Below, piece by piece: positions 1 through 44,284 of a DNA stretch of 44,284 nt (position 1 is its first letter; each line of letters starts with the position of its first letter). A program made the position numbers and the translations under genes. The stretch is from Hyphomicrobiales bacterium (GTDB lineage Bacteria; Pseudomonadota; Alphaproteobacteria; Rhizobiales; Methyloligellaceae), in the NCBI GenBank assembly GCA_021775575.1, contig JAJFHO010000032.1, positions 1 to 44,284 on the forward strand, in the 5' to 3' direction. The notes beneath the pieces are model-generated. The model was not told the DNA's origin, made no database searches, and worked only from the letters and a program-made list of their open reading frames with translations.

Positions 1-455
1 TCCCGGTCCGCGCGTTCGAGCGTTTCGCGCGTGAATACCGAACAGTCGAGTCCGTCCGGCCAACTTGGCGGATGGACGTTGGTGCAATAGTCCAGTGCGT
101 CGCTGCCGCGCCGCTCGGCGATAGCGGTTATCACATCGGCATCGACGAGCGGGCAATCGCCGGTCAGGCGGATAATCACATCGGCATCGGCCATTCGGGC
201 CGCGCCGGCATATCGCGCTAGAACATCATCCTCGGGTCCACGAAAAACGGGAATGTCGAGGCCGCCAACCACCTCTGCAAGCGCATCGTTCTCGGGTCCG
301 TCTCCCGTTGCCAGAACCACATCGGCCGCAATATGCCCGCAGCGAACACGCTCAATCATCAGCGCTATCATCGGTCGGCCGGCAAGTTCGTAAAGCACCT
401 TTCCGGGCAGCCGGGTGGAGCGCATTCTCGCCTGGATGATAGCAACCGTACGCAT
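1..455 (-). CDS. SpsF-type cytidylyltransferase, C-terminus cut by the window edge
   Basis: The 151 visible residues begin MRTVAIIQARMRSTRLPGKV, the nucleotide-binding signature of the CTP_transf_3/SpsF cytidylyltransferase family, and carry RLTGDCPLVD at about residues 96-105, the family's metal and sugar-phosphate loop. Members activate acidic or amino sugars, or act in spore-coat and surface polysaccharide synthesis, by transferring CMP or another nucleotide. The ATG is fixed by a TGATG overlap with the stop of the upstream glycosyltransferase. It is the last visible gene of the long minus-strand glycan operon, which therefore continues past the left edge. It belongs to a different family from the NeuA-like enzyme at 8410-9129, so the locus has two sugar-activating enzymes. 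The exact substrate cannot be read. Confidence 0.85.
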   Translation of the reverse strand, partial: MRTVAIIQARMRSTRLPGKVLYELAGRPMIALMIERVRCGHIAADVVLATGDGPENDALAEVVGGLDIPVFRGPEDDVLARYAGAARMADADVIIRLTGDCPLVDADVITAIAERRGSDALDYCTNVHPPSWPDGLDCSVFTRETLERADR

Positions 456-1120
456 CACCGCCAGAGGGCCTTCACATCCGCGCAGATACCCAGGCGCATC
501 GCGGTGAGGAGGCGGAGATTTGCCCGGAGCCCGGAGCCGAAGCGGGGACGCCCTGCCTTGCGCGGGCCCACCTGCAAGATGACGGTCTCGAACCGCGCAC
601 CGGAGCGGATCGCGCCAAGCGCCAGCTCCGTGCCGACGGACCGACCTTCATCAAAGCGCCCGTGTGCCCTGTATAGCGGCATCTGATACGCCTTCACGCC
701 GCAAAAGATATCACTCACGCCAAAACGGGCTCGTGTGTAAATGCCGAACAGGACTTCCCCCAGGCGCGCCTTAGAGCTGCGCTCACCAATCACCAGCTGC
801 ACGCCCTTATCGAGGATCGGAGACAATATCTTCTTGAGCAGCGCCGGTGCGAACTGGCCGTCGGCGTCGAACGTCACAACCACGTTGGCGCCGAGCCGCT
901 CCGCTTCGGCAAAACCGGCTTCCAACGCATTCTCATAGCCCGCGTTTTTTGCAAGGCTCACGACATGAGCTCCTTCCGATTCAGCGATCGCGGCAGTGTC
1001 GTCCGTTGAACCGTCATCGACCACGAGCGGAAGTCCATACCGCATTGCCCCGTTGACCACGGCGCCGATCGTCGCCCCCTCATTGAGTGCAGGAATGAGA
1101 ATTACGATCTTCACGCGCAC
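455..1120 (-). CDS. Family 2 glycosyltransferase (221 aa)
   Basis: A GT-A fold glycosyltransferase of family GT2, dolichyl-phosphate-mannose-synthase-like. It opens with IVILIPALNEGATIGAVV, followed by VVDDGSTDDT (residues 33-42, nucleotide-binding aspartates) and FDADGQF (about residues 84-90, the DXD-type metal site). There is no transmembrane tail, so it is a soluble or peripheral enzyme of about 220 residues that transfers a sugar to a lipid-linked or nucleotide acceptor at the inner membrane. The GTG start follows the upstream neuB-like stop directly (TGAGTG); a second GTG two codons later is also possible. It is the only clear GT2 in the window, so the other transferases of this glycan must lie outside it or be the capsule-type gene at 12794. 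Confidence 0.88.
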   Translation of the reverse strand: MRVKIVILIPALNEGATIGAVVNGAMRYGLPLVVDDGSTDDTAAIAESEGAHVVSLAKNAGYENALEAGFAEAERLGANVVVTFDADGQFAPALLKKILSPILDKGVQLVIGERSSKARLGEVLFGIYTRARFGVSDIFCGVKAYQMPLYRAHGRFDEGRSVGTELALGAIRSGARFETVILQVGPRKAGRPRFGSGLRANLRLLTAMRLGICADVKALWR

Positions 1121-2191
1121 TCACGACACATCGGCGGCGGTGACGATGTCGCCCTCCTCAATATTCCTCATCAGAACCCTGCCGACCAGTTCATCGAGCC
1201 GATAGGGCGGCAGTCCATCGGGAGGACAGGGACGCAGCGGAATCAAGTCGCCGGCAGATAGCATTTCGCCCTGCTTCAGCGGCTGCCGTGCTCGGATCGC
1301 TCGTCTTTGCAGAACAATTGTTTCGACTTCATTGTCCATCACGCGCTTTTCTTTCGGTCCCAGCGCCAGCTCCAGCTCCCGCGTACGCTCGACCATCTCC
1401 CTCCAGGTGATCGGGTCCATTGAGAATCCGTGGTCCGGACCCTCGCGGGACCTGTCGTCGGTGAAGTGTTTCTCTACCGCCCTGGCTCCAAGCGCGACGG
1501 CGCCAAGAACGGTGGCATGGCCCGGCGTGTGATCGGAAAGACCCAGAACAGCGTTCGGGTAGGCGGACGCGTAACTGATCAACACATTGAGGGCCACATG
1601 ACGGAAGTTCTCCAGGGAGCCGGTATAGTTGGTATTGCACTGCATGACACAGATCTGATCTGTGTGGCGCATGGCCGCTTCCATGGCCATCGCCACTTCT
1701 TTCATCTCTGCGGCCCCGGTCGCGATGAACAACGGCTTTCCGTCCTTCGCCAACCATTCGATTTCTTCGTGCCAGGTTATATCTCCAGAGCCCAGTTTCC
1801 AGGCGCTGACATGTTTTGAAAGATAGGGCAGCAGCTCGAGATCATACGGCGCGGTGAAATAGTCTATGCCAGCGGAATTGCAGGCGGCCTTCAGGTCCTC
1901 GGTCCATTCGACCGGCAGCGAGGCATCTTGATAGACTTCGAACACACTTTTCTTCCAGCGAGCCTGGTGCGACTGCTGCCCGCCGAGCGTGCGAAACCCG
2001 AAATCCGAGACAATTGTTTCGGCTCGGAAATTTTGAAACTTGGCCGCGTTGGCTCCTGCTTCGGCCGCTGCGTGAACCAGTTCCTTTGCACGACCGAGAT
2101 CGCCGTCATGATTTGCGGCGATATCGGCGATAAAATAGGTGGGATGATCGCTGCCGACTTTGAATCGGCCGGTATCGAGCGTAACGGTCAC
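1121..2191 (-). CDS. NeuB-family nonulosonic acid synthase, copy 1 (356 aa)
   Basis: A homolog of N-acetylneuraminate synthase, condensing phosphoenolpyruvate with a hexosamine to a nine-carbon acid. The TIM-barrel N-terminal domain (about 18-275) has IADIAANHDGDLGRA, AKFQNFRAET, GSGDITW, LGLSDHTPGH and EKHFTDDRSREGPDH, which carry the family's metal and PEP-binding positions. A C-terminal SAF (antifreeze-like) domain (about 290-355) starts at RRAIRARQPLKQGE. It starts with GTG in a GTGA overlap with the upstream reductase, so it is translationally coupled. It is clearly divergent from the second NeuB at 16777 (for example AANHDG against GVNHNG), which suggests another substrate, not a redundant copy. 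Sialic, legionaminic and pseudaminic acid synthesis cannot be told apart by reading alone. Confidence 0.9.
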   Translation of the reverse strand: MTVTLDTGRFKVGSDHPTYFIADIAANHDGDLGRAKELVHAAAEAGANAAKFQNFRAETIVSDFGFRTLGGQQSHQARWKKSVFEVYQDASLPVEWTEDLKAACNSAGIDYFTAPYDLELLPYLSKHVSAWKLGSGDITWHEEIEWLAKDGKPLFIATGAAEMKEVAMAMEAAMRHTDQICVMQCNTNYTGSLENFRHVALNVLISYASAYPNAVLGLSDHTPGHATVLGAVALGARAVEKHFTDDRSREGPDHGFSMDPITWREMVERTRELELALGPKEKRVMDNEVETIVLQRRAIRARQPLKQGEMLSAGDLIPLRPCPPDGLPPYRLDELVGRVLMRNIEEGDIVTAADVS

Positions 2192-3030
2192 AGTTTTGCT
2201 ATTTCCTCATCCAGCTTCGGCATCGCCGTTCCAAATGATGCTTCAATCTTGTCTACCGCCATCCGCAAATCACGAGGGCGCGGAGCGCGGCCCGGTATAG
2301 CCGCCGCCGGTCCCACGGATGCGGATTGCGTTTGCAGTCCCAGATGGCGTGCAACCGAAAGCCCGAAGTCCGCCTTGCTGGCGCCGTCCCGGCATCCGAG
2401 ATTAAAGACGCCACGCAACTGCTTTCTGGCAGCAACGACAACGAGCTCCGTCAGCGTCGTCAAATGGAGCGGCGAGAACAGGCTATCTGAGAACAGCGTT
2501 ATTTCACGCTCGCGGCGCAGGCTCTCGATCAGCCAATCCGACAGGCTCTTGCGACCCTCCGAGCGCGATGGCCCAAAGAAGTTCGCTCTCAGAACCAACG
2601 CATTGGGATGGCGCAAGGCAGCTTTTTCCCCTGCCATCTTGGTGCGCCCATAAATGTTGATCGGGCCTTCGGCTCCTTCGCTGTGTGGCCCGGGCACGTC
2701 AGGATAGACCTGATCAGTCGATATCATGATGAGATCGCATGCGTCATCGAGCGAATTTACGAGATTGGCGACCGCGCCGCGATTGATGCGGTCGGCGGCC
2801 TCGGGGTCGCGCTCGCAGCCATCTACATCTGTCATCGCGGCGCAGTGAATTACAGTTCCCGGCCTTATGTCATCGAGCAGCTCAGCCACGGACGTGCTGT
2901 CGCGCAGGTCGCTGCGGTGACTTCCTCCCGAGAGTGATGTCAGCACGACGTCGGTCTCAGCTCGTGAGGCGTCCGCCAAATAGGGAGCCAGCAGCCCCCG
3001 CGCGCCGGTTATCAGAGTTGGCCCGTTCAC
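2188..3030 (-). CDS. RmlD-like NAD(P)-dependent sugar reductase/epimerase (280 aa)
   Basis: An extended short-chain dehydrogenase resembling dTDP-4-dehydrorhamnose reductase. It has an N-terminal LITGARGLLAPYLA nucleotide loop (a slightly atypical TGxxGxxG), DLRDS for the adenine contact, VIHCAAMTDVDGCE, STDQVYPD and the catalytic YGRTK. These segments match the RmlD_sub_bind family, which reduces or modifies keto-sugars. The GTG start lies 22 bases after the sulfotransferase stop with GGAG just upstream. The end overlaps the next gene by four bases. In this locus it probably reduces a 4-keto nucleotide sugar, possibly the product of the PseB-like dehydratase at 3949; that link is inference. 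Confidence 0.85.
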   Translation of the reverse strand: MNGPTLITGARGLLAPYLADASRAETDVVLTSLSGGSHRSDLRDSTSVAELLDDIRPGTVIHCAAMTDVDGCERDPEAADRINRGAVANLVNSLDDACDLIMISTDQVYPDVPGPHSEGAEGPINIYGRTKMAGEKAALRHPNALVLRANFFGPSRSEGRKSLSDWLIESLRREREITLFSDSLFSPLHLTTLTELVVVAARKQLRGVFNLGCRDGASKADFGLSVARHLGLQTQSASVGPAAAIPGRAPRPRDLRMAVDKIEASFGTAMPKLDEEIAKL

Positions 3031-3052
3031 GGCTCCGCGCGACCGCGGCCTA

Positions 3053-3952
3053 TTAATAGTAACCGTATTTCTCGATATCGAGATCGAACAGCTCCGCGAG
3101 CAATCGGTTTTCGTCCCGGAATAATTCGAGAATCCGTTCCGACCTGTCCTTATTCAAGGCGCTGCGACGGCTAGGCAGAATCTTCTCAAGACGATAGCCG
3201 GAGAGATTGTTCAGTCGCCGCATGATATGCCCCATTGGCACGTAGCCACCGGGCAATTTCTCATATTTGTCGGAAACTTCATTGACGCGTGTTCCGGCCA
3301 AACCCGTCAACCACTCGGAGTCCTCGCCGAGCAATTTGCCAAGCCCTGAAAAAAAGACATGGGGATTGTTCACCAAGTCCTCATAGACCAGAACAGTGAC
3401 ATTGCCTTTTCCGAGGATCTCGATCGCTGCGGCCAGTGAACGATAATAGCAATAGGAATCCAGCAGGCGCCCCCCGAGAGATTCGAAATGAGTTGCGCCT
3501 GTTAACGAGGAGCGGCGCGCCGGATAATCCATCAGGAACATGTCGGGGTCCGATAGATAACGCTGCTTGTAACGCAGCATACTGTCAATGGCTTTATCCT
3601 GGCGGCGGATGACGAGAAGCAACCTCGTTTGTCCACCAAAAAGAGCTTTGAGATTGAGCAGAGTTAGCGACGGATCAACGATGTAGTCAGCGTCATATGC
3701 ACATCGGGTTGTCACAATTCCCTCGCTGCTGACGAGGCTTCTGGTGTGTTTCAGTGCGCCGAGCCGATCCCTGACCTTCGCTGGAATTTGACTGATGTGA
3801 CGCTCTCCTATCCTGGACAGATCCTGAACGAGATCTTCCCGATAGCTGTATGAAGTGAGTGCAGGAAACACCACCCGCTGCAAGAATGTAGAGGCCGCCC
3901 GCTCCAGCCCGCCATGGACGACAACGCTCGCCGTTGTACTTCGCGCGCTCAC
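3053..3952 (-). CDS. Sulfotransferase-like protein, copy 1 (299 aa)
   Basis: A P-loop sulfotransferase-like enzyme that would move sulfate from PAPS to a sugar hydroxyl. The N-terminal segment VVHGGLERAASTFLQ sits where the 5'-phosphosulfate loop (GxxRSGTT) is expected, but in altered form. LLLVIRRQDKAIDSMLR matches the 3'-phosphate-binding R...S element, and VLVYEDLVNNP is the usual downstream family segment. A GTG at 3952 in a GTGA overlap with the PseB stop is preferred to a longer reading starting at 4003. The 5'-loop differs from that of the sulfotransferase at 11844, so acceptor or even activity may differ. It ends IEKYGYY; no membrane segment is evident. Confidence 0.72.
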   Translation of the reverse strand: MSARSTTASVVVHGGLERAASTFLQRVVFPALTSYSYREDLVQDLSRIGERHISQIPAKVRDRLGALKHTRSLVSSEGIVTTRCAYDADYIVDPSLTLLNLKALFGGQTRLLLVIRRQDKAIDSMLRYKQRYLSDPDMFLMDYPARRSSLTGATHFESLGGRLLDSYCYYRSLAAAIEILGKGNVTVLVYEDLVNNPHVFFSGLGKLLGEDSEWLTGLAGTRVNEVSDKYEKLPGGYVPMGHIMRRLNNLSGYRLEKILPSRRSALNKDRSERILELFRDENRLLAELFDLDIEKYGYY

Positions 3953-5004
3953 GAGACTGCCGCCCCTCCAATCAACGTCGTCAGCTCTTCTGCGCTCAAC
4001 CAATTGCTGTTTAGGTCAGAGCGGTATTGAAAGTCCTCGGGGACCTTCCGCCCGCCTTCTCCATTGAAGGTGAATTCCGCTGATTTCAGTTTGAGGATGC
4101 TTGTCGGGCAGATCATGTAGCAAGACTCAAACTCCAATGTATTTAAGGCATCGTCGACTGTGACCATAATTTCATGCAGCTTTTCGCCCGGCCTGATGCC
4201 GACAATGCGCGTCGGGTAACCCGGCGCGATGGCCTCGACCATATCAACGACTTTCATAGAAGGAATCTTGGGTATGAAGATCTCGCCGCCCTTGACGTTG
4301 TTAAGGCACTGCAGGACAAACTGCACACCCTGCCGCAAGGAAATCCAGAAACGCGTCATGCGCGGATCGGTAATCGGAAGGCAGTCAACGCCTTCTGCCA
4401 CCATTTTCCGAAACAGCGGTACAACACTACCGCGGCTGCCAAGCACATTACCGTAACGAACGACGGCAAATGCCGTGTCCTGTCGGCCTGTCAGATTATT
4501 AGCCGCGACGAACAACTTGTCGGAACAAAGCTTGGTCGCCCCGTAAAGATTGATGGGGTTCGCCGCCTTATCGGTCGACAGGGCGATGGCTCTGGTTACG
4601 CCATTGTCGATCGCGGCGTTGATGACGTTTTCCGCGCCGATGATGTTGGTGTTGATTGCCTCGATCGGATTGTATTCCGCCACCGGCACATGTTTGAGTG
4701 CGGCCGCGTGAACCACGTAGTCGACACCGACAGTCGCGCGCTTCAGCCGGTTGAAATCCCGGACGTCGCCAATGAAATAGCGTAGGCACCGATGGTCATC
4801 GGGGTTGAATTTCTGCGCCATATCGAACTGCTTCTGCTCGTCCCGGCTATAGATGATGAGCCGCTCAAGATTGGCGCATTGCAGAAGCTTTTCGACCAGA
4901 GCACGGCCGAACGAACCGGTACCTCCAGTCACAAGAATATTCTTGCCATCCAGATCGGGAAAAGGGAAATCGAATTCAGGTGATTTGGCAGTCTGTTTGA
5001 CCAT
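3949..5004 (-). CDS. pseB: PseB/CapD-type UDP-N-acetylglucosamine 4,6-dehydratase (351 aa)
   Basis: A soluble NAD(P)-dependent dehydratase of the PseB/FlaA1 group that turns UDP-GlcNAc into a 4-keto-6-deoxy sugar, the first step to pseudaminic acid and related sugars. Visible are ILVTGGTGSFGRALVEKLL (Rossmann loop), YFIGDVRDFNRL, VVHAAALKHVPVAEYNP, and STDKAANPINLYGATKL, where the family's DK replaces the usual serine/tyrosine arrangement, then VRYGNVLGSRGSVVPLF. Length fits single-domain PseB (about 330-350) rather than the membrane-bound WbpM type. An ATG with AGGA ten bases upstream starts it. No PseC-like aminotransferase follows in the window, so the pathway must be completed from outside or diverge here. 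Confidence 0.9.
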   Translation of the reverse strand: MVKQTAKSPEFDFPFPDLDGKNILVTGGTGSFGRALVEKLLQCANLERLIIYSRDEQKQFDMAQKFNPDDHRCLRYFIGDVRDFNRLKRATVGVDYVVHAAALKHVPVAEYNPIEAINTNIIGAENVINAAIDNGVTRAIALSTDKAANPINLYGATKLCSDKLFVAANNLTGRQDTAFAVVRYGNVLGSRGSVVPLFRKMVAEGVDCLPITDPRMTRFWISLRQGVQFVLQCLNNVKGGEIFIPKIPSMKVVDMVEAIAPGYPTRIVGIRPGEKLHEIMVTVDDALNTLEFESCYMICPTSILKLKSAEFTFNGEGGRKVPEDFQYRSDLNSNWLSAEELTTLIGGAAVS

Positions 5005-5016
5005 CTGGCGCTGTCC

Positions 5017-6861
5017 TTATTTCCTGCCTTCAGCCAATGCGGGCAGCGGCGTCTCTTCGTGTTGTTTGGCAAAGGCGCGGGCGTACCAGCCGCCCTTTTT
5101 CATAAGGCTTTCATGTGTTCCTGACTGTGAGATCCGGCCCGCCTCCATCACGACGATCTTGTCGGCTTGCCGAACCGTCGACAGACGATGACCGATGATG
5201 ATTATGGTGATATCGGTTTCCACGCGAATATGGTGCAGGGCCTCCCTGAACAACGCCTCAGCATCCGCATCCAGATTGGAGGTTGGTTCGTCAAGAACCA
5301 GAACCGGCGCCCGACGGACAAGCGCGCGGGCAAGATCGAGCCGCTGCCGCTGGCCGCCCGACAGGCGGCCGGCGCCTTCGCCAAGGGGCGTATCATAGCC
5401 GTTCGCCAAGCGGCGAATAAACTCATCCGCCTGAGCTATACGGGCCGCTTCCTCGATTTCCTGCCCAGTCGCATCCGCCCTTCCATAACGAATATGCTCC
5501 GTCGGACTCACATCGAAGATTTGCGGAGACTGTGGCGCATAGGCGATCGCGTGGCGAAGGCTGGCGCTTGAAAACTCTTCCTGCGGCACACCATCGAACA
5601 AAATAGCGCCGGACTGCGGAACCCGAAGCCGGGGGATCAGATCGACGAGGGTCGATTTTCCCGCGCCCGAGGGTCCGACAAGCGCTGTCATCGTCCCCGC
5701 CGGAATTTCAAGAGTCACATTTTCCAGCGCGGCGGCGGGACTATGCCCGGCCACGGCCGACCCGTACCGGAAGGAGATATTTTTGAAAGAGATTCCCTGG
5801 TCAAGTTTTTCCAGTAGACGCGTTCCGCCATCTGGCTCGCGCATCGCCGAGAGTTCGGTCAGCCGCTTCGATATCACCTCAATCGAGGCCAGAAGTCCCA
5901 GATACGCCTGCCTCTGAACCAGGCCTTCTTTCATTTGCGGAACCAGACGCAACAGAATGAAAAAGAACAGGATGACTGTCTCGAACGGGAGTTGGAGGCT
6001 CGTAACCGCGACATAAAGGAGAACAAACGCGACCGCCAGAACAATAGGTTCGATAAGGACGCCAAGCAGCGCCAGTAGACATCCTTGATCGAAAATGCGA
6101 TCGCGCTGCTCCTGCGTTCGGGCCTTCAGCGACGCCTCCTCAGCGGCCTCGACGCCGGAGAGGCGCACCAGATGAACGGCCTGCAGACGTTCAACAAGGA
6201 ATCTGGACAATTGCTGATTGGCCTCGGTTACCTGAATGCCAATTGTCCTGATCCGCACCATGACCTTGACCAGCAGCATCGCCACCGACAGAAGCACGAC
6301 CACCGCGACCATTGTAAGCGAGGGCGACAGGAGAAACACGATCACGATATAGCCGGTCGAAAGGATCAAAGACCCCATGAAGGTTATCCCGGAGGTAATC
6401 GCTGAAACGGCAGACTGGAGCTCCGTCGTCATTTCATTGACGAAGGCGCCGGCCTGAAGGCGGTCATGGTAGTCCAGCGCGGCATGAATGAAGTTGTGGA
6501 AACCCTGATTGCGCAACCGGCGGATAGTCTCGACCCTGACCCAGTTATTTGCCACATCGCGCGCCAGCAGAAATACTTGGCGAACGAGGATGGCGATAAA
6601 TGCGCCCAACATCAGGGTGACGAGATTGAGAGGCACGCTCAGACTCGCCGCAATAACCGACAACCACTGCCAGAGTTGCGACCCCTCCGCCAGTTTGGCA
6701 GTGTCGCCGCCTGCCTTGATATGCTCAAGAATAGGCAAGACCATGCTGATGCCGGCGCCTTCAAACAGCACTGCGCAGAGCTGAAGACCCAGAATCATAC
6801 CAATCCAGCGCCGCTTGTAACCAAGCTGACGGGCGTTACCAATGAAGTCTGGAAGCAGCAT
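5017..6861 (-). CDS. ABC exporter with fused permease and ATPase, PglK/MsbA-like flippase (614 aa)
   Basis: A half-size ABC exporter. The N-terminal half (about 20-320) has six hydrophobic stretches beginning GMILGLQLCAVLFEGAGISM. The ATPase half has GPSGAGKSTL (Walker A), APQSPQIF (Q-loop), LSGGQRQRLDLARAL (signature), VLVLDEPTSNLD (Walker B) and IIGHRLST (H-loop), so it is catalytically complete. The EGAGISMVLPIL segment resembles the first helix of PglK-type lipid-linked oligosaccharide flippases, so moving undecaprenyl-linked glycan is the likely job. The start is uncertain: ATG at 6861 is preferred because a small ORF stops over it (TAATG); TTG at 6918 would add 19 residues with no family resemblance. 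It ends 12 bases before pseB. Confidence 0.85.
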   Translation of the reverse strand: MLLPDFIGNARQLGYKRRWIGMILGLQLCAVLFEGAGISMVLPILEHIKAGGDTAKLAEGSQLWQWLSVIAASLSVPLNLVTLMLGAFIAILVRQVFLLARDVANNWVRVETIRRLRNQGFHNFIHAALDYHDRLQAGAFVNEMTTELQSAVSAITSGITFMGSLILSTGYIVIVFLLSPSLTMVAVVVLLSVAMLLVKVMVRIRTIGIQVTEANQQLSRFLVERLQAVHLVRLSGVEAAEEASLKARTQEQRDRIFDQGCLLALLGVLIEPIVLAVAFVLLYVAVTSLQLPFETVILFFFILLRLVPQMKEGLVQRQAYLGLLASIEVISKRLTELSAMREPDGGTRLLEKLDQGISFKNISFRYGSAVAGHSPAAALENVTLEIPAGTMTALVGPSGAGKSTLVDLIPRLRVPQSGAILFDGVPQEEFSSASLRHAIAYAPQSPQIFDVSPTEHIRYGRADATGQEIEEAARIAQADEFIRRLANGYDTPLGEGAGRLSGGQRQRLDLARALVRRAPVLVLDEPTSNLDADAEALFREALHHIRVETDITIIIIGHRLSTVRQADKIVVMEAGRISQSGTHESLMKKGGWYARAFAKQHEETPLPALAEGRK

Positions 6862-6923
6862 TACAAGGATGGCTCGACATCCAGCCGTTTTGGCGTGGAT
6901 ACCAGATCTTTCATACAATTCAT
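6861..6923 (-). CDS. Possible 20-residue leader peptide coupled to the ABC exporter
   Basis: A short reading frame starts at an ATG with GAGG eight bases upstream. This is a better ribosome site than any found for the ABC exporter itself. It reads MNCMKDLVSTPKRLDVEPSL and stops at a TAA that overlaps the exporter's preferred ATG (TAATG). This is the geometry of a translational coupler. No family is recognised. It may be only a chance frame in the 187-base gap between the methyltransferase and the exporter. Confidence 0.3.
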   Translation of the reverse strand: MNCMKDLVSTPKRLDVEPSL

Positions 6924-7048
6924 GATTGATCCCTCACCGACAGGGTGAGAAAACTTGAGGCCAGCAGATGCCCCGGCCAGCCGGTGCGAACTAGCTGCCT
7001 CCCGCATTAAATGGCAAATATGTCGACGCTTGTTGGCGAGAAACATGG

Positions 7049-8116
7049 CTACGCGCTGCCAGAACACAGCAGTTGAGGAACATAGCTGGACCGTTCGTAA
7101 ATCTCGCTCCAGCCATCAGTGATTTTGGTTCGATGGGGGAAATGCGTTTTCAGCAGTTCCCTAATATACCTTGCCGGAACAGCGTCGCCGTCCGCTGGTA
7201 TATCGGGGTCCCCCATCAACAGAAAACAATAACCGCGGACAAGCCGGTTAACATGCCGGATATAGTTCTCAATGATCGGCTCGGTCATTTCCTGCATTGA
7301 AGCCGCGTTTAAAAACAGATCAAACTCTATATCGATGTTTGGCATCTCCCACGGCGGCAGCTGAAAAATCGTGACCTGTCCGTTATCGCCGAGCGATTGC
7401 TTGATGCCGCCAGCTGAATGGATTTCCCGGTAATCGACGACTCTTGCGCATCCGGTGGACTTCAGGAATTGGGTCGCAAGGTAAAGCACAGGCACGATAT
7501 CGACATTCACAACCGTTTTCAGGTGTGGATTGAACGCGATATGCGCGAGCGTTGAAAAGCCGAGACCGGGACCGATTTCAAGCACCGATTTCACGGTTTT
7601 GCTGTCTACCCTCCGGTAGAAATCCGCAACCCGCCATAAATGCTCAACCCAATGAGCGCTCACCGCAATCCCGTCCCATTCGATCAAATCCTCTGCTCCC
7701 CCATTCACGGTACCCTCAAGCGGTACAAGTTGAGGAAATTCAGCCAGCAGCCGATCAAGCGCGAGCCGGGCGTGCATGCGCGTCGCTTTCACCAGAGCTC
7801 CATGCTGGGCTCCGAGGAGATGATCATATTGCTGCAATATCCGGGAAACGCCCGGTATGCGAACAAGTCCCTGCCATATAACCCGACGGGCTGTTGAAGC
7901 TCTCGGGATTGGCCGAGGCACACCACCGGGCGCAAATCCTTTTACCAGCTGATGGTTTCTGCGGAAGGATCCGAGCTCATTGCCTAGAAGCTCTGATGCA
8001 ATCCGTGTGTCATATGTTGCCCAGCGCGCACCGGGCTGCCAGCAATCACTTTGCCTGGCCGCATCCTTCAATAACGAGCATAACAACTCTCGGTCATGGA
8101 CAACATCGTTAGTCAA
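7049..8116 (-). CDS. Putative sugar O-methyltransferase (355 aa)
   Basis: The C-terminal half is a class I SAM-dependent methyltransferase. SVLEIGPGLGFSTLAH (about 184-199) is motif I, VVNVDIVPVLY is the acidic end of strand 2, and FDLFLNAASMQEMTEP matches the motif IV region of the putative sugar O-methyltransferase group found in polysaccharide loci. The N-terminal 150 residues are not recognised. The start is taken as a TTG at 8116 with AAGGGAG seven bases upstream; another TTG at 8122 is too close to that site. It probably methylates a hydroxyl of the glycan or of a nucleotide-linked precursor. It is co-directional with its neighbours, with 187 bases before the exporter. Confidence 0.72.
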   Translation of the reverse strand: MTNDVVHDRELLCSLLKDAARQSDCWQPGARWATYDTRIASELLGNELGSFRRNHQLVKGFAPGGVPRPIPRASTARRVIWQGLVRIPGVSRILQQYDHLLGAQHGALVKATRMHARLALDRLLAEFPQLVPLEGTVNGGAEDLIEWDGIAVSAHWVEHLWRVADFYRRVDSKTVKSVLEIGPGLGFSTLAHIAFNPHLKTVVNVDIVPVLYLATQFLKSTGCARVVDYREIHSAGGIKQSLGDNGQVTIFQLPPWEMPNIDIEFDLFLNAASMQEMTEPIIENYIRHVNRLVRGYCFLLMGDPDIPADGDAVPARYIRELLKTHFPHRTKITDGWSEIYERSSYVPQLLCSGSA

Positions 8117-8149
8117 AACCAATCTCCCTTTGCATTCGTTTTTCTGCGT

Positions 8150-8398
8150 TCACAACACGCGAGCGTCGGCTTCCTTTGTCCCGGTGTCGGCAGGCCGTGT
8201 TACGTCGGTCCAACAACCTTTCAGGCGACAGCAACCAAGCCGATACCAGATATCTAGCCCGGGATACGCGAAGGCGCTTGCGTGATCGTCGAGGCCAACT
8301 TGGAACAGGAAAGTCGATGCATCAATACGATGAACAACTTCACGCCAGGGAGTGGCCGGGTCGCAGGCGTGTGCGGCAATGTCGGTGGTCGATACCAT
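8150..8398 (-). CDS. Unrecognised 82-residue ORF in a 0.3 kb gap
   Basis: An ATG-initiated frame starting 11 bases after the cytidylyltransferase stop and ending 33 bases before the methyltransferase start. It has three cysteines near its middle (GCCRLKGC) and several tryptophans but no recognised domain, and no clear ribosome site. It may be a degraded relic, since 8117-8409 is the only notable gap in an otherwise tightly overlapping operon. It is listed to account for this stretch, not as a confident gene. Confidence 0.25.
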   Translation of the reverse strand: MVSTTDIAAHACDPATPWREVVHRIDASTFLFQVGLDDHASAFAYPGLDIWYRLGCCRLKGCWTDVTRPADTGTKEADARVL

Positions 8399-8409
8399 GC
8401 GTCAGCATG

Positions 8410-9129
8410 CTACACGGCCGACTCCGGTGTGAAATCGCTTGTCTCGGGCGGCAGCCCCGCTTTGAGCAGGGCCTCCGCAAGATGCCAGTCCTTCTCGGTG
8501 TCGATGTCGATTGCACGCCGCTTGTCGACCGGCAGCGGTAGAATTCTACCGGCATAGAGCGTGTTTTGTTGCCGGAGCGCCGTTGAGCGGGTGAGATATA
8601 GTGCGCCGTTAGGAACATAAACTGGGCGTCGGGCGTCTATTGCCAGCTGCGAACCTAATCCATCTTCATCGGCGAAATACAAACGCGCCGGAGGTAGGTG
8701 CAGCGCTGTCATCGCTATGACGCTGTCTACCTCAGGCCGTGTCCGAAGCAGCTCAACCGCGGCCACCAGGCACGCCCCGCCGCGAAAGGGTGAGGTTGGT
8801 TGCAACACCATCACCGCGTCCATATCGTGACCATGAGTGTTCTTGTACCAGTCGAGAGTATGCAATACGGCCTCGGTGGTGGTCGCATTATCACTCGCGA
8901 GTTCCGGCGGCCGGCGGAAAGGCACAATCCAGCCGAGCCGCTCTCCCTCAGCTGCAATGGCATCATCATCCGTCGTTAGTATCACTGGCACCTTTAGACC
9001 CGAGGCGGTTATGGCATCGGCCGTGTACGCGAGTAATGACTTCCCCGCCAACAGTTTGATGTTTTTGCCCGGCAGGCGTTTTGAACCGCCCCGGGCCGGA
9101 ACGACGATAAGCAATGAAGGAGCCGTCAT
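8410..9129 (-). CDS. CMP-nonulosonic acid synthetase, NeuA/PseF/LegF family (239 aa)
   Basis: Acylneuraminate cytidylyltransferase that joins CMP from CTP to a nonulosonic acid before its transfer. The CTP loop VVPARGGSKRLPGKNIKLL (9-27) is canonical, followed by LTTDDDAIA, LASDNATTTEAVLH, VLQPTSPFRGGACL (about 110-123) and IDIDTEKDWHLAE with the metal-binding aspartates. Length is typical for PseF and LegF (220-240). It has an ATG start six bases after the amidotransferase stop. Together with the NeuB and NeuC homologs downstream in sequence it marks this locus as a nonulosonic acid pathway. Whether the sugar is sialic, legionaminic or pseudaminic is not decided by sequence reading. Confidence 0.92.
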   Translation of the reverse strand: MTAPSLLIVVPARGGSKRLPGKNIKLLAGKSLLAYTADAITASGLKVPVILTTDDDAIAAEGERLGWIVPFRRPPELASDNATTTEAVLHTLDWYKNTHGHDMDAVMVLQPTSPFRGGACLVAAVELLRTRPEVDSVIAMTALHLPPARLYFADEDGLGSQLAIDARRPVYVPNGALYLTRSTALRQQNTLYAGRILPLPVDKRRAIDIDTEKDWHLAEALLKAGLPPETSDFTPESAV

Positions 9130-9135
9130 CGGTCC

Positions 9136-10413
9136 TTACTCGTCCTCCGAATTTCCCACCCTGTGCCTCAGTCTCCACCCCTCATTCGTTCTCTGCCACA
9201 GATGCGGTGAACGGAAACTGTCGGCAATCTCGAAAAACTCGTCTTCATCCATATCGAGATAGGCGAGAAAATCGGGGAAGTACTTTCGCGGGAACTCCTG
9301 ATCGTAACGATGAACCAGCGCTACGCCCTCCTCGCGGGTGATGTGATGGTTGCGGATTTCCTGGGCAGCGTCATAGGTTGCGCGGCCGATACCGAACTTC
9401 ACCAGAGTCGTCCAGTAGTGATAGGGATCGGTCTTGTCGTCGATGGAGTTGTATTTCGAGTATGTGCCCTCGGTGCGGTCCTCGTTGGCCTCGAAACCGA
9501 TATGCTCCGCCGCATAGTAGTAGCACTCTTGCGGGATCCACTTGAGGTAATAGCCGGTGTAGTGGACCTCCACTCCGGCCTTCTCCAGAGCCTCCGGATT
9601 GGCCGGCATGTATGGGTCCATCTGGCCGGGCAGAATACCGTGCTCTGGCAACTCCTCCATCGCTACACCGCCAAAATAGAGCGTCTCGCCCTGCTCCTCC
9701 TTGCGGGCGAAATAGGCCGGATCACGCTTGGCGCTCGTATTTTCGGCAACCGGGTTGCCGTATTCCGCCTCGTTCTCCCCATAGAATACCAGCGGGATGC
9801 CCATCTTCAGTGCCATCTTCGGTGCGTAGTTCTTCTGTCCGAAAATGAACGGCTGGAACGGGTGCAAAAGGTTCCGATAGGCCAGCCGGGTGAGCGTGCG
9901 GTGCATCACCCCATCCGGCGTAAACAGGTAATTGTCGAAACCGCCCTTATGAATCCAGGCCTGATGGTTGTACCAACCGACATCGGAATAAAGATGCGGC
10001 GCCCAGGTGACGGTCAGGGGATGCATGCCGAAATCCCGCTTCAGCACCATTGCGGCGTAGACGGAATCCTTTCCACCGGAGCCGGGGACCAGGCAATCAT
10101 AAGAGCCATTGCGCGACCGGTATGTGTCGCACAAGACCTGAAGCTGGTCACGTCGCCCCTCCCAATCGACACCATGATCCTTTTGCTCGGCATAACGGCA
10201 GGCATCGCAAATACCTTCCTCATCGAAACGGATGGTCGCCTTTTTGGATTCCTTGGTGTGCTTGAACTCCACCGATGAAGAAGGCCGCTGGTTGGAGATC
10301 ACACACCGCTTGCAGAACTTCACCTCGCCCGGCAGGCCGTACTTGATCTCGAGTTGGCCGTCTACGGGATCGTCTACAAACAATTTCCTGTTTTTCTCGA
10401 TTGTCTCAACCAT
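9136..10413 (-). CDS. PseA/WbpG-type N-acetyl sugar amidotransferase, intact PP-loop (425 aa)
   Basis: A member of the N-acetyl sugar amidotransferase family (PseA, WbpG). It is thought to activate the acetamido oxygen with ATP and replace it with ammonia, giving an acetamidino group. Two cysteine pairs, CKRC (34-37) and CDAC (69-72), flank the ATP-binding PP-loop PGSGGKDSVYAA, whose SGGKDS at residues 112-117 is intact. VTWAPHLY and FIFGQKNYAPKMA are further conserved blocks. In Pseudomonas and Campylobacter such proteins work with HisH/HisF-like ammonia suppliers, and those genes follow immediately upstream here (11-base gap). It is clearly paralogous to the protein at 14337. Confidence 0.9.
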   Translation of the reverse strand: MVETIEKNRKLFVDDPVDGQLEIKYGLPGEVKFCKRCVISNQRPSSSVEFKHTKESKKATIRFDEEGICDACRYAEQKDHGVDWEGRRDQLQVLCDTYRSRNGSYDCLVPGSGGKDSVYAAMVLKRDFGMHPLTVTWAPHLYSDVGWYNHQAWIHKGGFDNYLFTPDGVMHRTLTRLAYRNLLHPFQPFIFGQKNYAPKMALKMGIPLVFYGENEAEYGNPVAENTSAKRDPAYFARKEEQGETLYFGGVAMEELPEHGILPGQMDPYMPANPEALEKAGVEVHYTGYYLKWIPQECYYYAAEHIGFEANEDRTEGTYSKYNSIDDKTDPYHYWTTLVKFGIGRATYDAAQEIRNHHITREEGVALVHRYDQEFPRKYFPDFLAYLDMDEDEFFEIADSFRSPHLWQRTNEGWRLRHRVGNSEDE

Positions 10414-10424
10414 GTTCGCGTTTG

Positions 10425-11063
10425 CTATACCCTGATATCCGCCTTCAGGAAGCGGTCAAGCAGCCTGAGCCCGGCGGGTCCGCTCTTTTCGGGATGAAAC
10501 TGTACGCCGACAACATTGTCGCGCCGCACGGCGACCGGGATATCCACGCCATTGACGGGGATGGTCGCTGAAACATGTTCCTCGTTCTCTGCCATCGGTG
10601 CGTAGGAATGCACGAAATACATCAGGTCGTTTTCGCCGAGCGCACCAAGAATTGTCGCGCCGGGGCGCACATCCAGCCAGCGCCAACCTACATTTGGGAT
10701 GCGGGTGGCATTCGGGTCGTCTGGCCGCAAATCCGGCAGCCGCCCCACTGTCCCCGGGATCAAATCGAGACCCTCGTGCGCGCCAAACTCTTCACCCTTG
10801 CTAAGCAACAGCTGGCAACCAACACAGATCCCCAAAATTGGTGTTCCCCGGTGCGCCGCAGCCTTCAATGGTTCGACAAGACCTCGCTCCATAAGTCCAC
10901 GCATCGCGTCCCCGAAAGCCCCAACGCCGGGGAATATGACACGCTCTGCCAGCTCCAGCATCTCGGGATCGCCCGAAACCTGATAAGCAGCGTCCAAGTG
11001 CTCCAGAGCCCGTGCGAGACTGAAGAGATTGCCGCGACCATAATCGACAATGAGAACAGTCAT
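10425..11063 (-). CDS. hisH: HisH-like glutamine amidotransferase subunit for sugar amidation (212 aa)
   Basis: A class I glutaminase related to the HisH subunit of imidazole glycerol phosphate synthase. It starts VLIVDYGRGNLFSLARAL, has FPGVGAFGDAM, the nucleophile elbow GICVGCQLL (Cys at about 82), and VVGVQFHPEKSG with the catalytic histidine and glutamate. Canonical HisH has GICLGMQ, so the VGC change is a mark of divergence. Because it sits between hisF and a WbpG/PseA homolog, it is almost certainly the HisH2-type glutaminase that makes ammonia for acetamidino formation, not a histidine enzyme. Its ATG overlaps the hisF stop (ATGA). Confidence 0.9.
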   Translation of the reverse strand: MTVLIVDYGRGNLFSLARALEHLDAAYQVSGDPEMLELAERVIFPGVGAFGDAMRGLMERGLVEPLKAAAHRGTPILGICVGCQLLLSKGEEFGAHEGLDLIPGTVGRLPDLRPDDPNATRIPNVGWRWLDVRPGATILGALGENDLMYFVHSYAPMAENEEHVSATIPVNGVDIPVAVRRDNVVGVQFHPEKSGPAGLRLLDRFLKADIRV

Positions 11064-11851
11064 GCGGCCAGAGAATCCGGACGCACGGTAATGCCCTCTC
11101 TAGCCAGCGCAGCTTTCAATTCCGGCAGCGGCATGTGTCCGTAATGAAAAATGCTGGCGCAGGCGATGGCGTCAAGACCATCATCGCGCACTGCGTCGAT
11201 CACGTGCTGCGCTTCTCCCGCGCCACCGCAACCGATTACCGGGATCGAAACACGGCCCCGCACTGCCTGGAACAGAGTGTGGTCGAAGCCCCGGCGCGTA
11301 CCTTCCGCGTCGACCGATGTTACCAGAATTTCGCCCACTCCAAGTTTCTCGGCTTGATGCACCCACTCCAGAACATCGACGCAGGTGCGCTCACGGCCAT
11401 TGTCGGCGAGCGCCTCCCAGCGGCCTTCGCCGCGGCGCTTGGCTTCGACAGACAGGACAATGCACTGGCTGCCAAATGCCTCGGCAGCCTCGCGAATGAA
11501 ATCCGGCCGGGCTATCGCAGCGGTGTTGATTGCGACCTTGTCGGCTCCAGAGCGCAGGGCCGCGACGATATCATCGACGCTGCGAATACCACCGCCGACA
11601 GTGAGAGGCACAAAGATATCGCGGGCCGCCTCCTCGACCACTGGGAGGATGTTATTGCGACCATAGAGCGACGCGACGGTATCCATATAGATAATCTCGT
11701 CGACGCCCTGCTCGTAATAAGCCCTAGCCATCGGCCCCGGCTGACCGACAACACGCAAACCCTCAAGGTGGATGCCCTTGATGACATTCGGCCCCTTGAT
11801 GTCGAGACGTGCGATGATGCGAGGCGGCGGTGGGGTCAGGGAACTAGTCAT
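11060..11851 (-). CDS. hisF: HisF-like cyclase subunit paralog for sugar amidation (263 aa)
   Basis: A TIM-barrel protein of the HisF family. RIIARLDIKGPNVIKGIHLEG replaces the canonical IIACLDVDxGRVVKG. The first catalytic aspartate is kept (LDIK), and the second lies in TCVDVLEWVH. VPLTVGGGIRS and LVTSVDAEGTRRGFD are also kept. The RLDIKGPN form is typical of HisF2 paralogs in polysaccharide loci. It pairs with hisH (ATGA overlap) and probably guides ammonia to the PseA-like enzyme. The ATG at 11851 lies inside the end of the upstream sulfotransferase gene, an eight-base overlap; a longer reading to 11905 adds unrelated residues. Confidence 0.9.
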   Translation of the reverse strand: MTSSLTPPPPRIIARLDIKGPNVIKGIHLEGLRVVGQPGPMARAYYEQGVDEIIYMDTVASLYGRNNILPVVEEAARDIFVPLTVGGGIRSVDDIVAALRSGADKVAINTAAIARPDFIREAAEAFGSQCIVLSVEAKRRGEGRWEALADNGRERTCVDVLEWVHQAEKLGVGEILVTSVDAEGTRRGFDHTLFQAVRGRVSIPVIGCGGAGEAQHVIDAVRDDGLDAIACASIFHYGHMPLPELKAALAREGITVRPDSLAA

Positions 11852-12761
11852 AGTCGAACGCCCTGCGGAAAGCGGATAGATGGTTACGAACCAAGTCTTG
11901 TTCATCGCCCGTCAGCGCTTGGATGGAACGGTTGGCGGGGCCTGTCTCAATGCCCTTTGTGGCTATGAAACTCGATATGCCGGGCCAAGATTTGCCACGC
12001 ATCGTCGGCTCCAGAAGGCACAGCTCGAATGGAATGTCCAACCAACTGGCCAAACTCTTCATCGTGCCTCCGGGATCGGCGACAAGGTCCTCATAGCGAA
12101 CTGTCCGGATCCGATCCGGATCGGCCACTTCCACCCGCCCCTGCATGCGTTGGAAGCTCCGGATATTCTGCGCAATGAGAGGCCAGGTCAGCAGCTTATC
12201 GCCGCGCAGTTCGCGTGATCGTTTCAGACTATCGATCGCATAAAGTGGATCACGGAAGATAATGATGGCGCGCGATTCCTGGATCGTTCCCAGTGCCCCG
12301 GCAGCCGATTTTCCGTAGTCCGGAGACTTCATGCAGGCGAAACTCTTGCTTGGCTCGCCCATACCCGCCAGCCAGGCCGTCACCAGCCGCCGCCAGAGAC
12401 CTGCGACGCTCGCTTCGCCAGATTCAGCAAGAGCGGCGCGAAAAGCGTCTTCATCCCAAGGCGCCTCAATCTCCACCTCGGACACGCTGCCTCGCTCTTT
12501 TGACTGCTGGTAGGCCAAGTGCGCTGGTGGCATCACCTGCTTGTCCCTGAGACCAGCCACTAGCGGATCGATATCGGCTGGCAAAGCATCCAGAAAGATA
12601 TCAGTTGCATCGGTGCCCAGATCGTCGAGATACTCAAACAGAAACCCCTCATCAACGAGCCAGGCGACCTGCGAATGACCATCAAACAGATTGTACAACA
12701 GACTCGTGCCCGATCGTGGTGCACCGCTGATTATCAGGGGACGGCAATCGGTTAGCTCCAT
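11844..12761 (-). CDS. Sulfotransferase family protein, copy 2 (305 aa)
   Basis: A PAPS-dependent sulfotransferase. The 5'-phosphosulfate loop is canonical, PLIISGAPRSGTSLLYNLFD (residues 8-27). The 3'-phosphate site is IIIFRDPLYAIDSLKRSR with the expected Arg and Ser. TVRYEDLVADPGGTMKSLASW is the conserved tail of the Sulfotransfer_3 group. About 300 residues is the usual length. It has an ATG start and an eight-base overlap with hisF, 32 bases after the capsule-type gene. It would add sulfate to a sugar of the exported glycan; no PAPS-synthesis genes (cysDNC) are visible, so PAPS must come from elsewhere in the genome. Confidence 0.85.
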   Translation of the reverse strand: MELTDCRPLIISGAPRSGTSLLYNLFDGHSQVAWLVDEGFLFEYLDDLGTDATDIFLDALPADIDPLVAGLRDKQVMPPAHLAYQQSKERGSVSEVEIEAPWDEDAFRAALAESGEASVAGLWRRLVTAWLAGMGEPSKSFACMKSPDYGKSAAGALGTIQESRAIIIFRDPLYAIDSLKRSRELRGDKLLTWPLIAQNIRSFQRMQGRVEVADPDRIRTVRYEDLVADPGGTMKSLASWLDIPFELCLLEPTMRGKSWPGISSFIATKGIETGPANRSIQALTGDEQDLVRNHLSAFRRAFDYD

Positions 12762-12793
12762 AGTGACGGCTCGTTCACGAATGTAATGCCGAA

Positions 12794-14275
12794 TCAGCCA
12801 GCCACCGCATGGGCCGGGTTAGGTGCATGGAGGCCGGACCTTAGGGCCGCGTAGGCAGCGTCGACTGCAGCATCACTCACTTTGTCGGGTTCGATTGGCG
12901 CGAAATCCGCAAGGTCGAAGGACACATCAATGACAGCTTGCAAAAATCGCCGGCCATCGCGCTTCGCCTGCTCTGCATCAAAGTCGTCTGACAAAGCACG
13001 TCGCAGATAGCTCTTCAATTGCGCCTCGTCCGTTACCACCATGACATGCGGAAGGAAGTTATAAATGTTGTGGCGGCCGAAACTGATGACCGGCCGCCCC
13101 ATGATGGCACCCTCGAAACCACTGGTGCCGCTGATAGTCACGACCGCGGCTGCAGCGCGCGCCGCCTCCATACCCAGTTTTGCCATATTCAACATTTGAA
13201 CACTCTTGAACTCGCGGATCTGCCCATAGAAATCGCGCGGACGCCGCCCTACGGCTGCGTAGTGCTCCTTGACAGCCAGGATGACGCCAGCCGGCAGGTC
13301 ACGCGCAACCGAGGCGATCGCCGGCAATTGATAGAAGTACTCGGGTGACAGCATCTGCAGTGCCGTTTCTGGCTCCGTTGCCAGCGGGAAGAATACGAAG
13401 GGCGTCCCGGCCAGACCTTCGACGCCCGTCTCTTCGCTCCCCGTGAGCCGCCTGATGTCCCGGTAACGCCGCCACAGATAGCTGATATTCTCAGAGAGGA
13501 AATAGCCCCTAGCCTTATCGTAACCGCGCGCCATCCAGTAGGCTTGCCGAAGAATGAGATAACCGATCGCCCGAACGGTGGACCACAACGAAGCGCCTTT
13601 CCGAAAACGCGCCCTGAAATGCAGATGCGCGTCATAAGGTGCTTTGAGGCCGAGTTTCGGCGATGGCCGCGCTACCCGATAGGCGGGCTCGAACGCCGGG
13701 TTCTCCAGATACTCGTTGACCGCCCAGTAATGAAAACTCTTATAACGTGAGCCCGCCAGGATGCGTACCAGGATGTTATGCTGTCGTGCGAGAACACAAA
13801 GCACCTTGCCTGCATTGATAATGAGATCTGGCTTGTTGTCTTCCAACTCCTGGCGCCAGAAATCGATCTGAACATTAAATGCGTTCAGCATCTGGACGTG
13901 ACTGGTGCGCTCCGAGACGTGTGAGCGGGGATGGCGGAAACCGCCGAGCGCGAAGCCGCGGCCAAGATGCCGGTCGCTGACCGCCAGTTCTGTGATGGTG
14001 ACGCCGAGTTCGGCCTCGTTACGCCGCGCTTCTGCAATAACACCGGCCTCGTCAGGGGGCGGTTGACGGCATATTTCGTAAAGCTGGTTCGCAACGGTGA
14101 TAGTGGCAAAGAGCGCACCGTGGTTAAGGCGGTAATAGTCCGACTCCTGCGTTGAAATTGTATAGAGATGGATGTCAGCCTGACATTCCTCCACCAGCCG
14201 GCGAGCAATGCCAAGATAGACGCCCCGGTATTCCGAATGAGCGACGAGAAGGACAGAGGTTCCTTTACCTAGCAT
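12794..14275 (-). CDS. Capsule polysaccharide biosynthesis-type protein (493 aa)
   Basis: The C-terminal half (about 285-430) resembles the Capsule_synth family (KpsC/KpsS/LipB group). It has FVFFPLATEPETALQMLSPEY, then GVILAVKEHYAAVG, VVTISGTSGFEGAIMGRPVI and SFGRHNIYNFLP, the family's order of FPLxxxPE, KxH, a GS/TxGxEA loop and GKPVIxFG. Family members build capsule linkers with Kdo or transfer other acidic sugars at the cytoplasmic face. The N-terminal half resembles the nucleotide-independent half of GT-B enzymes. The ATG at 14275 has AGG five bases upstream; a GTG at 14281 is the alternative. Fifty-five bases separate it from the amidotransferase paralog. Donor and acceptor are unknown. 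Confidence 0.7.
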   Translation of the reverse strand: MLGKGTSVLLVAHSEYRGVYLGIARRLVEECQADIHLYTISTQESDYYRLNHGALFATITVANQLYEICRQPPPDEAGVIAEARRNEAELGVTITELAVSDRHLGRGFALGGFRHPRSHVSERTSHVQMLNAFNVQIDFWRQELEDNKPDLIINAGKVLCVLARQHNILVRILAGSRYKSFHYWAVNEYLENPAFEPAYRVARPSPKLGLKAPYDAHLHFRARFRKGASLWSTVRAIGYLILRQAYWMARGYDKARGYFLSENISYLWRRYRDIRRLTGSEETGVEGLAGTPFVFFPLATEPETALQMLSPEYFYQLPAIASVARDLPAGVILAVKEHYAAVGRRPRDFYGQIREFKSVQMLNMAKLGMEAARAAAAVVTISGTSGFEGAIMGRPVISFGRHNIYNFLPHVMVVTDEAQLKSYLRRALSDDFDAEQAKRDGRRFLQAVIDVSFDLADFAPIEPDKVSDAAVDAAYAALRSGLHAPNPAHAVAG

Positions 14276-14336
14276 TTTCACCTAACCGATCAGAGCTATC
14301 CCGGTAACAACAGAGCATCCCGGTCCAAGTGCGGAA

Positions 14337-15650
14337 TCATCGCCCGTTCCCATCCGCGACCCTGTGGCGAAGCTGCCAGCCGCCGCCACTTCGGTGCCAC
14401 AGATGGGGGGAACGGAAACTGTCCGCGATTTCGTGAAACTCCGCTTCCTCCATTCGCAGATAATCCAGAAATTCGGGAAAGATCTTTTCCGGAAATTCAT
14501 CGTCATGGCGATGCACCAGCGCGATGCCCTGTTCCCGGGTTATCTGGCCGCTACGGATCCGCCGGCTCGCGTCATAAGTTGCCCGGCCAACCCCGTATTT
14601 CACCAGCGTCGTCCAGTAATGAAAGGGATCCGTCGTGTCGTCGCTCGACACCTGTGTCGCATATGCGTCTTCAATGCTTCCATCCCCGGAATCCAATTCG
14701 GAGATTTCTTCCCGGCCAGCCTCATCGCACAGCACATCTTTCAGATAGTAGCCGACAAAGTGAGCCTCGATACCGGCGCTCTCCAATCTGGCGGCATCGA
14801 CGGGCAGATAGGGGTCCATCTGCCCCGGAGAAATTCCGTGGCTCGGAAGTTCTTCGAGCTGAACGCCGCCAAAATAGAGCGTCCTTCCCTCCCCCTTCAG
14901 ATCGGCAAAATAGGCCAGATCCCTCTTTCCTCCGACCCGTCCTGTGAGCTCGGCGCCGTATTCCGCTTCACCCTCGGCGTAAAAAATCAGCGGAATGCCC
15001 ATCTTGAGCGCCATTTTCGGCGCGTAATTATTCTGTCCGAAGATGAAGGCCTGGAAGGGATGCAGCAGGTTCCGGAACGCCAATTGTGTCAGTTTGCGAT
15101 GCGCGTCGCCATCCGGCGTAAACAGATAATTGTCAAACGCTCCCTGATGAACCCACGCCTGGTAATTGTTCCACCCGACATCCGTGTATAGGTGCGGCGC
15201 CCAGGTCACGGTAAGCGGCTGCATACCGAACTCCTCCCGGAGCACACGGGCAATATGGACAGATTTGCTACCGCCCGAGCCGGGAACAATGCAGTCATAG
15301 GAGCCGCTGCGCGACCGGTATTTGTCGCACAACGCCGTCAACTCCGCCCGCCGCGCCTCCCAGTCGGCAACATGGTCCATCTGTTCGGCGTAGCGGCACG
15401 CATCGCATATACCGTCATCATCGAAATAGCTCGTCGACTTCTTGGAATCTATCGCATAGCGGAATTCAACCGATGTCGACGGCCGCTGGTTGGAGGTGAC
15501 GCAGCGCCTGCAGTATCTGACTTCTGGGGGCAATCCATACTTGACCTCCAAAAGTCCCTCCTGCGCGTCCCTCACAAAAATTCGACCGTCCTTGTCGACT
15601 ATCTCTGCCACCGGTTTATCCGTCACTTCGCTACCCTGTCTGATGGTCAT
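14337..15650 (-). CDS. PseA/WbpG-type amidotransferase paralog with altered PP-loop (437 aa)
   Basis: Closely related along its whole length to the protein at 9136. The cysteine pairs CRRC (47-50) and CDAC (82-85) and the blocks VTWAPHLYTDVGW, FIFGQNNYAPKMALKMGIPL and ADSFRSPHLWHR are kept. The ATP loop is changed: SGGSKS (125-130, bases 15261-15278) stands where the paralog has SGGKDS, so the aspartate typical of SGGxDS PP-loops is lost. An acidic insertion of about 12 residues lies at about 318-345 (EEISELDSGDGS and around). The frame is fully open and the ATG overlaps the neuC stop (ATGA), so it is expressed and not decayed. It may be a non-catalytic partner, or use another chemistry. Confidence 0.85.
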   Translation of the reverse strand: MTIRQGSEVTDKPVAEIVDKDGRIFVRDAQEGLLEVKYGLPPEVRYCRRCVTSNQRPSTSVEFRYAIDSKKSTSYFDDDGICDACRYAEQMDHVADWEARRAELTALCDKYRSRSGSYDCIVPGSGGSKSVHIARVLREEFGMQPLTVTWAPHLYTDVGWNNYQAWVHQGAFDNYLFTPDGDAHRKLTQLAFRNLLHPFQAFIFGQNNYAPKMALKMGIPLIFYAEGEAEYGAELTGRVGGKRDLAYFADLKGEGRTLYFGGVQLEELPSHGISPGQMDPYLPVDAARLESAGIEAHFVGYYLKDVLCDEAGREEISELDSGDGSIEDAYATQVSSDDTTDPFHYWTTLVKYGVGRATYDASRRIRSGQITREQGIALVHRHDDEFPEKIFPEFLDYLRMEEAEFHEIADSFRSPHLWHRSGGGWQLRHRVADGNGR

Positions 15651-16780
15651 ACCGGCAAGTTGAGACGCTTGCGCAGTATGCCGTCGAAGCTTTGAACCCG
15701 CACTAGCGCGTCCGCGACCTTCGGCGCCGCATCGCCATCGCCATAGGGCGTTCCGGGATCGCTGCGCGCGGGTTCCGGTCCCAGCCTGTCGAGCGTCGCA
15801 ATAATCGCGTCGGCCTCGTTCGGCAGGTCGATCACATTGTCTCCACGTTCGCGCCCTGCCTGGCGATTGCCGACATTCACCGCCGGGAGACCGAAAAGGC
15901 CTGCCTCGATGATACCGCTTGAAGAGTTCCCCAGCATCAGCGCGGCATGGCGCAAGGTATTGGCATAGAGCCGTGGCTCCAGCGTATCGCGGTAGTGGGC
16001 CCAGTCGTGAGCGGCTACGAACGCAGCGATGCGCGCCTTCATTTCCCGTCCGCCCGGATCACTGTTCGAAGCGGTAAAGAATGTTGGCTGCGGGCAGGCC
16101 TCAAGCGCGGGAAGTATGGCGTCGAGCGGCGCACGGGGGTTTGCCGCATTGGTTTCGGGATGCACCGTAACAAGGCGCAGTCCCTCGGTTGTCGGCATGC
16201 TCAATCCGGCGGCAAGATCGCCGGCTGAAATCTGCTCGGCGTTTTTCAACGTATCCAGCCCCGGCGCTCCAGTTACGGTAATCCTCTGGTCTTCCTCACC
16301 CATCGCCAGCAGTCGGCGGCGCGACCCTTGCGATGAAACACAGTGCAAGTGAGCGAGCTTGGTAATCGCGTGCCGAATCCTGTCGTCAACCGCACCTTCG
16401 GTGATTTCGCCGCCATGCAAATGCATGATCGGAGTATTGAACGGCAGGCTGGCAACCGCGGCGGGCAACATGTCAAGCCGGTCACCGATCAACAACAGGA
16501 CGTTCGGTTCAACCGCGGCGTAAAGGTTGGCGGCGGCACGGGTGATCAGCGCCATTGCCTCTGCCGCCTGGCCGGGCTCTTGTCCGCCGAGATCATCGCC
16601 GCCATCATGCACCACCGCCGCATCGGGTATGCCGACAACCGGTGGCGCCGCCTCCGCGCGGTGCATGCCGGTGAAGAACAGATGGAGGCTCACTCCCTGC
16701 CTGTCGGCAAGCGCCTGCCATACCGGTGTAAGAATACCCACATCGGCACGGCCGGAGGAGACGGACAGCACGCGGATCAC
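15647..16780 (-). CDS. Hydrolysing UDP-sugar 2-epimerase, NeuC/LegG family (377 aa)
   Basis: A GT-B fold hydrolysing 2-epimerase. NeuC turns UDP-GlcNAc into ManNAc; LegG turns UDP-diacetamidobacillosamine into diacetamido-trideoxymannose. Seen are VSSGRADVGILTPVWQAL at the start, LLLIGDRLDMLPAA, HLHGGEITEGAVDDRIRHA (about 121-139), VTGAPGLDTL and LGNSSSGIIEAG, all NeuC-family blocks. The GTG start overlaps the neuB stop by four bases. The order neuD-neuB-neuC matches sialic/legionaminic clusters. As a PseB-like enzyme and amidotransferases are present, a diamino sugar substrate is plausible, but the sequence does not settle it. Confidence 0.9.
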   Translation of the reverse strand: MIRVLSVSSGRADVGILTPVWQALADRQGVSLHLFFTGMHRAEAAPPVVGIPDAAVVHDGGDDLGGQEPGQAAEAMALITRAAANLYAAVEPNVLLLIGDRLDMLPAAVASLPFNTPIMHLHGGEITEGAVDDRIRHAITKLAHLHCVSSQGSRRRLLAMGEEDQRITVTGAPGLDTLKNAEQISAGDLAAGLSMPTTEGLRLVTVHPETNAANPRAPLDAILPALEACPQPTFFTASNSDPGGREMKARIAAFVAAHDWAHYRDTLEPRLYANTLRHAALMLGNSSSGIIEAGLFGLPAVNVGNRQAGRERGDNVIDLPNEADAIIATLDRLGPEPARSDPGTPYGDGDAAPKVADALVRVQSFDGILRKRLNLPV

Positions 16781-17790
16781 GTTGCCGGTTCGTCCAGGTC
16801 GCTTTGCATTATGGCGCTGTCACGGACGAGCGCTTTACGCAGCCGGGCACCAACCGGCGAGATTGCCGGAGGAAGGCCGCCAGCCGGCCGCTTGAGGACA
16901 ATGTCGCCCTCCGAGATCGCATGTCCGGCCGTCAGTTCCCGCGCCGCGTGCCAGCTGCGCCTGACCTTTTGCGCGGTTTCTCTCTCGCCCGGCGCGGGCT
17001 GCTTGCGGCCGTCGCCCAGAGCGAGCGAGGTATCGCGCAGTTTCACGACCATCTCCGCCAACTCGCCCGGCTCCAGCGAAGCGCGGTGATCGGGCCCCTG
17101 CAACGCGCGGTCCAGCGTGAAATGCTTTTCGACAATGCAGGCTCCCAACGCCACAGCCGCGACCGCGGCCTGATCGCCAAGGCTATGATCGGAGAATCCG
17201 ACCGGCAGAGCGAAATGCTCCGCCATTGCGGGGATTGCGCGCAGGTTCAGTGTTTCCATCGGAGCTGGATAAAGCGACGTACAGTGCAGGAGCGTAATGT
17301 CTGTCGCGCCGGCCTCACGCAGAGTGCTCACCGCTTCCTCGACTTCTTCAAGGGTCGCCATGCCGGTGGACAGCAGGATCGGCAGGCCGGTTCCCGCAAA
17401 GTGCCGCAGCGCCGGCGTGTTGGTGAGTTCCCCTGACGCAATCTTGATCCGGTCCATGCCTTTATCGGCGAAATAGTCGACCCATTCCGGATCGAAGGCC
17501 GTGCACAGAAACCCGATGCCACGGCTTTGGCATTCTGTTATCAGCCCGTCGTAATCAGATCGGCTCAATTCCAGCGGCTGCAGCAGCGCAACCTGATCGT
17601 TCAGACCTGTGGCCGATGCCTGATAGGCCGCCGTCGGTGCGCCGACCGCCACAAGATTCTCGGCCCGGAACGCCTGGAATTTGACGTAGTCCGCACCGGC
17701 ATCCGCGGCAGCGGAAACCATCTCTATGGCGCGCGCGACGTCTCCATTGTGGTTTACGCCCGCTTCCGCGATGACGAGCGGAAATCTCAC
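16777..17790 (-). CDS. neuB: NeuB-family nonulosonic acid synthase, copy 2 (337 aa)
   Basis: A NeuB/LegI/PseI-type PEP condensing enzyme. The barrel has VIAEAGVNHNGDVARAIEM, YVKFQAFRAENLV, IKIASGELTNTPAL, LLHCTSLYPAPMETLNLRAI, VGFSDHSLGDQAA and IVEKHFTLDRALQGPDHRAS. The C-terminal SAF domain starts near RRSWHAARELTAGHAISEGD. All are canonical, so this is the orthodox nonulosonate synthase of the locus. The start is GTG at 17790 in a GTGA overlap with the acetyltransferase stop; the longer open frame to 17895 is an extension antisense-free but unrelated to the family. It acts on the product of the adjacent NeuC-like enzyme. Confidence 0.93.
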   Translation of the reverse strand: MRFPLVIAEAGVNHNGDVARAIEMVSAAADAGADYVKFQAFRAENLVAVGAPTAAYQASATGLNDQVALLQPLELSRSDYDGLITECQSRGIGFLCTAFDPEWVDYFADKGMDRIKIASGELTNTPALRHFAGTGLPILLSTGMATLEEVEEAVSTLREAGATDITLLHCTSLYPAPMETLNLRAIPAMAEHFALPVGFSDHSLGDQAAVAAVALGACIVEKHFTLDRALQGPDHRASLEPGELAEMVVKLRDTSLALGDGRKQPAPGERETAQKVRRSWHAARELTAGHAISEGDIVLKRPAGGLPPAISPVGARLRKALVRDSAIMQSDLDEPAT

Positions 17791-18365
17791 AAGGGATACC
17801 GGGTCAATGCCTTGACCAGTATGCCGTCCGGCACCGCTACGCCCTGGAGAATGACCGAGCCCGCGCCGATCATGCAGTTTTTGCCGACGCTGCACCCGCC
17901 CAGCACGATCGCGCCGGGTGCGATATGGGTTCCCTCGCCAATCTGACTGTCATGCTCGACGATCGCGCCGGTGTTGATGATGACGCCGTCACCGATTACC
18001 GCACAGGGCTGAACAGTCGCCCCGGCCAGAATGACGACGCCCTTACCCAGAACCGCGCTCGCGGCGATCGTGGCCGTCTTGTGAACCAATGGCGGCGCCT
18101 CCCAGCCCTTCTCCAGGAAAGACCGGAATATGCCGAGCCGCTTTTGAAGCGCGCCGGGCTTGACACCGCCATGGCCCAAAACCAGTTTTCCCGGCTTGAG
18201 GGCATCGGCCTGCGACCTCTCGGCCAGATGCTTTCCGGCCAGCCAATCCTGGGGCCTTGGGTCGAGATAGGCATCGATCGGCTGACCCGCCTCCTCCAGC
18301 ATTTCGGCCAGCTGTTTGGCGTGCCCGCCCGCGCCGACAAGTAATCGGGTCACCTGCTTTTCCAC
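17787..18365 (-). CDS. NeuD/PglD-type sugar acyltransferase (192 aa)
   Basis: A left-handed beta-helix acyltransferase of the NeuD/PglD family. The N-terminal RLLVGAGGHAKQLAEMLE is the Rossmann-like sugar-binding part. From about residue 90 the hexapeptide repeats run (TATIAASAVLGKGVVILAGA, INTGAIVEHDSQIGEG, GGCSVGKNCMIGAGS). The catalytic His lies in VEHDSQIG. Such enzymes acetylate an amino or hydroxyl group of a nonulosonate precursor. It is the first gene of the 18 kb minus-strand operon. The start is GTG at 18365, with another GTG four codons later. Its leader carries the ops element at 18425-18436. Confidence 0.87.
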   Translation of the reverse strand: MEKQVTRLLVGAGGHAKQLAEMLEEAGQPIDAYLDPRPQDWLAGKHLAERSQADALKPGKLVLGHGGVKPGALQKRLGIFRSFLEKGWEAPPLVHKTATIAASAVLGKGVVILAGATVQPCAVIGDGVIINTGAIVEHDSQIGEGTHIAPGAIVLGGCSVGKNCMIGAGSVILQGVAVPDGILVKALTRYPL

Positions 18366-18424
18366 CTGGTCATGGTTGCAAACCGGTCTCCGGCATATCT
18401 GTCTGACAGGTTAAGCGCTTCAGC

Positions 18425-18436
18425 CACGCTACCGCC
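18425..18436 (-). promoter_or_regulatory. Perfect ops (RfaH recruitment) element in the operon leader
   Basis: The minus strand reads GGCGGTAGCGTG, identical to the ops core of enterobacterial JUMPstart leaders, where paused RNA polymerase recruits RfaH through the exposed non-template strand. It lies about 60 bases before the first gene of the long operon, in the correct orientation, and an RfaH/NusG paralog is encoded at 20385. This would let polymerase read the whole operon without termination. No other copy of the full 12-mer was seen in the window. Confidence 0.78.
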
Positions 18437-18528
18437 ACTTGGGTGACGCGACCGCCAACCATTTGCATAGATCGGAGTTTGGGGCACTCGACACAATTGT
18501 CTGCATTGCCGGATTGTTCGCGATAGAC

Positions 18529-18545
18529 TGTTCATGAAATGAACA
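18529..18545. promoter_or_regulatory. Operator-like palindrome 1 (GTTC-N7-GAAC)
   Basis: TGTTCAT-GAA-ATGAACA is a perfect inverted repeat with 7-base arms, in the intergenic region between the minus-strand glycan operon and the plus-strand aldo/keto reductase. It is centred 34 bases from a second palindrome with the same half-site spacing. A third copy of the form lies at 21598-21612. The binding protein is not known; the winged-helix regulator at 20885 is the obvious candidate. Confidence 0.6.
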
Positions 18546-18560
18546 TTATGGTCAAGGTTT

Positions 18561-18581
18561 AATGTTCACACGACGAACATT
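18561..18581. promoter_or_regulatory. Operator-like palindrome 2 (GTTC-N7-GAAC)
   Basis: AATGTTC, seven bases, GAACATT: a perfect inverted repeat in which the GTTC and GAAC half-sites keep the N7 spacing of palindrome 1. A further half-site (TGTTCATGAATG) overlaps the start of the aldo/keto reductase at about 18622. The pair lies about 50-100 bases upstream of that gene, so it could control both directions. The spacing equals that of alphaproteobacterial LexA boxes, but those are direct GTTC repeats, whereas this one is inverted. Confidence 0.6.
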
Positions 18582-18626
18582 GAAGTTAATGCCCGGCGGC
18601 CGCCGGACCACACCGGATTGCTGTTC

Positions 18627-19520
18627 ATGAATGCGCGCTTGCCTCTGACGCTTGGAACCGCCACCCTTGGAATGGCCTACGGCGTTGCCAATCCTCGGGA
18701 AATTCCGACCACGGATACAGCATTCGCTATTCTTGACCGGGCTTGGGAGACGGGTGTGACATGCCTCGATACCGCCCCCGCCTATGGCGAGGCGGAGAGA
18801 CGCATCGGCGAGTGGATGCGCTTGCGAAATGCCGGGCCCGCTCTGGTGACCAAGCTTCCTTCCCTTGCCGGCGTATCGGACGGCGATGCGGGGGCTGCGA
18901 TACGCAAAGCCCTCGAAGGCTCCTTCCGCGCGCTCGGCGTCACACGGGTATACGGATATCTGACCCATGATGCGACGGACTATCTTCGGCCGGCCGTAAG
19001 ACAGGCCCTGGCGGCCCTCTCGCATGAGGGAAAAATTGAGGGCTATGGCCCTTCGGTCTACGTCGCGGACGAGGTGTTCGCGGCGATTGACGCGGGATCG
19101 CCGGACCTGATCCAGCTCCCGGTCAGCGCACTGGATCAGCGGATGATTGTGTCCGGCGCGCTCGAGGCCTGCGAAAAAGCCGGGGTGACAATGTTTGCGC
19201 GAAGCGTTTTCCTGCAAGGTCTCCTTCTCATGCCGCCGGCACGAATTTCCGCAAAGCTCGCCGACCTGGTGCCGGCAGTCGATGCCTTTCAGGAGCTTGC
19301 GAGGAAAACGGAAATGAACCCGCAAAGCCTCGCCCTGCGCTTTGTCCGCGGTCTTTCGGGGGTCGCATCGGCCGTGGTCGGGGTCTATTCCACGCAGCAA
19401 CTCGATGAACTGGCAACAGCAGCAGCGGAACCGCCGCTCCAGCCGGCGATTGCCAACGCCCTCGGGTCTATCGCTGGTCAGATTCCCGAACCGCTGCTGG
19501 ACCCTCGGCACTGGCCGTAA
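18627..19520 (+). CDS. Aldo/keto reductase (297 aa)
   Basis: A NADPH-dependent TIM-barrel reductase. The catalytic tetrad is visible: Asp and Tyr in CLDTAPAYGEAERRIGEW, Lys in LVTKL, and His in YGYLTHDAT. The C-terminal cofactor segment VVGVYSTQQLDEL is also present. Length is near the family's 300. The ATG at 18627 is preferred to TTG at 18618. It is transcribed away from the nonulosonate operon, from a region holding two palindromic operators, which ties it to the glycan locus. Its last 53 bases overlap the end of the convergent methyltransferase gene. Related reductases occur in surface-sugar clusters with SpsF-type genes; the substrate is not known. Confidence 0.87.
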   Translation: MNARLPLTLGTATLGMAYGVANPREIPTTDTAFAILDRAWETGVTCLDTAPAYGEAERRIGEWMRLRNAGPALVTKLPSLAGVSDGDAGAAIRKALEGSFRALGVTRVYGYLTHDATDYLRPAVRQALAALSHEGKIEGYGPSVYVADEVFAAIDAGSPDLIQLPVSALDQRMIVSGALEACEKAGVTMFARSVFLQGLLLMPPARISAKLADLVPAVDAFQELARKTEMNPQSLALRFVRGLSGVASAVVGVYSTQQLDELATAAAEPPLQPAIANALGSIAGQIPEPLLDPRHWP

Positions 19521-20385
19521 TGGCCGGCACACGCGAAACCGTATCCAGCATTACGAGATTGGCAAGCAGCTTGCGGCCCAGCCATCCGAGCACGGGAATA
19601 GCCAGCAGCTGCCCCAGCAACCGCCTCAGGCCCTTTGGTCCGTCATAATCGCTCAAATCGCTTAATCCCATGAATCGCTTCATGGTTCGAATCTCGCAAT
19701 GCCCAAGGTACCGCCTGACTAGTTTCCGGTGGACCCACGGCCAACGCAGAAAAAGATGGCCCTCAGGCACTGTCATGTCCTGGCCCATACGCCTTAATAT
19801 TGCGAGCCATAGGCTGCGTGGCAGATAATGCAGCAGCCAGGTCTGCGTATGGCTGTCGTAGGGCACCAGCCTGTGCGGCACCTGATGATAGGCCATGCCG
19901 CCCGGCGCAAGCGTTCGTCCTTCCTCGGCATAATAGCTGTCGAGGACGTCGGGGTGAATATGCTCCACGACCTGGGTTGAGAACACAAAATCGAAATAGT
20001 CGTCGTCGAAGGGCAGCGTCTCGCCATCATACACGAAGAATCTTTGCCCCTTCAGACCCAGTCGGTCATTGAGGAAAGCGTTAAACGACTCGCACCATCC
20101 GCCAATGTCCACTCCGTGGATGCCCTCATACCCGTTGGCCAGCAGAAACAGCAGCGTAAGGGCGCCGCCGCATCCGTGATCCAGTATCCTGACTTGCGAT
20201 CTGGGACGCTCGCCGCGCGCCTCGTCAAGCAGGTCCAGAAAAAGCTGCAGATGGTAGGGTGGTTTTTCAGCGCATGCATCGACGGCGCTGCGAAACCCAG
20301 TCCAGGCGGCCGTGGGATCGCGGCCCTGCTGAATGGCATCGGCAAGCGGCCTGTATGCGGCCTTTATTTCCAGCCAGTTCGACAT
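19468..20385 (-). CDS. SAM-dependent methyltransferase, Methyltransf_11-like (305 aa)
   Basis: A class I methyltransferase. RILDHGCGGALTLLFLLANG is motif I (residues about 67-86), IHGVDIGGWCESFN carries the acidic residue of motif Post I, and FDDDYFDFVFSTQVVEHIHPD is the typical motif IV of this group. The C-terminal 110 residues are basic and partly hydrophobic (LLGQLLAIPVLGWLGRKLL), so membrane association is possible. The ATG at 20385 overlaps the NusG-paralog stop (TGATG). It probably methylates a sugar or a lipid-linked intermediate. It is the third gene of a regulator, NusG paralog, methyltransferase operon. Confidence 0.82.
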   Translation of the reverse strand: MSNWLEIKAAYRPLADAIQQGRDPTAAWTGFRSAVDACAEKPPYHLQLFLDLLDEARGERPRSQVRILDHGCGGALTLLFLLANGYEGIHGVDIGGWCESFNAFLNDRLGLKGQRFFVYDGETLPFDDDYFDFVFSTQVVEHIHPDVLDSYYAEEGRTLAPGGMAYHQVPHRLVPYDSHTQTWLLHYLPRSLWLAILRRMGQDMTVPEGHLFLRWPWVHRKLVRRYLGHCEIRTMKRFMGLSDLSDYDGPKGLRRLLGQLLAIPVLGWLGRKLLANLVMLDTVSRVPAITASAEGPAAVRESDQR

Positions 20386-20888
20386 CAACCCAGCGGCGTG
20401 ACCGCATCGATCGGCACTTCGGCCCGCACCTCGCGGCCGAGTAGCGACAGCAGGACGACGACCCGTTCGTCGTCGCGCGCAGTCTGGAAGATCGCTTCAT
20501 ATTCGGCAAAAGGACCTGCCTCGATCCGCAGCTTGGCGCCGGGCGAGAGATCGGCGTTGCGTGCGAGAATAACAAAGCCGTCTTCGTCCGACCGCTTCTC
20601 GATCTCTTCGATGATCTCGGCCGGCGCCGGTACCGGGTCAAGACCGCTGCGCACCAGATCGACGACACCGCGGGTTGACCGGATTACGCGCCACTCGGGC
20701 TCATCGGCATCAAAGGCAGCAAAAATGTAACGGGGGAACAATGGCGCGGGCACATCCTCGACACGCCGCGCATGCCGGCGGCGTTTTATGTATCGCGGAG
20801 CAAAGACTTCAAACCCCTGCCGCTCCAGATGCTCGCGTGCAACGGATTCCCGATGCGGCTGCGTATAAACCGCGTACCAGCGTTTCAT
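20385..20888 (-). CDS. RfaH-like NusG paralog, specialised antiterminator (167 aa)
   Basis: The N-terminal NGN domain starts RWYAVYTQPHRESVAREHLE and has FEVFAPRYIK, PLFPRYIFAAFD and VIRSTRGVVDLVR, the polymerase-clamp-binding surface of NusG/RfaH. The C-terminal KOW domain begins LSPGAKLRIEAGPFAEYEAIF. Short length (about 165) and location in a glycan locus mark it as an RfaH/UpxY-type specialised paralog, not the housekeeping nusG, which is normally beside secE and rplK. Such proteins are recruited at pauses to prevent Rho-dependent termination in long surface-polysaccharide operons. The perfect ops at 18425 is a good target. The ATG overlaps the regulator stop (ATGA). Confidence 0.92.
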   Translation of the reverse strand: MKRWYAVYTQPHRESVAREHLERQGFEVFAPRYIKRRRHARRVEDVPAPLFPRYIFAAFDADEPEWRVIRSTRGVVDLVRSGLDPVPAPAEIIEEIEKRSDEDGFVILARNADLSPGAKLRIEAGPFAEYEAIFQTARDDERVVVLLSLLGREVRAEVPIDAVTPLG

Positions 20889-21568
20889 TCGGCGGCCTGC
20901 TTCGCCTTACCGCGTTTCGCCTGCCGGCGGTGCGTCAACTGCAACAGTTTCGGAGCCAGCGTGCGCTTGGCGCCAATCTCCGATTCAATCGCCCTGTAGA
21001 CCGCGTCGGGCTCCGTCAGGTCCGTAACGATCACAGCATCGACGCCCTGAAGATGGCGGAGCGAACCGGCAATCGGCAACCCCTGGAAATTCTCCTGCGA
21101 CGACGACGGGTCGATCACGCCAACGAGAGTTATGTCGAAATCCCGTCCGCTGAGAATGCCAACCTCGGCAAGCTCTGAAACACCGGCAAAGGCGATCCGC
21201 TGCCAACCCTTTTGTACGCAATGCTCCAGAAGATCCGACATCTGCTTCCGCGCCCGGCGAAAAAAGGTAAAGGAGGACGACAGATAGTTGCCGGTCAGCC
21301 GCGCCTTTTCCGAAAAGCCCTGCGGTGTCAGATAATAGGCATAGCGCCGGGGCGGTACCTGCTGGATTTTTATCCAGCCCTTGCGGACGCAGCGCTTGAG
21401 GTAGGAGTTGGCGAGGCCGAGCGCAACACCCAGTTCACTCGAAATCATCCGTTGCGACATGTTCGCATCGCGCTCAATCGCGGTCAGCATACCGAGCGTG
21501 ATTTCGTCCTCGTTCCGGAAGCTGTCCGGCTCCCGGGCCGGTTCGCTTCCTCGTCCGGTCTTTGGCAT
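20885..21568 (-). CDS. Winged-helix regulator with a Rossmann-like C-terminal domain (227 aa)
   Basis: The N-terminal 100 residues are a winged helix like the MarR-type EPS-associated regulators: EITLGMLTAIERDANMSQRM, ELGVALGLANSYLKRCVRKG, then the wing RRYAYYLTPQGFSEKARL. Residues about 120-200 form a second domain, RIAFAGVSELAEVGILSGRD, LVGVIDPSS, GLPIAGSLRHLQGVDAVIVT, which looks like an N-terminal Rossmann domain of PglD or sugar-modifying proteins and might sense a nucleotide sugar. The ATG at 21568 is preferred to GTG at 21622 because a palindromic operator and a promoter lie between them. It is coupled to the NusG paralog, and may autoregulate and control the divergent operons. Confidence 0.8.
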   Translation of the reverse strand: MPKTGRGSEPAREPDSFRNEDEITLGMLTAIERDANMSQRMISSELGVALGLANSYLKRCVRKGWIKIQQVPPRRYAYYLTPQGFSEKARLTGNYLSSSFTFFRRARKQMSDLLEHCVQKGWQRIAFAGVSELAEVGILSGRDFDITLVGVIDPSSSQENFQGLPIAGSLRHLQGVDAVIVTDLTEPDAVYRAIESEIGAKRTLAPKLLQLTHRRQAKRGKAKQAAE

Positions 21569-21597
21569 GCCTGTCACTTTTCTCTTGATCTGCGAGC

Positions 21598-21627
21598 GTT
21601 CATAGCATGAACTCTCGATCACGTCAC
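21598..21627 (-). promoter_or_regulatory. Predicted regulator promoter overlapped by operator palindrome 3
   Basis: GTTCAT-AGC-ATGAAC (21598-21612) is a perfect palindrome of the GTTC-N7-GAAC form also seen at 18529 and 18561. On the minus strand it covers a possible -10 box TATGAA (21604-21599), 17 bases from a possible -35 box GTGACG (21627-21622). The region lies between the winged-helix regulator and asnB. The overlap of palindrome and -10 suggests autorepression; the promoter boxes are only 4/6 matches. Confidence 0.5.
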
Positions 21628-21701
21628 CCCGTCGCCGGGTAAGGGAGCCGATCGCAATTCCCGCAACCTGCGTCTTGTGCTTGAAAGAAAGACGTCACCT
21701 C

Positions 21702-23642
21702 ATGTGCGGTATCGCAGGACTTTGGGACTCTCGGGGTCCGGGCGAAGGCGAGATAAGCGAGCGCGCCCGGGCGATGACCGATGTGCTTGCCCATCGCGGG
21801 CCCGACAGCAGCGGCATCTGGACCGACCCGTCCGCCGGCGTTGGGCTGGGGCACCGCCGCCTTGCCATTCAGGACCTCTCCTCCGCCGGCGCCCAGCCCA
21901 TGGCAAGCGCCTGCGGTCGATATGTCGTCACCTACAATGGCGAGATATTCAACGCGCCGGACTTGCGCCGGGAGCTGGAGGCGAAGGGCGAACGTTTCCG
22001 CGGCACGTCCGACACGGAGGCTATGCTGGCCTGCTTCACCCGCCACGGCGTTAACGAGGCTCTAAAGCTGTTCGTCGGCCAGTTCGCTTTCGCATTGTGG
22101 GACAGGAAAGAAAAAACGCTGACCCTGGTGCGCGACCGGCTCGGCCTGAAGCCTCTCTATTGGTTTCATGATGGGGGCCTCACTCTGTTCGGCTCGGAGC
22201 TCAAGGCGCTGATGCGCCACCCCGACTTCACCCGAAACATCGACCGGCAAGCCGTTGCCGCCTATCTGCGCTACGCCTATGTGCCCTCGCCGATGAGCAT
22301 CTTCGCCAGAACCGAGAAAGTGCCTCCCGGCGGCCTGGTCCGCATCCATGCCGACGGCCGTACAGAGAGGGAGATCTGGTGGGATCTTGCGAGAATCGCC
22401 GCACGCGGCCTGTCCTCCCCGCGCGACGTCGATGCACAGACCGCCGCCGATGAAGCCGAAAAGCTGCTGCGCGACGCGGTAAAGAAACGGCTGCTGTCAG
22501 ACGTGCCGCTTGGCGCCCTGTTGTCGGGCGGCATCGATTCATCGCTTGTCGTCGCGCTGATGCAGTCGCAATCAAGCCGGCCCGTGCGCACTTTTTCGAT
22601 CGGTTTTGCGGAAACCGGCTATAACGAGGCGGCCGACGCGGCGGCGGTTGCGCGGCATCTTGGCACCGACCATACCGAGCTCATCCTTACGCCCGATGAC
22701 GCGCTGGCGGCGGTACCGGCGCTGGCTGAGATGTATGACGAACCTTTCGCCGACTCATCGCAGATACCCACGCATCTGGTCTCGGTGCTGGCGCGCAAAT
22801 CCGTTACGGTCGCGCTTTCAGGCGACGGCGGCGACGAGATCGCCGCCGGCTACCATCGCCATGCCTATATCGGCAACCTGTGGCCCCGGCTGAAGAATAT
22901 ACCGGGGCCGCTGCGTCACGCCGCGGCCGCTGCCATCGGATCGGTCCCTTCGCGGGCCTGGAACTCCATGTCCTCCGCGCTGCCGGCGCGCCGGCGCCCC
23001 CGCCTCGCCGCCGACAAGGCCAGCAAATTCGCCGCTCTGATCGGCGCGGATTCGGCCAACCAGGCCTACCGGGAGCTTGTTACGCATTGGAGCATCGCGG
23101 AACGCCTGCTGCCCGGCACGACCCGTGCCGAGACCATAGCGGATGACGACATGGGCATGGCGCGGATCGAGAACGCATTGGGGCGCATGCAATATCTCGA
23201 TATGGCGATGTATCTGCCCGACGATATTCTTTGCAAGGTCGACCGGGCCAGCATGGCGGTCGCGCTCGAAGTCCGGTGTCCCTTGCTGGACCACAATGTT
23301 GTGGAGTTTTTCTGGGAGTTGCCGCGCTCGCTTCTCGCCCGGTCGAACAAGGGCAAACTCCTGCTCAGGCAAATTCTCGCGCGCCACGTTCCCGAGGAAC
23401 TCTTCGAGCGCCCGAAGATGGGGTTCGGCGTCCCAATAGAATTCTGGCTGCGGGGCCCGTTGCGCGAGTGGGCCGAGGAACTGCTCGACGAAGACCGGCT
23501 GAAACGTGAAGGCATTTTCGACCCGGCACCAATACGCCAGGTCTGGCGGGAGCATCTGTCGGGCCGCGCGGATCATCAATACCGGCTGTGGACGATCCTG
23601 ATGTTCCAGGCATGGCATGAGCGTTGGATGAAAACATTTTAG
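21702..23642 (+). CDS. asnB: Glutamine-hydrolysing asparagine synthase-type amidotransferase (646 aa)
   Basis: A class II glutamine amidotransferase joined to an ATP-using synthetase. Cys2 in MCGIAGLWD is the glutaminase nucleophile. YNGEIFNAPDLRREL and RDRLGLKPLYW are further N-terminal blocks. The synthetase half has the PP-loop LLSGGIDSSLVVAL (about 274-287), LSGDGGDEIAAGYHRH and CKVDRASMAVALEVRCPLLDH. Although it could make asparagine, copies in exopolysaccharide loci often amidate other acids, for example uronic or nonulosonic acids. The start at 21702 is required by the nucleophile. It overlaps the convergent O-antigen ligase gene by four bases at its end. Confidence 0.92.
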   Translation: MCGIAGLWDSRGPGEGEISERARAMTDVLAHRGPDSSGIWTDPSAGVGLGHRRLAIQDLSSAGAQPMASACGRYVVTYNGEIFNAPDLRRELEAKGERFRGTSDTEAMLACFTRHGVNEALKLFVGQFAFALWDRKEKTLTLVRDRLGLKPLYWFHDGGLTLFGSELKALMRHPDFTRNIDRQAVAAYLRYAYVPSPMSIFARTEKVPPGGLVRIHADGRTEREIWWDLARIAARGLSSPRDVDAQTAADEAEKLLRDAVKKRLLSDVPLGALLSGGIDSSLVVALMQSQSSRPVRTFSIGFAETGYNEAADAAAVARHLGTDHTELILTPDDALAAVPALAEMYDEPFADSSQIPTHLVSVLARKSVTVALSGDGGDEIAAGYHRHAYIGNLWPRLKNIPGPLRHAAAAAIGSVPSRAWNSMSSALPARRRPRLAADKASKFAALIGADSANQAYRELVTHWSIAERLLPGTTRAETIADDDMGMARIENALGRMQYLDMAMYLPDDILCKVDRASMAVALEVRCPLLDHNVVEFFWELPRSLLARSNKGKLLLRQILARHVPEELFERPKMGFGVPIEFWLRGPLREWAEELLDEDRLKREGIFDPAPIRQVWREHLSGRADHQYRLWTILMFQAWHERWMKTF

Positions 23643-24928
23643 GCGTCGGGAGACGGTGATTTATTGTCTTCGGCGCGGAGCCGGACCGCCAGAAGGAACA
23701 TGGCCGTGGAAAGCAGGTAAGCCGATAGCAGCCAGGTTTGCCATATGCCGTAGCCGAAGGCGGCGACCGTGCAGATGCTGGCAAAAAGCGAATAGCCGAA
23801 TACAGACTCCCGGGCCGGAAGACGGCCAATTTCCCGCAGCAGCGCCAGCCCCATCGCAAGCATAAGCGCGGCGCCCATCGCACCGAGTTCAAGCCATATC
23901 TGCAGGAAGCCATTGTGGGCATGACGACCCGGCCGCGGGCGCATACTGGTGACGGGCCTCGACCCCTCCGGAACGGAAATTCCCTCTTGCAGAACCCTGG
24001 TGCCGCGCACGCCGATGCCGGCGAGCGGCCGTTCCTTCACCTTCTCCGCGGTATACTGCCAGATAAAGAAACGCGCCGCGGCGCTTGAACTGGCGAGCCC
24101 GGTCCATTGCGTCCAGCCCAGTTTTGCCGGCATCGCGCCGAGCGGAACCGCGAAAGCGACGGCGATGATCCAGGCTGCGGTTAACGTCCATTTGACGGCC
24201 CGGCGCGACAGAAAACCGGCGCCAAGCACTGCAAATCCGGCGGCCACCGCAACGCCCGCCGTAGCGCTCTGGGATATCAATGCGCTTGCGATAATCGATG
24301 CGGCCACAAGGACTGCGGCGACTCTCCGCCATGCCTCCGGCAAGGCGCCCGCGAACAGAAGGACCGGCCACACCAGGATCACGGCCGCCGTAACATTCCG
24401 GTTCGGTATGTAGAGCTCCGCCCGGACGATCTTGCCATTTTCCTTGAGCACATGCTTGTCGGCATCACCAACCAGGCCGGGCAGATAGTTATGGGCGAAC
24501 CTCCACAATGGCTGATCGAACATCAGCTCGATCGACAGAATTGCAGCTCCGGCAAGGAACGCCCAAGTCGAGAAGACAGCAATGCGCCTGCACGCGGCGT
24601 CGCTTGCCTGCTCTGAATAGAAGGCGAGCGACGACATCGCGGCAACGATCACCAGTATGGTTGCTGATTTCGCGAATGCCGCTCCCTGGTCGATGGCCCA
24701 TGACGAGTTGACAAAGAGATAGGCCACGAGGGCACCGAGCGCGAGTATCGCCGGTTTGCGCAACCTGTTGCCAAGGTTGGCAATCCCCGAATTCAACATG
24801 ATAGCCAATGCGATGCAGCCTGAAAGCACAAGCATCGCCGGAATCAGGCGCGGAACCGTCAGGGCCACGAACAGCGACGCGGCGACGGCAAGCGCCATGA
24901 ATGGAAGGCTGGAATTTGTGAAGCGCAA
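23639..24928 (-). CDS. O-antigen ligase/polymerase family membrane protein (429 aa)
   Basis: A polytopic inner-membrane protein of the Wzy_C/WaaL family with about ten to twelve hydrophobic segments, from PFMALAVAASLFVALTVP to LLSAYLLSTAMFLLAV. The large periplasmic loop has KERPLAGIGVRGTRVLQEG and, near its end, GRHAHNGFLQIWLELGAMG, the family's HxHN-type motif. WaaL joins O-antigen to lipid A core and Wzy polymerises repeat units; the family is shared and the role here is not fixed. The start is a TTG at 24928 or an ATG at 24898, neither with a clear ribosome site. It shows that the locus makes a lipid-linked surface glycan. Confidence 0.85.
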   Translation of the reverse strand: MRFTNSSLPFMALAVAASLFVALTVPRLIPAMLVLSGCIALAIMLNSGIANLGNRLRKPAILALGALVAYLFVNSSWAIDQGAAFAKSATILVIVAAMSSLAFYSEQASDAACRRIAVFSTWAFLAGAAILSIELMFDQPLWRFAHNYLPGLVGDADKHVLKENGKIVRAELYIPNRNVTAAVILVWPVLLFAGALPEAWRRVAAVLVAASIIASALISQSATAGVAVAAGFAVLGAGFLSRRAVKWTLTAAWIIAVAFAVPLGAMPAKLGWTQWTGLASSSAAARFFIWQYTAEKVKERPLAGIGVRGTRVLQEGISVPEGSRPVTSMRPRPGRHAHNGFLQIWLELGAMGAALMLAMGLALLREIGRLPARESVFGYSLFASICTVAAFGYGIWQTWLLSAYLLSTAMFLLAVRLRAEDNKSPSPDA

Positions 24929-25021
24929 GGCGTGGACCCGTATGATGCCATTGCCCGGTGGGCCGGTCCTGATTTAGAAGCAAAGGAAGGCCAATGCAAT
25001 TCTTTCAAATGCGATGCAGCC

Positions 25022-25777
25022 CTATCCGCTTGTCATCGACATTGCGTTGAGCGTCACCAGCATGCAACCCGACGCCAGCAGGAAAAGCAGCACGACCCTC
25101 TGGAACTGGTCTTCGCCAAGCCGCTTGTAGCCGATCATGCCGAGTGCCATTCCGGCGAGCGCAGCGGGAACGCAGTAGAGCGATATGACCCCCAGTTCGC
25201 GCGTCAACAGGCCCTCGAAGCCGTAGCCGATCATCGAAAAGACGAGAATGGACTGGTTGAAGGGCTGGTAGACGGCGCGCTGTTCATCCTTGCTCCAGCC
25301 GCGCATACCGCTCCAAACCGTGGTAAGCGGTCCGGGGATGGCAGCAAGACCACAAAGCAGACCGGCCCCGGTTCCTACAAGAATGTCGAACCGCCTGTCG
25401 GCGGTCTTGAATGTCAGTCCCGGCAGCAGCAGCAGCCGGAATAATGTATAGCCGATGAGGAAGATGCCCATCGCCAACTTGAACAGCGCCGGTTCCAGCC
25501 TGGTGAGCAACAAGATGCCGAGCGGAAGCCCGAACAACGCACCGAAAAAAAACGGCGCCAGCCGCTCCCAGCGGATGGCATGGGCGTAGGCCTTCAGGGT
25601 AAATGCGGTGGTTGCGAGCGAGCAGACACCGACGAGGGGGACTGCCAGCGCGGGCTCGATCACAAAAAGCCAGAAACCGAGCGCGGCAAGCCCGGTGCCG
25701 AATCCGATGAGCCCCATGACGAAACCGGCCAGAACGGCGCCCGTCACCAGAAACAGAATGGTCTCGAGCGGCAGCAT
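25022..25777 (-). CDS. TauE/SafE-family sulfite/organic anion exporter (251 aa)
   Basis: A membrane permease of the TauE/SafE (DUF81) family with eight hydrophobic stretches. It starts ETILFLVTGAVLAGFVMGLI and has GFGTGLAALGFWLFVIEPAL, then GLLCGLAAIPGPLTTVWS and a C-terminal YKRLGEDQFQRVVLLFLLA. The G-rich loop in each half is the internal repeat of the family. Members export sulfite, sulfoacetate or other small organic anions. The ATG at 25777 gives the usual length; an open extension up to 25966 has no hydrophobic content. The gene is divergent from the haloacid dehalogenase pair, so its substrate may belong to that pathway. The 93 bases before the O-antigen ligase hold nothing recognisable. 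Confidence 0.85.
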   Translation of the reverse strand: MLPLETILFLVTGAVLAGFVMGLIGFGTGLAALGFWLFVIEPALAVPLVGVCSLATTAFTLKAYAHAIRWERLAPFFFGALFGLPLGILLLTRLEPALFKLAMGIFLIGYTLFRLLLLPGLTFKTADRRFDILVGTGAGLLCGLAAIPGPLTTVWSGMRGWSKDEQRAVYQPFNQSILVFSMIGYGFEGLLTRELGVISLYCVPAALAGMALGMIGYKRLGEDQFQRVVLLFLLASGCMLVTLNAMSMTSG

Positions 25778-25852
25778 TGAGGGGCGATCCCGGTTGATGG
25801 CACGACGCAGAGCCTGCTCTAGCGCGTCTGAAGCGCCCACGCCATCGATTGT

Positions 25853-25869
25853 GCGGACTTGCAGTCCGC
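25853..25869. promoter_or_regulatory. Palindrome in the divergent exporter/dehalogenase promoter region
   Basis: GCGGACT-TGC-AGTCCGC is a perfect inverted repeat with 7-base arms, between the TauE/SafE exporter (minus) and the HAD gene (plus), 50 bases before the latter's start. It could be an operator for a regulator encoded elsewhere, or an RNA hairpin in the HAD leader. No T-run follows, so it is not an intrinsic terminator. Confidence 0.4.
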
Positions 25870-25919
25870 CACGCGCAACGCTTATTGAATAGCCTGGGCG
25901 ACAATAGAGGAGCGAAAAG

Positions 25920-26642
25920 GTGGTCTCATCGACGGACGACATTAAACGCGAAGTCAAGATCCTCACCTTCGATCTCTACGGTACGGTCGTCGACATGCAG
26001 GCCGGCCTGACCGAGGCCGTCACCCCCTTCCTGCAGGAAAAGGGCTGGAAGGGCGAACCGCACCGCTTCGTCACCTGGTGGCGTCGAACGCATTATGAGG
26101 ATTCGATGATCGACGCGCTGTGCGACCGGGGCCATACCCCCTACCGGCAGATCGGCCACCGCGCCGTCTCCCATGTGATGGACCGCGCGGGACTTGAATA
26201 TAACAGTGAGGAGGTCGAATGGCTGGTCGGGCTGATTCCCAAATTGACGCCATTCCCCGATGTGGTCGCGGCGCTTGAAGCCCTCAAAGGCCGGTACAAG
26301 TTGGTGATCCTGTCCAATGGCGACCGCGACATGCTGGAAGAGGCGCGGCCTCACACCGGGTTCGAGTTTGACATGATCATCTCGGTGCAGGAGGCCGGCG
26401 CGTTCAAGCCCTACTGGCGCACCTATGCGAAGGCGGAGGAGATCATTTGCGAGACCTGGCCCCATGCGGAGCGCGCCTCGATCATGCATGTGGCGAACCA
26501 CCCCTTCGACTGTGTCGGCGCCAAGGCCTACGGCATGCGCGCCGCTTTCATCGACCGCAGAAAACAGCCCTTCGGCCATTCGCCGCACCAGCCGGACTTG
26601 CGCGTCGAAAATTTCGCCGCACTGGCCGAAGCGCTGGTGTGA
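25920..26642 (+). CDS. Haloacid dehalogenase type II/HAD hydrolase (240 aa)
   Basis: A cytosolic HAD-superfamily hydrolase. Motif I is FDLYGTVVDMQ, with the nucleophile Asp at about 18; the usual DxDGT second Asp is replaced by Tyr, as in L-2-haloacid dehalogenases. Motif II is VILSNGDRDML. Motif III is the Lys in GAFKPYWRTYA. Motif IV is in MHVANHPFDCVGAKAYGM. These fit the type II dehalogenase group, which often acts on phosphorylated or other small acids. The start is GTG with AGAGGAG eight bases upstream. It is followed after four bases by the D-threonine aldolase-like gene, so the two are co-transcribed. Confidence 0.83.
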   Translation: MVSSTDDIKREVKILTFDLYGTVVDMQAGLTEAVTPFLQEKGWKGEPHRFVTWWRRTHYEDSMIDALCDRGHTPYRQIGHRAVSHVMDRAGLEYNSEEVEWLVGLIPKLTPFPDVVAALEALKGRYKLVILSNGDRDMLEEARPHTGFEFDMIISVQEAGAFKPYWRTYAKAEEIICETWPHAERASIMHVANHPFDCVGAKAYGMRAAFIDRRKQPFGHSPHQPDLRVENFAALAEALV

Positions 26643-26646
26643 CGCG

Positions 26647-27807
26647 ATGAGCGACAGGACAAGACAGGCGCAGCCGCCACCCGGCGAAACCGGCATGGCG
26701 CTCGCCGATGTAGATACGCCGGCGCTGATGATCGATCTGGATGCCTTCGAGCGCAATCTTGCCCGCATGGCCGATACGCTGAAAGACAGGCCGGTTCGGC
26801 TGCGCGCCCATTCGAAGACCCACAAAAGTCCCCTGATCGGCGCAAAACAGGTCGCGCTCGGCGCTGTCGGGGTCTGTTGCCAAAAGGTTTCCGAGGCCGA
26901 GATCATGGTGGCGGGCGGCGTCAGCAACGTCCTCGTCTCCAATGAAGTGATCGGTGCGCGCAAGCTGGAACGTCTCGCCGCGCTGGCGGGTGACGCCGAA
27001 TGGCTTGGGCTGTGCATCGATTCCGATGAAGGCCTGGCGCAGGCCTCGGCGGCCGCGAGCGGCGCGGGCACAGCCCTTCACGCGCTCGTCGAGATCGACA
27101 TCGGGGCCGGGCGTTGCGGTGTCGCGCCGGGCGAACCGGCCTTGCGTCTGGCGCGGGCGATCGCGGATGCGCCGGGCCTCGTCTTTGCCGGGCTCCAAGC
27201 CTATCACGGCTCGGCCCAGCATATCCGGGACCATGACGGGCGAAGGCAGGCAATCGACGCCGCCATAAAAATGACCCGCCAGACAGTGGGGCTTCTTGAG
27301 CGGAACGGCCTCACCTGCGCCATCGTCGGCGGTGCGGGCACCGGCACCTTTGAAATGGAGGCGGCAAGCGGTGTCTATACCGAGTTGCAGGCCGGTTCCT
27401 ATATCTTCATGGACGCGGACTATGCGCGCAACCGCGCGAAAGGAGGCGGCCCGTTCGACAGCTTCGAGCATGCGTTATTCGTCTATGCGACGGTGATGAG
27501 CGTGCCGGGCGAAGGAACCGCAGTGGTCGATGCCGGGCACAAGGCTTTGAGCGTCGATTCAGGGATGCCTGAGCCCTTCGCCATGGCCGGTGTCACCTAT
27601 CAGGGGCCATCCGACGAGCATGGGGTGTTGAAGACAGGCGGTTCAAACAAGCCGCCGGCGCTCGGCGACAAGATTCTGCTCATACCCGGCCACTGCGACC
27701 CGACGGTCAATCTGCACGACTGGTATATTTGCGTGCGGGGCATGGGCACACCGCAGGCGCATGTCGAGGACATCTGGCCGGTCACGGCACGGGGAGCTTA
27801 TTTTTAG
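26647..27807 (+). CDS. PLP-dependent D-threonine aldolase/BhcC-like enzyme (386 aa)
   Basis: A fold-type III PLP enzyme of the D-threonine aldolase/DSD1 family. VDTPALMIDLDAFERN opens the barrel and RAHSKTHKSPLIG carries the PLP lysine (about Lys57). YHGSAQHIRDHDG and GGAGTGTFEMEA follow. The C-terminal beta domain has PGHCDPTVNLHDWY, whose His and Asp or Cys bind the metal. Family reactions include D-threonine cleavage, beta-hydroxyaspartate aldol cleavage (BhcC) and D-serine dehydration. The ATG lies four bases after the HAD stop. No bhcA, bhcB or bhcD homolog is in the window, so assignment to the hydroxyaspartate cycle is not supported here. Reaction with glycine or glyoxylate is plausible. 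Confidence 0.82.
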   Translation: MSDRTRQAQPPPGETGMALADVDTPALMIDLDAFERNLARMADTLKDRPVRLRAHSKTHKSPLIGAKQVALGAVGVCCQKVSEAEIMVAGGVSNVLVSNEVIGARKLERLAALAGDAEWLGLCIDSDEGLAQASAAASGAGTALHALVEIDIGAGRCGVAPGEPALRLARAIADAPGLVFAGLQAYHGSAQHIRDHDGRRQAIDAAIKMTRQTVGLLERNGLTCAIVGGAGTGTFEMEAASGVYTELQAGSYIFMDADYARNRAKGGGPFDSFEHALFVYATVMSVPGEGTAVVDAGHKALSVDSGMPEPFAMAGVTYQGPSDEHGVLKTGGSNKPPALGDKILLIPGHCDPTVNLHDWYICVRGMGTPQAHVEDIWPVTARGAYF

Positions 27808-27815
27808 GAGCTCCC
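27792..27815. repeat. Inverted repeat over the stop codon of the aldolase-like gene
   Basis: GGGAGCT and AGCTCCC flank a ten-base A+T-rich loop that includes the TAG stop. The RNA hairpin would end the HAD-aldolase transcript region, but no U-run follows, so it may stabilise a 3' end instead of terminating transcription. Confidence 0.4.
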
Positions 27816-27901
27816 GCCTTGTTGACGCAGGTCATCTCCTTGCTTGGCGGAAGATTATAAGCTCGGTTTCATGTCATAAATCTGCGGCAGAAAAAAATGC
27901 C

Positions 27902-29476
27902 ATGGACCCAAACACCGATTTAGACCAGCGTGAAGTCATCGCCCTTCTCGGCGAGCCATCGAGCTATACGCCGCCGCCCGAAAGCGTGGAGCGGATAGAG
28001 ACCCATGGCGCGATCGTATTTCTTGCCGGCGACAGAGCCTACAAAATCAAGCGGGCGGTGAAGCTCGCCTATCTGAATTTCTCGACATTGGACAAACGCC
28101 GTGCCGCGTGTGAACGCGAGGTTGAGATCAACCGCCTGACCGCGCCCGGGATTTATCTCCGCGCCGTTGCAATTGCCCGGCAGTCCAGCGGCTCGCTGAA
28201 GATCGCGGGCGACGGCGAAGTGGTCGAATGGGCAGTGGAAATGATCCGTTTCGCTCAGCGCGATCTGCTCGACCGGATGGCCGTTGAGGATCGCCTGCCG
28301 CTGGCGTTGATGGCGCCGCTTGCCGACCATATCGCCGCTTATCACGAAAATGCACCCGCAGGCTGGACCAGCGACGGCGTGACGGGACTGACGAGCGTTA
28401 CCGCTTCGATCGTCAAAGCCCTCGCCAATGCGGGAGACTGTCTCGACGCCCAAACCGTTTCAGATTACACGGGCCGTTTGGAAGCCGCCCTTTGTGACGC
28501 CAAGGCACTGCTCTCACGGCGCGCCGCGGCAGGCCATGTCCGGCGCTGCCACGGCGATTTGCACCTGCGCAATATCGTTCTGCTCGACGGCAACCCAACC
28601 CTATTCGATGCCATCGAATTCGACGAAGAGCTGGCGACCGTCGATATTCTCTACGACCTCGCCTTCCTGCTGATGGACCTCTGGCACCGGGGCGAGAAGC
28701 CGCACGCCAATGCCGTTCTCAACCGTTATCTGTGGCGCGACGGCGCGCTGGCGAATATTAACGGGCTGGCCGCCCTGCCGCTGTTTCTGTCACTCCGGGC
28801 AGGCGTGCGCGCAATGGTCACGCTCGACCGGCTGCCGCATGTCGGCGGGGACAAAGCTGCCGCGGCCAAGCAGGAGCTGAGGGAATATTTCTCGCTTGGC
28901 CAGTCTTTCCTATCGCCGCCCGCACCCCGGCTTGTTGTCATTGGCGGGCTTTCGGGGACCGGCAAGTCGACCCTCGCCGCGGCGCTCGCGCCCTATCTCG
29001 GAGCGGCGCCCGGCGCATTTCATCTGCGCAGCGACGTCGAACGAAAAATCCTCTTCGGAAAGCAGCCCGAAGAGCGCCTTGACCAGGCCGCATACGCCGA
29101 GGAGGCAACGGCCCGGGTTTACGCCAGGCTGTATCGCAAGGCCGGGCTTGCGCTCGCCGCGGGGCGCTGCGTCATCCTGGACGCCGTGTTCGCCGGTATT
29201 GAAGAACGCAAGACGGCCGAGCTGGTCGCGCAGCTAGAGGGCATTCCCTTTGACGGGATCTGGTTGACTGCGCCGCGGGAGAAACTGCTGGACAGGGTCG
29301 ACAAACGTACCGGCGATGCCTCCGACGCCGATGCGCAGGTCGTTCGAGCGCAGCTGAATTACGAGACCGGGACAATCGGCTGGAGGATGCTCGATGCCGG
29401 CGGGGAGGCCAACAGGGTCGCCGCCGCGGCCGCCACGATGCTCGATATAGCTATCAACGACAACAGCGGTAACTGA
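27902..29476 (+). CDS. Aminoglycoside-phosphotransferase-like kinase fused to a P-loop ATPase (524 aa)
   Basis: A two-domain protein. The N-terminal APH-like kinase domain (about 25-320) has VFLAGDRAYKIKRAVKLAY with the ATP-binding Lys, RRCHGDLHLRNIVLLDG as the catalytic loop and LFDAIEFDEELATVDILYD as the metal site. The C-terminal AAA_33 domain starts VVIGGLSGTGKSTLAAAL (Walker A) and contains LRSDVERKILFGK. This architecture is common and conserved in proteobacteria, but the substrate is not known; it is not evidence of antibiotic resistance. The ATG at 27902 gives the usual N-terminus. Ninety-four bases separate it from the aldolase-like gene. Confidence 0.87.
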   Translation: MDPNTDLDQREVIALLGEPSSYTPPPESVERIETHGAIVFLAGDRAYKIKRAVKLAYLNFSTLDKRRAACEREVEINRLTAPGIYLRAVAIARQSSGSLKIAGDGEVVEWAVEMIRFAQRDLLDRMAVEDRLPLALMAPLADHIAAYHENAPAGWTSDGVTGLTSVTASIVKALANAGDCLDAQTVSDYTGRLEAALCDAKALLSRRAAAGHVRRCHGDLHLRNIVLLDGNPTLFDAIEFDEELATVDILYDLAFLLMDLWHRGEKPHANAVLNRYLWRDGALANINGLAALPLFLSLRAGVRAMVTLDRLPHVGGDKAAAAKQELREYFSLGQSFLSPPAPRLVVIGGLSGTGKSTLAAALAPYLGAAPGAFHLRSDVERKILFGKQPEERLDQAAYAEEATARVYARLYRKAGLALAAGRCVILDAVFAGIEERKTAELVAQLEGIPFDGIWLTAPREKLLDRVDKRTGDASDADAQVVRAQLNYETGTIGWRMLDAGGEANRVAAAAATMLDIAINDNSGN

Positions 29477-29481
29477 ACGCC

Positions 29482-30915
29482 CTATTTCGTCAAGACGACG
29501 AAGTCGGTTCCCTTGGGATGGGTTTCCTTGCTGAGGCCATCGTCGGAAATCGCCAGCGACGACCCCGGCGTGAGCAACTCCGAGATACGCTTGCGAACGT
29601 CATCGGAAATCTCGATACGGTCGAGAGCCTGCTCCGCGGTTACCGGTTCCGGTAGGGGCTTGTCGATTTCCGGTGCGTCGCTCGCCGTCTCCGGATCACG
29701 CGCCTTGGCCTCCTTGCGCAGCGGTCCCGCCTTATTGTCGAGGGTCAGCAAGAGCCAGCGCGTGACATCGTCGCCGGGCTCGAAATGCATGGCCGTGATC
29801 AGATGCGTGCCAAGCGGCTTTTCCGGCTCGACGATCCATGCGGGGGCGTCAAACATCCGGCGGAACGCCTGGCGTACATAGATGTGCCCGTTGCTCGGCT
29901 CCGGCAGGCCCAAAACTTCATGCAATCTGGCAATCAGCTCATCGCTGAGGAAGCCATCGGCAGTCAGACCGTATGTCTTCTGGAACCGTTTGATAGCCTT
30001 GGCCGTGTCGGGACCCATCCAGCCATCGACATCTCCGGCGTCGAACTGCAATTCATTGAGGAGCCGCTGCACGTCCATTAGCCGCTCTTTGCCCGTACGC
30101 CTCGTGACAAGTATGCGGAGCGGAGCGGTGGAACGTTTTTCCTTCTCCAGCTTTCCGCCGGCAAGAACAAATTGCCGTTCCATTTCCTTCACATCGAAAT
30201 CCCCAGGCGCGGGAGAAGACGGGCGGAACAGCTTGTCGTGGACGATTTCGCTGGGCGTCAGCTTCTTGTTGGAGATGATGACGTGGATGCCGGTCTGCGT
30301 GAAACGGAACAGTTGCGGCGCAAAGGAATTCGGCAGGCGCAAGCACCCATGGGAAGCCGCATGGTTCGGCACCGAGTTGGAGGCATGAAGTGCAATGCCC
30401 GACCAGGTCAGCCGCTGCATGAAGGGCATCGGCGCACCGCTGTAGATGTTCGAGCGGTGCCAGCGATTCTTGGAAAGAATACTGAACACGCCGGTTGGCG
30501 TGCTGTAGCCCTTTTTGCCCGAGGAGACGCGCGAGGTGACAAGCGCCTTTTCTCCCTGGTAGATCGTCGCCTTCTGATCGGGCAATGAGACGATGATCTG
30601 CACCGGGTCCTTGGCCGCTTCATCGGGATACCAGGCCGGCTTCGATCTCGCCGGAGTCTTTTTCCTCGCCGGCCGCCGGTAATAGCGGCGTTTGTTCCTG
30701 GATGCGACGAGGTGAACATCGCCCGGATTTGAAAGGCCGAGGAATGGAAGCAGTTGCGCCTGGGCCACCGGCGCACGGAATAGAAGCAGCGCCAGCGCAA
30801 GGCCGAAACAGAGCAGCAATCCCGCTGATGCGCGGCCCGAACGGCCTTTTAGCTGTAGTCCTTTCGCGATTTGCAAGACGTGCATCCTCCCGCCATTGTC
30901 CGCAATCTCGAGCAT
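29482..30915 (-). CDS. L,D-transpeptidase with peptidoglycan-binding domain (477 aa)
   Basis: A periplasmic YkuD enzyme. One hydrophobic segment, LLLCFGLALALLLF followed by APVAQAQ, serves as signal peptide or anchor. The YkuD domain (about 105-225) has GYSTPTGVFSI, IALHASN and ASHGCLRLPN with the catalytic His and Cys (about Cys191). A PG_binding_1 domain (about 275-330, MDVQRLLNELQFDAGDVDGW) follows, then a 150-residue tail not recognised. Such enzymes make 3-3 peptidoglycan cross-links or attach proteins, often with polar growth in Hyphomicrobiales. The start is uncertain: ATG at 30915 or 30885; the latter has GGGAGG too close. It is convergent with the kinase-ATPase gene. Confidence 0.87.
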   Translation of the reverse strand: MLEIADNGGRMHVLQIAKGLQLKGRSGRASAGLLLCFGLALALLLFRAPVAQAQLLPFLGLSNPGDVHLVASRNKRRYYRRPARKKTPARSKPAWYPDEAAKDPVQIIVSLPDQKATIYQGEKALVTSRVSSGKKGYSTPTGVFSILSKNRWHRSNIYSGAPMPFMQRLTWSGIALHASNSVPNHAASHGCLRLPNSFAPQLFRFTQTGIHVIISNKKLTPSEIVHDKLFRPSSPAPGDFDVKEMERQFVLAGGKLEKEKRSTAPLRILVTRRTGKERLMDVQRLLNELQFDAGDVDGWMGPDTAKAIKRFQKTYGLTADGFLSDELIARLHEVLGLPEPSNGHIYVRQAFRRMFDAPAWIVEPEKPLGTHLITAMHFEPGDDVTRWLLLTLDNKAGPLRKEAKARDPETASDAPEIDKPLPEPVTAEQALDRIEISDDVRKRISELLTPGSSLAISDDGLSKETHPKGTDFVVLTK

Positions 30916-31015
30916 GACATTGCGCACCCGGCCTGTCACACACAAGTAAAACCTATTTGTTTCCAGCCGAGTTTCAAGGGGCGGAATTACCAGAGTCTTA
31001 AAAATGCGAGCGCTT

Positions 31016-31906
31016 TCAGCCCTTCGCCACTTCGTGATCGGCCATCATTTCCAGCGCCCGGACCATCGCTGAATGATCCCACGCCGCACCGCCATGCGCC
31101 GCGCAGGAATTGAACAACTCCTGCGCCGTCGCCGTGTTTGGCAGCGAAATGCCGATAGCTTTCGCGCCCTGCAGCGCGAGGTTCAAATCCTTCTGATGCA
31201 GTTCGATACGGAAGCCCGGATCGAAGGTGCGCTTGATCATGCGTTCGCCATGCACCTCCAGAATTTTCGACGCGGCAAACCCCCCCATCAGCGCTTCGCG
31301 CACCTTGGCCGGGTCCGCGCCGGCCTTGGACGCAAACAACAGGGCTTCGGAGACCGCCTCGATGTTGAGCGCGACGATGATCTGGTTTGCGACCTTTGTC
31401 GTCTGACCGTCGCCATTGCCGCCGACCAGCGTAATATTCTGGCCCATCAATTCGAACAGCGGCCTGGCCTTGTCGAAGGCGCTCTCGGGTCCGCCGATCA
31501 TGATGGTGAGAGAGGCCGCCTTGGCGCCGACCTCACCGCCCGACACCGGCGCATCGAGATAGTCGCAGCCCAGCTCATTGATCTTGGCGGCAAATGTCTT
31601 GGTCTCGATCGGCGAGATCGAGCTCATGTCGATAACCATCTTGCCCTTCGAAAGGCCTTCCGCCACACCGTTCTCGCCGAACAGAACCTCTGCCACCTGC
31701 GGCGTATCGGGAACCATCAGAATAATGACGTCGCACGCCGCGGCGACCTCCCTGGCCGAACCGAGAAGCTCCAGGCCCTTGCCGGTCAACTCCTCTGGCG
31801 CCGGCGATTTGTGAGTTGCGGTCCGTACCGTGTGGCCGGCGTCAAGCAGATGGCCGGCCATTGGCGCGCCCATGATTCCAAGCCCGAGAAATCCAATATC
31901 GGTCAT
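31016..31906 (-). CDS. glxR: 2-hydroxy-3-oxopropionate (tartronate semialdehyde) reductase (296 aa)
   Basis: A beta-hydroxyacid dehydrogenase that reduces tartronate semialdehyde to D-glycerate with NAD(P)H. DIGFLGLGIMGAPMAGHL is the dinucleotide loop, VIDMSSISP the substrate-binding loop, YLDAPVSGGEVGAKAASLTIM the family signature, and VANQIIVALNIEAVSEAL holds the catalytic Lys-x-x-Asn region (TTKVANQ). Length matches GlxR/GarR. A GGAGGAG site precedes the ATG and the gene lies 18 bases after hyi, so the two form an operon of glyoxylate and hydroxypyruvate metabolism. Glyoxylate carboligase (gcl) is not in the window. Confidence 0.93.
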   Translation of the reverse strand: MTDIGFLGLGIMGAPMAGHLLDAGHTVRTATHKSPAPEELTGKGLELLGSAREVAAACDVIILMVPDTPQVAEVLFGENGVAEGLSKGKMVIDMSSISPIETKTFAAKINELGCDYLDAPVSGGEVGAKAASLTIMIGGPESAFDKARPLFELMGQNITLVGGNGDGQTTKVANQIIVALNIEAVSEALLFASKAGADPAKVREALMGGFAASKILEVHGERMIKRTFDPGFRIELHQKDLNLALQGAKAIGISLPNTATAQELFNSCAAHGGAAWDHSAMVRALEMMADHEVAKG

Positions 31907-31924
31907 AGCGTTCTCCTCCGAAAT

Positions 31925-32710
31925 CTATGAATTCTGTTTGTAGGGGTCTATCCAGCCAAGTCCTGCAAGCGTCGTCGCGGCCGGCTTGTATTCGCATCCT
32001 ATCCAACCCGCATAACCGATCCGGTCGAGATGGGCGAAGAGGAAGGGATAGTTTATCTCGCCGGTGCCCGGCTCGTTCCGGCCCGGCGTATCGGCGAGCT
32101 GCATATGGGCAATTCTGGGCAGCAGCCGTTCCATGGTCGGCGCCAGATCGCCCTCCATGATCTGCATATGATAAATGTCATATTGAATATAAAGATTGTC
32201 CGACCCGACCTCGGTCAGAATGTCTTCCGCCTGCGCGGAACGGCTCAGGTAAAAACCCGGAATGTCGCGGGTGTTGATCATTTCCATCAGGCACTTGATC
32301 CCGGCCTTGGACATTTCCGCCGCGGCAAAGCGCAGATTTTCCACATAGGTCCGCCGCAGATCGGCTGCGTCCACGCCCGCCGCCGCAAGTCCCGCCATAC
32401 AGTGGAGCTGATCACAGTCCAGAATCCGCGCATAATCGATAGCTTTCGCGACACCCTCGCGAAACGCCTCCACCCGGTCCGGCTGGCAGGCCAGACCGCG
32501 ATCGCCCGCGTCCCAGTCGCCGGCAGGCGTGTTGAACAGCACTTGTTTGACGCCGCAATTTTCTAATTTATCGGCAAGTTCCCGCGCTTCAAATTCATAA
32601 GGGAAGAGATATTCCACGCCCTTGAACCCGGCCTTGGCCGCGGCCTCGAACCGGTCGAGGAAATCGACCTCATTGAACATCATTGAAAGATTGGCGGCGA
32701 ACTGGACCAT
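31925..32710 (-). CDS. hyi: Hydroxypyruvate isomerase (261 aa)
   Basis: A TIM-barrel, metal-dependent isomerase that interconverts hydroxypyruvate and tartronate semialdehyde. It starts FAANLSMMFNEVDFLDRFEA and has GVEYLFPYE, LEMINTRDIPGFYL (metal-binding Glu), YIQYDIYHMQIMEGD (Asp and His), HMQLADTPGRNEPGTGEINY and GCEYKP (Glu), the typical set of Hyi blocks. AAGGA lies eight bases before the ATG. It is the first gene of the hyi-glxR operon, and is divergent from an IclR regulator that probably controls it, by analogy with AllR-type regulation of glyoxylate genes. Confidence 0.94.
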   Translation of the reverse strand: MVQFAANLSMMFNEVDFLDRFEAAAKAGFKGVEYLFPYEFEARELADKLENCGVKQVLFNTPAGDWDAGDRGLACQPDRVEAFREGVAKAIDYARILDCDQLHCMAGLAAAGVDAADLRRTYVENLRFAAAEMSKAGIKCLMEMINTRDIPGFYLSRSAQAEDILTEVGSDNLYIQYDIYHMQIMEGDLAPTMERLLPRIAHMQLADTPGRNEPGTGEINYPFLFAHLDRIGYAGWIGCEYKPAATTLAGLGWIDPYKQNS

Positions 32711-33033
32711 CTGCGCTGTCCTTTTTTCGGTGGTGCCTCGGCGCGGGGTTCATGCAATGGGCGCACTGTCGCGCGATCATCATGGCTCTGCCAAGCTGGA
32801 TTTGTGAAAAGATCTGTTTCCTGTATGCGCGGTTCGGCACCGGCCGCAACGGCGGGAGAAGCGGACTCCGTCGCCCTTTTGCCTTGAACCGGCACGACCG
32901 CAACGTCCCGCTCTCCGTGGTCGGCTTCCCCGAATGCCAGGGGCAGGCTCCGGCCTGGAAGGCAAAAGTCGGACGCAAGCGCATTGTTGCCGGGTGCCAA
33001 ATGCACTATTCAGGCGATAGGCAGGGAAACAAT
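32711..33033. other. Divergent hyi/iclR intergenic region, 323 bases
   Basis: An open frame continues upstream of iclR across this stretch, but its predicted residues have no family resemblance and the iclR start at 33034 has a better ribosome site. No strong palindrome was found by reading, so the IclR operator cannot be placed. It must hold the promoters of both operons. Confidence 0.5.
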
Positions 33034-33873
33034 ATGGCGCGAACAGTTGATCTAAAGCGACCGCGCGGGCGCCCACCGACGTTGAAGAGCGGCGCGAACG
33101 CGCCGGGATCTATTCAGGCGCTCGACAGGGCGCTCAATCTTCTAGAACACATTGCAGCGGAAGACGGGCTGTTGCTAACCGACGTCGCGGCACGTGCGGG
33201 TGTGGCGCCGTCTACCGCACACCGCATTCTCACGACCCTCGAAGCGCATGACTATGTCGTGCATGACGAGGAGCACGGCTTCTGGTTGATCGGAGTCAAG
33301 GCGTTTGATGTCGGCTCATCCTTTTTGCGGAACCGCAAGCTGGCCGAGATGGGCCGCGCTATCATGCGCGATTTAATGGAGACCTGCGGCGAGTCGGTAC
33401 ATCTGTCCATCGAGGACAATGGTGCTATCGTTTTTGTTTCGCAGATCGAAAGCCATCACGCCATCCGCGCCTTTCACCGGCCCGGCTCGCGCGGCGCGAT
33501 TCATGCGTCGGGTGCCGGCAAGGCCCTGCTTGCGACGCTCGGCGACGACGCGGTCCGCAAGGTCCTGCACAAGACCGGCCTGCAGAGATTTACCGACAAG
33601 ACGCTCGACTCGCCGGAGAAGCTGTTCGCCGAGTTGGAGGTGATCCGGGCACGCGGCTGGGCCGTCGATAACGAAGAGCGCACGACGGGCATGCGCTGTG
33701 TCGCCGCGACGATCTTTGACGAATATGGCGAGGCGATCGCCGGCCTCTCCATTTCAGGCCCGACCGTGCGGTTGACGGATGAGCGGCTCGGCGAGCTTGG
33801 GCCGATGGTCAAACGCACCGCGGAGGAAATCACCAGATCGATTGGCGGCCACCCGCCAACTCGTGATTTGTGA
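33034..33873 (+). CDS. IclR-family transcriptional regulator (279 aa)
   Basis: The N-terminal winged helix (about 25-90) is IQALDRALNLLEHIAAEDG, LTDVAARAGVAPSTAHRIL, TTLEAHDYVVHDEEHGFWLI. The C-terminal IclR effector domain has GESVHLSIEDNGAIVFVSQI, GAIHASGAGKALLATL and GWAVDNEERTTGMRCVAATI, ending AIAGLSISGP. A basic tail (LKRPRGRPP) precedes the helix. The start with AGGGA seven bases upstream gives the normal length. It is divergent from hyi-glxR and runs into a fumarylacetoacetate hydrolase gene after 12 bases. Regulation of glyoxylate or hydroxypyruvate use is the likely role (inference). Confidence 0.92.
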   Translation: MARTVDLKRPRGRPPTLKSGANAPGSIQALDRALNLLEHIAAEDGLLLTDVAARAGVAPSTAHRILTTLEAHDYVVHDEEHGFWLIGVKAFDVGSSFLRNRKLAEMGRAIMRDLMETCGESVHLSIEDNGAIVFVSQIESHHAIRAFHRPGSRGAIHASGAGKALLATLGDDAVRKVLHKTGLQRFTDKTLDSPEKLFAELEVIRARGWAVDNEERTTGMRCVAATIFDEYGEAIAGLSISGPTVRLTDERLGELGPMVKRTAEEITRSIGGHPPTRDL

Positions 33874-33885
33874 AAGGAATAGCCA

Positions 33886-34569
33886 TTGGACTTCGTCATC
33901 GACCCGCCGCCGCGCGTTACCCTGCCCGTCAGGGGAACGGACGATCTGTTTCCGGTTCACCGCATCTACTGCGTCGGGCGCAACTATGCCGCGCACACAA
34001 TCGAAATGGGCTACGACCCGGACAAGGAGCCACCGTTTTTCTTCCAGAAGAATCCGGACAATTTTCTGGTTGGGCGGGATTTCCCCTATCCGCCCGCCTC
34101 GAAGGACGTGCATTTCGAATTCGAACTGGCCGTGGCGCTTAAAAGCGGCGGCACCGACATTTCCTCCGCAGACGCTCTGAACCATGTCTATGGATATGCC
34201 TGCGCGCTCGACATGACCCGGCGTGATTTGCAGGGCGTAGCGAAAAAGACCGGGCGCCCCTGGGAGGTCGGCAAGGCGTTCGAGGCTTCCGCACCTTGCG
34301 GGCCGATCGTACCCGCGAGCGAAATTGGCCATCCCGACGCCGGTTGCATCCGCCTCGATGTCAATGGCCAGCGGCGCCAGGACGGCAACCTCGACCAGAT
34401 GATCTGGAAGGTGCCGGAAATGATTTCCTATCTCTCCGGCCTGTTTATGCTCAGGGGCGGCGACGTGATCCTGTCGGGCACGCCAGCCGGCGTTGGGCCG
34501 GTCGCCAAAGGCGACACATTGCAGGGGGAGATCGAGGGTGTCGGCACCCTCGACCTCAAGGTTGTGTAG
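33886..34569 (+). CDS. Fumarylacetoacetate hydrolase family protein (227 aa)
   Basis: A small FAH-fold enzyme (single C-terminal-type domain). IYCVGRNYAAHTIEMGY, FFQKNPDNFL, VHFEFELAVALKSGG (two metal-binding Glu), GYACALDMTRRDLQ, GRPWEVGKAFEASAPCGP (Lys) and DVILSGTPAGVGPVAKGD are in the order seen in fumarylpyruvate and acylpyruvate hydrolases. It cleaves C-C bonds of 2,4-diketo acids or decarboxylates oxaloacetate. The start is TTG, with GAAAGGAA about six bases before it and no nearer ATG in frame. It is in an operon with iclR, an SDR and a GST, which suggests an aromatic or dicarboxylate degradation side route (inference). Confidence 0.9.
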   Translation: MDFVIDPPPRVTLPVRGTDDLFPVHRIYCVGRNYAAHTIEMGYDPDKEPPFFFQKNPDNFLVGRDFPYPPASKDVHFEFELAVALKSGGTDISSADALNHVYGYACALDMTRRDLQGVAKKTGRPWEVGKAFEASAPCGPIVPASEIGHPDAGCIRLDVNGQRRQDGNLDQMIWKVPEMISYLSGLFMLRGGDVILSGTPAGVGPVAKGDTLQGEIEGVGTLDLKVV

Positions 34570-34584
34570 GAATAGGGGGAGAGA

Positions 34585-35247
34585 ATGGCAACGACAGTCA
34601 TCACTGGCGCCAACAAGGGCATCGGGCTGGAGCTGACCCGGCAATTGGCGAAGCGGGGGGACAGGGTGATCGCGGCCGTCCGCAGTGCCTCGCCCGAGCT
34701 TGCCGCGACCGGCGCGGAAATCCATGAAGGTGTCGATGTCAAAGACGACAAGGCTGTGTCCGACCTGGCGGAGAAACTGTCCGGAACACAGATCGACCTT
34801 CTGATCAACAATGCCGGGATCCTGACCCGGGAGACGCTTGAAGACCTCGACTGGGAGGCAATCCGGACGCAGTTCGAGGTCAATACGCTGGGCCCGTTGC
34901 GTGTCACCGCTGCACTTCTGAAGAATTTGGCACAGGACGCCAAGATAGCGATCGTCTCGAGCCGGATCGGGTCGATGACTGACAATTCCAGCGGCGGGCG
35001 CTACGGCTACCGGATATCGAAGGCCGCTGTAAATATGGTCGGCGTCAATCTCGCCAACGACCTGCGCGAACGCGGCGTCGCCGTCATTATCCTGCATCCA
35101 GGTTATGTAAGAACCGGGCTGACCGGCATGAATGGCGATATCGATCCAGATCAGGCCGCGGCCGGACTGATCGCCCGCATCGACGATCTGACATTGCAGA
35201 ACAGCGGCTCCTTCTGGCACGCGAACGGAGAACGGCTACCCTGGTAG
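34585..35247 (+). CDS. Short-chain dehydrogenase/reductase (220 aa)
   Basis: A classical SDR: TVITGANKGIGLELTRQLA (cofactor loop TGxxxGIG), LLINNAGIL, FEVNTLGPLRVTAALL, AIVSSRIGSM (catalytic Ser), YGYRISKAAVNMV (Tyr and Lys), then LHPGYVRTGLTG. The tetrad is complete. At 220 residues it is a short member, related to C-factor-like SDRs that lack an extended substrate loop. It has an ATG start with AGGGGGAGAG eight bases upstream and sits 15 bases after the FAH gene. Substrate unknown. Confidence 0.9.
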   Translation: MATTVITGANKGIGLELTRQLAKRGDRVIAAVRSASPELAATGAEIHEGVDVKDDKAVSDLAEKLSGTQIDLLINNAGILTRETLEDLDWEAIRTQFEVNTLGPLRVTAALLKNLAQDAKIAIVSSRIGSMTDNSSGGRYGYRISKAAVNMVGVNLANDLRERGVAVIILHPGYVRTGLTGMNGDIDPDQAAAGLIARIDDLTLQNSGSFWHANGERLPW

Positions 35248-35264
35248 CGAGGAAAGGCGCTTGA

Positions 35265-36191
35265 ATGTCCGAGATCATTTTGCATCACTACCCCCCCTCG
35301 CCCGTATCCGAGAAAGTGCGGATCGGCCTGGGGATCAAAAAGCTGGCCTGGCGGTCGGTGGAAATTCCGCGCATTCCGCCCAAACCCGACCTAATGCCGC
35401 TGACCGGCGGCTACCGGCGAACGCCGGTCATGCAGATCGGCGCCGATATCTATTGCGACAGCCAGTGCATCCTGCGCGAAATCGACCGGCGGCACCGCGA
35501 CCCGACCTTTTATCCCGGCGGCGGTTACGGTATGCCCTGGGCGCTCGGCCGCTGGACCGACGGCGAACTGTTCGCGTTGATCGTCTCTCTCGTTATCGCC
35601 ACCTCCGCCGACGAGATGCCTGACGACTGGGTCGCGGACCGCGGCCGCCTTTACTTCGGCAAGAATTTCGACCTGGCCGGCCTCAGGGCCGATATGGATC
35701 ACAACGCGGCGCAATTGCGTGCGCAATTCGGCTGGCTCGATCAGCGCCTGGCCCAAGGCAGGAATTTTATTCTCGGAGATATTCCGGGTCTGCCCGATGC
35801 GTTTGGCTACTATCTCGTATGGTTTGCCCGCGAGCGCTGGGCATCGGCAGGCGGCCTTCTCGCCGAATTTCCCTCGCTCGAAGCCTGGGAGGGCCGAATG
35901 GCTGCCATCGGCCATGGCAGCCCTGTCGATATGGACCCATCCGACGCGCTGAAAGTTGCGAAGGACGCAGCACCGGCAACGCCCGCGCAAGGCGACCCGA
36001 GAGACCCGCAAGGCCTCGAACCCGGCATGCCGGTCACGGTCTGCCCGTTGGGCGATGGCGGCGACCCGCAAGTCACCGGCGTGGTTCGCCATGTGGACCG
36101 GGAGACGATCGCCATCCTGCGCGAAGAGGAGGCCGTCGGCGAAGTCTGCGTGCATTTCCCGCGGGTTGGATACCGCGTCGCCAGGGCTTGA
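35265..36191 (+). CDS. Glutathione S-transferase family protein with C-terminal extension (308 aa)
   Basis: The N-terminal thioredoxin-like domain has IILHHYPPSPVSEKVRIGLG (Ser/Tyr region near residue 12) and GGYRRTPVMQIGADIYCDS (the cis-Pro and Ser of the glutathione site). The helical C-terminal GST domain follows, with LAQGRNFILGDIPGLPDAFG as the family N-capping box. After about residue 225 there is an added 80-residue segment (GLEPGMPVTVCPLGDGGDPQ and on), all beta in look and not part of normal GSTs. It might be a GSH conjugating or isomerising enzyme working with the FAH hydrolase (as maleylpyruvate isomerases do). It ends the iclR operon. Confidence 0.83.
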   Translation: MSEIILHHYPPSPVSEKVRIGLGIKKLAWRSVEIPRIPPKPDLMPLTGGYRRTPVMQIGADIYCDSQCILREIDRRHRDPTFYPGGGYGMPWALGRWTDGELFALIVSLVIATSADEMPDDWVADRGRLYFGKNFDLAGLRADMDHNAAQLRAQFGWLDQRLAQGRNFILGDIPGLPDAFGYYLVWFARERWASAGGLLAEFPSLEAWEGRMAAIGHGSPVDMDPSDALKVAKDAAPATPAQGDPRDPQGLEPGMPVTVCPLGDGGDPQVTGVVRHVDRETIAILREEEAVGEVCVHFPRVGYRVARA

Positions 36192-36299
36192 TGCGGAAGG
36201 CGGCGCGGCGCTGAAGCCGGATTTGGCGGTGACGAAATCCGGCAAGTCCTTACAATTGGCGGATAACAAGCCGGGCGAAGGATATTAGAGATCCGCGAA

Positions 36300-38540
36300 A
36301 TGACCCAAGGCAGGAACAGCAGGATTGTCCGTCTGGCCCAGCGCATCGGCTGGGGCCGGGTCTTCGGCACCGCCCTGCTGGCGGCTTTCCTGGCGCTAAG
36401 GGTTTGGGACCCGACGCCACTGGAATTATTGCGCCTCAGAGTTTTCGACACCTATCAGATCATCAAGCCGCGCGAGGTCACGAAACGGCCCGTCGTTATC
36501 GTGGACATCGACGACGCAAGCCTTGACGCCCAGGGCCAGTGGCCGTGGCCGCGAACATTGATCGCCAAACTCGTTGAAGAAATAACAAGTCGCGGCGCCA
36601 TCGCTATCGGCTTTGACGTGGTGTTCCCCGAACCCGACCGCACCTCGCCGCGCCTACTCGCCGATGCTCTGCCGGAGCTGAGCAAGTCCGCCCGCACCGA
36701 AATCCGAAAGGCCCGCGATCATGACGAGATTTTCGCCGATACGCTTCTCGCCTCCCGCGTCGTGCTCGGCCAATCGGCATTCAATCCCAAGAAAGGCAAG
36801 CGCAAGGTGGCCGCTCCCAAGGCCTCTTTCGCGACAATGGGCGGCGACGCAAAACGCTTCCTCATTGAATATCCCGACCTGCTCGCCAATATCCAGCTGC
36901 TTGAGGATGCGGCAGCCGGACGCGGCATGTTTACCGTTTTGCCGGACCCCGACGGCGTCATCCGGCGCGTGCCCGCCGCGCTCGTCGCGAACGGAAACCT
37001 GGTTCCCTCGCTTGCCGCCGACATGCTTCGCGTCGCAACCGGTCAGAAGACCTATCTGATCAAGACGGGCCCCGTTGGCGTCGAGAGCGTCGCGATCGCC
37101 GGCGTCCAGTTGCCGACGGACCGAAGCGGTCAGCTATGGGTTCATTTCTCGCCGCACCGCCCGGACCGTTATATTTCCGCAAACAAGTTCCTCTCCGGCA
37201 AGGTCCCGGTCGAGCAGATTGCCGGGAAGCTGGTCATTATCGGAACCTCGGCGTCGGGCCTGCTCGATCTGCGAGCGACGCCAGTCGACCCTGCGATGCC
37301 AGGCGTGGAGATACACGCTCAGCTTCTTGAAAGCATTCTAACCGACGCACTCCTGAAACGTCCCGACTATGCCGTCGGCGCGGAGGTCTCTCTCGCACTG
37401 CTTGTCGGACTGGCAATCGTCATTCTCGCTCCGATCCTCGGCGCACAGAGGGTATTCATGCTGGGCCTGGCGACTGCCAGCCTGCTCGTCGGGCTGTCCT
37501 GGTATTTCTTTTCCAGGCAGGGAATCATGCTCGACGTCAGCTATCCGCTGGTTTCGAGCATCGCCGTTTTCCTGATGATGATGTCGGTCAATTATGTGCG
37601 TGAGGAAGCCGAACGCCGGCAGGTCCGGGACGCCTTCGGCCAGTATCTGTCTCCTGCTCTCGTCGAGCAGCTCGCCGAGGATCCCGGCCGGCTGGTGCTT
37701 GGCGGCGAGACGCGGGAAATGACCATCCTGTTCACCGATGTGCGTGGTTTCACATCCATTTCCGAAGCCCTCAAGGAAGACCCGCAGGGCTTGACCGTGC
37801 TGATCAACCGTCTGCTTACGCCCCTGTCCAACGCAATCCTGGAACGCAACGGCACAATCGACAAATATATGGGCGACAACATCATGGCGTTCTGGAACGC
37901 GCCCCTCGACGACGCCGACCATGCCCTCAATGCCTGCCGCGCCGCGCTGGCCATGCTTGAGCGGCTTGACGCACTCAATACCGAGCGCCAAAAGGAAGCC
38001 GCCGAGGCGGGCAAGTCTTTCGCCCGGCTTGCCGTTGGAATCGGCATCAATACCGGCGAATGCGTTGTCGGCAATATGGGGTCCGACGTGCGTTTCGATT
38101 ATACGGTGCTCGGAGACGCGGTGAACCTCGCCTCGCGGCTTGAGGGCCAGTCGAAAATCTATGGCGTGCACATCATCATCGGCGAGGCGACCGCCAAGCT
38201 TATTGAAGACGCTGTTGCAACCTTGGAGATCGACTCGATACGGGTGAAAGGCAAAACTGAACCGGAAGTGATTTACACCGTGCTCGGCGCGCGCGACGGC
38301 GATAGCCGGACCGGCGCGCATCAGGCGGCGCAGGAAAATGTAGCCGCCATGCTCGCCGCCTACCGCAAGCGCGACTGGACAGGCGCCATGAAATCAATCC
38401 GGGCGTGCCGCAAAATAGAGCCCGAATTCGGCGTTGACCTGTCAGTATTGTGCGACCTCTACGAGAAACGCATCAAGGAATTCCGGCGCACTCCTCCGGC
38501 AAAGAACTGGGACGGCGTATTCACGGCCGTCTCCAAATAG
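36300..38540 (+). CDS. CHASE2 sensor adenylate/guanylate cyclase (746 aa)
   Basis: An inner-membrane receptor cyclase. One helix at about 21-36 (VFGTALLAAFLALRVW) leads into a periplasmic CHASE2 domain (about 50-345, VVIVDIDDASLDAQGQWPWP), then three helices (about 355-435). A class III cyclase domain (about 475-645) follows: MTILFTDVRGFTSISEAL and DKYMGDNIMAFWNAPL carry the metal aspartates and a substrate Lys, and FDYTVLGDAVNLASRLEG has the Asp/Thr and the Asn-Arg transition-state pair, so it should be active. The residues suit ATP as substrate. A helical tail ends it. Probably a stand-alone cAMP signalling protein; the ligand is unknown. It is followed after 31 bases by the IS-like element. 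Confidence 0.93.
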   Translation: MTQGRNSRIVRLAQRIGWGRVFGTALLAAFLALRVWDPTPLELLRLRVFDTYQIIKPREVTKRPVVIVDIDDASLDAQGQWPWPRTLIAKLVEEITSRGAIAIGFDVVFPEPDRTSPRLLADALPELSKSARTEIRKARDHDEIFADTLLASRVVLGQSAFNPKKGKRKVAAPKASFATMGGDAKRFLIEYPDLLANIQLLEDAAAGRGMFTVLPDPDGVIRRVPAALVANGNLVPSLAADMLRVATGQKTYLIKTGPVGVESVAIAGVQLPTDRSGQLWVHFSPHRPDRYISANKFLSGKVPVEQIAGKLVIIGTSASGLLDLRATPVDPAMPGVEIHAQLLESILTDALLKRPDYAVGAEVSLALLVGLAIVILAPILGAQRVFMLGLATASLLVGLSWYFFSRQGIMLDVSYPLVSSIAVFLMMMSVNYVREEAERRQVRDAFGQYLSPALVEQLAEDPGRLVLGGETREMTILFTDVRGFTSISEALKEDPQGLTVLINRLLTPLSNAILERNGTIDKYMGDNIMAFWNAPLDDADHALNACRAALAMLERLDALNTERQKEAAEAGKSFARLAVGIGINTGECVVGNMGSDVRFDYTVLGDAVNLASRLEGQSKIYGVHIIIGEATAKLIEDAVATLEIDSIRVKGKTEPEVIYTVLGARDGDSRTGAHQAAQENVAAMLAAYRKRDWTGAMKSIRACRKIEPEFGVDLSVLCDLYEKRIKEFRRTPPAKNWDGVFTAVSK

Positions 38541-38580
38541 AATTGCGCGGAATACATTAAACCTGCTCCAGGCTCCGGAC

Positions 38581-38775
38581 TTATAGCCGGCAGCACATGG
38601 TAGCGGTGATACGGACAGCGGCGAGAAAGTTTCGGCTGAATTTGTCGTACCGGTCTGTCACGCGTCGGAAGCCCCTGAACCTGCAGAATGACCGCTCAAT
38701 GGCGTTGCGTTCGCGGTAGAGCGCGGCCGACAAGCCGGGTTTGTATTTGCGAATGGATTTTGCTTGCAAAAAAAC
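38581..38775 (-). pseudogene. C-terminal remnant of an IS5-family transposase
   Basis: The minus strand reads KYKPGLSAALYRERNAIERS and continues FCRFRGFRRVTDRYDKFSRNF to a TAA stop at 38583-38581. This matches the end of IS5/IS427-type transposases, including the Y-(2)-R-(3)-E signature (YRERNAIE) that carries the third catalytic acidic residue. Homology stops near 38775 at a run of A residues, and the DDE centre is missing. The frame is intact up to the break. Confidence 0.78.
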
Positions 38776-38778
38776 CCG

Positions 38779-38815
38779 TTGACACAATCGCATTTTAATA
38801 TAACTAATCTGTTAT
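38779..38815 (+). promoter_or_regulatory. Predicted arsR promoter and autoregulatory operator
   Basis: A consensus -35 box TTGACA at 38779-38784 is followed by A+T-rich DNA, with -10 candidates TATAAC (38799) and TAATCT (38805), neither at ideal spacing. ATAAC-N6-GTTAT (38800-38815) is an inverted repeat that runs into the arsR ATG at 38814. This is the size and place of an ArsR-type operator. The ATG is so near the -35 that the mRNA may be leaderless. Confidence 0.5.
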
Positions 38816-39185
38816 GGAACAACATAGTTATATACATTCGCAAACGAATCTCGACGCTGTTTTCGCCGCGTTGGCCGACCCTACACGCCGGGCAATACTG
38901 TCGCGGCTCGCCGATGGTCAGGCTTCAGTCAATGAGATCGCAGCACCATTTGAAATAAGTCAACCAGCGGTCTCGAGGCATCTGAAAGTGCTCGAGCAGG
39001 CGGGGTTGATTGAGCGAGACATAGACGAACAACGCCGCCCTGCGAGATTGAAGGCTGAAAATCTGGCGGCAGCTGTCGACTGGTTAGCTGAATTTAGAGC
39101 TTTTTGGGGGACGAGCTTTGACCAGCTGGATGACGTCCTTATGCATATGAAACAGACGCAAGCGAAGGAAACCGGCCATGAGTGA
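38814..39185 (+). CDS. ArsR-family winged-helix regulator (123 aa)
   Basis: LDAVFAALADPTRRAILSRL opens the ArsR fold, followed by VNEIAAPFEISQPAVSRHLK (recognition helix) and VLEQAGLIERDIDEQRRPAR (wing). The metal-binding ELCVCDL motif of ArsR/SmtB metal sensors is absent, so this is the non-metal group usually paired with SRPBCC proteins. No ribosome site precedes the ATG. It overlaps the next gene by eight bases. Base composition is visibly lower in G+C than the surrounding genes and it lies inside a split IS element, both signs of acquisition by transfer. Confidence 0.92.
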   Translation: MEQHSYIHSQTNLDAVFAALADPTRRAILSRLADGQASVNEIAAPFEISQPAVSRHLKVLEQAGLIERDIDEQRRPARLKAENLAAAVDWLAEFRAFWGTSFDQLDDVLMHMKQTQAKETGHE

Positions 39186-39684
39186 AGTACCTGAGTACAT
39201 TCTTGATCGAGTATTCGATGCGCCCCGCGAAATGGTCTGGCGCGCTTGGACCGATCCTGAATTGCTCTCGCGTTGGTACGGCCCAGGCGTGGAAACGATC
39301 ATCCACAAATTCGATTTGCAACCTGGTGGGATGTGGCTGAACGAGATGAAATGGGGTGAAAACTCCATGCTCAGCAAAGTTGTTTTCAAGGAAATAGAAC
39401 CGCTTGAACGGCTCGTCTGGCACCACCACTCCTCTACAGATTCGGAGTGGAACACTATATCAAATCCAAAGATGCCGGACTGGCCTCGCGTCCTTTTAAC
39501 AACCGTGACGTTCGAGGATGAGGGCTCCAAGACCAAGGTGCGGCTGACTTGGGCGCCTTTCAAGGCGAGCGACGCCGAGATTGCCTGTTTTGCTGGCGCC
39601 GTGAGCAACATGGGCAAAGGATGGGAAAGCGGTTACGCAATTATGGACGAGCTGCTCGCAGAATTGCAGGCGCAAATTACTTAG
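39178..39684 (+). CDS. SRPBCC/AHSA1-domain protein (168 aa)
   Basis: A START-like helix-grip protein of the AHSA1 (activator of Hsp90 ATPase homolog 1-like) family. LDRVFDAPREMVWRAWTDPE and LLSRWYGPGVETIIHKFDLQ are the typical opening. LQPGGMWLNEMKWGENSML, LERLVWHHHSSTDSEW and GWESGYAIMDELLAEL close the fold. These small proteins bind hydrophobic ligands, and with an ArsR partner form two-gene ligand-response cassettes. The ATG lies within the end of arsR (ATGAGTGA). Its end runs into the transposase N-terminal remnant 18 bases later. Ligand not known. Confidence 0.9.
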   Translation: MSEVPEYILDRVFDAPREMVWRAWTDPELLSRWYGPGVETIIHKFDLQPGGMWLNEMKWGENSMLSKVVFKEIEPLERLVWHHHSSTDSEWNTISNPKMPDWPRVLLTTVTFEDEGSKTKVRLTWAPFKASDAEIACFAGAVSNMGKGWESGYAIMDELLAELQAQIT

Positions 39685-39701
39685 CTGAAAGGAAATGTCG
39701 C

Positions 39702-39833
39702 CCGGGCTCCGGACTTCAGTATATGAATGATCCCCGAGATCGCACGCCGGTCGTCGACGCGTGCGACGCCCCGCGTACGCGACTTGATCTTCGCGAACTG
39801 ATCCTTCGTCAGCCAGAAAAAACGATGGCTCGT
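39702..39833 (-). pseudogene. N-terminal remnant of an IS5-family transposase
   Basis: Read on the minus strand from 39830, the frame gives SHRFFWLTKDQFAKIKSRTR, then GVARVDDRRAISGIIHILKSGAR. This is the N-terminus of IS5-family transposases (FWLTDEQ ... RVDDRRVISGI). The codon at the start position is ACG where ATG is expected, so it is inactive. Homology stops at about 39702, where the SRPBCC end begins. With the C-terminal remnant at 38581 it brackets the arsR cassette. Confidence 0.78.
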
Positions 39834-39903
39834 CAACGGTCTCCTTTCGCAGCCGTTGAATCACGCTACGCAACCTGCGCAAATCCTTTTATGGGTCCGG
39901 AGC

Positions 39904-41583
39904 CTAGAACAATCCTTCTATCTCGCCATTCTCGCCGATGCGGATACTATCGGCGGCGGGAACCCTGGGCAGGCCGGGCATGGTCATGATCTCGCCGCAG
40001 ATCGCGACGATGAATTCCGCGCCCGCGCTCAATCTGACCTCGCGAACGGGCACGGCATGTCCTTTCGGCGCGCCCTTGAGCTGCGGGTCGGTTGAGAAGC
40101 TGTACTGGGTCTTGGCCATGCAAACCGGGAAATGGCCATGGCCCTGCTTCTCCCAGCCCTTGAGCTGATCGCGCACCTTCTTGTCGGCGATCGCCTCGCT
40201 GGCGCCATAGAGTTCCTTGCAGATGGTTTCGATCTTTTCAAACAGCCCCATGTCGTCGCTGTAAACCGGCTTGAAATTGCTCTTGCCGCTGTCGGCGAGC
40301 GCGGCAACCGCATGGGCCAGTTCCTGGACTCCGGCTGAACCGTCCGCCCAGTGATTGGCCTCTATGGCTTCCGCGCCGAAACTCGCGGCGGTTTCCCTGA
40401 CCGCGGCGATTTCAGCATCTGTATCGGTTGGGAAACGATTGATGGCGACCACGGTGGGCACGCCGAATTTGGCGATATTTTCAAGATGGCGGGCAAGATT
40501 GACACATCCACGCTCAACCGCGCCGACGTCTTCAGTGGCCAGTTCGCTCTTACCCAGGCCGCCATGCATCTTCAACGCCCGCACCGTCGCAACTACAACG
40601 GTCGCGCAAGGATCGAGCCCAGCCTTGCGGCATTTGATATCGAAGAATTTCTCGGCACCCAGATCGGCGCCAAACCCGGCCTCGGTGATGACATAGTCGG
40701 CCATTTTCAGCGCCGCCTTGGTGGCGATAGCCGAATTGCAGCCATGGGCGATATTGGCGAACGGGCCGCCATGGATAAAGGCGGGGTTGTTCTCCAGGGT
40801 CTGCACCAGGTTGGGCATCAGCGCGTCTTTGAGCAGAACCGTCATCGGCCCCTCGCCCTTGAGCTGGCTGGCGCGGATCGGCTCGCGCTTGCGCGTGTAA
40901 CCGACAACGATATTGGCAAGACGCCGCTGCAGGTCGGCGAGATCCGTGGAAAGGCAGAAAATCGCCATGACCTCAGACGCAACGGTGATGTCGAAACCGG
41001 TTTCACGAGCGAACCCGTTGGTCACACCGCCAAGGCTGCAGACGATTTCACGCAAAGCCCGGTCGTTCATATCGACCACACGGCGCCAGGCGACACGGCG
41101 TGTGTCGATCTCAAGTTTATTGCCCCAGTAAATGTGATTGTCGATCAGCGCGGAAAGCAGATTATGGGCCGCGCCGATAGCATGGAAATCACCGGTGAAG
41201 TGAAGGTTGATGTCCTCCATCGGCACCACCTGGGCGTAACCGCCGCCGGCCGCCCCGCCCTTCATACCGAAGCAGGGACCCAGCGAAGGTTCGCGCACGC
41301 AGATCATCGTCTTCTTGCCGATACTATTCATGCCGTCGCCGAGCCCGACGGTCGTCGTCGTCTTTCCCTCGCCCGCCGGTGTCGGCGTAATCGCCGTAAC
41401 CAGGATCAGCTTGCCATCGGGGCGTGACTTAAGCGTGTCGATATGGTTGAGAGAAACTTTCGCTTTCCAGGGACCATGCGCATGGATGGCATCCATCGGC
41501 AATCCGACCTTTTCGGCGATCTCGCCAATCGGCTGCATCTTTGCGTCGCGCGCAATGTCAATATCACTTCGTACAGTGCCCAT
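39904..41583 (-). CDS. fhs: Formate-tetrahydrofolate ligase (559 aa)
   Basis: ATP-dependent enzyme that joins formate to tetrahydrofolate, giving 10-formyl-THF for C1 metabolism. The P-loop [12 protein letters not shown] is at 67-78. [53 protein letters not shown] and [15 protein letters not shown] are conserved Fhs blocks, and the length of 559 is normal. The ATG has AGGGA upstream. Its TAG stop is the CTAG at which the IS-like element ends, so the insertion lies exactly at the gene's end without loss of residues. The hydroxypyruvate genes and this enzyme would fit a serine or C1 route, but that is inference. Confidence 0.97.
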
Positions 41584-41686
41584 CTCATTATCCCTGGTTT
41601 GTTTGTTATCCTGGTCCTATGGCAAAAGGGGATCGACCAGTTGATCCACTGCCTGTCCCGGTTCGTCAAAGTAGCGGGTTCGGGCT

Positions 41687-41703
41687 TGGTGTACCATACA
41701 CCA
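41687..41703. promoter_or_regulatory. Operator-like palindrome TGGTGTA-CCA-TACACCA upstream of fhs
   Basis: TGGTGTA, three bases, TACACCA is a perfect 17-base inverted repeat. The left part also contains TGGTGTACCA, itself a 10-base palindrome. TGGT-Nx-ACCA is the usual operator pattern of FadR/FCD-type GntR regulators (LldR, PdhR-like). It lies about 105 bases before the fhs start and 260 before the HAD gene. No GntR gene is in the window, so the regulator would be unlinked. Confidence 0.55.
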
Positions 41704-41737
41704 GGGCGGAGACAGACTTTTTCGCAATATATTCTCG

Positions 41738-41751
41738 TTATGACCTCATAA
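41738..41751. promoter_or_regulatory. Second palindrome TTATGA-CC-TCATAA in the fhs/HAD region
   Basis: A perfect inverted repeat with 6-base arms and a 2-base spacer, centred about 50 bases from the TGGT palindrome. The A+T-rich stretch beside it (about 41720-41735, on the minus strand AATATATTGCG) could contain a -10 box for fhs. Function unknown. Confidence 0.35.
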
Positions 41752-41962
41752 ACTGTGTCGATAAGGCGCTGCACCGCGCGACGATGCAGCGGCGGCGGCG
41801 CGATTTGGATTGCGGAGGGCCCGCCTGACGCAATATCGTCGCGGCGGCGGCCGAACGCCGCGCAAGCCGGTTTCCCCATGTGCGATCCGCATATTCCTCG
41901 GGAGTCTGAAATTGGACAGGCCACGCCCAATATCATCAAGCCCGGATAGCGCGTGGCGCGCC

Positions 41963-42715
41963 ATGACCGGAATTCTCACCGATATCGACGACACGCTGAC
42001 AACTGATGGCCGGATCGGAGCCAATGTGCTTGAGGCGATGCAACGGCTGCGCGCCGCCGGATTGCTGGTAATTCCGGTCACCGGGCGTCCCGCCGGCTGG
42101 TGCGACATGATCGCCAGGCAGTGGCCGGTGGATGCGGTGGTCGGGGAGAATGGCGCCTTCTATTTCCGCTATGACGACGCGTCGCGCCGCATGATCCGCG
42201 CCTTCGCCGACTGTGACGAGGCGCGGGCACTCAACCGGACAAGGCTCCAGGCCATAGCCAAGGACGTGCTGGCTGAAATTCCCGGCGCGGCCATTTCCGC
42301 CGACCAGGGTTACCGCGAATGCGATCTGGCGATCGACTATTGCGAGGACGTCGCCGCGCTCTCCCAAGACCAGGTCGGGCGCATTGTTTCAGTCTTTTCC
42401 AGGCACGGCGCGACGGCCAAGGTCAGTTCAATCCACGTCAATGGCTGGTTCGGCGCATATGACAAACTGACCATGACGAAGCGCCTGTTGCTGGATCAAT
42501 TCTCGCTCGATTTGAATGCGGTGCCGGAGAAGTTCACTTTCGCCGGAGATTCTCCCAATGACGCACCGATGTTTGCATTCTTTCCCAACGCCGTCGGCGT
42601 CGCCAATCTCATGGATCACATCGAGGGTTGCGAGGCGCTTCCGCGGTGGATCACCCGCGCCGAACGAGGCGCCGGATTTGTCGAAATTGCCGAACGGATA
42701 TTGGCGGTCAGATAA
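41963..42715 (+). CDS. HAD-IIB (Cof-like) phosphatase (250 aa)
   Basis: A HAD-superfamily phosphatase with a C2 cap. GILTDIDDTLTTDGRIGANV is motif I, with both catalytic Asp residues (7 and 9, DIDDTL). VIPVTGRPAGWCDMI is motif II. A Lys in YDKLTMTKRLLLDQF is motif III, and FAGDSPNDAPMFAFF is motif IV. The cap lies between motifs II and III. This layout is that of mannosyl-3-phosphoglycerate, sucrose-phosphate and archaeal-type phosphoglycolate phosphatases. The ATG at 41963 immediately precedes motif I as usual. It overlaps the convergent phnE end by eight bases. Substrate unknown. Confidence 0.87.
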   Translation: MTGILTDIDDTLTTDGRIGANVLEAMQRLRAAGLLVIPVTGRPAGWCDMIARQWPVDAVVGENGAFYFRYDDASRRMIRAFADCDEARALNRTRLQAIAKDVLAEIPGAAISADQGYRECDLAIDYCEDVAALSQDQVGRIVSVFSRHGATAKVSSIHVNGWFGAYDKLTMTKRLLLDQFSLDLNAVPEKFTFAGDSPNDAPMFAFFPNAVGVANLMDHIEGCEALPRWITRAERGAGFVEIAERILAVR

Positions 42716-43523
42716 TCGCGTGCCGAACTTTTGCGGACACCATTTCACTGACGATTACCGTTGTGATGATCACCAGCAGGATCAGTGACACCTGGGTCCA
42801 GGCGAGATTCATGATCGAGGCGTTGAGCTGCAGTCCGATACCGCCCGCGCCGACCAAGCCGAGGACGGTGGACTCGCGGATATTGATGTCCCAGCGGAAC
42901 ACGGAGATCCCGGCGAATGCCGGCATGATTTGCGGCACGACACCATAGGCGATGACCTGCGCCCGCCCCGCGCCGGTTGCGGCGACCGCCTCGACCTGGC
43001 TCTCGTCGATTTCCTCAATCGCCTCATAAAGAAGCTTGGCGCAGAAACCGATCGAGCGCAGGCCGATGGCGATAATGCCGGCGAAAACACCGGGTCCGAC
43101 GATGGTCACCAGCATCAGCGCCCAGATCAGCGAATTGATCGAGCGCGAGGAAACGATGATGAACAGCGCCAGCGGACGAACCAGGGTCGCGCTGGGCGTG
43201 GTGTTTCGGGCCGCGCAAAAGGCGGTCGGGACAGCGAGCAGGAGCGCCAGAACCGTCCCCAGCGTCGCGATATTTATGGTGTCCCAAACCGGCCGCCACA
43301 GCCGCTCCATATAGCTCCATTTGGGCGGGATCATGCGGGCGCCAAGGTCCCCAGCCTGGGTGTGCGCATCAAGCACGAAAATCCACACGGTCTTGTTGGA
43401 GATGAGCTGCCAGCAAAAAACGAACAGTGCCACGACGACGAGCCATCCTGCCCAGACGGCAATCTGTGACAGCGGTTCGCGCCTCTGCCAGACTTTAACG
43501 TCACTGCGCTCGCGTACCGGCAT
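42708..43523 (-). CDS. phnE: PhnE-type phosphonate ABC transporter permease, copy 2 (271 aa)
   Basis: An inner-membrane permease with about six helices, first QIAVWAGWLVVVALFVFCWQL. The PhnE family blocks are SYMERLWRPVWDTINIATLG, AARNTTPSATLVRPLALF, RSINSLIWALMLVTIVGPG, the coupling loop EAIEEIDESQVEAVAATGAG and INIRESTVLGLVGAGGIGLQL. The start is uncertain: ATG at 43523 forms a TGATG overlap with the upstream permease; ATG at 43535 adds four residues. Two PhnE genes in tandem are common in phosphonate or phosphite importers, whose PhnC ATPase and PhnD binding protein should lie off the right edge. Confidence 0.92.
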   Translation of the reverse strand: MPVRERSDVKVWQRREPLSQIAVWAGWLVVVALFVFCWQLISNKTVWIFVLDAHTQAGDLGARMIPPKWSYMERLWRPVWDTINIATLGTVLALLLAVPTAFCAARNTTPSATLVRPLALFIIVSSRSINSLIWALMLVTIVGPGVFAGIIAIGLRSIGFCAKLLYEAIEEIDESQVEAVAATGAGRAQVIAYGVVPQIMPAFAGISVFRWDINIRESTVLGLVGAGGIGLQLNASIMNLAWTQVSLILLVIITTVIVSEMVSAKVRHAII

Positions 43524-44284
43524 CACTGGACCCATTTCCGGACAAATCCGGAGGTGTATTCGACGGCCATGACAATCGCGATGATCACCAGGAGGATTGC
43601 CGCGGCGGAGTCGAATTCGTAGCGGTCAAACGCTGTATTCAGGGTCGCGCCGATACCGCCGCCGCCGACAATGCCGACCACCGCCGACTCCCTGAAATTG
43701 ATGTCAAACCGGTAGAGGCCGAGCCCGATCATTCTCGGCATCACCTGCGGCTGCACTCCGTAATTCAGCCACTGAAACCAGCTCGCACCGGTGGCGCGCA
43801 CGGCCTCCGCCTGCGACCGGTCCATATCCTCGATATCTTCCGCGAGCAGCTTGCCGTAAAAACCTATGGTGGCGAAGGACAGCGTCACAAAGCCCGCAAA
43901 CGGCCCAAAGCCGAACAGTTTGACAAAGAAGATCGCCAGGATGACTTCCTGAAAACTGCGCGAGACGGCGAGAATGCCGCGGCAGAAAAAATAGACCGGC
44001 GTGGGCGCCAGATTGCGCGCCGCGCCCAGTCCAACCGGAATTGATATCGCAATGCCGACAACCGTCGACGTGACCGTCATCCACAAGCTTTCATAAATAC
44101 CGTCGACGATTTCGCCCCAGCGGCTGATAAAGTCCGGCGGGAAGAAGGCCGCAATGAACTGCGTCCCTCTCGGCAGCCCCTCCCAGACTCTCGTCCAGTT
44201 CACGTCGGTCGTGCCGAAGGCAAGGGCGAGATAGAAGGCCGCGCCAAGTCCCAGCGTCCAGCGCAGCCAGGCCCTTCTGATAAA
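43523..44284 (-). CDS. phnE: PhnE-type phosphonate ABC transporter permease, copy 1, N-terminus cut by the window edge
   Basis: The frame is open to the window edge (253 residues visible), starting FIRRAWLRWTLGLGAAFYLA; the GTG at 44203 sits inside the conserved part and is not the start. The first helix is followed by GEIVDGIYESLWMTVTSTVV, AARNLAPTPVYFFCRGILAV, RSFQEVILAIFFVKLFGFGP, the loop EDIEDMDRSQAEAVRATGAS and INFRESAVVGIVGGGGIGATL. It pairs with copy 2 and probably forms a heterodimeric channel for phosphonate, phosphite or a related anion. It is coupled to copy 2 by overlap. Confidence 0.92.
   Translation of the reverse strand, partial: FIRRAWLRWTLGLGAAFYLALAFGTTDVNWTRVWEGLPRGTQFIAAFFPPDFISRWGEIVDGIYESLWMTVTSTVVGIAISIPVGLGAARNLAPTPVYFFCRGILAVSRSFQEVILAIFFVKLFGFGPFAGFVTLSFATIGFYGKLLAEDIEDMDRSQAEAVRATGASWFQWLNYGVQPQVMPRMIGLGLYRFDINFRESAVVGIVGGGGIGATLNTAFDRYEFDSAAAILLVIIAIVMAVEYTSGFVRKWVQ

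Follow-up and report, generated by a model that had tools for sequence, protein, structure and literature searches.

The window, as we call the whole stretch of 44,284 nucleotides analysed here, comes from a Hyphomicrobiales bacterium and carries a gene for an RfaH-like NusG paralog (P0001) and, on its 3' side, an ops sequence followed by a cluster of 17 minus-strand ORFs (Table 1). The families found in the cluster include NeuD, NeuB, NeuC, WbuX amidotransferase, a capsule-synthesis-like protein and a sulfotransferase. Apart from two wider gaps (130 and 287 bp), its ORFs mostly overlap or are separated by less than 60 bp, and they putatively form one ops-led operon. A scan of the leader for terminators and, from 18300 to 18750, for sigma-70-like promoters gave neither, which is about the chance outcome (0.5 promoters expected in that interval). 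In the related locus L002, ORFs occupy the places of the MarR-type gene and of the aldo/keto reductase gene, the latter in the same orientation.

Table 1. Features of the ops-associated locus in the window
Feature	Coordinates	Strand	Basis
RfaH-like NusG paralog, 167 aa	20385..20888	-	Pfam NusG 2.1e-22; TIGR01955; AF2/Foldseek
MarR-type regulator gene, on the upstream side of the paralog gene and overlapping it	20885..21622	-	HTH_24; TIGR04176 MarR_EPS 63.9 bits, cut-off 88
Methyltransferase gene, directly after the paralog gene	19468..20388	-	Methyltransf_23; ORF at equivalent place in L002
Aldo/keto reductase gene, between methyltransferase gene and ops, divergent from the glycan cluster	18618..19520	+	PF00248 2.5e-28
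Predicted RNA hairpin TGGTTGGCG-GTCG-CGTCACCCA, one internal T x C mismatch	18440..18461	-	Folding
Composite element TCACCC-N5-GCGGTAGC	18428..18446	-	Pattern match in own genome; PWM score
ops core GGCGGTAGCGTG	18425..18436	-	Exact match, sole genomic copy
NeuD/PglD-type acetyltransferase gene, first after ops	17787..18365	-	TIGR03570 150.6 bits, cut-off 160.8
Putative ops-led glycan operon, 17 ORFs	455..18365	-	ORF list and gaps; families scanned in 8 of 17

Among the NusG-type models tested, the window protein scored best with the RfaH model TIGR01955 (139.4 bits, just missing the cut-off of 144.5, which was reached in none of the 385 class genomes), as compared with 51.8 bits for the NusG model TIGR00922 and 47.9 bits (cut-off 125) for the LoaP model. 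A separate second NusG-family gene, which would be the housekeeping NusG, is present in the genome on contig C81. By E-value, the best Foldseek match of the AF2 model was RfaH on an ops-paused complex, and the CTD was predicted to be a beta-barrel from a thin alignment of five sequences (pLDDT from 55.0 to 74.3 over five models, pTM 0.55). Of the residues at the E. coli ops site, the protein retains H20, R23, Q24, T72 and R73, and with them all four residues of the T6 pocket (H20, R23, Q24 and R73), whereas K10 and R16 are replaced by Q10 and V16. Autoinhibition may have been lost, as E48 is gone, but the retained I93, F130, R138 and L142 count against this.

The exact ops core GGCGGTAGCGTG (core positions 1–12) stands 59 bases ahead of the first ORF of the cluster and 1.95 kb 3' of the paralog gene. 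The preliminary description had placed this core about 60 bases ahead of an 18-kb operon, in the correct orientation and with an RfaH-like gene 2 kb away; the core, its position and orientation and the RfaH-like gene were all confirmed, with the single operon still putative. On the non-template strand of the leader, C3 G4 G5 T6 A7 G8 are all exact and the pause dinucleotide T11 G12 reads TG. The genome of 4.06 Mb contains one copy of the 12-mer and two of the reversed control word; since about 1.3 copies are expected from base composition, the bare 12-mer is unremarkable genome-wide. For the 252-base leader (18366–18617), by comparison, the expectation on its sense strand is only 4e-5 copies, and it is placement rather than mere presence that gives the sequence its weight. 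With a leave-one-out PWM, the composite element of the window scored 25.3 bits, against 11.0 bits for its own reversed control and 16.5 bits for the highest reversed control over all loci. The weight matrix was built from 33 of 35 matches, two CGGTAGNNT matches (L072 at +2855 and L089 at +200) having been left out.

The composite pattern was then counted in genomes with and without a paralog, a paralog in the class test being a match of at least 86 bits, and the listed matches of at most 73.8 bits being assigned to housekeeping NusG or to distant forms. In the order of the window, which served as the motif-discovery set, the pattern was found in 57 of 77 paralog genomes but in only 9 of the 320 without a paralog; as the reversed control was found in 14 of these 320, the latter count is at background, and the comparison with paralog-less genomes proposed earlier thus favoured the preliminary interpretation. 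For the remainder of the class, which played no part in discovery, the counts were 41 of 86 and 7 of 294, respectively. More than 160 paralogs were found in all. Outside the class, the pattern, counted irrespective of the paralog, was present in 9 and the reversed control in 6 of 149 genomes, i.e. at background.

In 43 of 79 paralog loci, the ops core lies 41–235 bp 3' of the paralog gene on the same strand, and in 9 more it lies elsewhere in the fetched stretch. These 52 loci hold the 54 elements of the element set, 43 of which occupy the 41–235 bp position on the paralog's strand; three of 57 relaxed matches (L071 at +9502, L076 at -1282 and L084 at -453) were dropped as off-pattern. For 11 further paralogs only the exact pattern elsewhere in the genome was found, some cases of which may be chance, and for 16 of the 79 no element was detected by the patterns used. 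Within the class draw, counting the own genome, 34 matches share a contig with the paralog, and 23 of them are no more than 300 bp 3' of it and on its strand. Alignment was based on 49 of the 54 elements, omitting 5 near-identical ones, and alignment A1 on 48 of these, L121 being omitted for its longer spacer. A spacer one base longer also occurs on the plasmid of Mesorhizobium sp. 131-2-5 (L230), which carries the element; the fetched stretches of three other named plasmids (L229, L231 and L232) contained none. Nor was the composite element found in L003, L004 and L005, the first two of which we take, from their genus and family names, to be gamma relatives.

What is conserved is not the exact 12-mer, which was present in only 5 of the 79 loci (5 of the 54 elements), as positions 1, 10 and 12 vary, and which was accordingly rejected as the conserved unit; the expectation that it would recur in orthologous leaders therefore held for the core only. 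At position 1, 35 of 52 loci have T; T11 is present in 40 and G12 in 28, and 10 of the 12 loci without T11 have a T one base later. When TCACCC boxes were collected 20–260 bp 3' of the paralogs with no selection for the core, GCGG[TC]AGC followed at +5 in 41 of 46, and C3 G4 G5 T6 A7 G8 were each retained in 40–44. Conservation attaches to GCGGTAGC with TCACCC ahead of it, and by comparison of the genomes the element is conserved in strand, position and core and tied to the paralog throughout the class.

TCACCC forms the 3' arm of a predicted RNA hairpin immediately upstream of the expected ops pause. Folded alone, the hairpin of the window has -8.8 kcal/mol; it was present in the MFE structures of stretches of 49 and 43 nt and absent from that of a slightly different 50-nt stretch, i.e. 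it appeared in two of the three stretches folded. Covariation could not be taken from the MAFFT alignment, which was dropped because loops vary and MAFFT inserted no gaps, and support for the hairpin therefore comes from arm-swap tests rather than from a covariance model. Pairing of each element's own arms exceeded every swapped-arm control (0 of 500 and 0 of 2000, and 0 of 2000 in a second test), in statistics that treat the relatives as independent and ignore kinship; the test on the class set, which took the 30 of 52 matches returned as loci, was weak, with 7 of 300 swaps reaching the observed value. In 33 of 93 elements, CCC lacks a complete pairing partner, and no excess pairing was seen at spacer positions 3 and 5.

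The inverted repeat GGGTGA...TCACCC, seen in many copies among the relatives, could instead be a double-strand operator, i.e. the site of a dimeric regulator such as the neighbouring MarR-type protein, with GCGGTAGC as part of it. This would agree with the MarR-type gene that immediately precedes the paralog gene in the window, and with the ORF found at that place in L002. However, the apparent loop length ranges from 3 to 22, which would not suit a dimer site, conservation is far stronger in the 3' arm than in the 5' arm, and GCGGTAGC is identical to the known ops core. Moreover, GCGGTAG within 20–260 bp 3' of the 79 paralogs was found 44 times in the sense and never in the antisense orientation, which fits reading of the non-template strand rather than a double-strand operator. 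We thus consider an operator unlikely. It is hardly more probable that the hairpin and a consensus pause act by plain pausing or attenuation without the paralog, the two being linked only through shared glycan loci: ops is itself a consensus pause for RNA polymerase, but G4, G5, A7 and G8 are conserved here though dispensable for pausing in E. coli (both from the available part of PMC5995543), and the element is at background where the paralog is missing. A translated leader peptide ending in the element (TCA CCC NNN NNN CGG TAG) is scarcely credible, since, although TAG is in frame with TCA CCC, upstream that frame meets a stop within 12 codons in 22 of 54 elements and is thus no more open than the other two, for which the counts are 13 and 15, and some spacers (TCACCCTAACGG) have TAA in it. 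Just as hard to credit is a chance 12-mer in one genome, which the near-chance copy number would allow and which is refuted by the site's position and class-wide conservation.

The locus of the window thus very probably carries an alphaproteobacterial RfaH-ops control module. It shares with E. coli RfaH/ops i) the core bases, C3 G4 G5 T6 A7 G8 being those needed by E. coli RfaH (PMC5995543, available part), ii) a NusG paralog scoring best with TIGR01955, iii) glycan operon targets, and iv) a sense-oriented leader element. It differs in that the element mostly adjoins the paralog gene, instead of lying only at distant operons, in the frequent T at position 1, in the beta-barrel predicted for the CTD of the window protein, and in E48, K10 and R73, which are mostly replaced in the alphaproteobacterial paralogs. 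In the 52 element-bearing paralogs (window included), Q24 of the T6 pocket is kept in 52, R23 in 35, H20 in 17 and R73 in 9; the counts for K10, R16 and E48 are 2, 9 and 3. As K10, R16 and R73 all matter in E. coli RfaH, the contact chemistry must differ. Correlations between protein residues and element bases gave loose trends only and were set aside.

In the JUMPstart RNA model (Rfam RF01707), a structured region, to which the predicted hairpin may correspond, leads directly into GGCGGUAGCGUG at the 3' end, and the final 12 positions spell the ops core seen in the window. The alphaproteobacterial element differs in its conserved TCACCC arm and variable loop. The window scored 12.1 bits with this model, below the gathering score of 35, and at threshold no Rfam family was found in the loci of six relatives. 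A scan at lax threshold gave only this weak JUMPstart match and a chance snoRNA match for the window, and that of the Mesorhizobium element only a chance miRNA match. JUMPstart, a conserved stem-loop in polysaccharide-gene leaders, is listed for gamma-Proteobacteria in the accessible text of PMC2864571, and the same holds of 18% of rfaH genes being alphaproteobacterial in that of PMC7593976, so that RfaH homologues in this class were already known. The preliminary description left open deep conservation or transfer together with the glycan genes; since the element is class-wide, at background outside the class and far below threshold with JUMPstart, conservation within the Alphaproteobacteria fits better and recent transfer from enterobacteria less well. 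That description did not include the hairpin, the loss of E48 or the location of the element beside the paralog in relatives.

Two further systems are comparable. LoaP is likewise a NusG paralog, and its target, the dfn leader, requires a small RNA hairpin, but it is recruited otherwise than by ops and the dfn hairpin has no discernible pause (PMC12691694, available part). Monomorphic cis-acting RfaH homologues, which are said to behave like the ops-independent E48A RfaH, resemble the window protein in the predicted beta-barrel CTD, a possibly E48A-like state and a gene beside a long glycan operon, but here a conserved ops element adjoins the gene; the available text of PMC13015549, which describes them, contains no mention of Rhizob, Sphingo, Caulobacter, Methylobacterium or alphaproteobacter.

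Taken together, the data are best read as a class-wide alphaproteobacterial RfaH-ops system with a JUMPstart-like layout, usually adjoining its own gene. In gut bacteria, the ops DNA signal serves to load a helper, RfaH, on RNA polymerase, by which long sugar-coat operons are transcribed to their end, and on the E. coli non-template strand a C3:G8 mini-hairpin exposes G5 and T6. At the window element we infer recruitment, pausing and antitermination. RNA polymerase in the leader of the glycan operon would make the hairpin with TCACCC as its 3' arm and then meet GGCGGTAGCGTG; the RfaH-like protein would read the non-template strand of ops, remain on the polymerase and exclude NusG/Rho, so that the 18-kb operon is transcribed and translated. 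The predicted hairpin ends some 11–12 nt ahead of the expected U11 pause, which is the place of a pause-stabilising hairpin in the his-pause geometry. Since E48, a contact in the autoinhibition of E. coli RfaH, is missing from most of the paralogs, selectivity may stem from the element and its closeness to the gene.

More tentatively, and with rather more doubt than confidence, the signal may be a class-wide composite, an RNA hairpin with a TCACCC arm fused to ops, read by non-autoinhibited RfaH proteins mostly beside their targets. If so, sequence-specific reading of ops would be separable from fold-switching, and the hairpin might replace autoinhibition as the gate, through pause stabilisation or protein binding. 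Published models place ops recognition and autoinhibition jointly late in RfaH evolution (PMC7593976, available part), and mostly E48-less RfaH-like proteins beside a conserved ops core throughout the class would split the two. They would also offer many natural element-protein pairs in which the DNA word is the same and K10 and R73 are replaced.

The ops signal is, on the genomes compared, widespread in alphaproteobacteria beside an RfaH relative, often just behind a predicted RNA hairpin, and the predicted genes behind it are mostly surface-glycan genes. Of the 48 first ORFs found after the element, 20 were scanned, and 15 of these are sugar-nucleotide, sugar-transferase, sulfo-/carbamoyl-transferase or Wzy genes, the others being 3 GFO/IDH/MocA oxidoreductases, 1 beta-helix protein and 1 without a match. 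The element may serve as a handle for locating long glycan operons in alphaproteobacterial genomes.

The 12-mer GGCGGTAGCGTG, the ops core, occurs as an exact match on the minus strand of the window, as the preliminary description had it, and the RfaH-like NusG paralog that it placed nearby is indeed a real reading frame there. The 4.06-Mb genome holds this single copy of the word against 2 copies of the reversed word used as control; base composition predicts 1.3 genome-wide, and 4e-5 in the leader when its sense strand alone is counted. In the 17-ORF cluster, genes mostly overlap or are spaced by less than 60 bp, but two wider gaps measure 130 and 287 bp; the cluster was assumed to form one putative transcript. 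Its WbuX-type amidotransferase, His_biosynth-family protein and sulfotransferase suggest that the product is an amidated, possibly sulfated nonulosonic-acid glycan. Another NusG-family gene, separate from the paralog, is located elsewhere in the genome. On the plus strand, an asparagine-synthase-type protein scored above the cut-off of TIGR01536 (474.8 bits) and is similar, too, to the XrtA/PEP-CTERM amidotransferase, with 590.9 bits against a cut-off of 816.9.

Features of the ops locus in the window
Feature	Position	Strand	Remark
Glycan cluster	18365 down to 455	minus	17 ORFs, 3' of ops core
WbuX-type amidotransferase, His_biosynth-family and sulfotransferase genes	11060-15650	minus	within glycan cluster
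252-base leader			between divergent aldo/keto reductase gene and NeuD-type gene; holds ops core
ops core	18425-18436	minus	GGCGGTAGCGTG
Near copy of ops core	18445-18456	minus	GGCGGTCGCGTC
RfaH-like ORF	20385-20888	minus	overlaps MarR-type gene upstream
Asparagine-synthase-type gene	21675-23642	plus

Among 397 genomes of the order, 77 carry the paralog (E at most 1e-20), and 79 loci (78 regions extracted around paralog matches, plus the window) were compared. GCGGTAGNNTG occurred 33 times in them versus 14 for the reversed control, many matches clustering in a short same-strand interval 3' of the paralog, and alignment of those revealed a conserved box upstream, giving the composite element TCACCC-N5-GCGGTAGC. 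Scored by leave-one-out weight matrix, 49 of the 79 loci had a best match above 16.5 bits, the top reversed control of any locus; the window element scored 25.3 bits. Relaxed patterns gave 57 matches, of which 3 were off-pattern; the remaining 54 elements (8 control matches) represent at least one element in 52 of the 79 loci. Forty-three lie 41–235 bp 3' of the paralog and on its strand, and the other 11, including that of the window, are 1 to 10 kb away, 3 of them on the opposite strand. Searching 20–260 bp 3' of the paralog with TCACCC alone recovered 46 boxes in 45 of the 79 loci, 41 of which were followed at +5 by GCGGTAGC (39) or GCGGCAGC (2), and GCGGTAG alone recovered 44 sense and 0 antisense matches. 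Since both anchors recover it, the element is not an artefact of selection.

In the 397 genomes, which were the motif discovery set and hence provide no independent test, the exact pattern TCACCCN5GCGGTAGC was found in 57/77 genomes with the paralog versus 9/320 without (Fisher, 6.5e-42), and its reversal in 5/77 and 14/320, respectively; the tie thus came through the check proposed in the preliminary description, namely the frequency in paralog-free genomes. An independent set of 385 genomes was drawn from the Alphaproteobacteria, and after exclusion of 5 from the window's order the pattern was present in 41/86 paralog genomes versus 7/294 others (8.9e-24), the reversed control in 2 and 5. 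In the class set, own genome included, 23 of 34 pattern matches on the paralog contig shared the paralog's strand and lay no more than 300 bp 3' of it. Outside the class, where the pattern alone was searched, it was at background (9 of 149 phylum genomes, versus 6 for the reversed control), and no composite element occurs in the 71 kb covered by 23 NusG loci from the window's family. Two genomes, G025 and G287, have consensus-like elements and no paralog at 1e-20; their paralog may have diverged or be missing from the assembly.

In the nearest relative (L002, a Hyphomicrobiales MAG), whose paralog is 74% identical to that of the window, the order by eye looks as in the window: MarR-type, paralog, methyltransferase and reductase places, then ops. 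Its genes after ops start with one for a DegT aminotransferase, continue with a trio of PglD/NeuB/NeuC type that the window also has, and then differ. Of 48 ORFs standing first after an element, 20 were scanned: 15 were typical surface-glycan genes, 3 encoded GFO/IDH/MocA oxidoreductases, 1 a beta-helix protein, and 1 had no match. On plasmid MesoLj131b2 of Mesorhizobium sp. 131-2-5, an element whose spacer has one extra base lies 60 bp after the paralog and directly before a nucleotide sugar dehydrogenase gene. In L071 (G028), elements at 9634-9682(-) and 11009-11057(+) flank the paralog and point apart; a single protein may thus act on a pair of divergent operons. In L080 (G253), two serial elements (10169-10217 and 11927-11975) are 1.76 kb apart, the first preceding a sugar transferase gene. 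Comparison across relatives gives good support to the view that the window system would work like RfaH-ops. The preliminary description was correct on the site and on what it probably means, and the system reaches further than it had supposed. Passages of PMC7593976 assign 18% of rfaH genes to Alphaproteobacteria, associate one group of homologues with an HTH regulator gene, and term E. coli RfaH the sole representative with a recruitment mode known in detail, and JUMPstart RNA is listed for gamma-Proteobacteria in a passage of PMC2864571. Titles, abstract beginnings and passages, a scope outside which most subscription journals fall, yielded no report of an ops element in Alphaproteobacteria.

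According to passages of PMC5995543, recruitment in E. coli requires G4, G5, A7 and G8, with contributions of C3 and T6; C3:G8 closes a DNA mini-hairpin presenting G5 and T6, and the pause is set by T11 G12. Compared with this ops, the alphaproteobacterial core keeps C3, G4, G5, T6, A7 and G8 in 40–44 of the 46 boxes. Position 1 (T 35/52, G 17/52) and position 10 are variable; position 11 is T in 40/52, and among the remaining 12 the T comes one position further on in 10. Such late-T variants (e.g. GCGGTAGCCGT, GCGGTAGCAAT and GCGGTAGCTAT) occur in L062, L067, L071, L072, L082, L096, L101, L105, L122 and L123. The variant GCGGCAGC of L090, L127 and L132, in which T6, the base flipped out by E. 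coli RfaH, is C, is a naturally occurring test of how T6 is read.

A GGGTGA-like arm further upstream can pair with the TCACCC arm, with apparent loop lengths from 3 to 22. All the swap tests ignore kinship. In 47 elements, own-arm pairing (323/423) was higher than in any of 500 arm swaps (mean 309.6, max 320) or in shuffles of the upstream sequence (mean 269, max 282), and in 38 of these the three outer positions were paired in 64/114 versus 49.6 (SD 3.3) when swapped, with 0 of 2000 swaps reaching the observed 64. Of 93 elements in a bigger set that overlaps the first, 60 have a full CCC partner; in these, the first four spacer positions were paired in 137/240 versus a mean of 111.4 (max 129) in 2000 swaps, mainly owing to position 2 (38/60 versus 26.3) and less to 1 and 4; positions 3 and 5 showed no excess over swaps in these 60. 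For 30 elements of the class, folding of the region is more favourable than that of its shuffles (mean z of -1.98, as against -0.14 for the downstream control), but the swap test is only suggestive (7/300 swaps reach the observed value), which weakens the case for the hairpin. The predicted window hairpin, TGGTTGGCG-GTCG-CGTCACCCA (one mismatch, -8.8 kcal/mol), is present in the MFE structures of 49-nt and 43-nt stretches and absent from the one computed for a 50-nt stretch whose ends differ. Numbered from the expected pause base U11 (zero), the TCACCC arm occupies roughly positions -20 to -15, and the outer stem stops close to -11 or -12, which, judging from the his pause, we take to suit a pause hairpin. 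The near copy of the ops core, 20 bp upstream of ops, falls inside the hairpin arm and loop; the matching place in L061 reads GGCGGCAACGTC.

An alignment of the window protein to E. coli RfaH covers residues 1–158 (7e-19). The protein keeps the ops-contacting residues H20, R23, Q24, T72 and R73, whereas positions 10 and 16 hold Q and V. Autoinhibition needs E48, I93 and F130, as stated in a passage of PMC7593976; the window protein has A at 48 and retains the other two. Set against RfaH as defined in E. coli, it belongs only in part, failing the family cut-off and lacking K10, and its autoinhibition is doubtful. Across the 52 paralogs whose fetched stretch contains an element, the most frequent residues are Q24 (52), G74 (52) and T72 (49), followed by R23 (35), H20 (17; N in 27), R73 (9), R16 (9) and K10 (2), and the autoinhibition residues are E48 in 3, I93 in 13 (V in 36) and F130 in 9. 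With E48 in only 3 of them, most of the proteins next to the conserved ops core lack that contact; E48A turns E. coli RfaH ops-independent, according to a passage of PMC13015549. We tentatively consider, at somewhat less than even chances, that a class-wide hairpin plus ops signal is read by non-autoinhibited RfaH proteins mostly encoded beside their targets, a reading made less probable by the I93 and F130 of the window protein. Its CTD was predicted as a beta-barrel (AF2, five-sequence alignment; pLDDT 74.3, other four models down to 55.0; pTM 0.55), and the top Foldseek match of the model by E-value was recruited RfaH on the ops-paused complex (8phk, TM 0.55).
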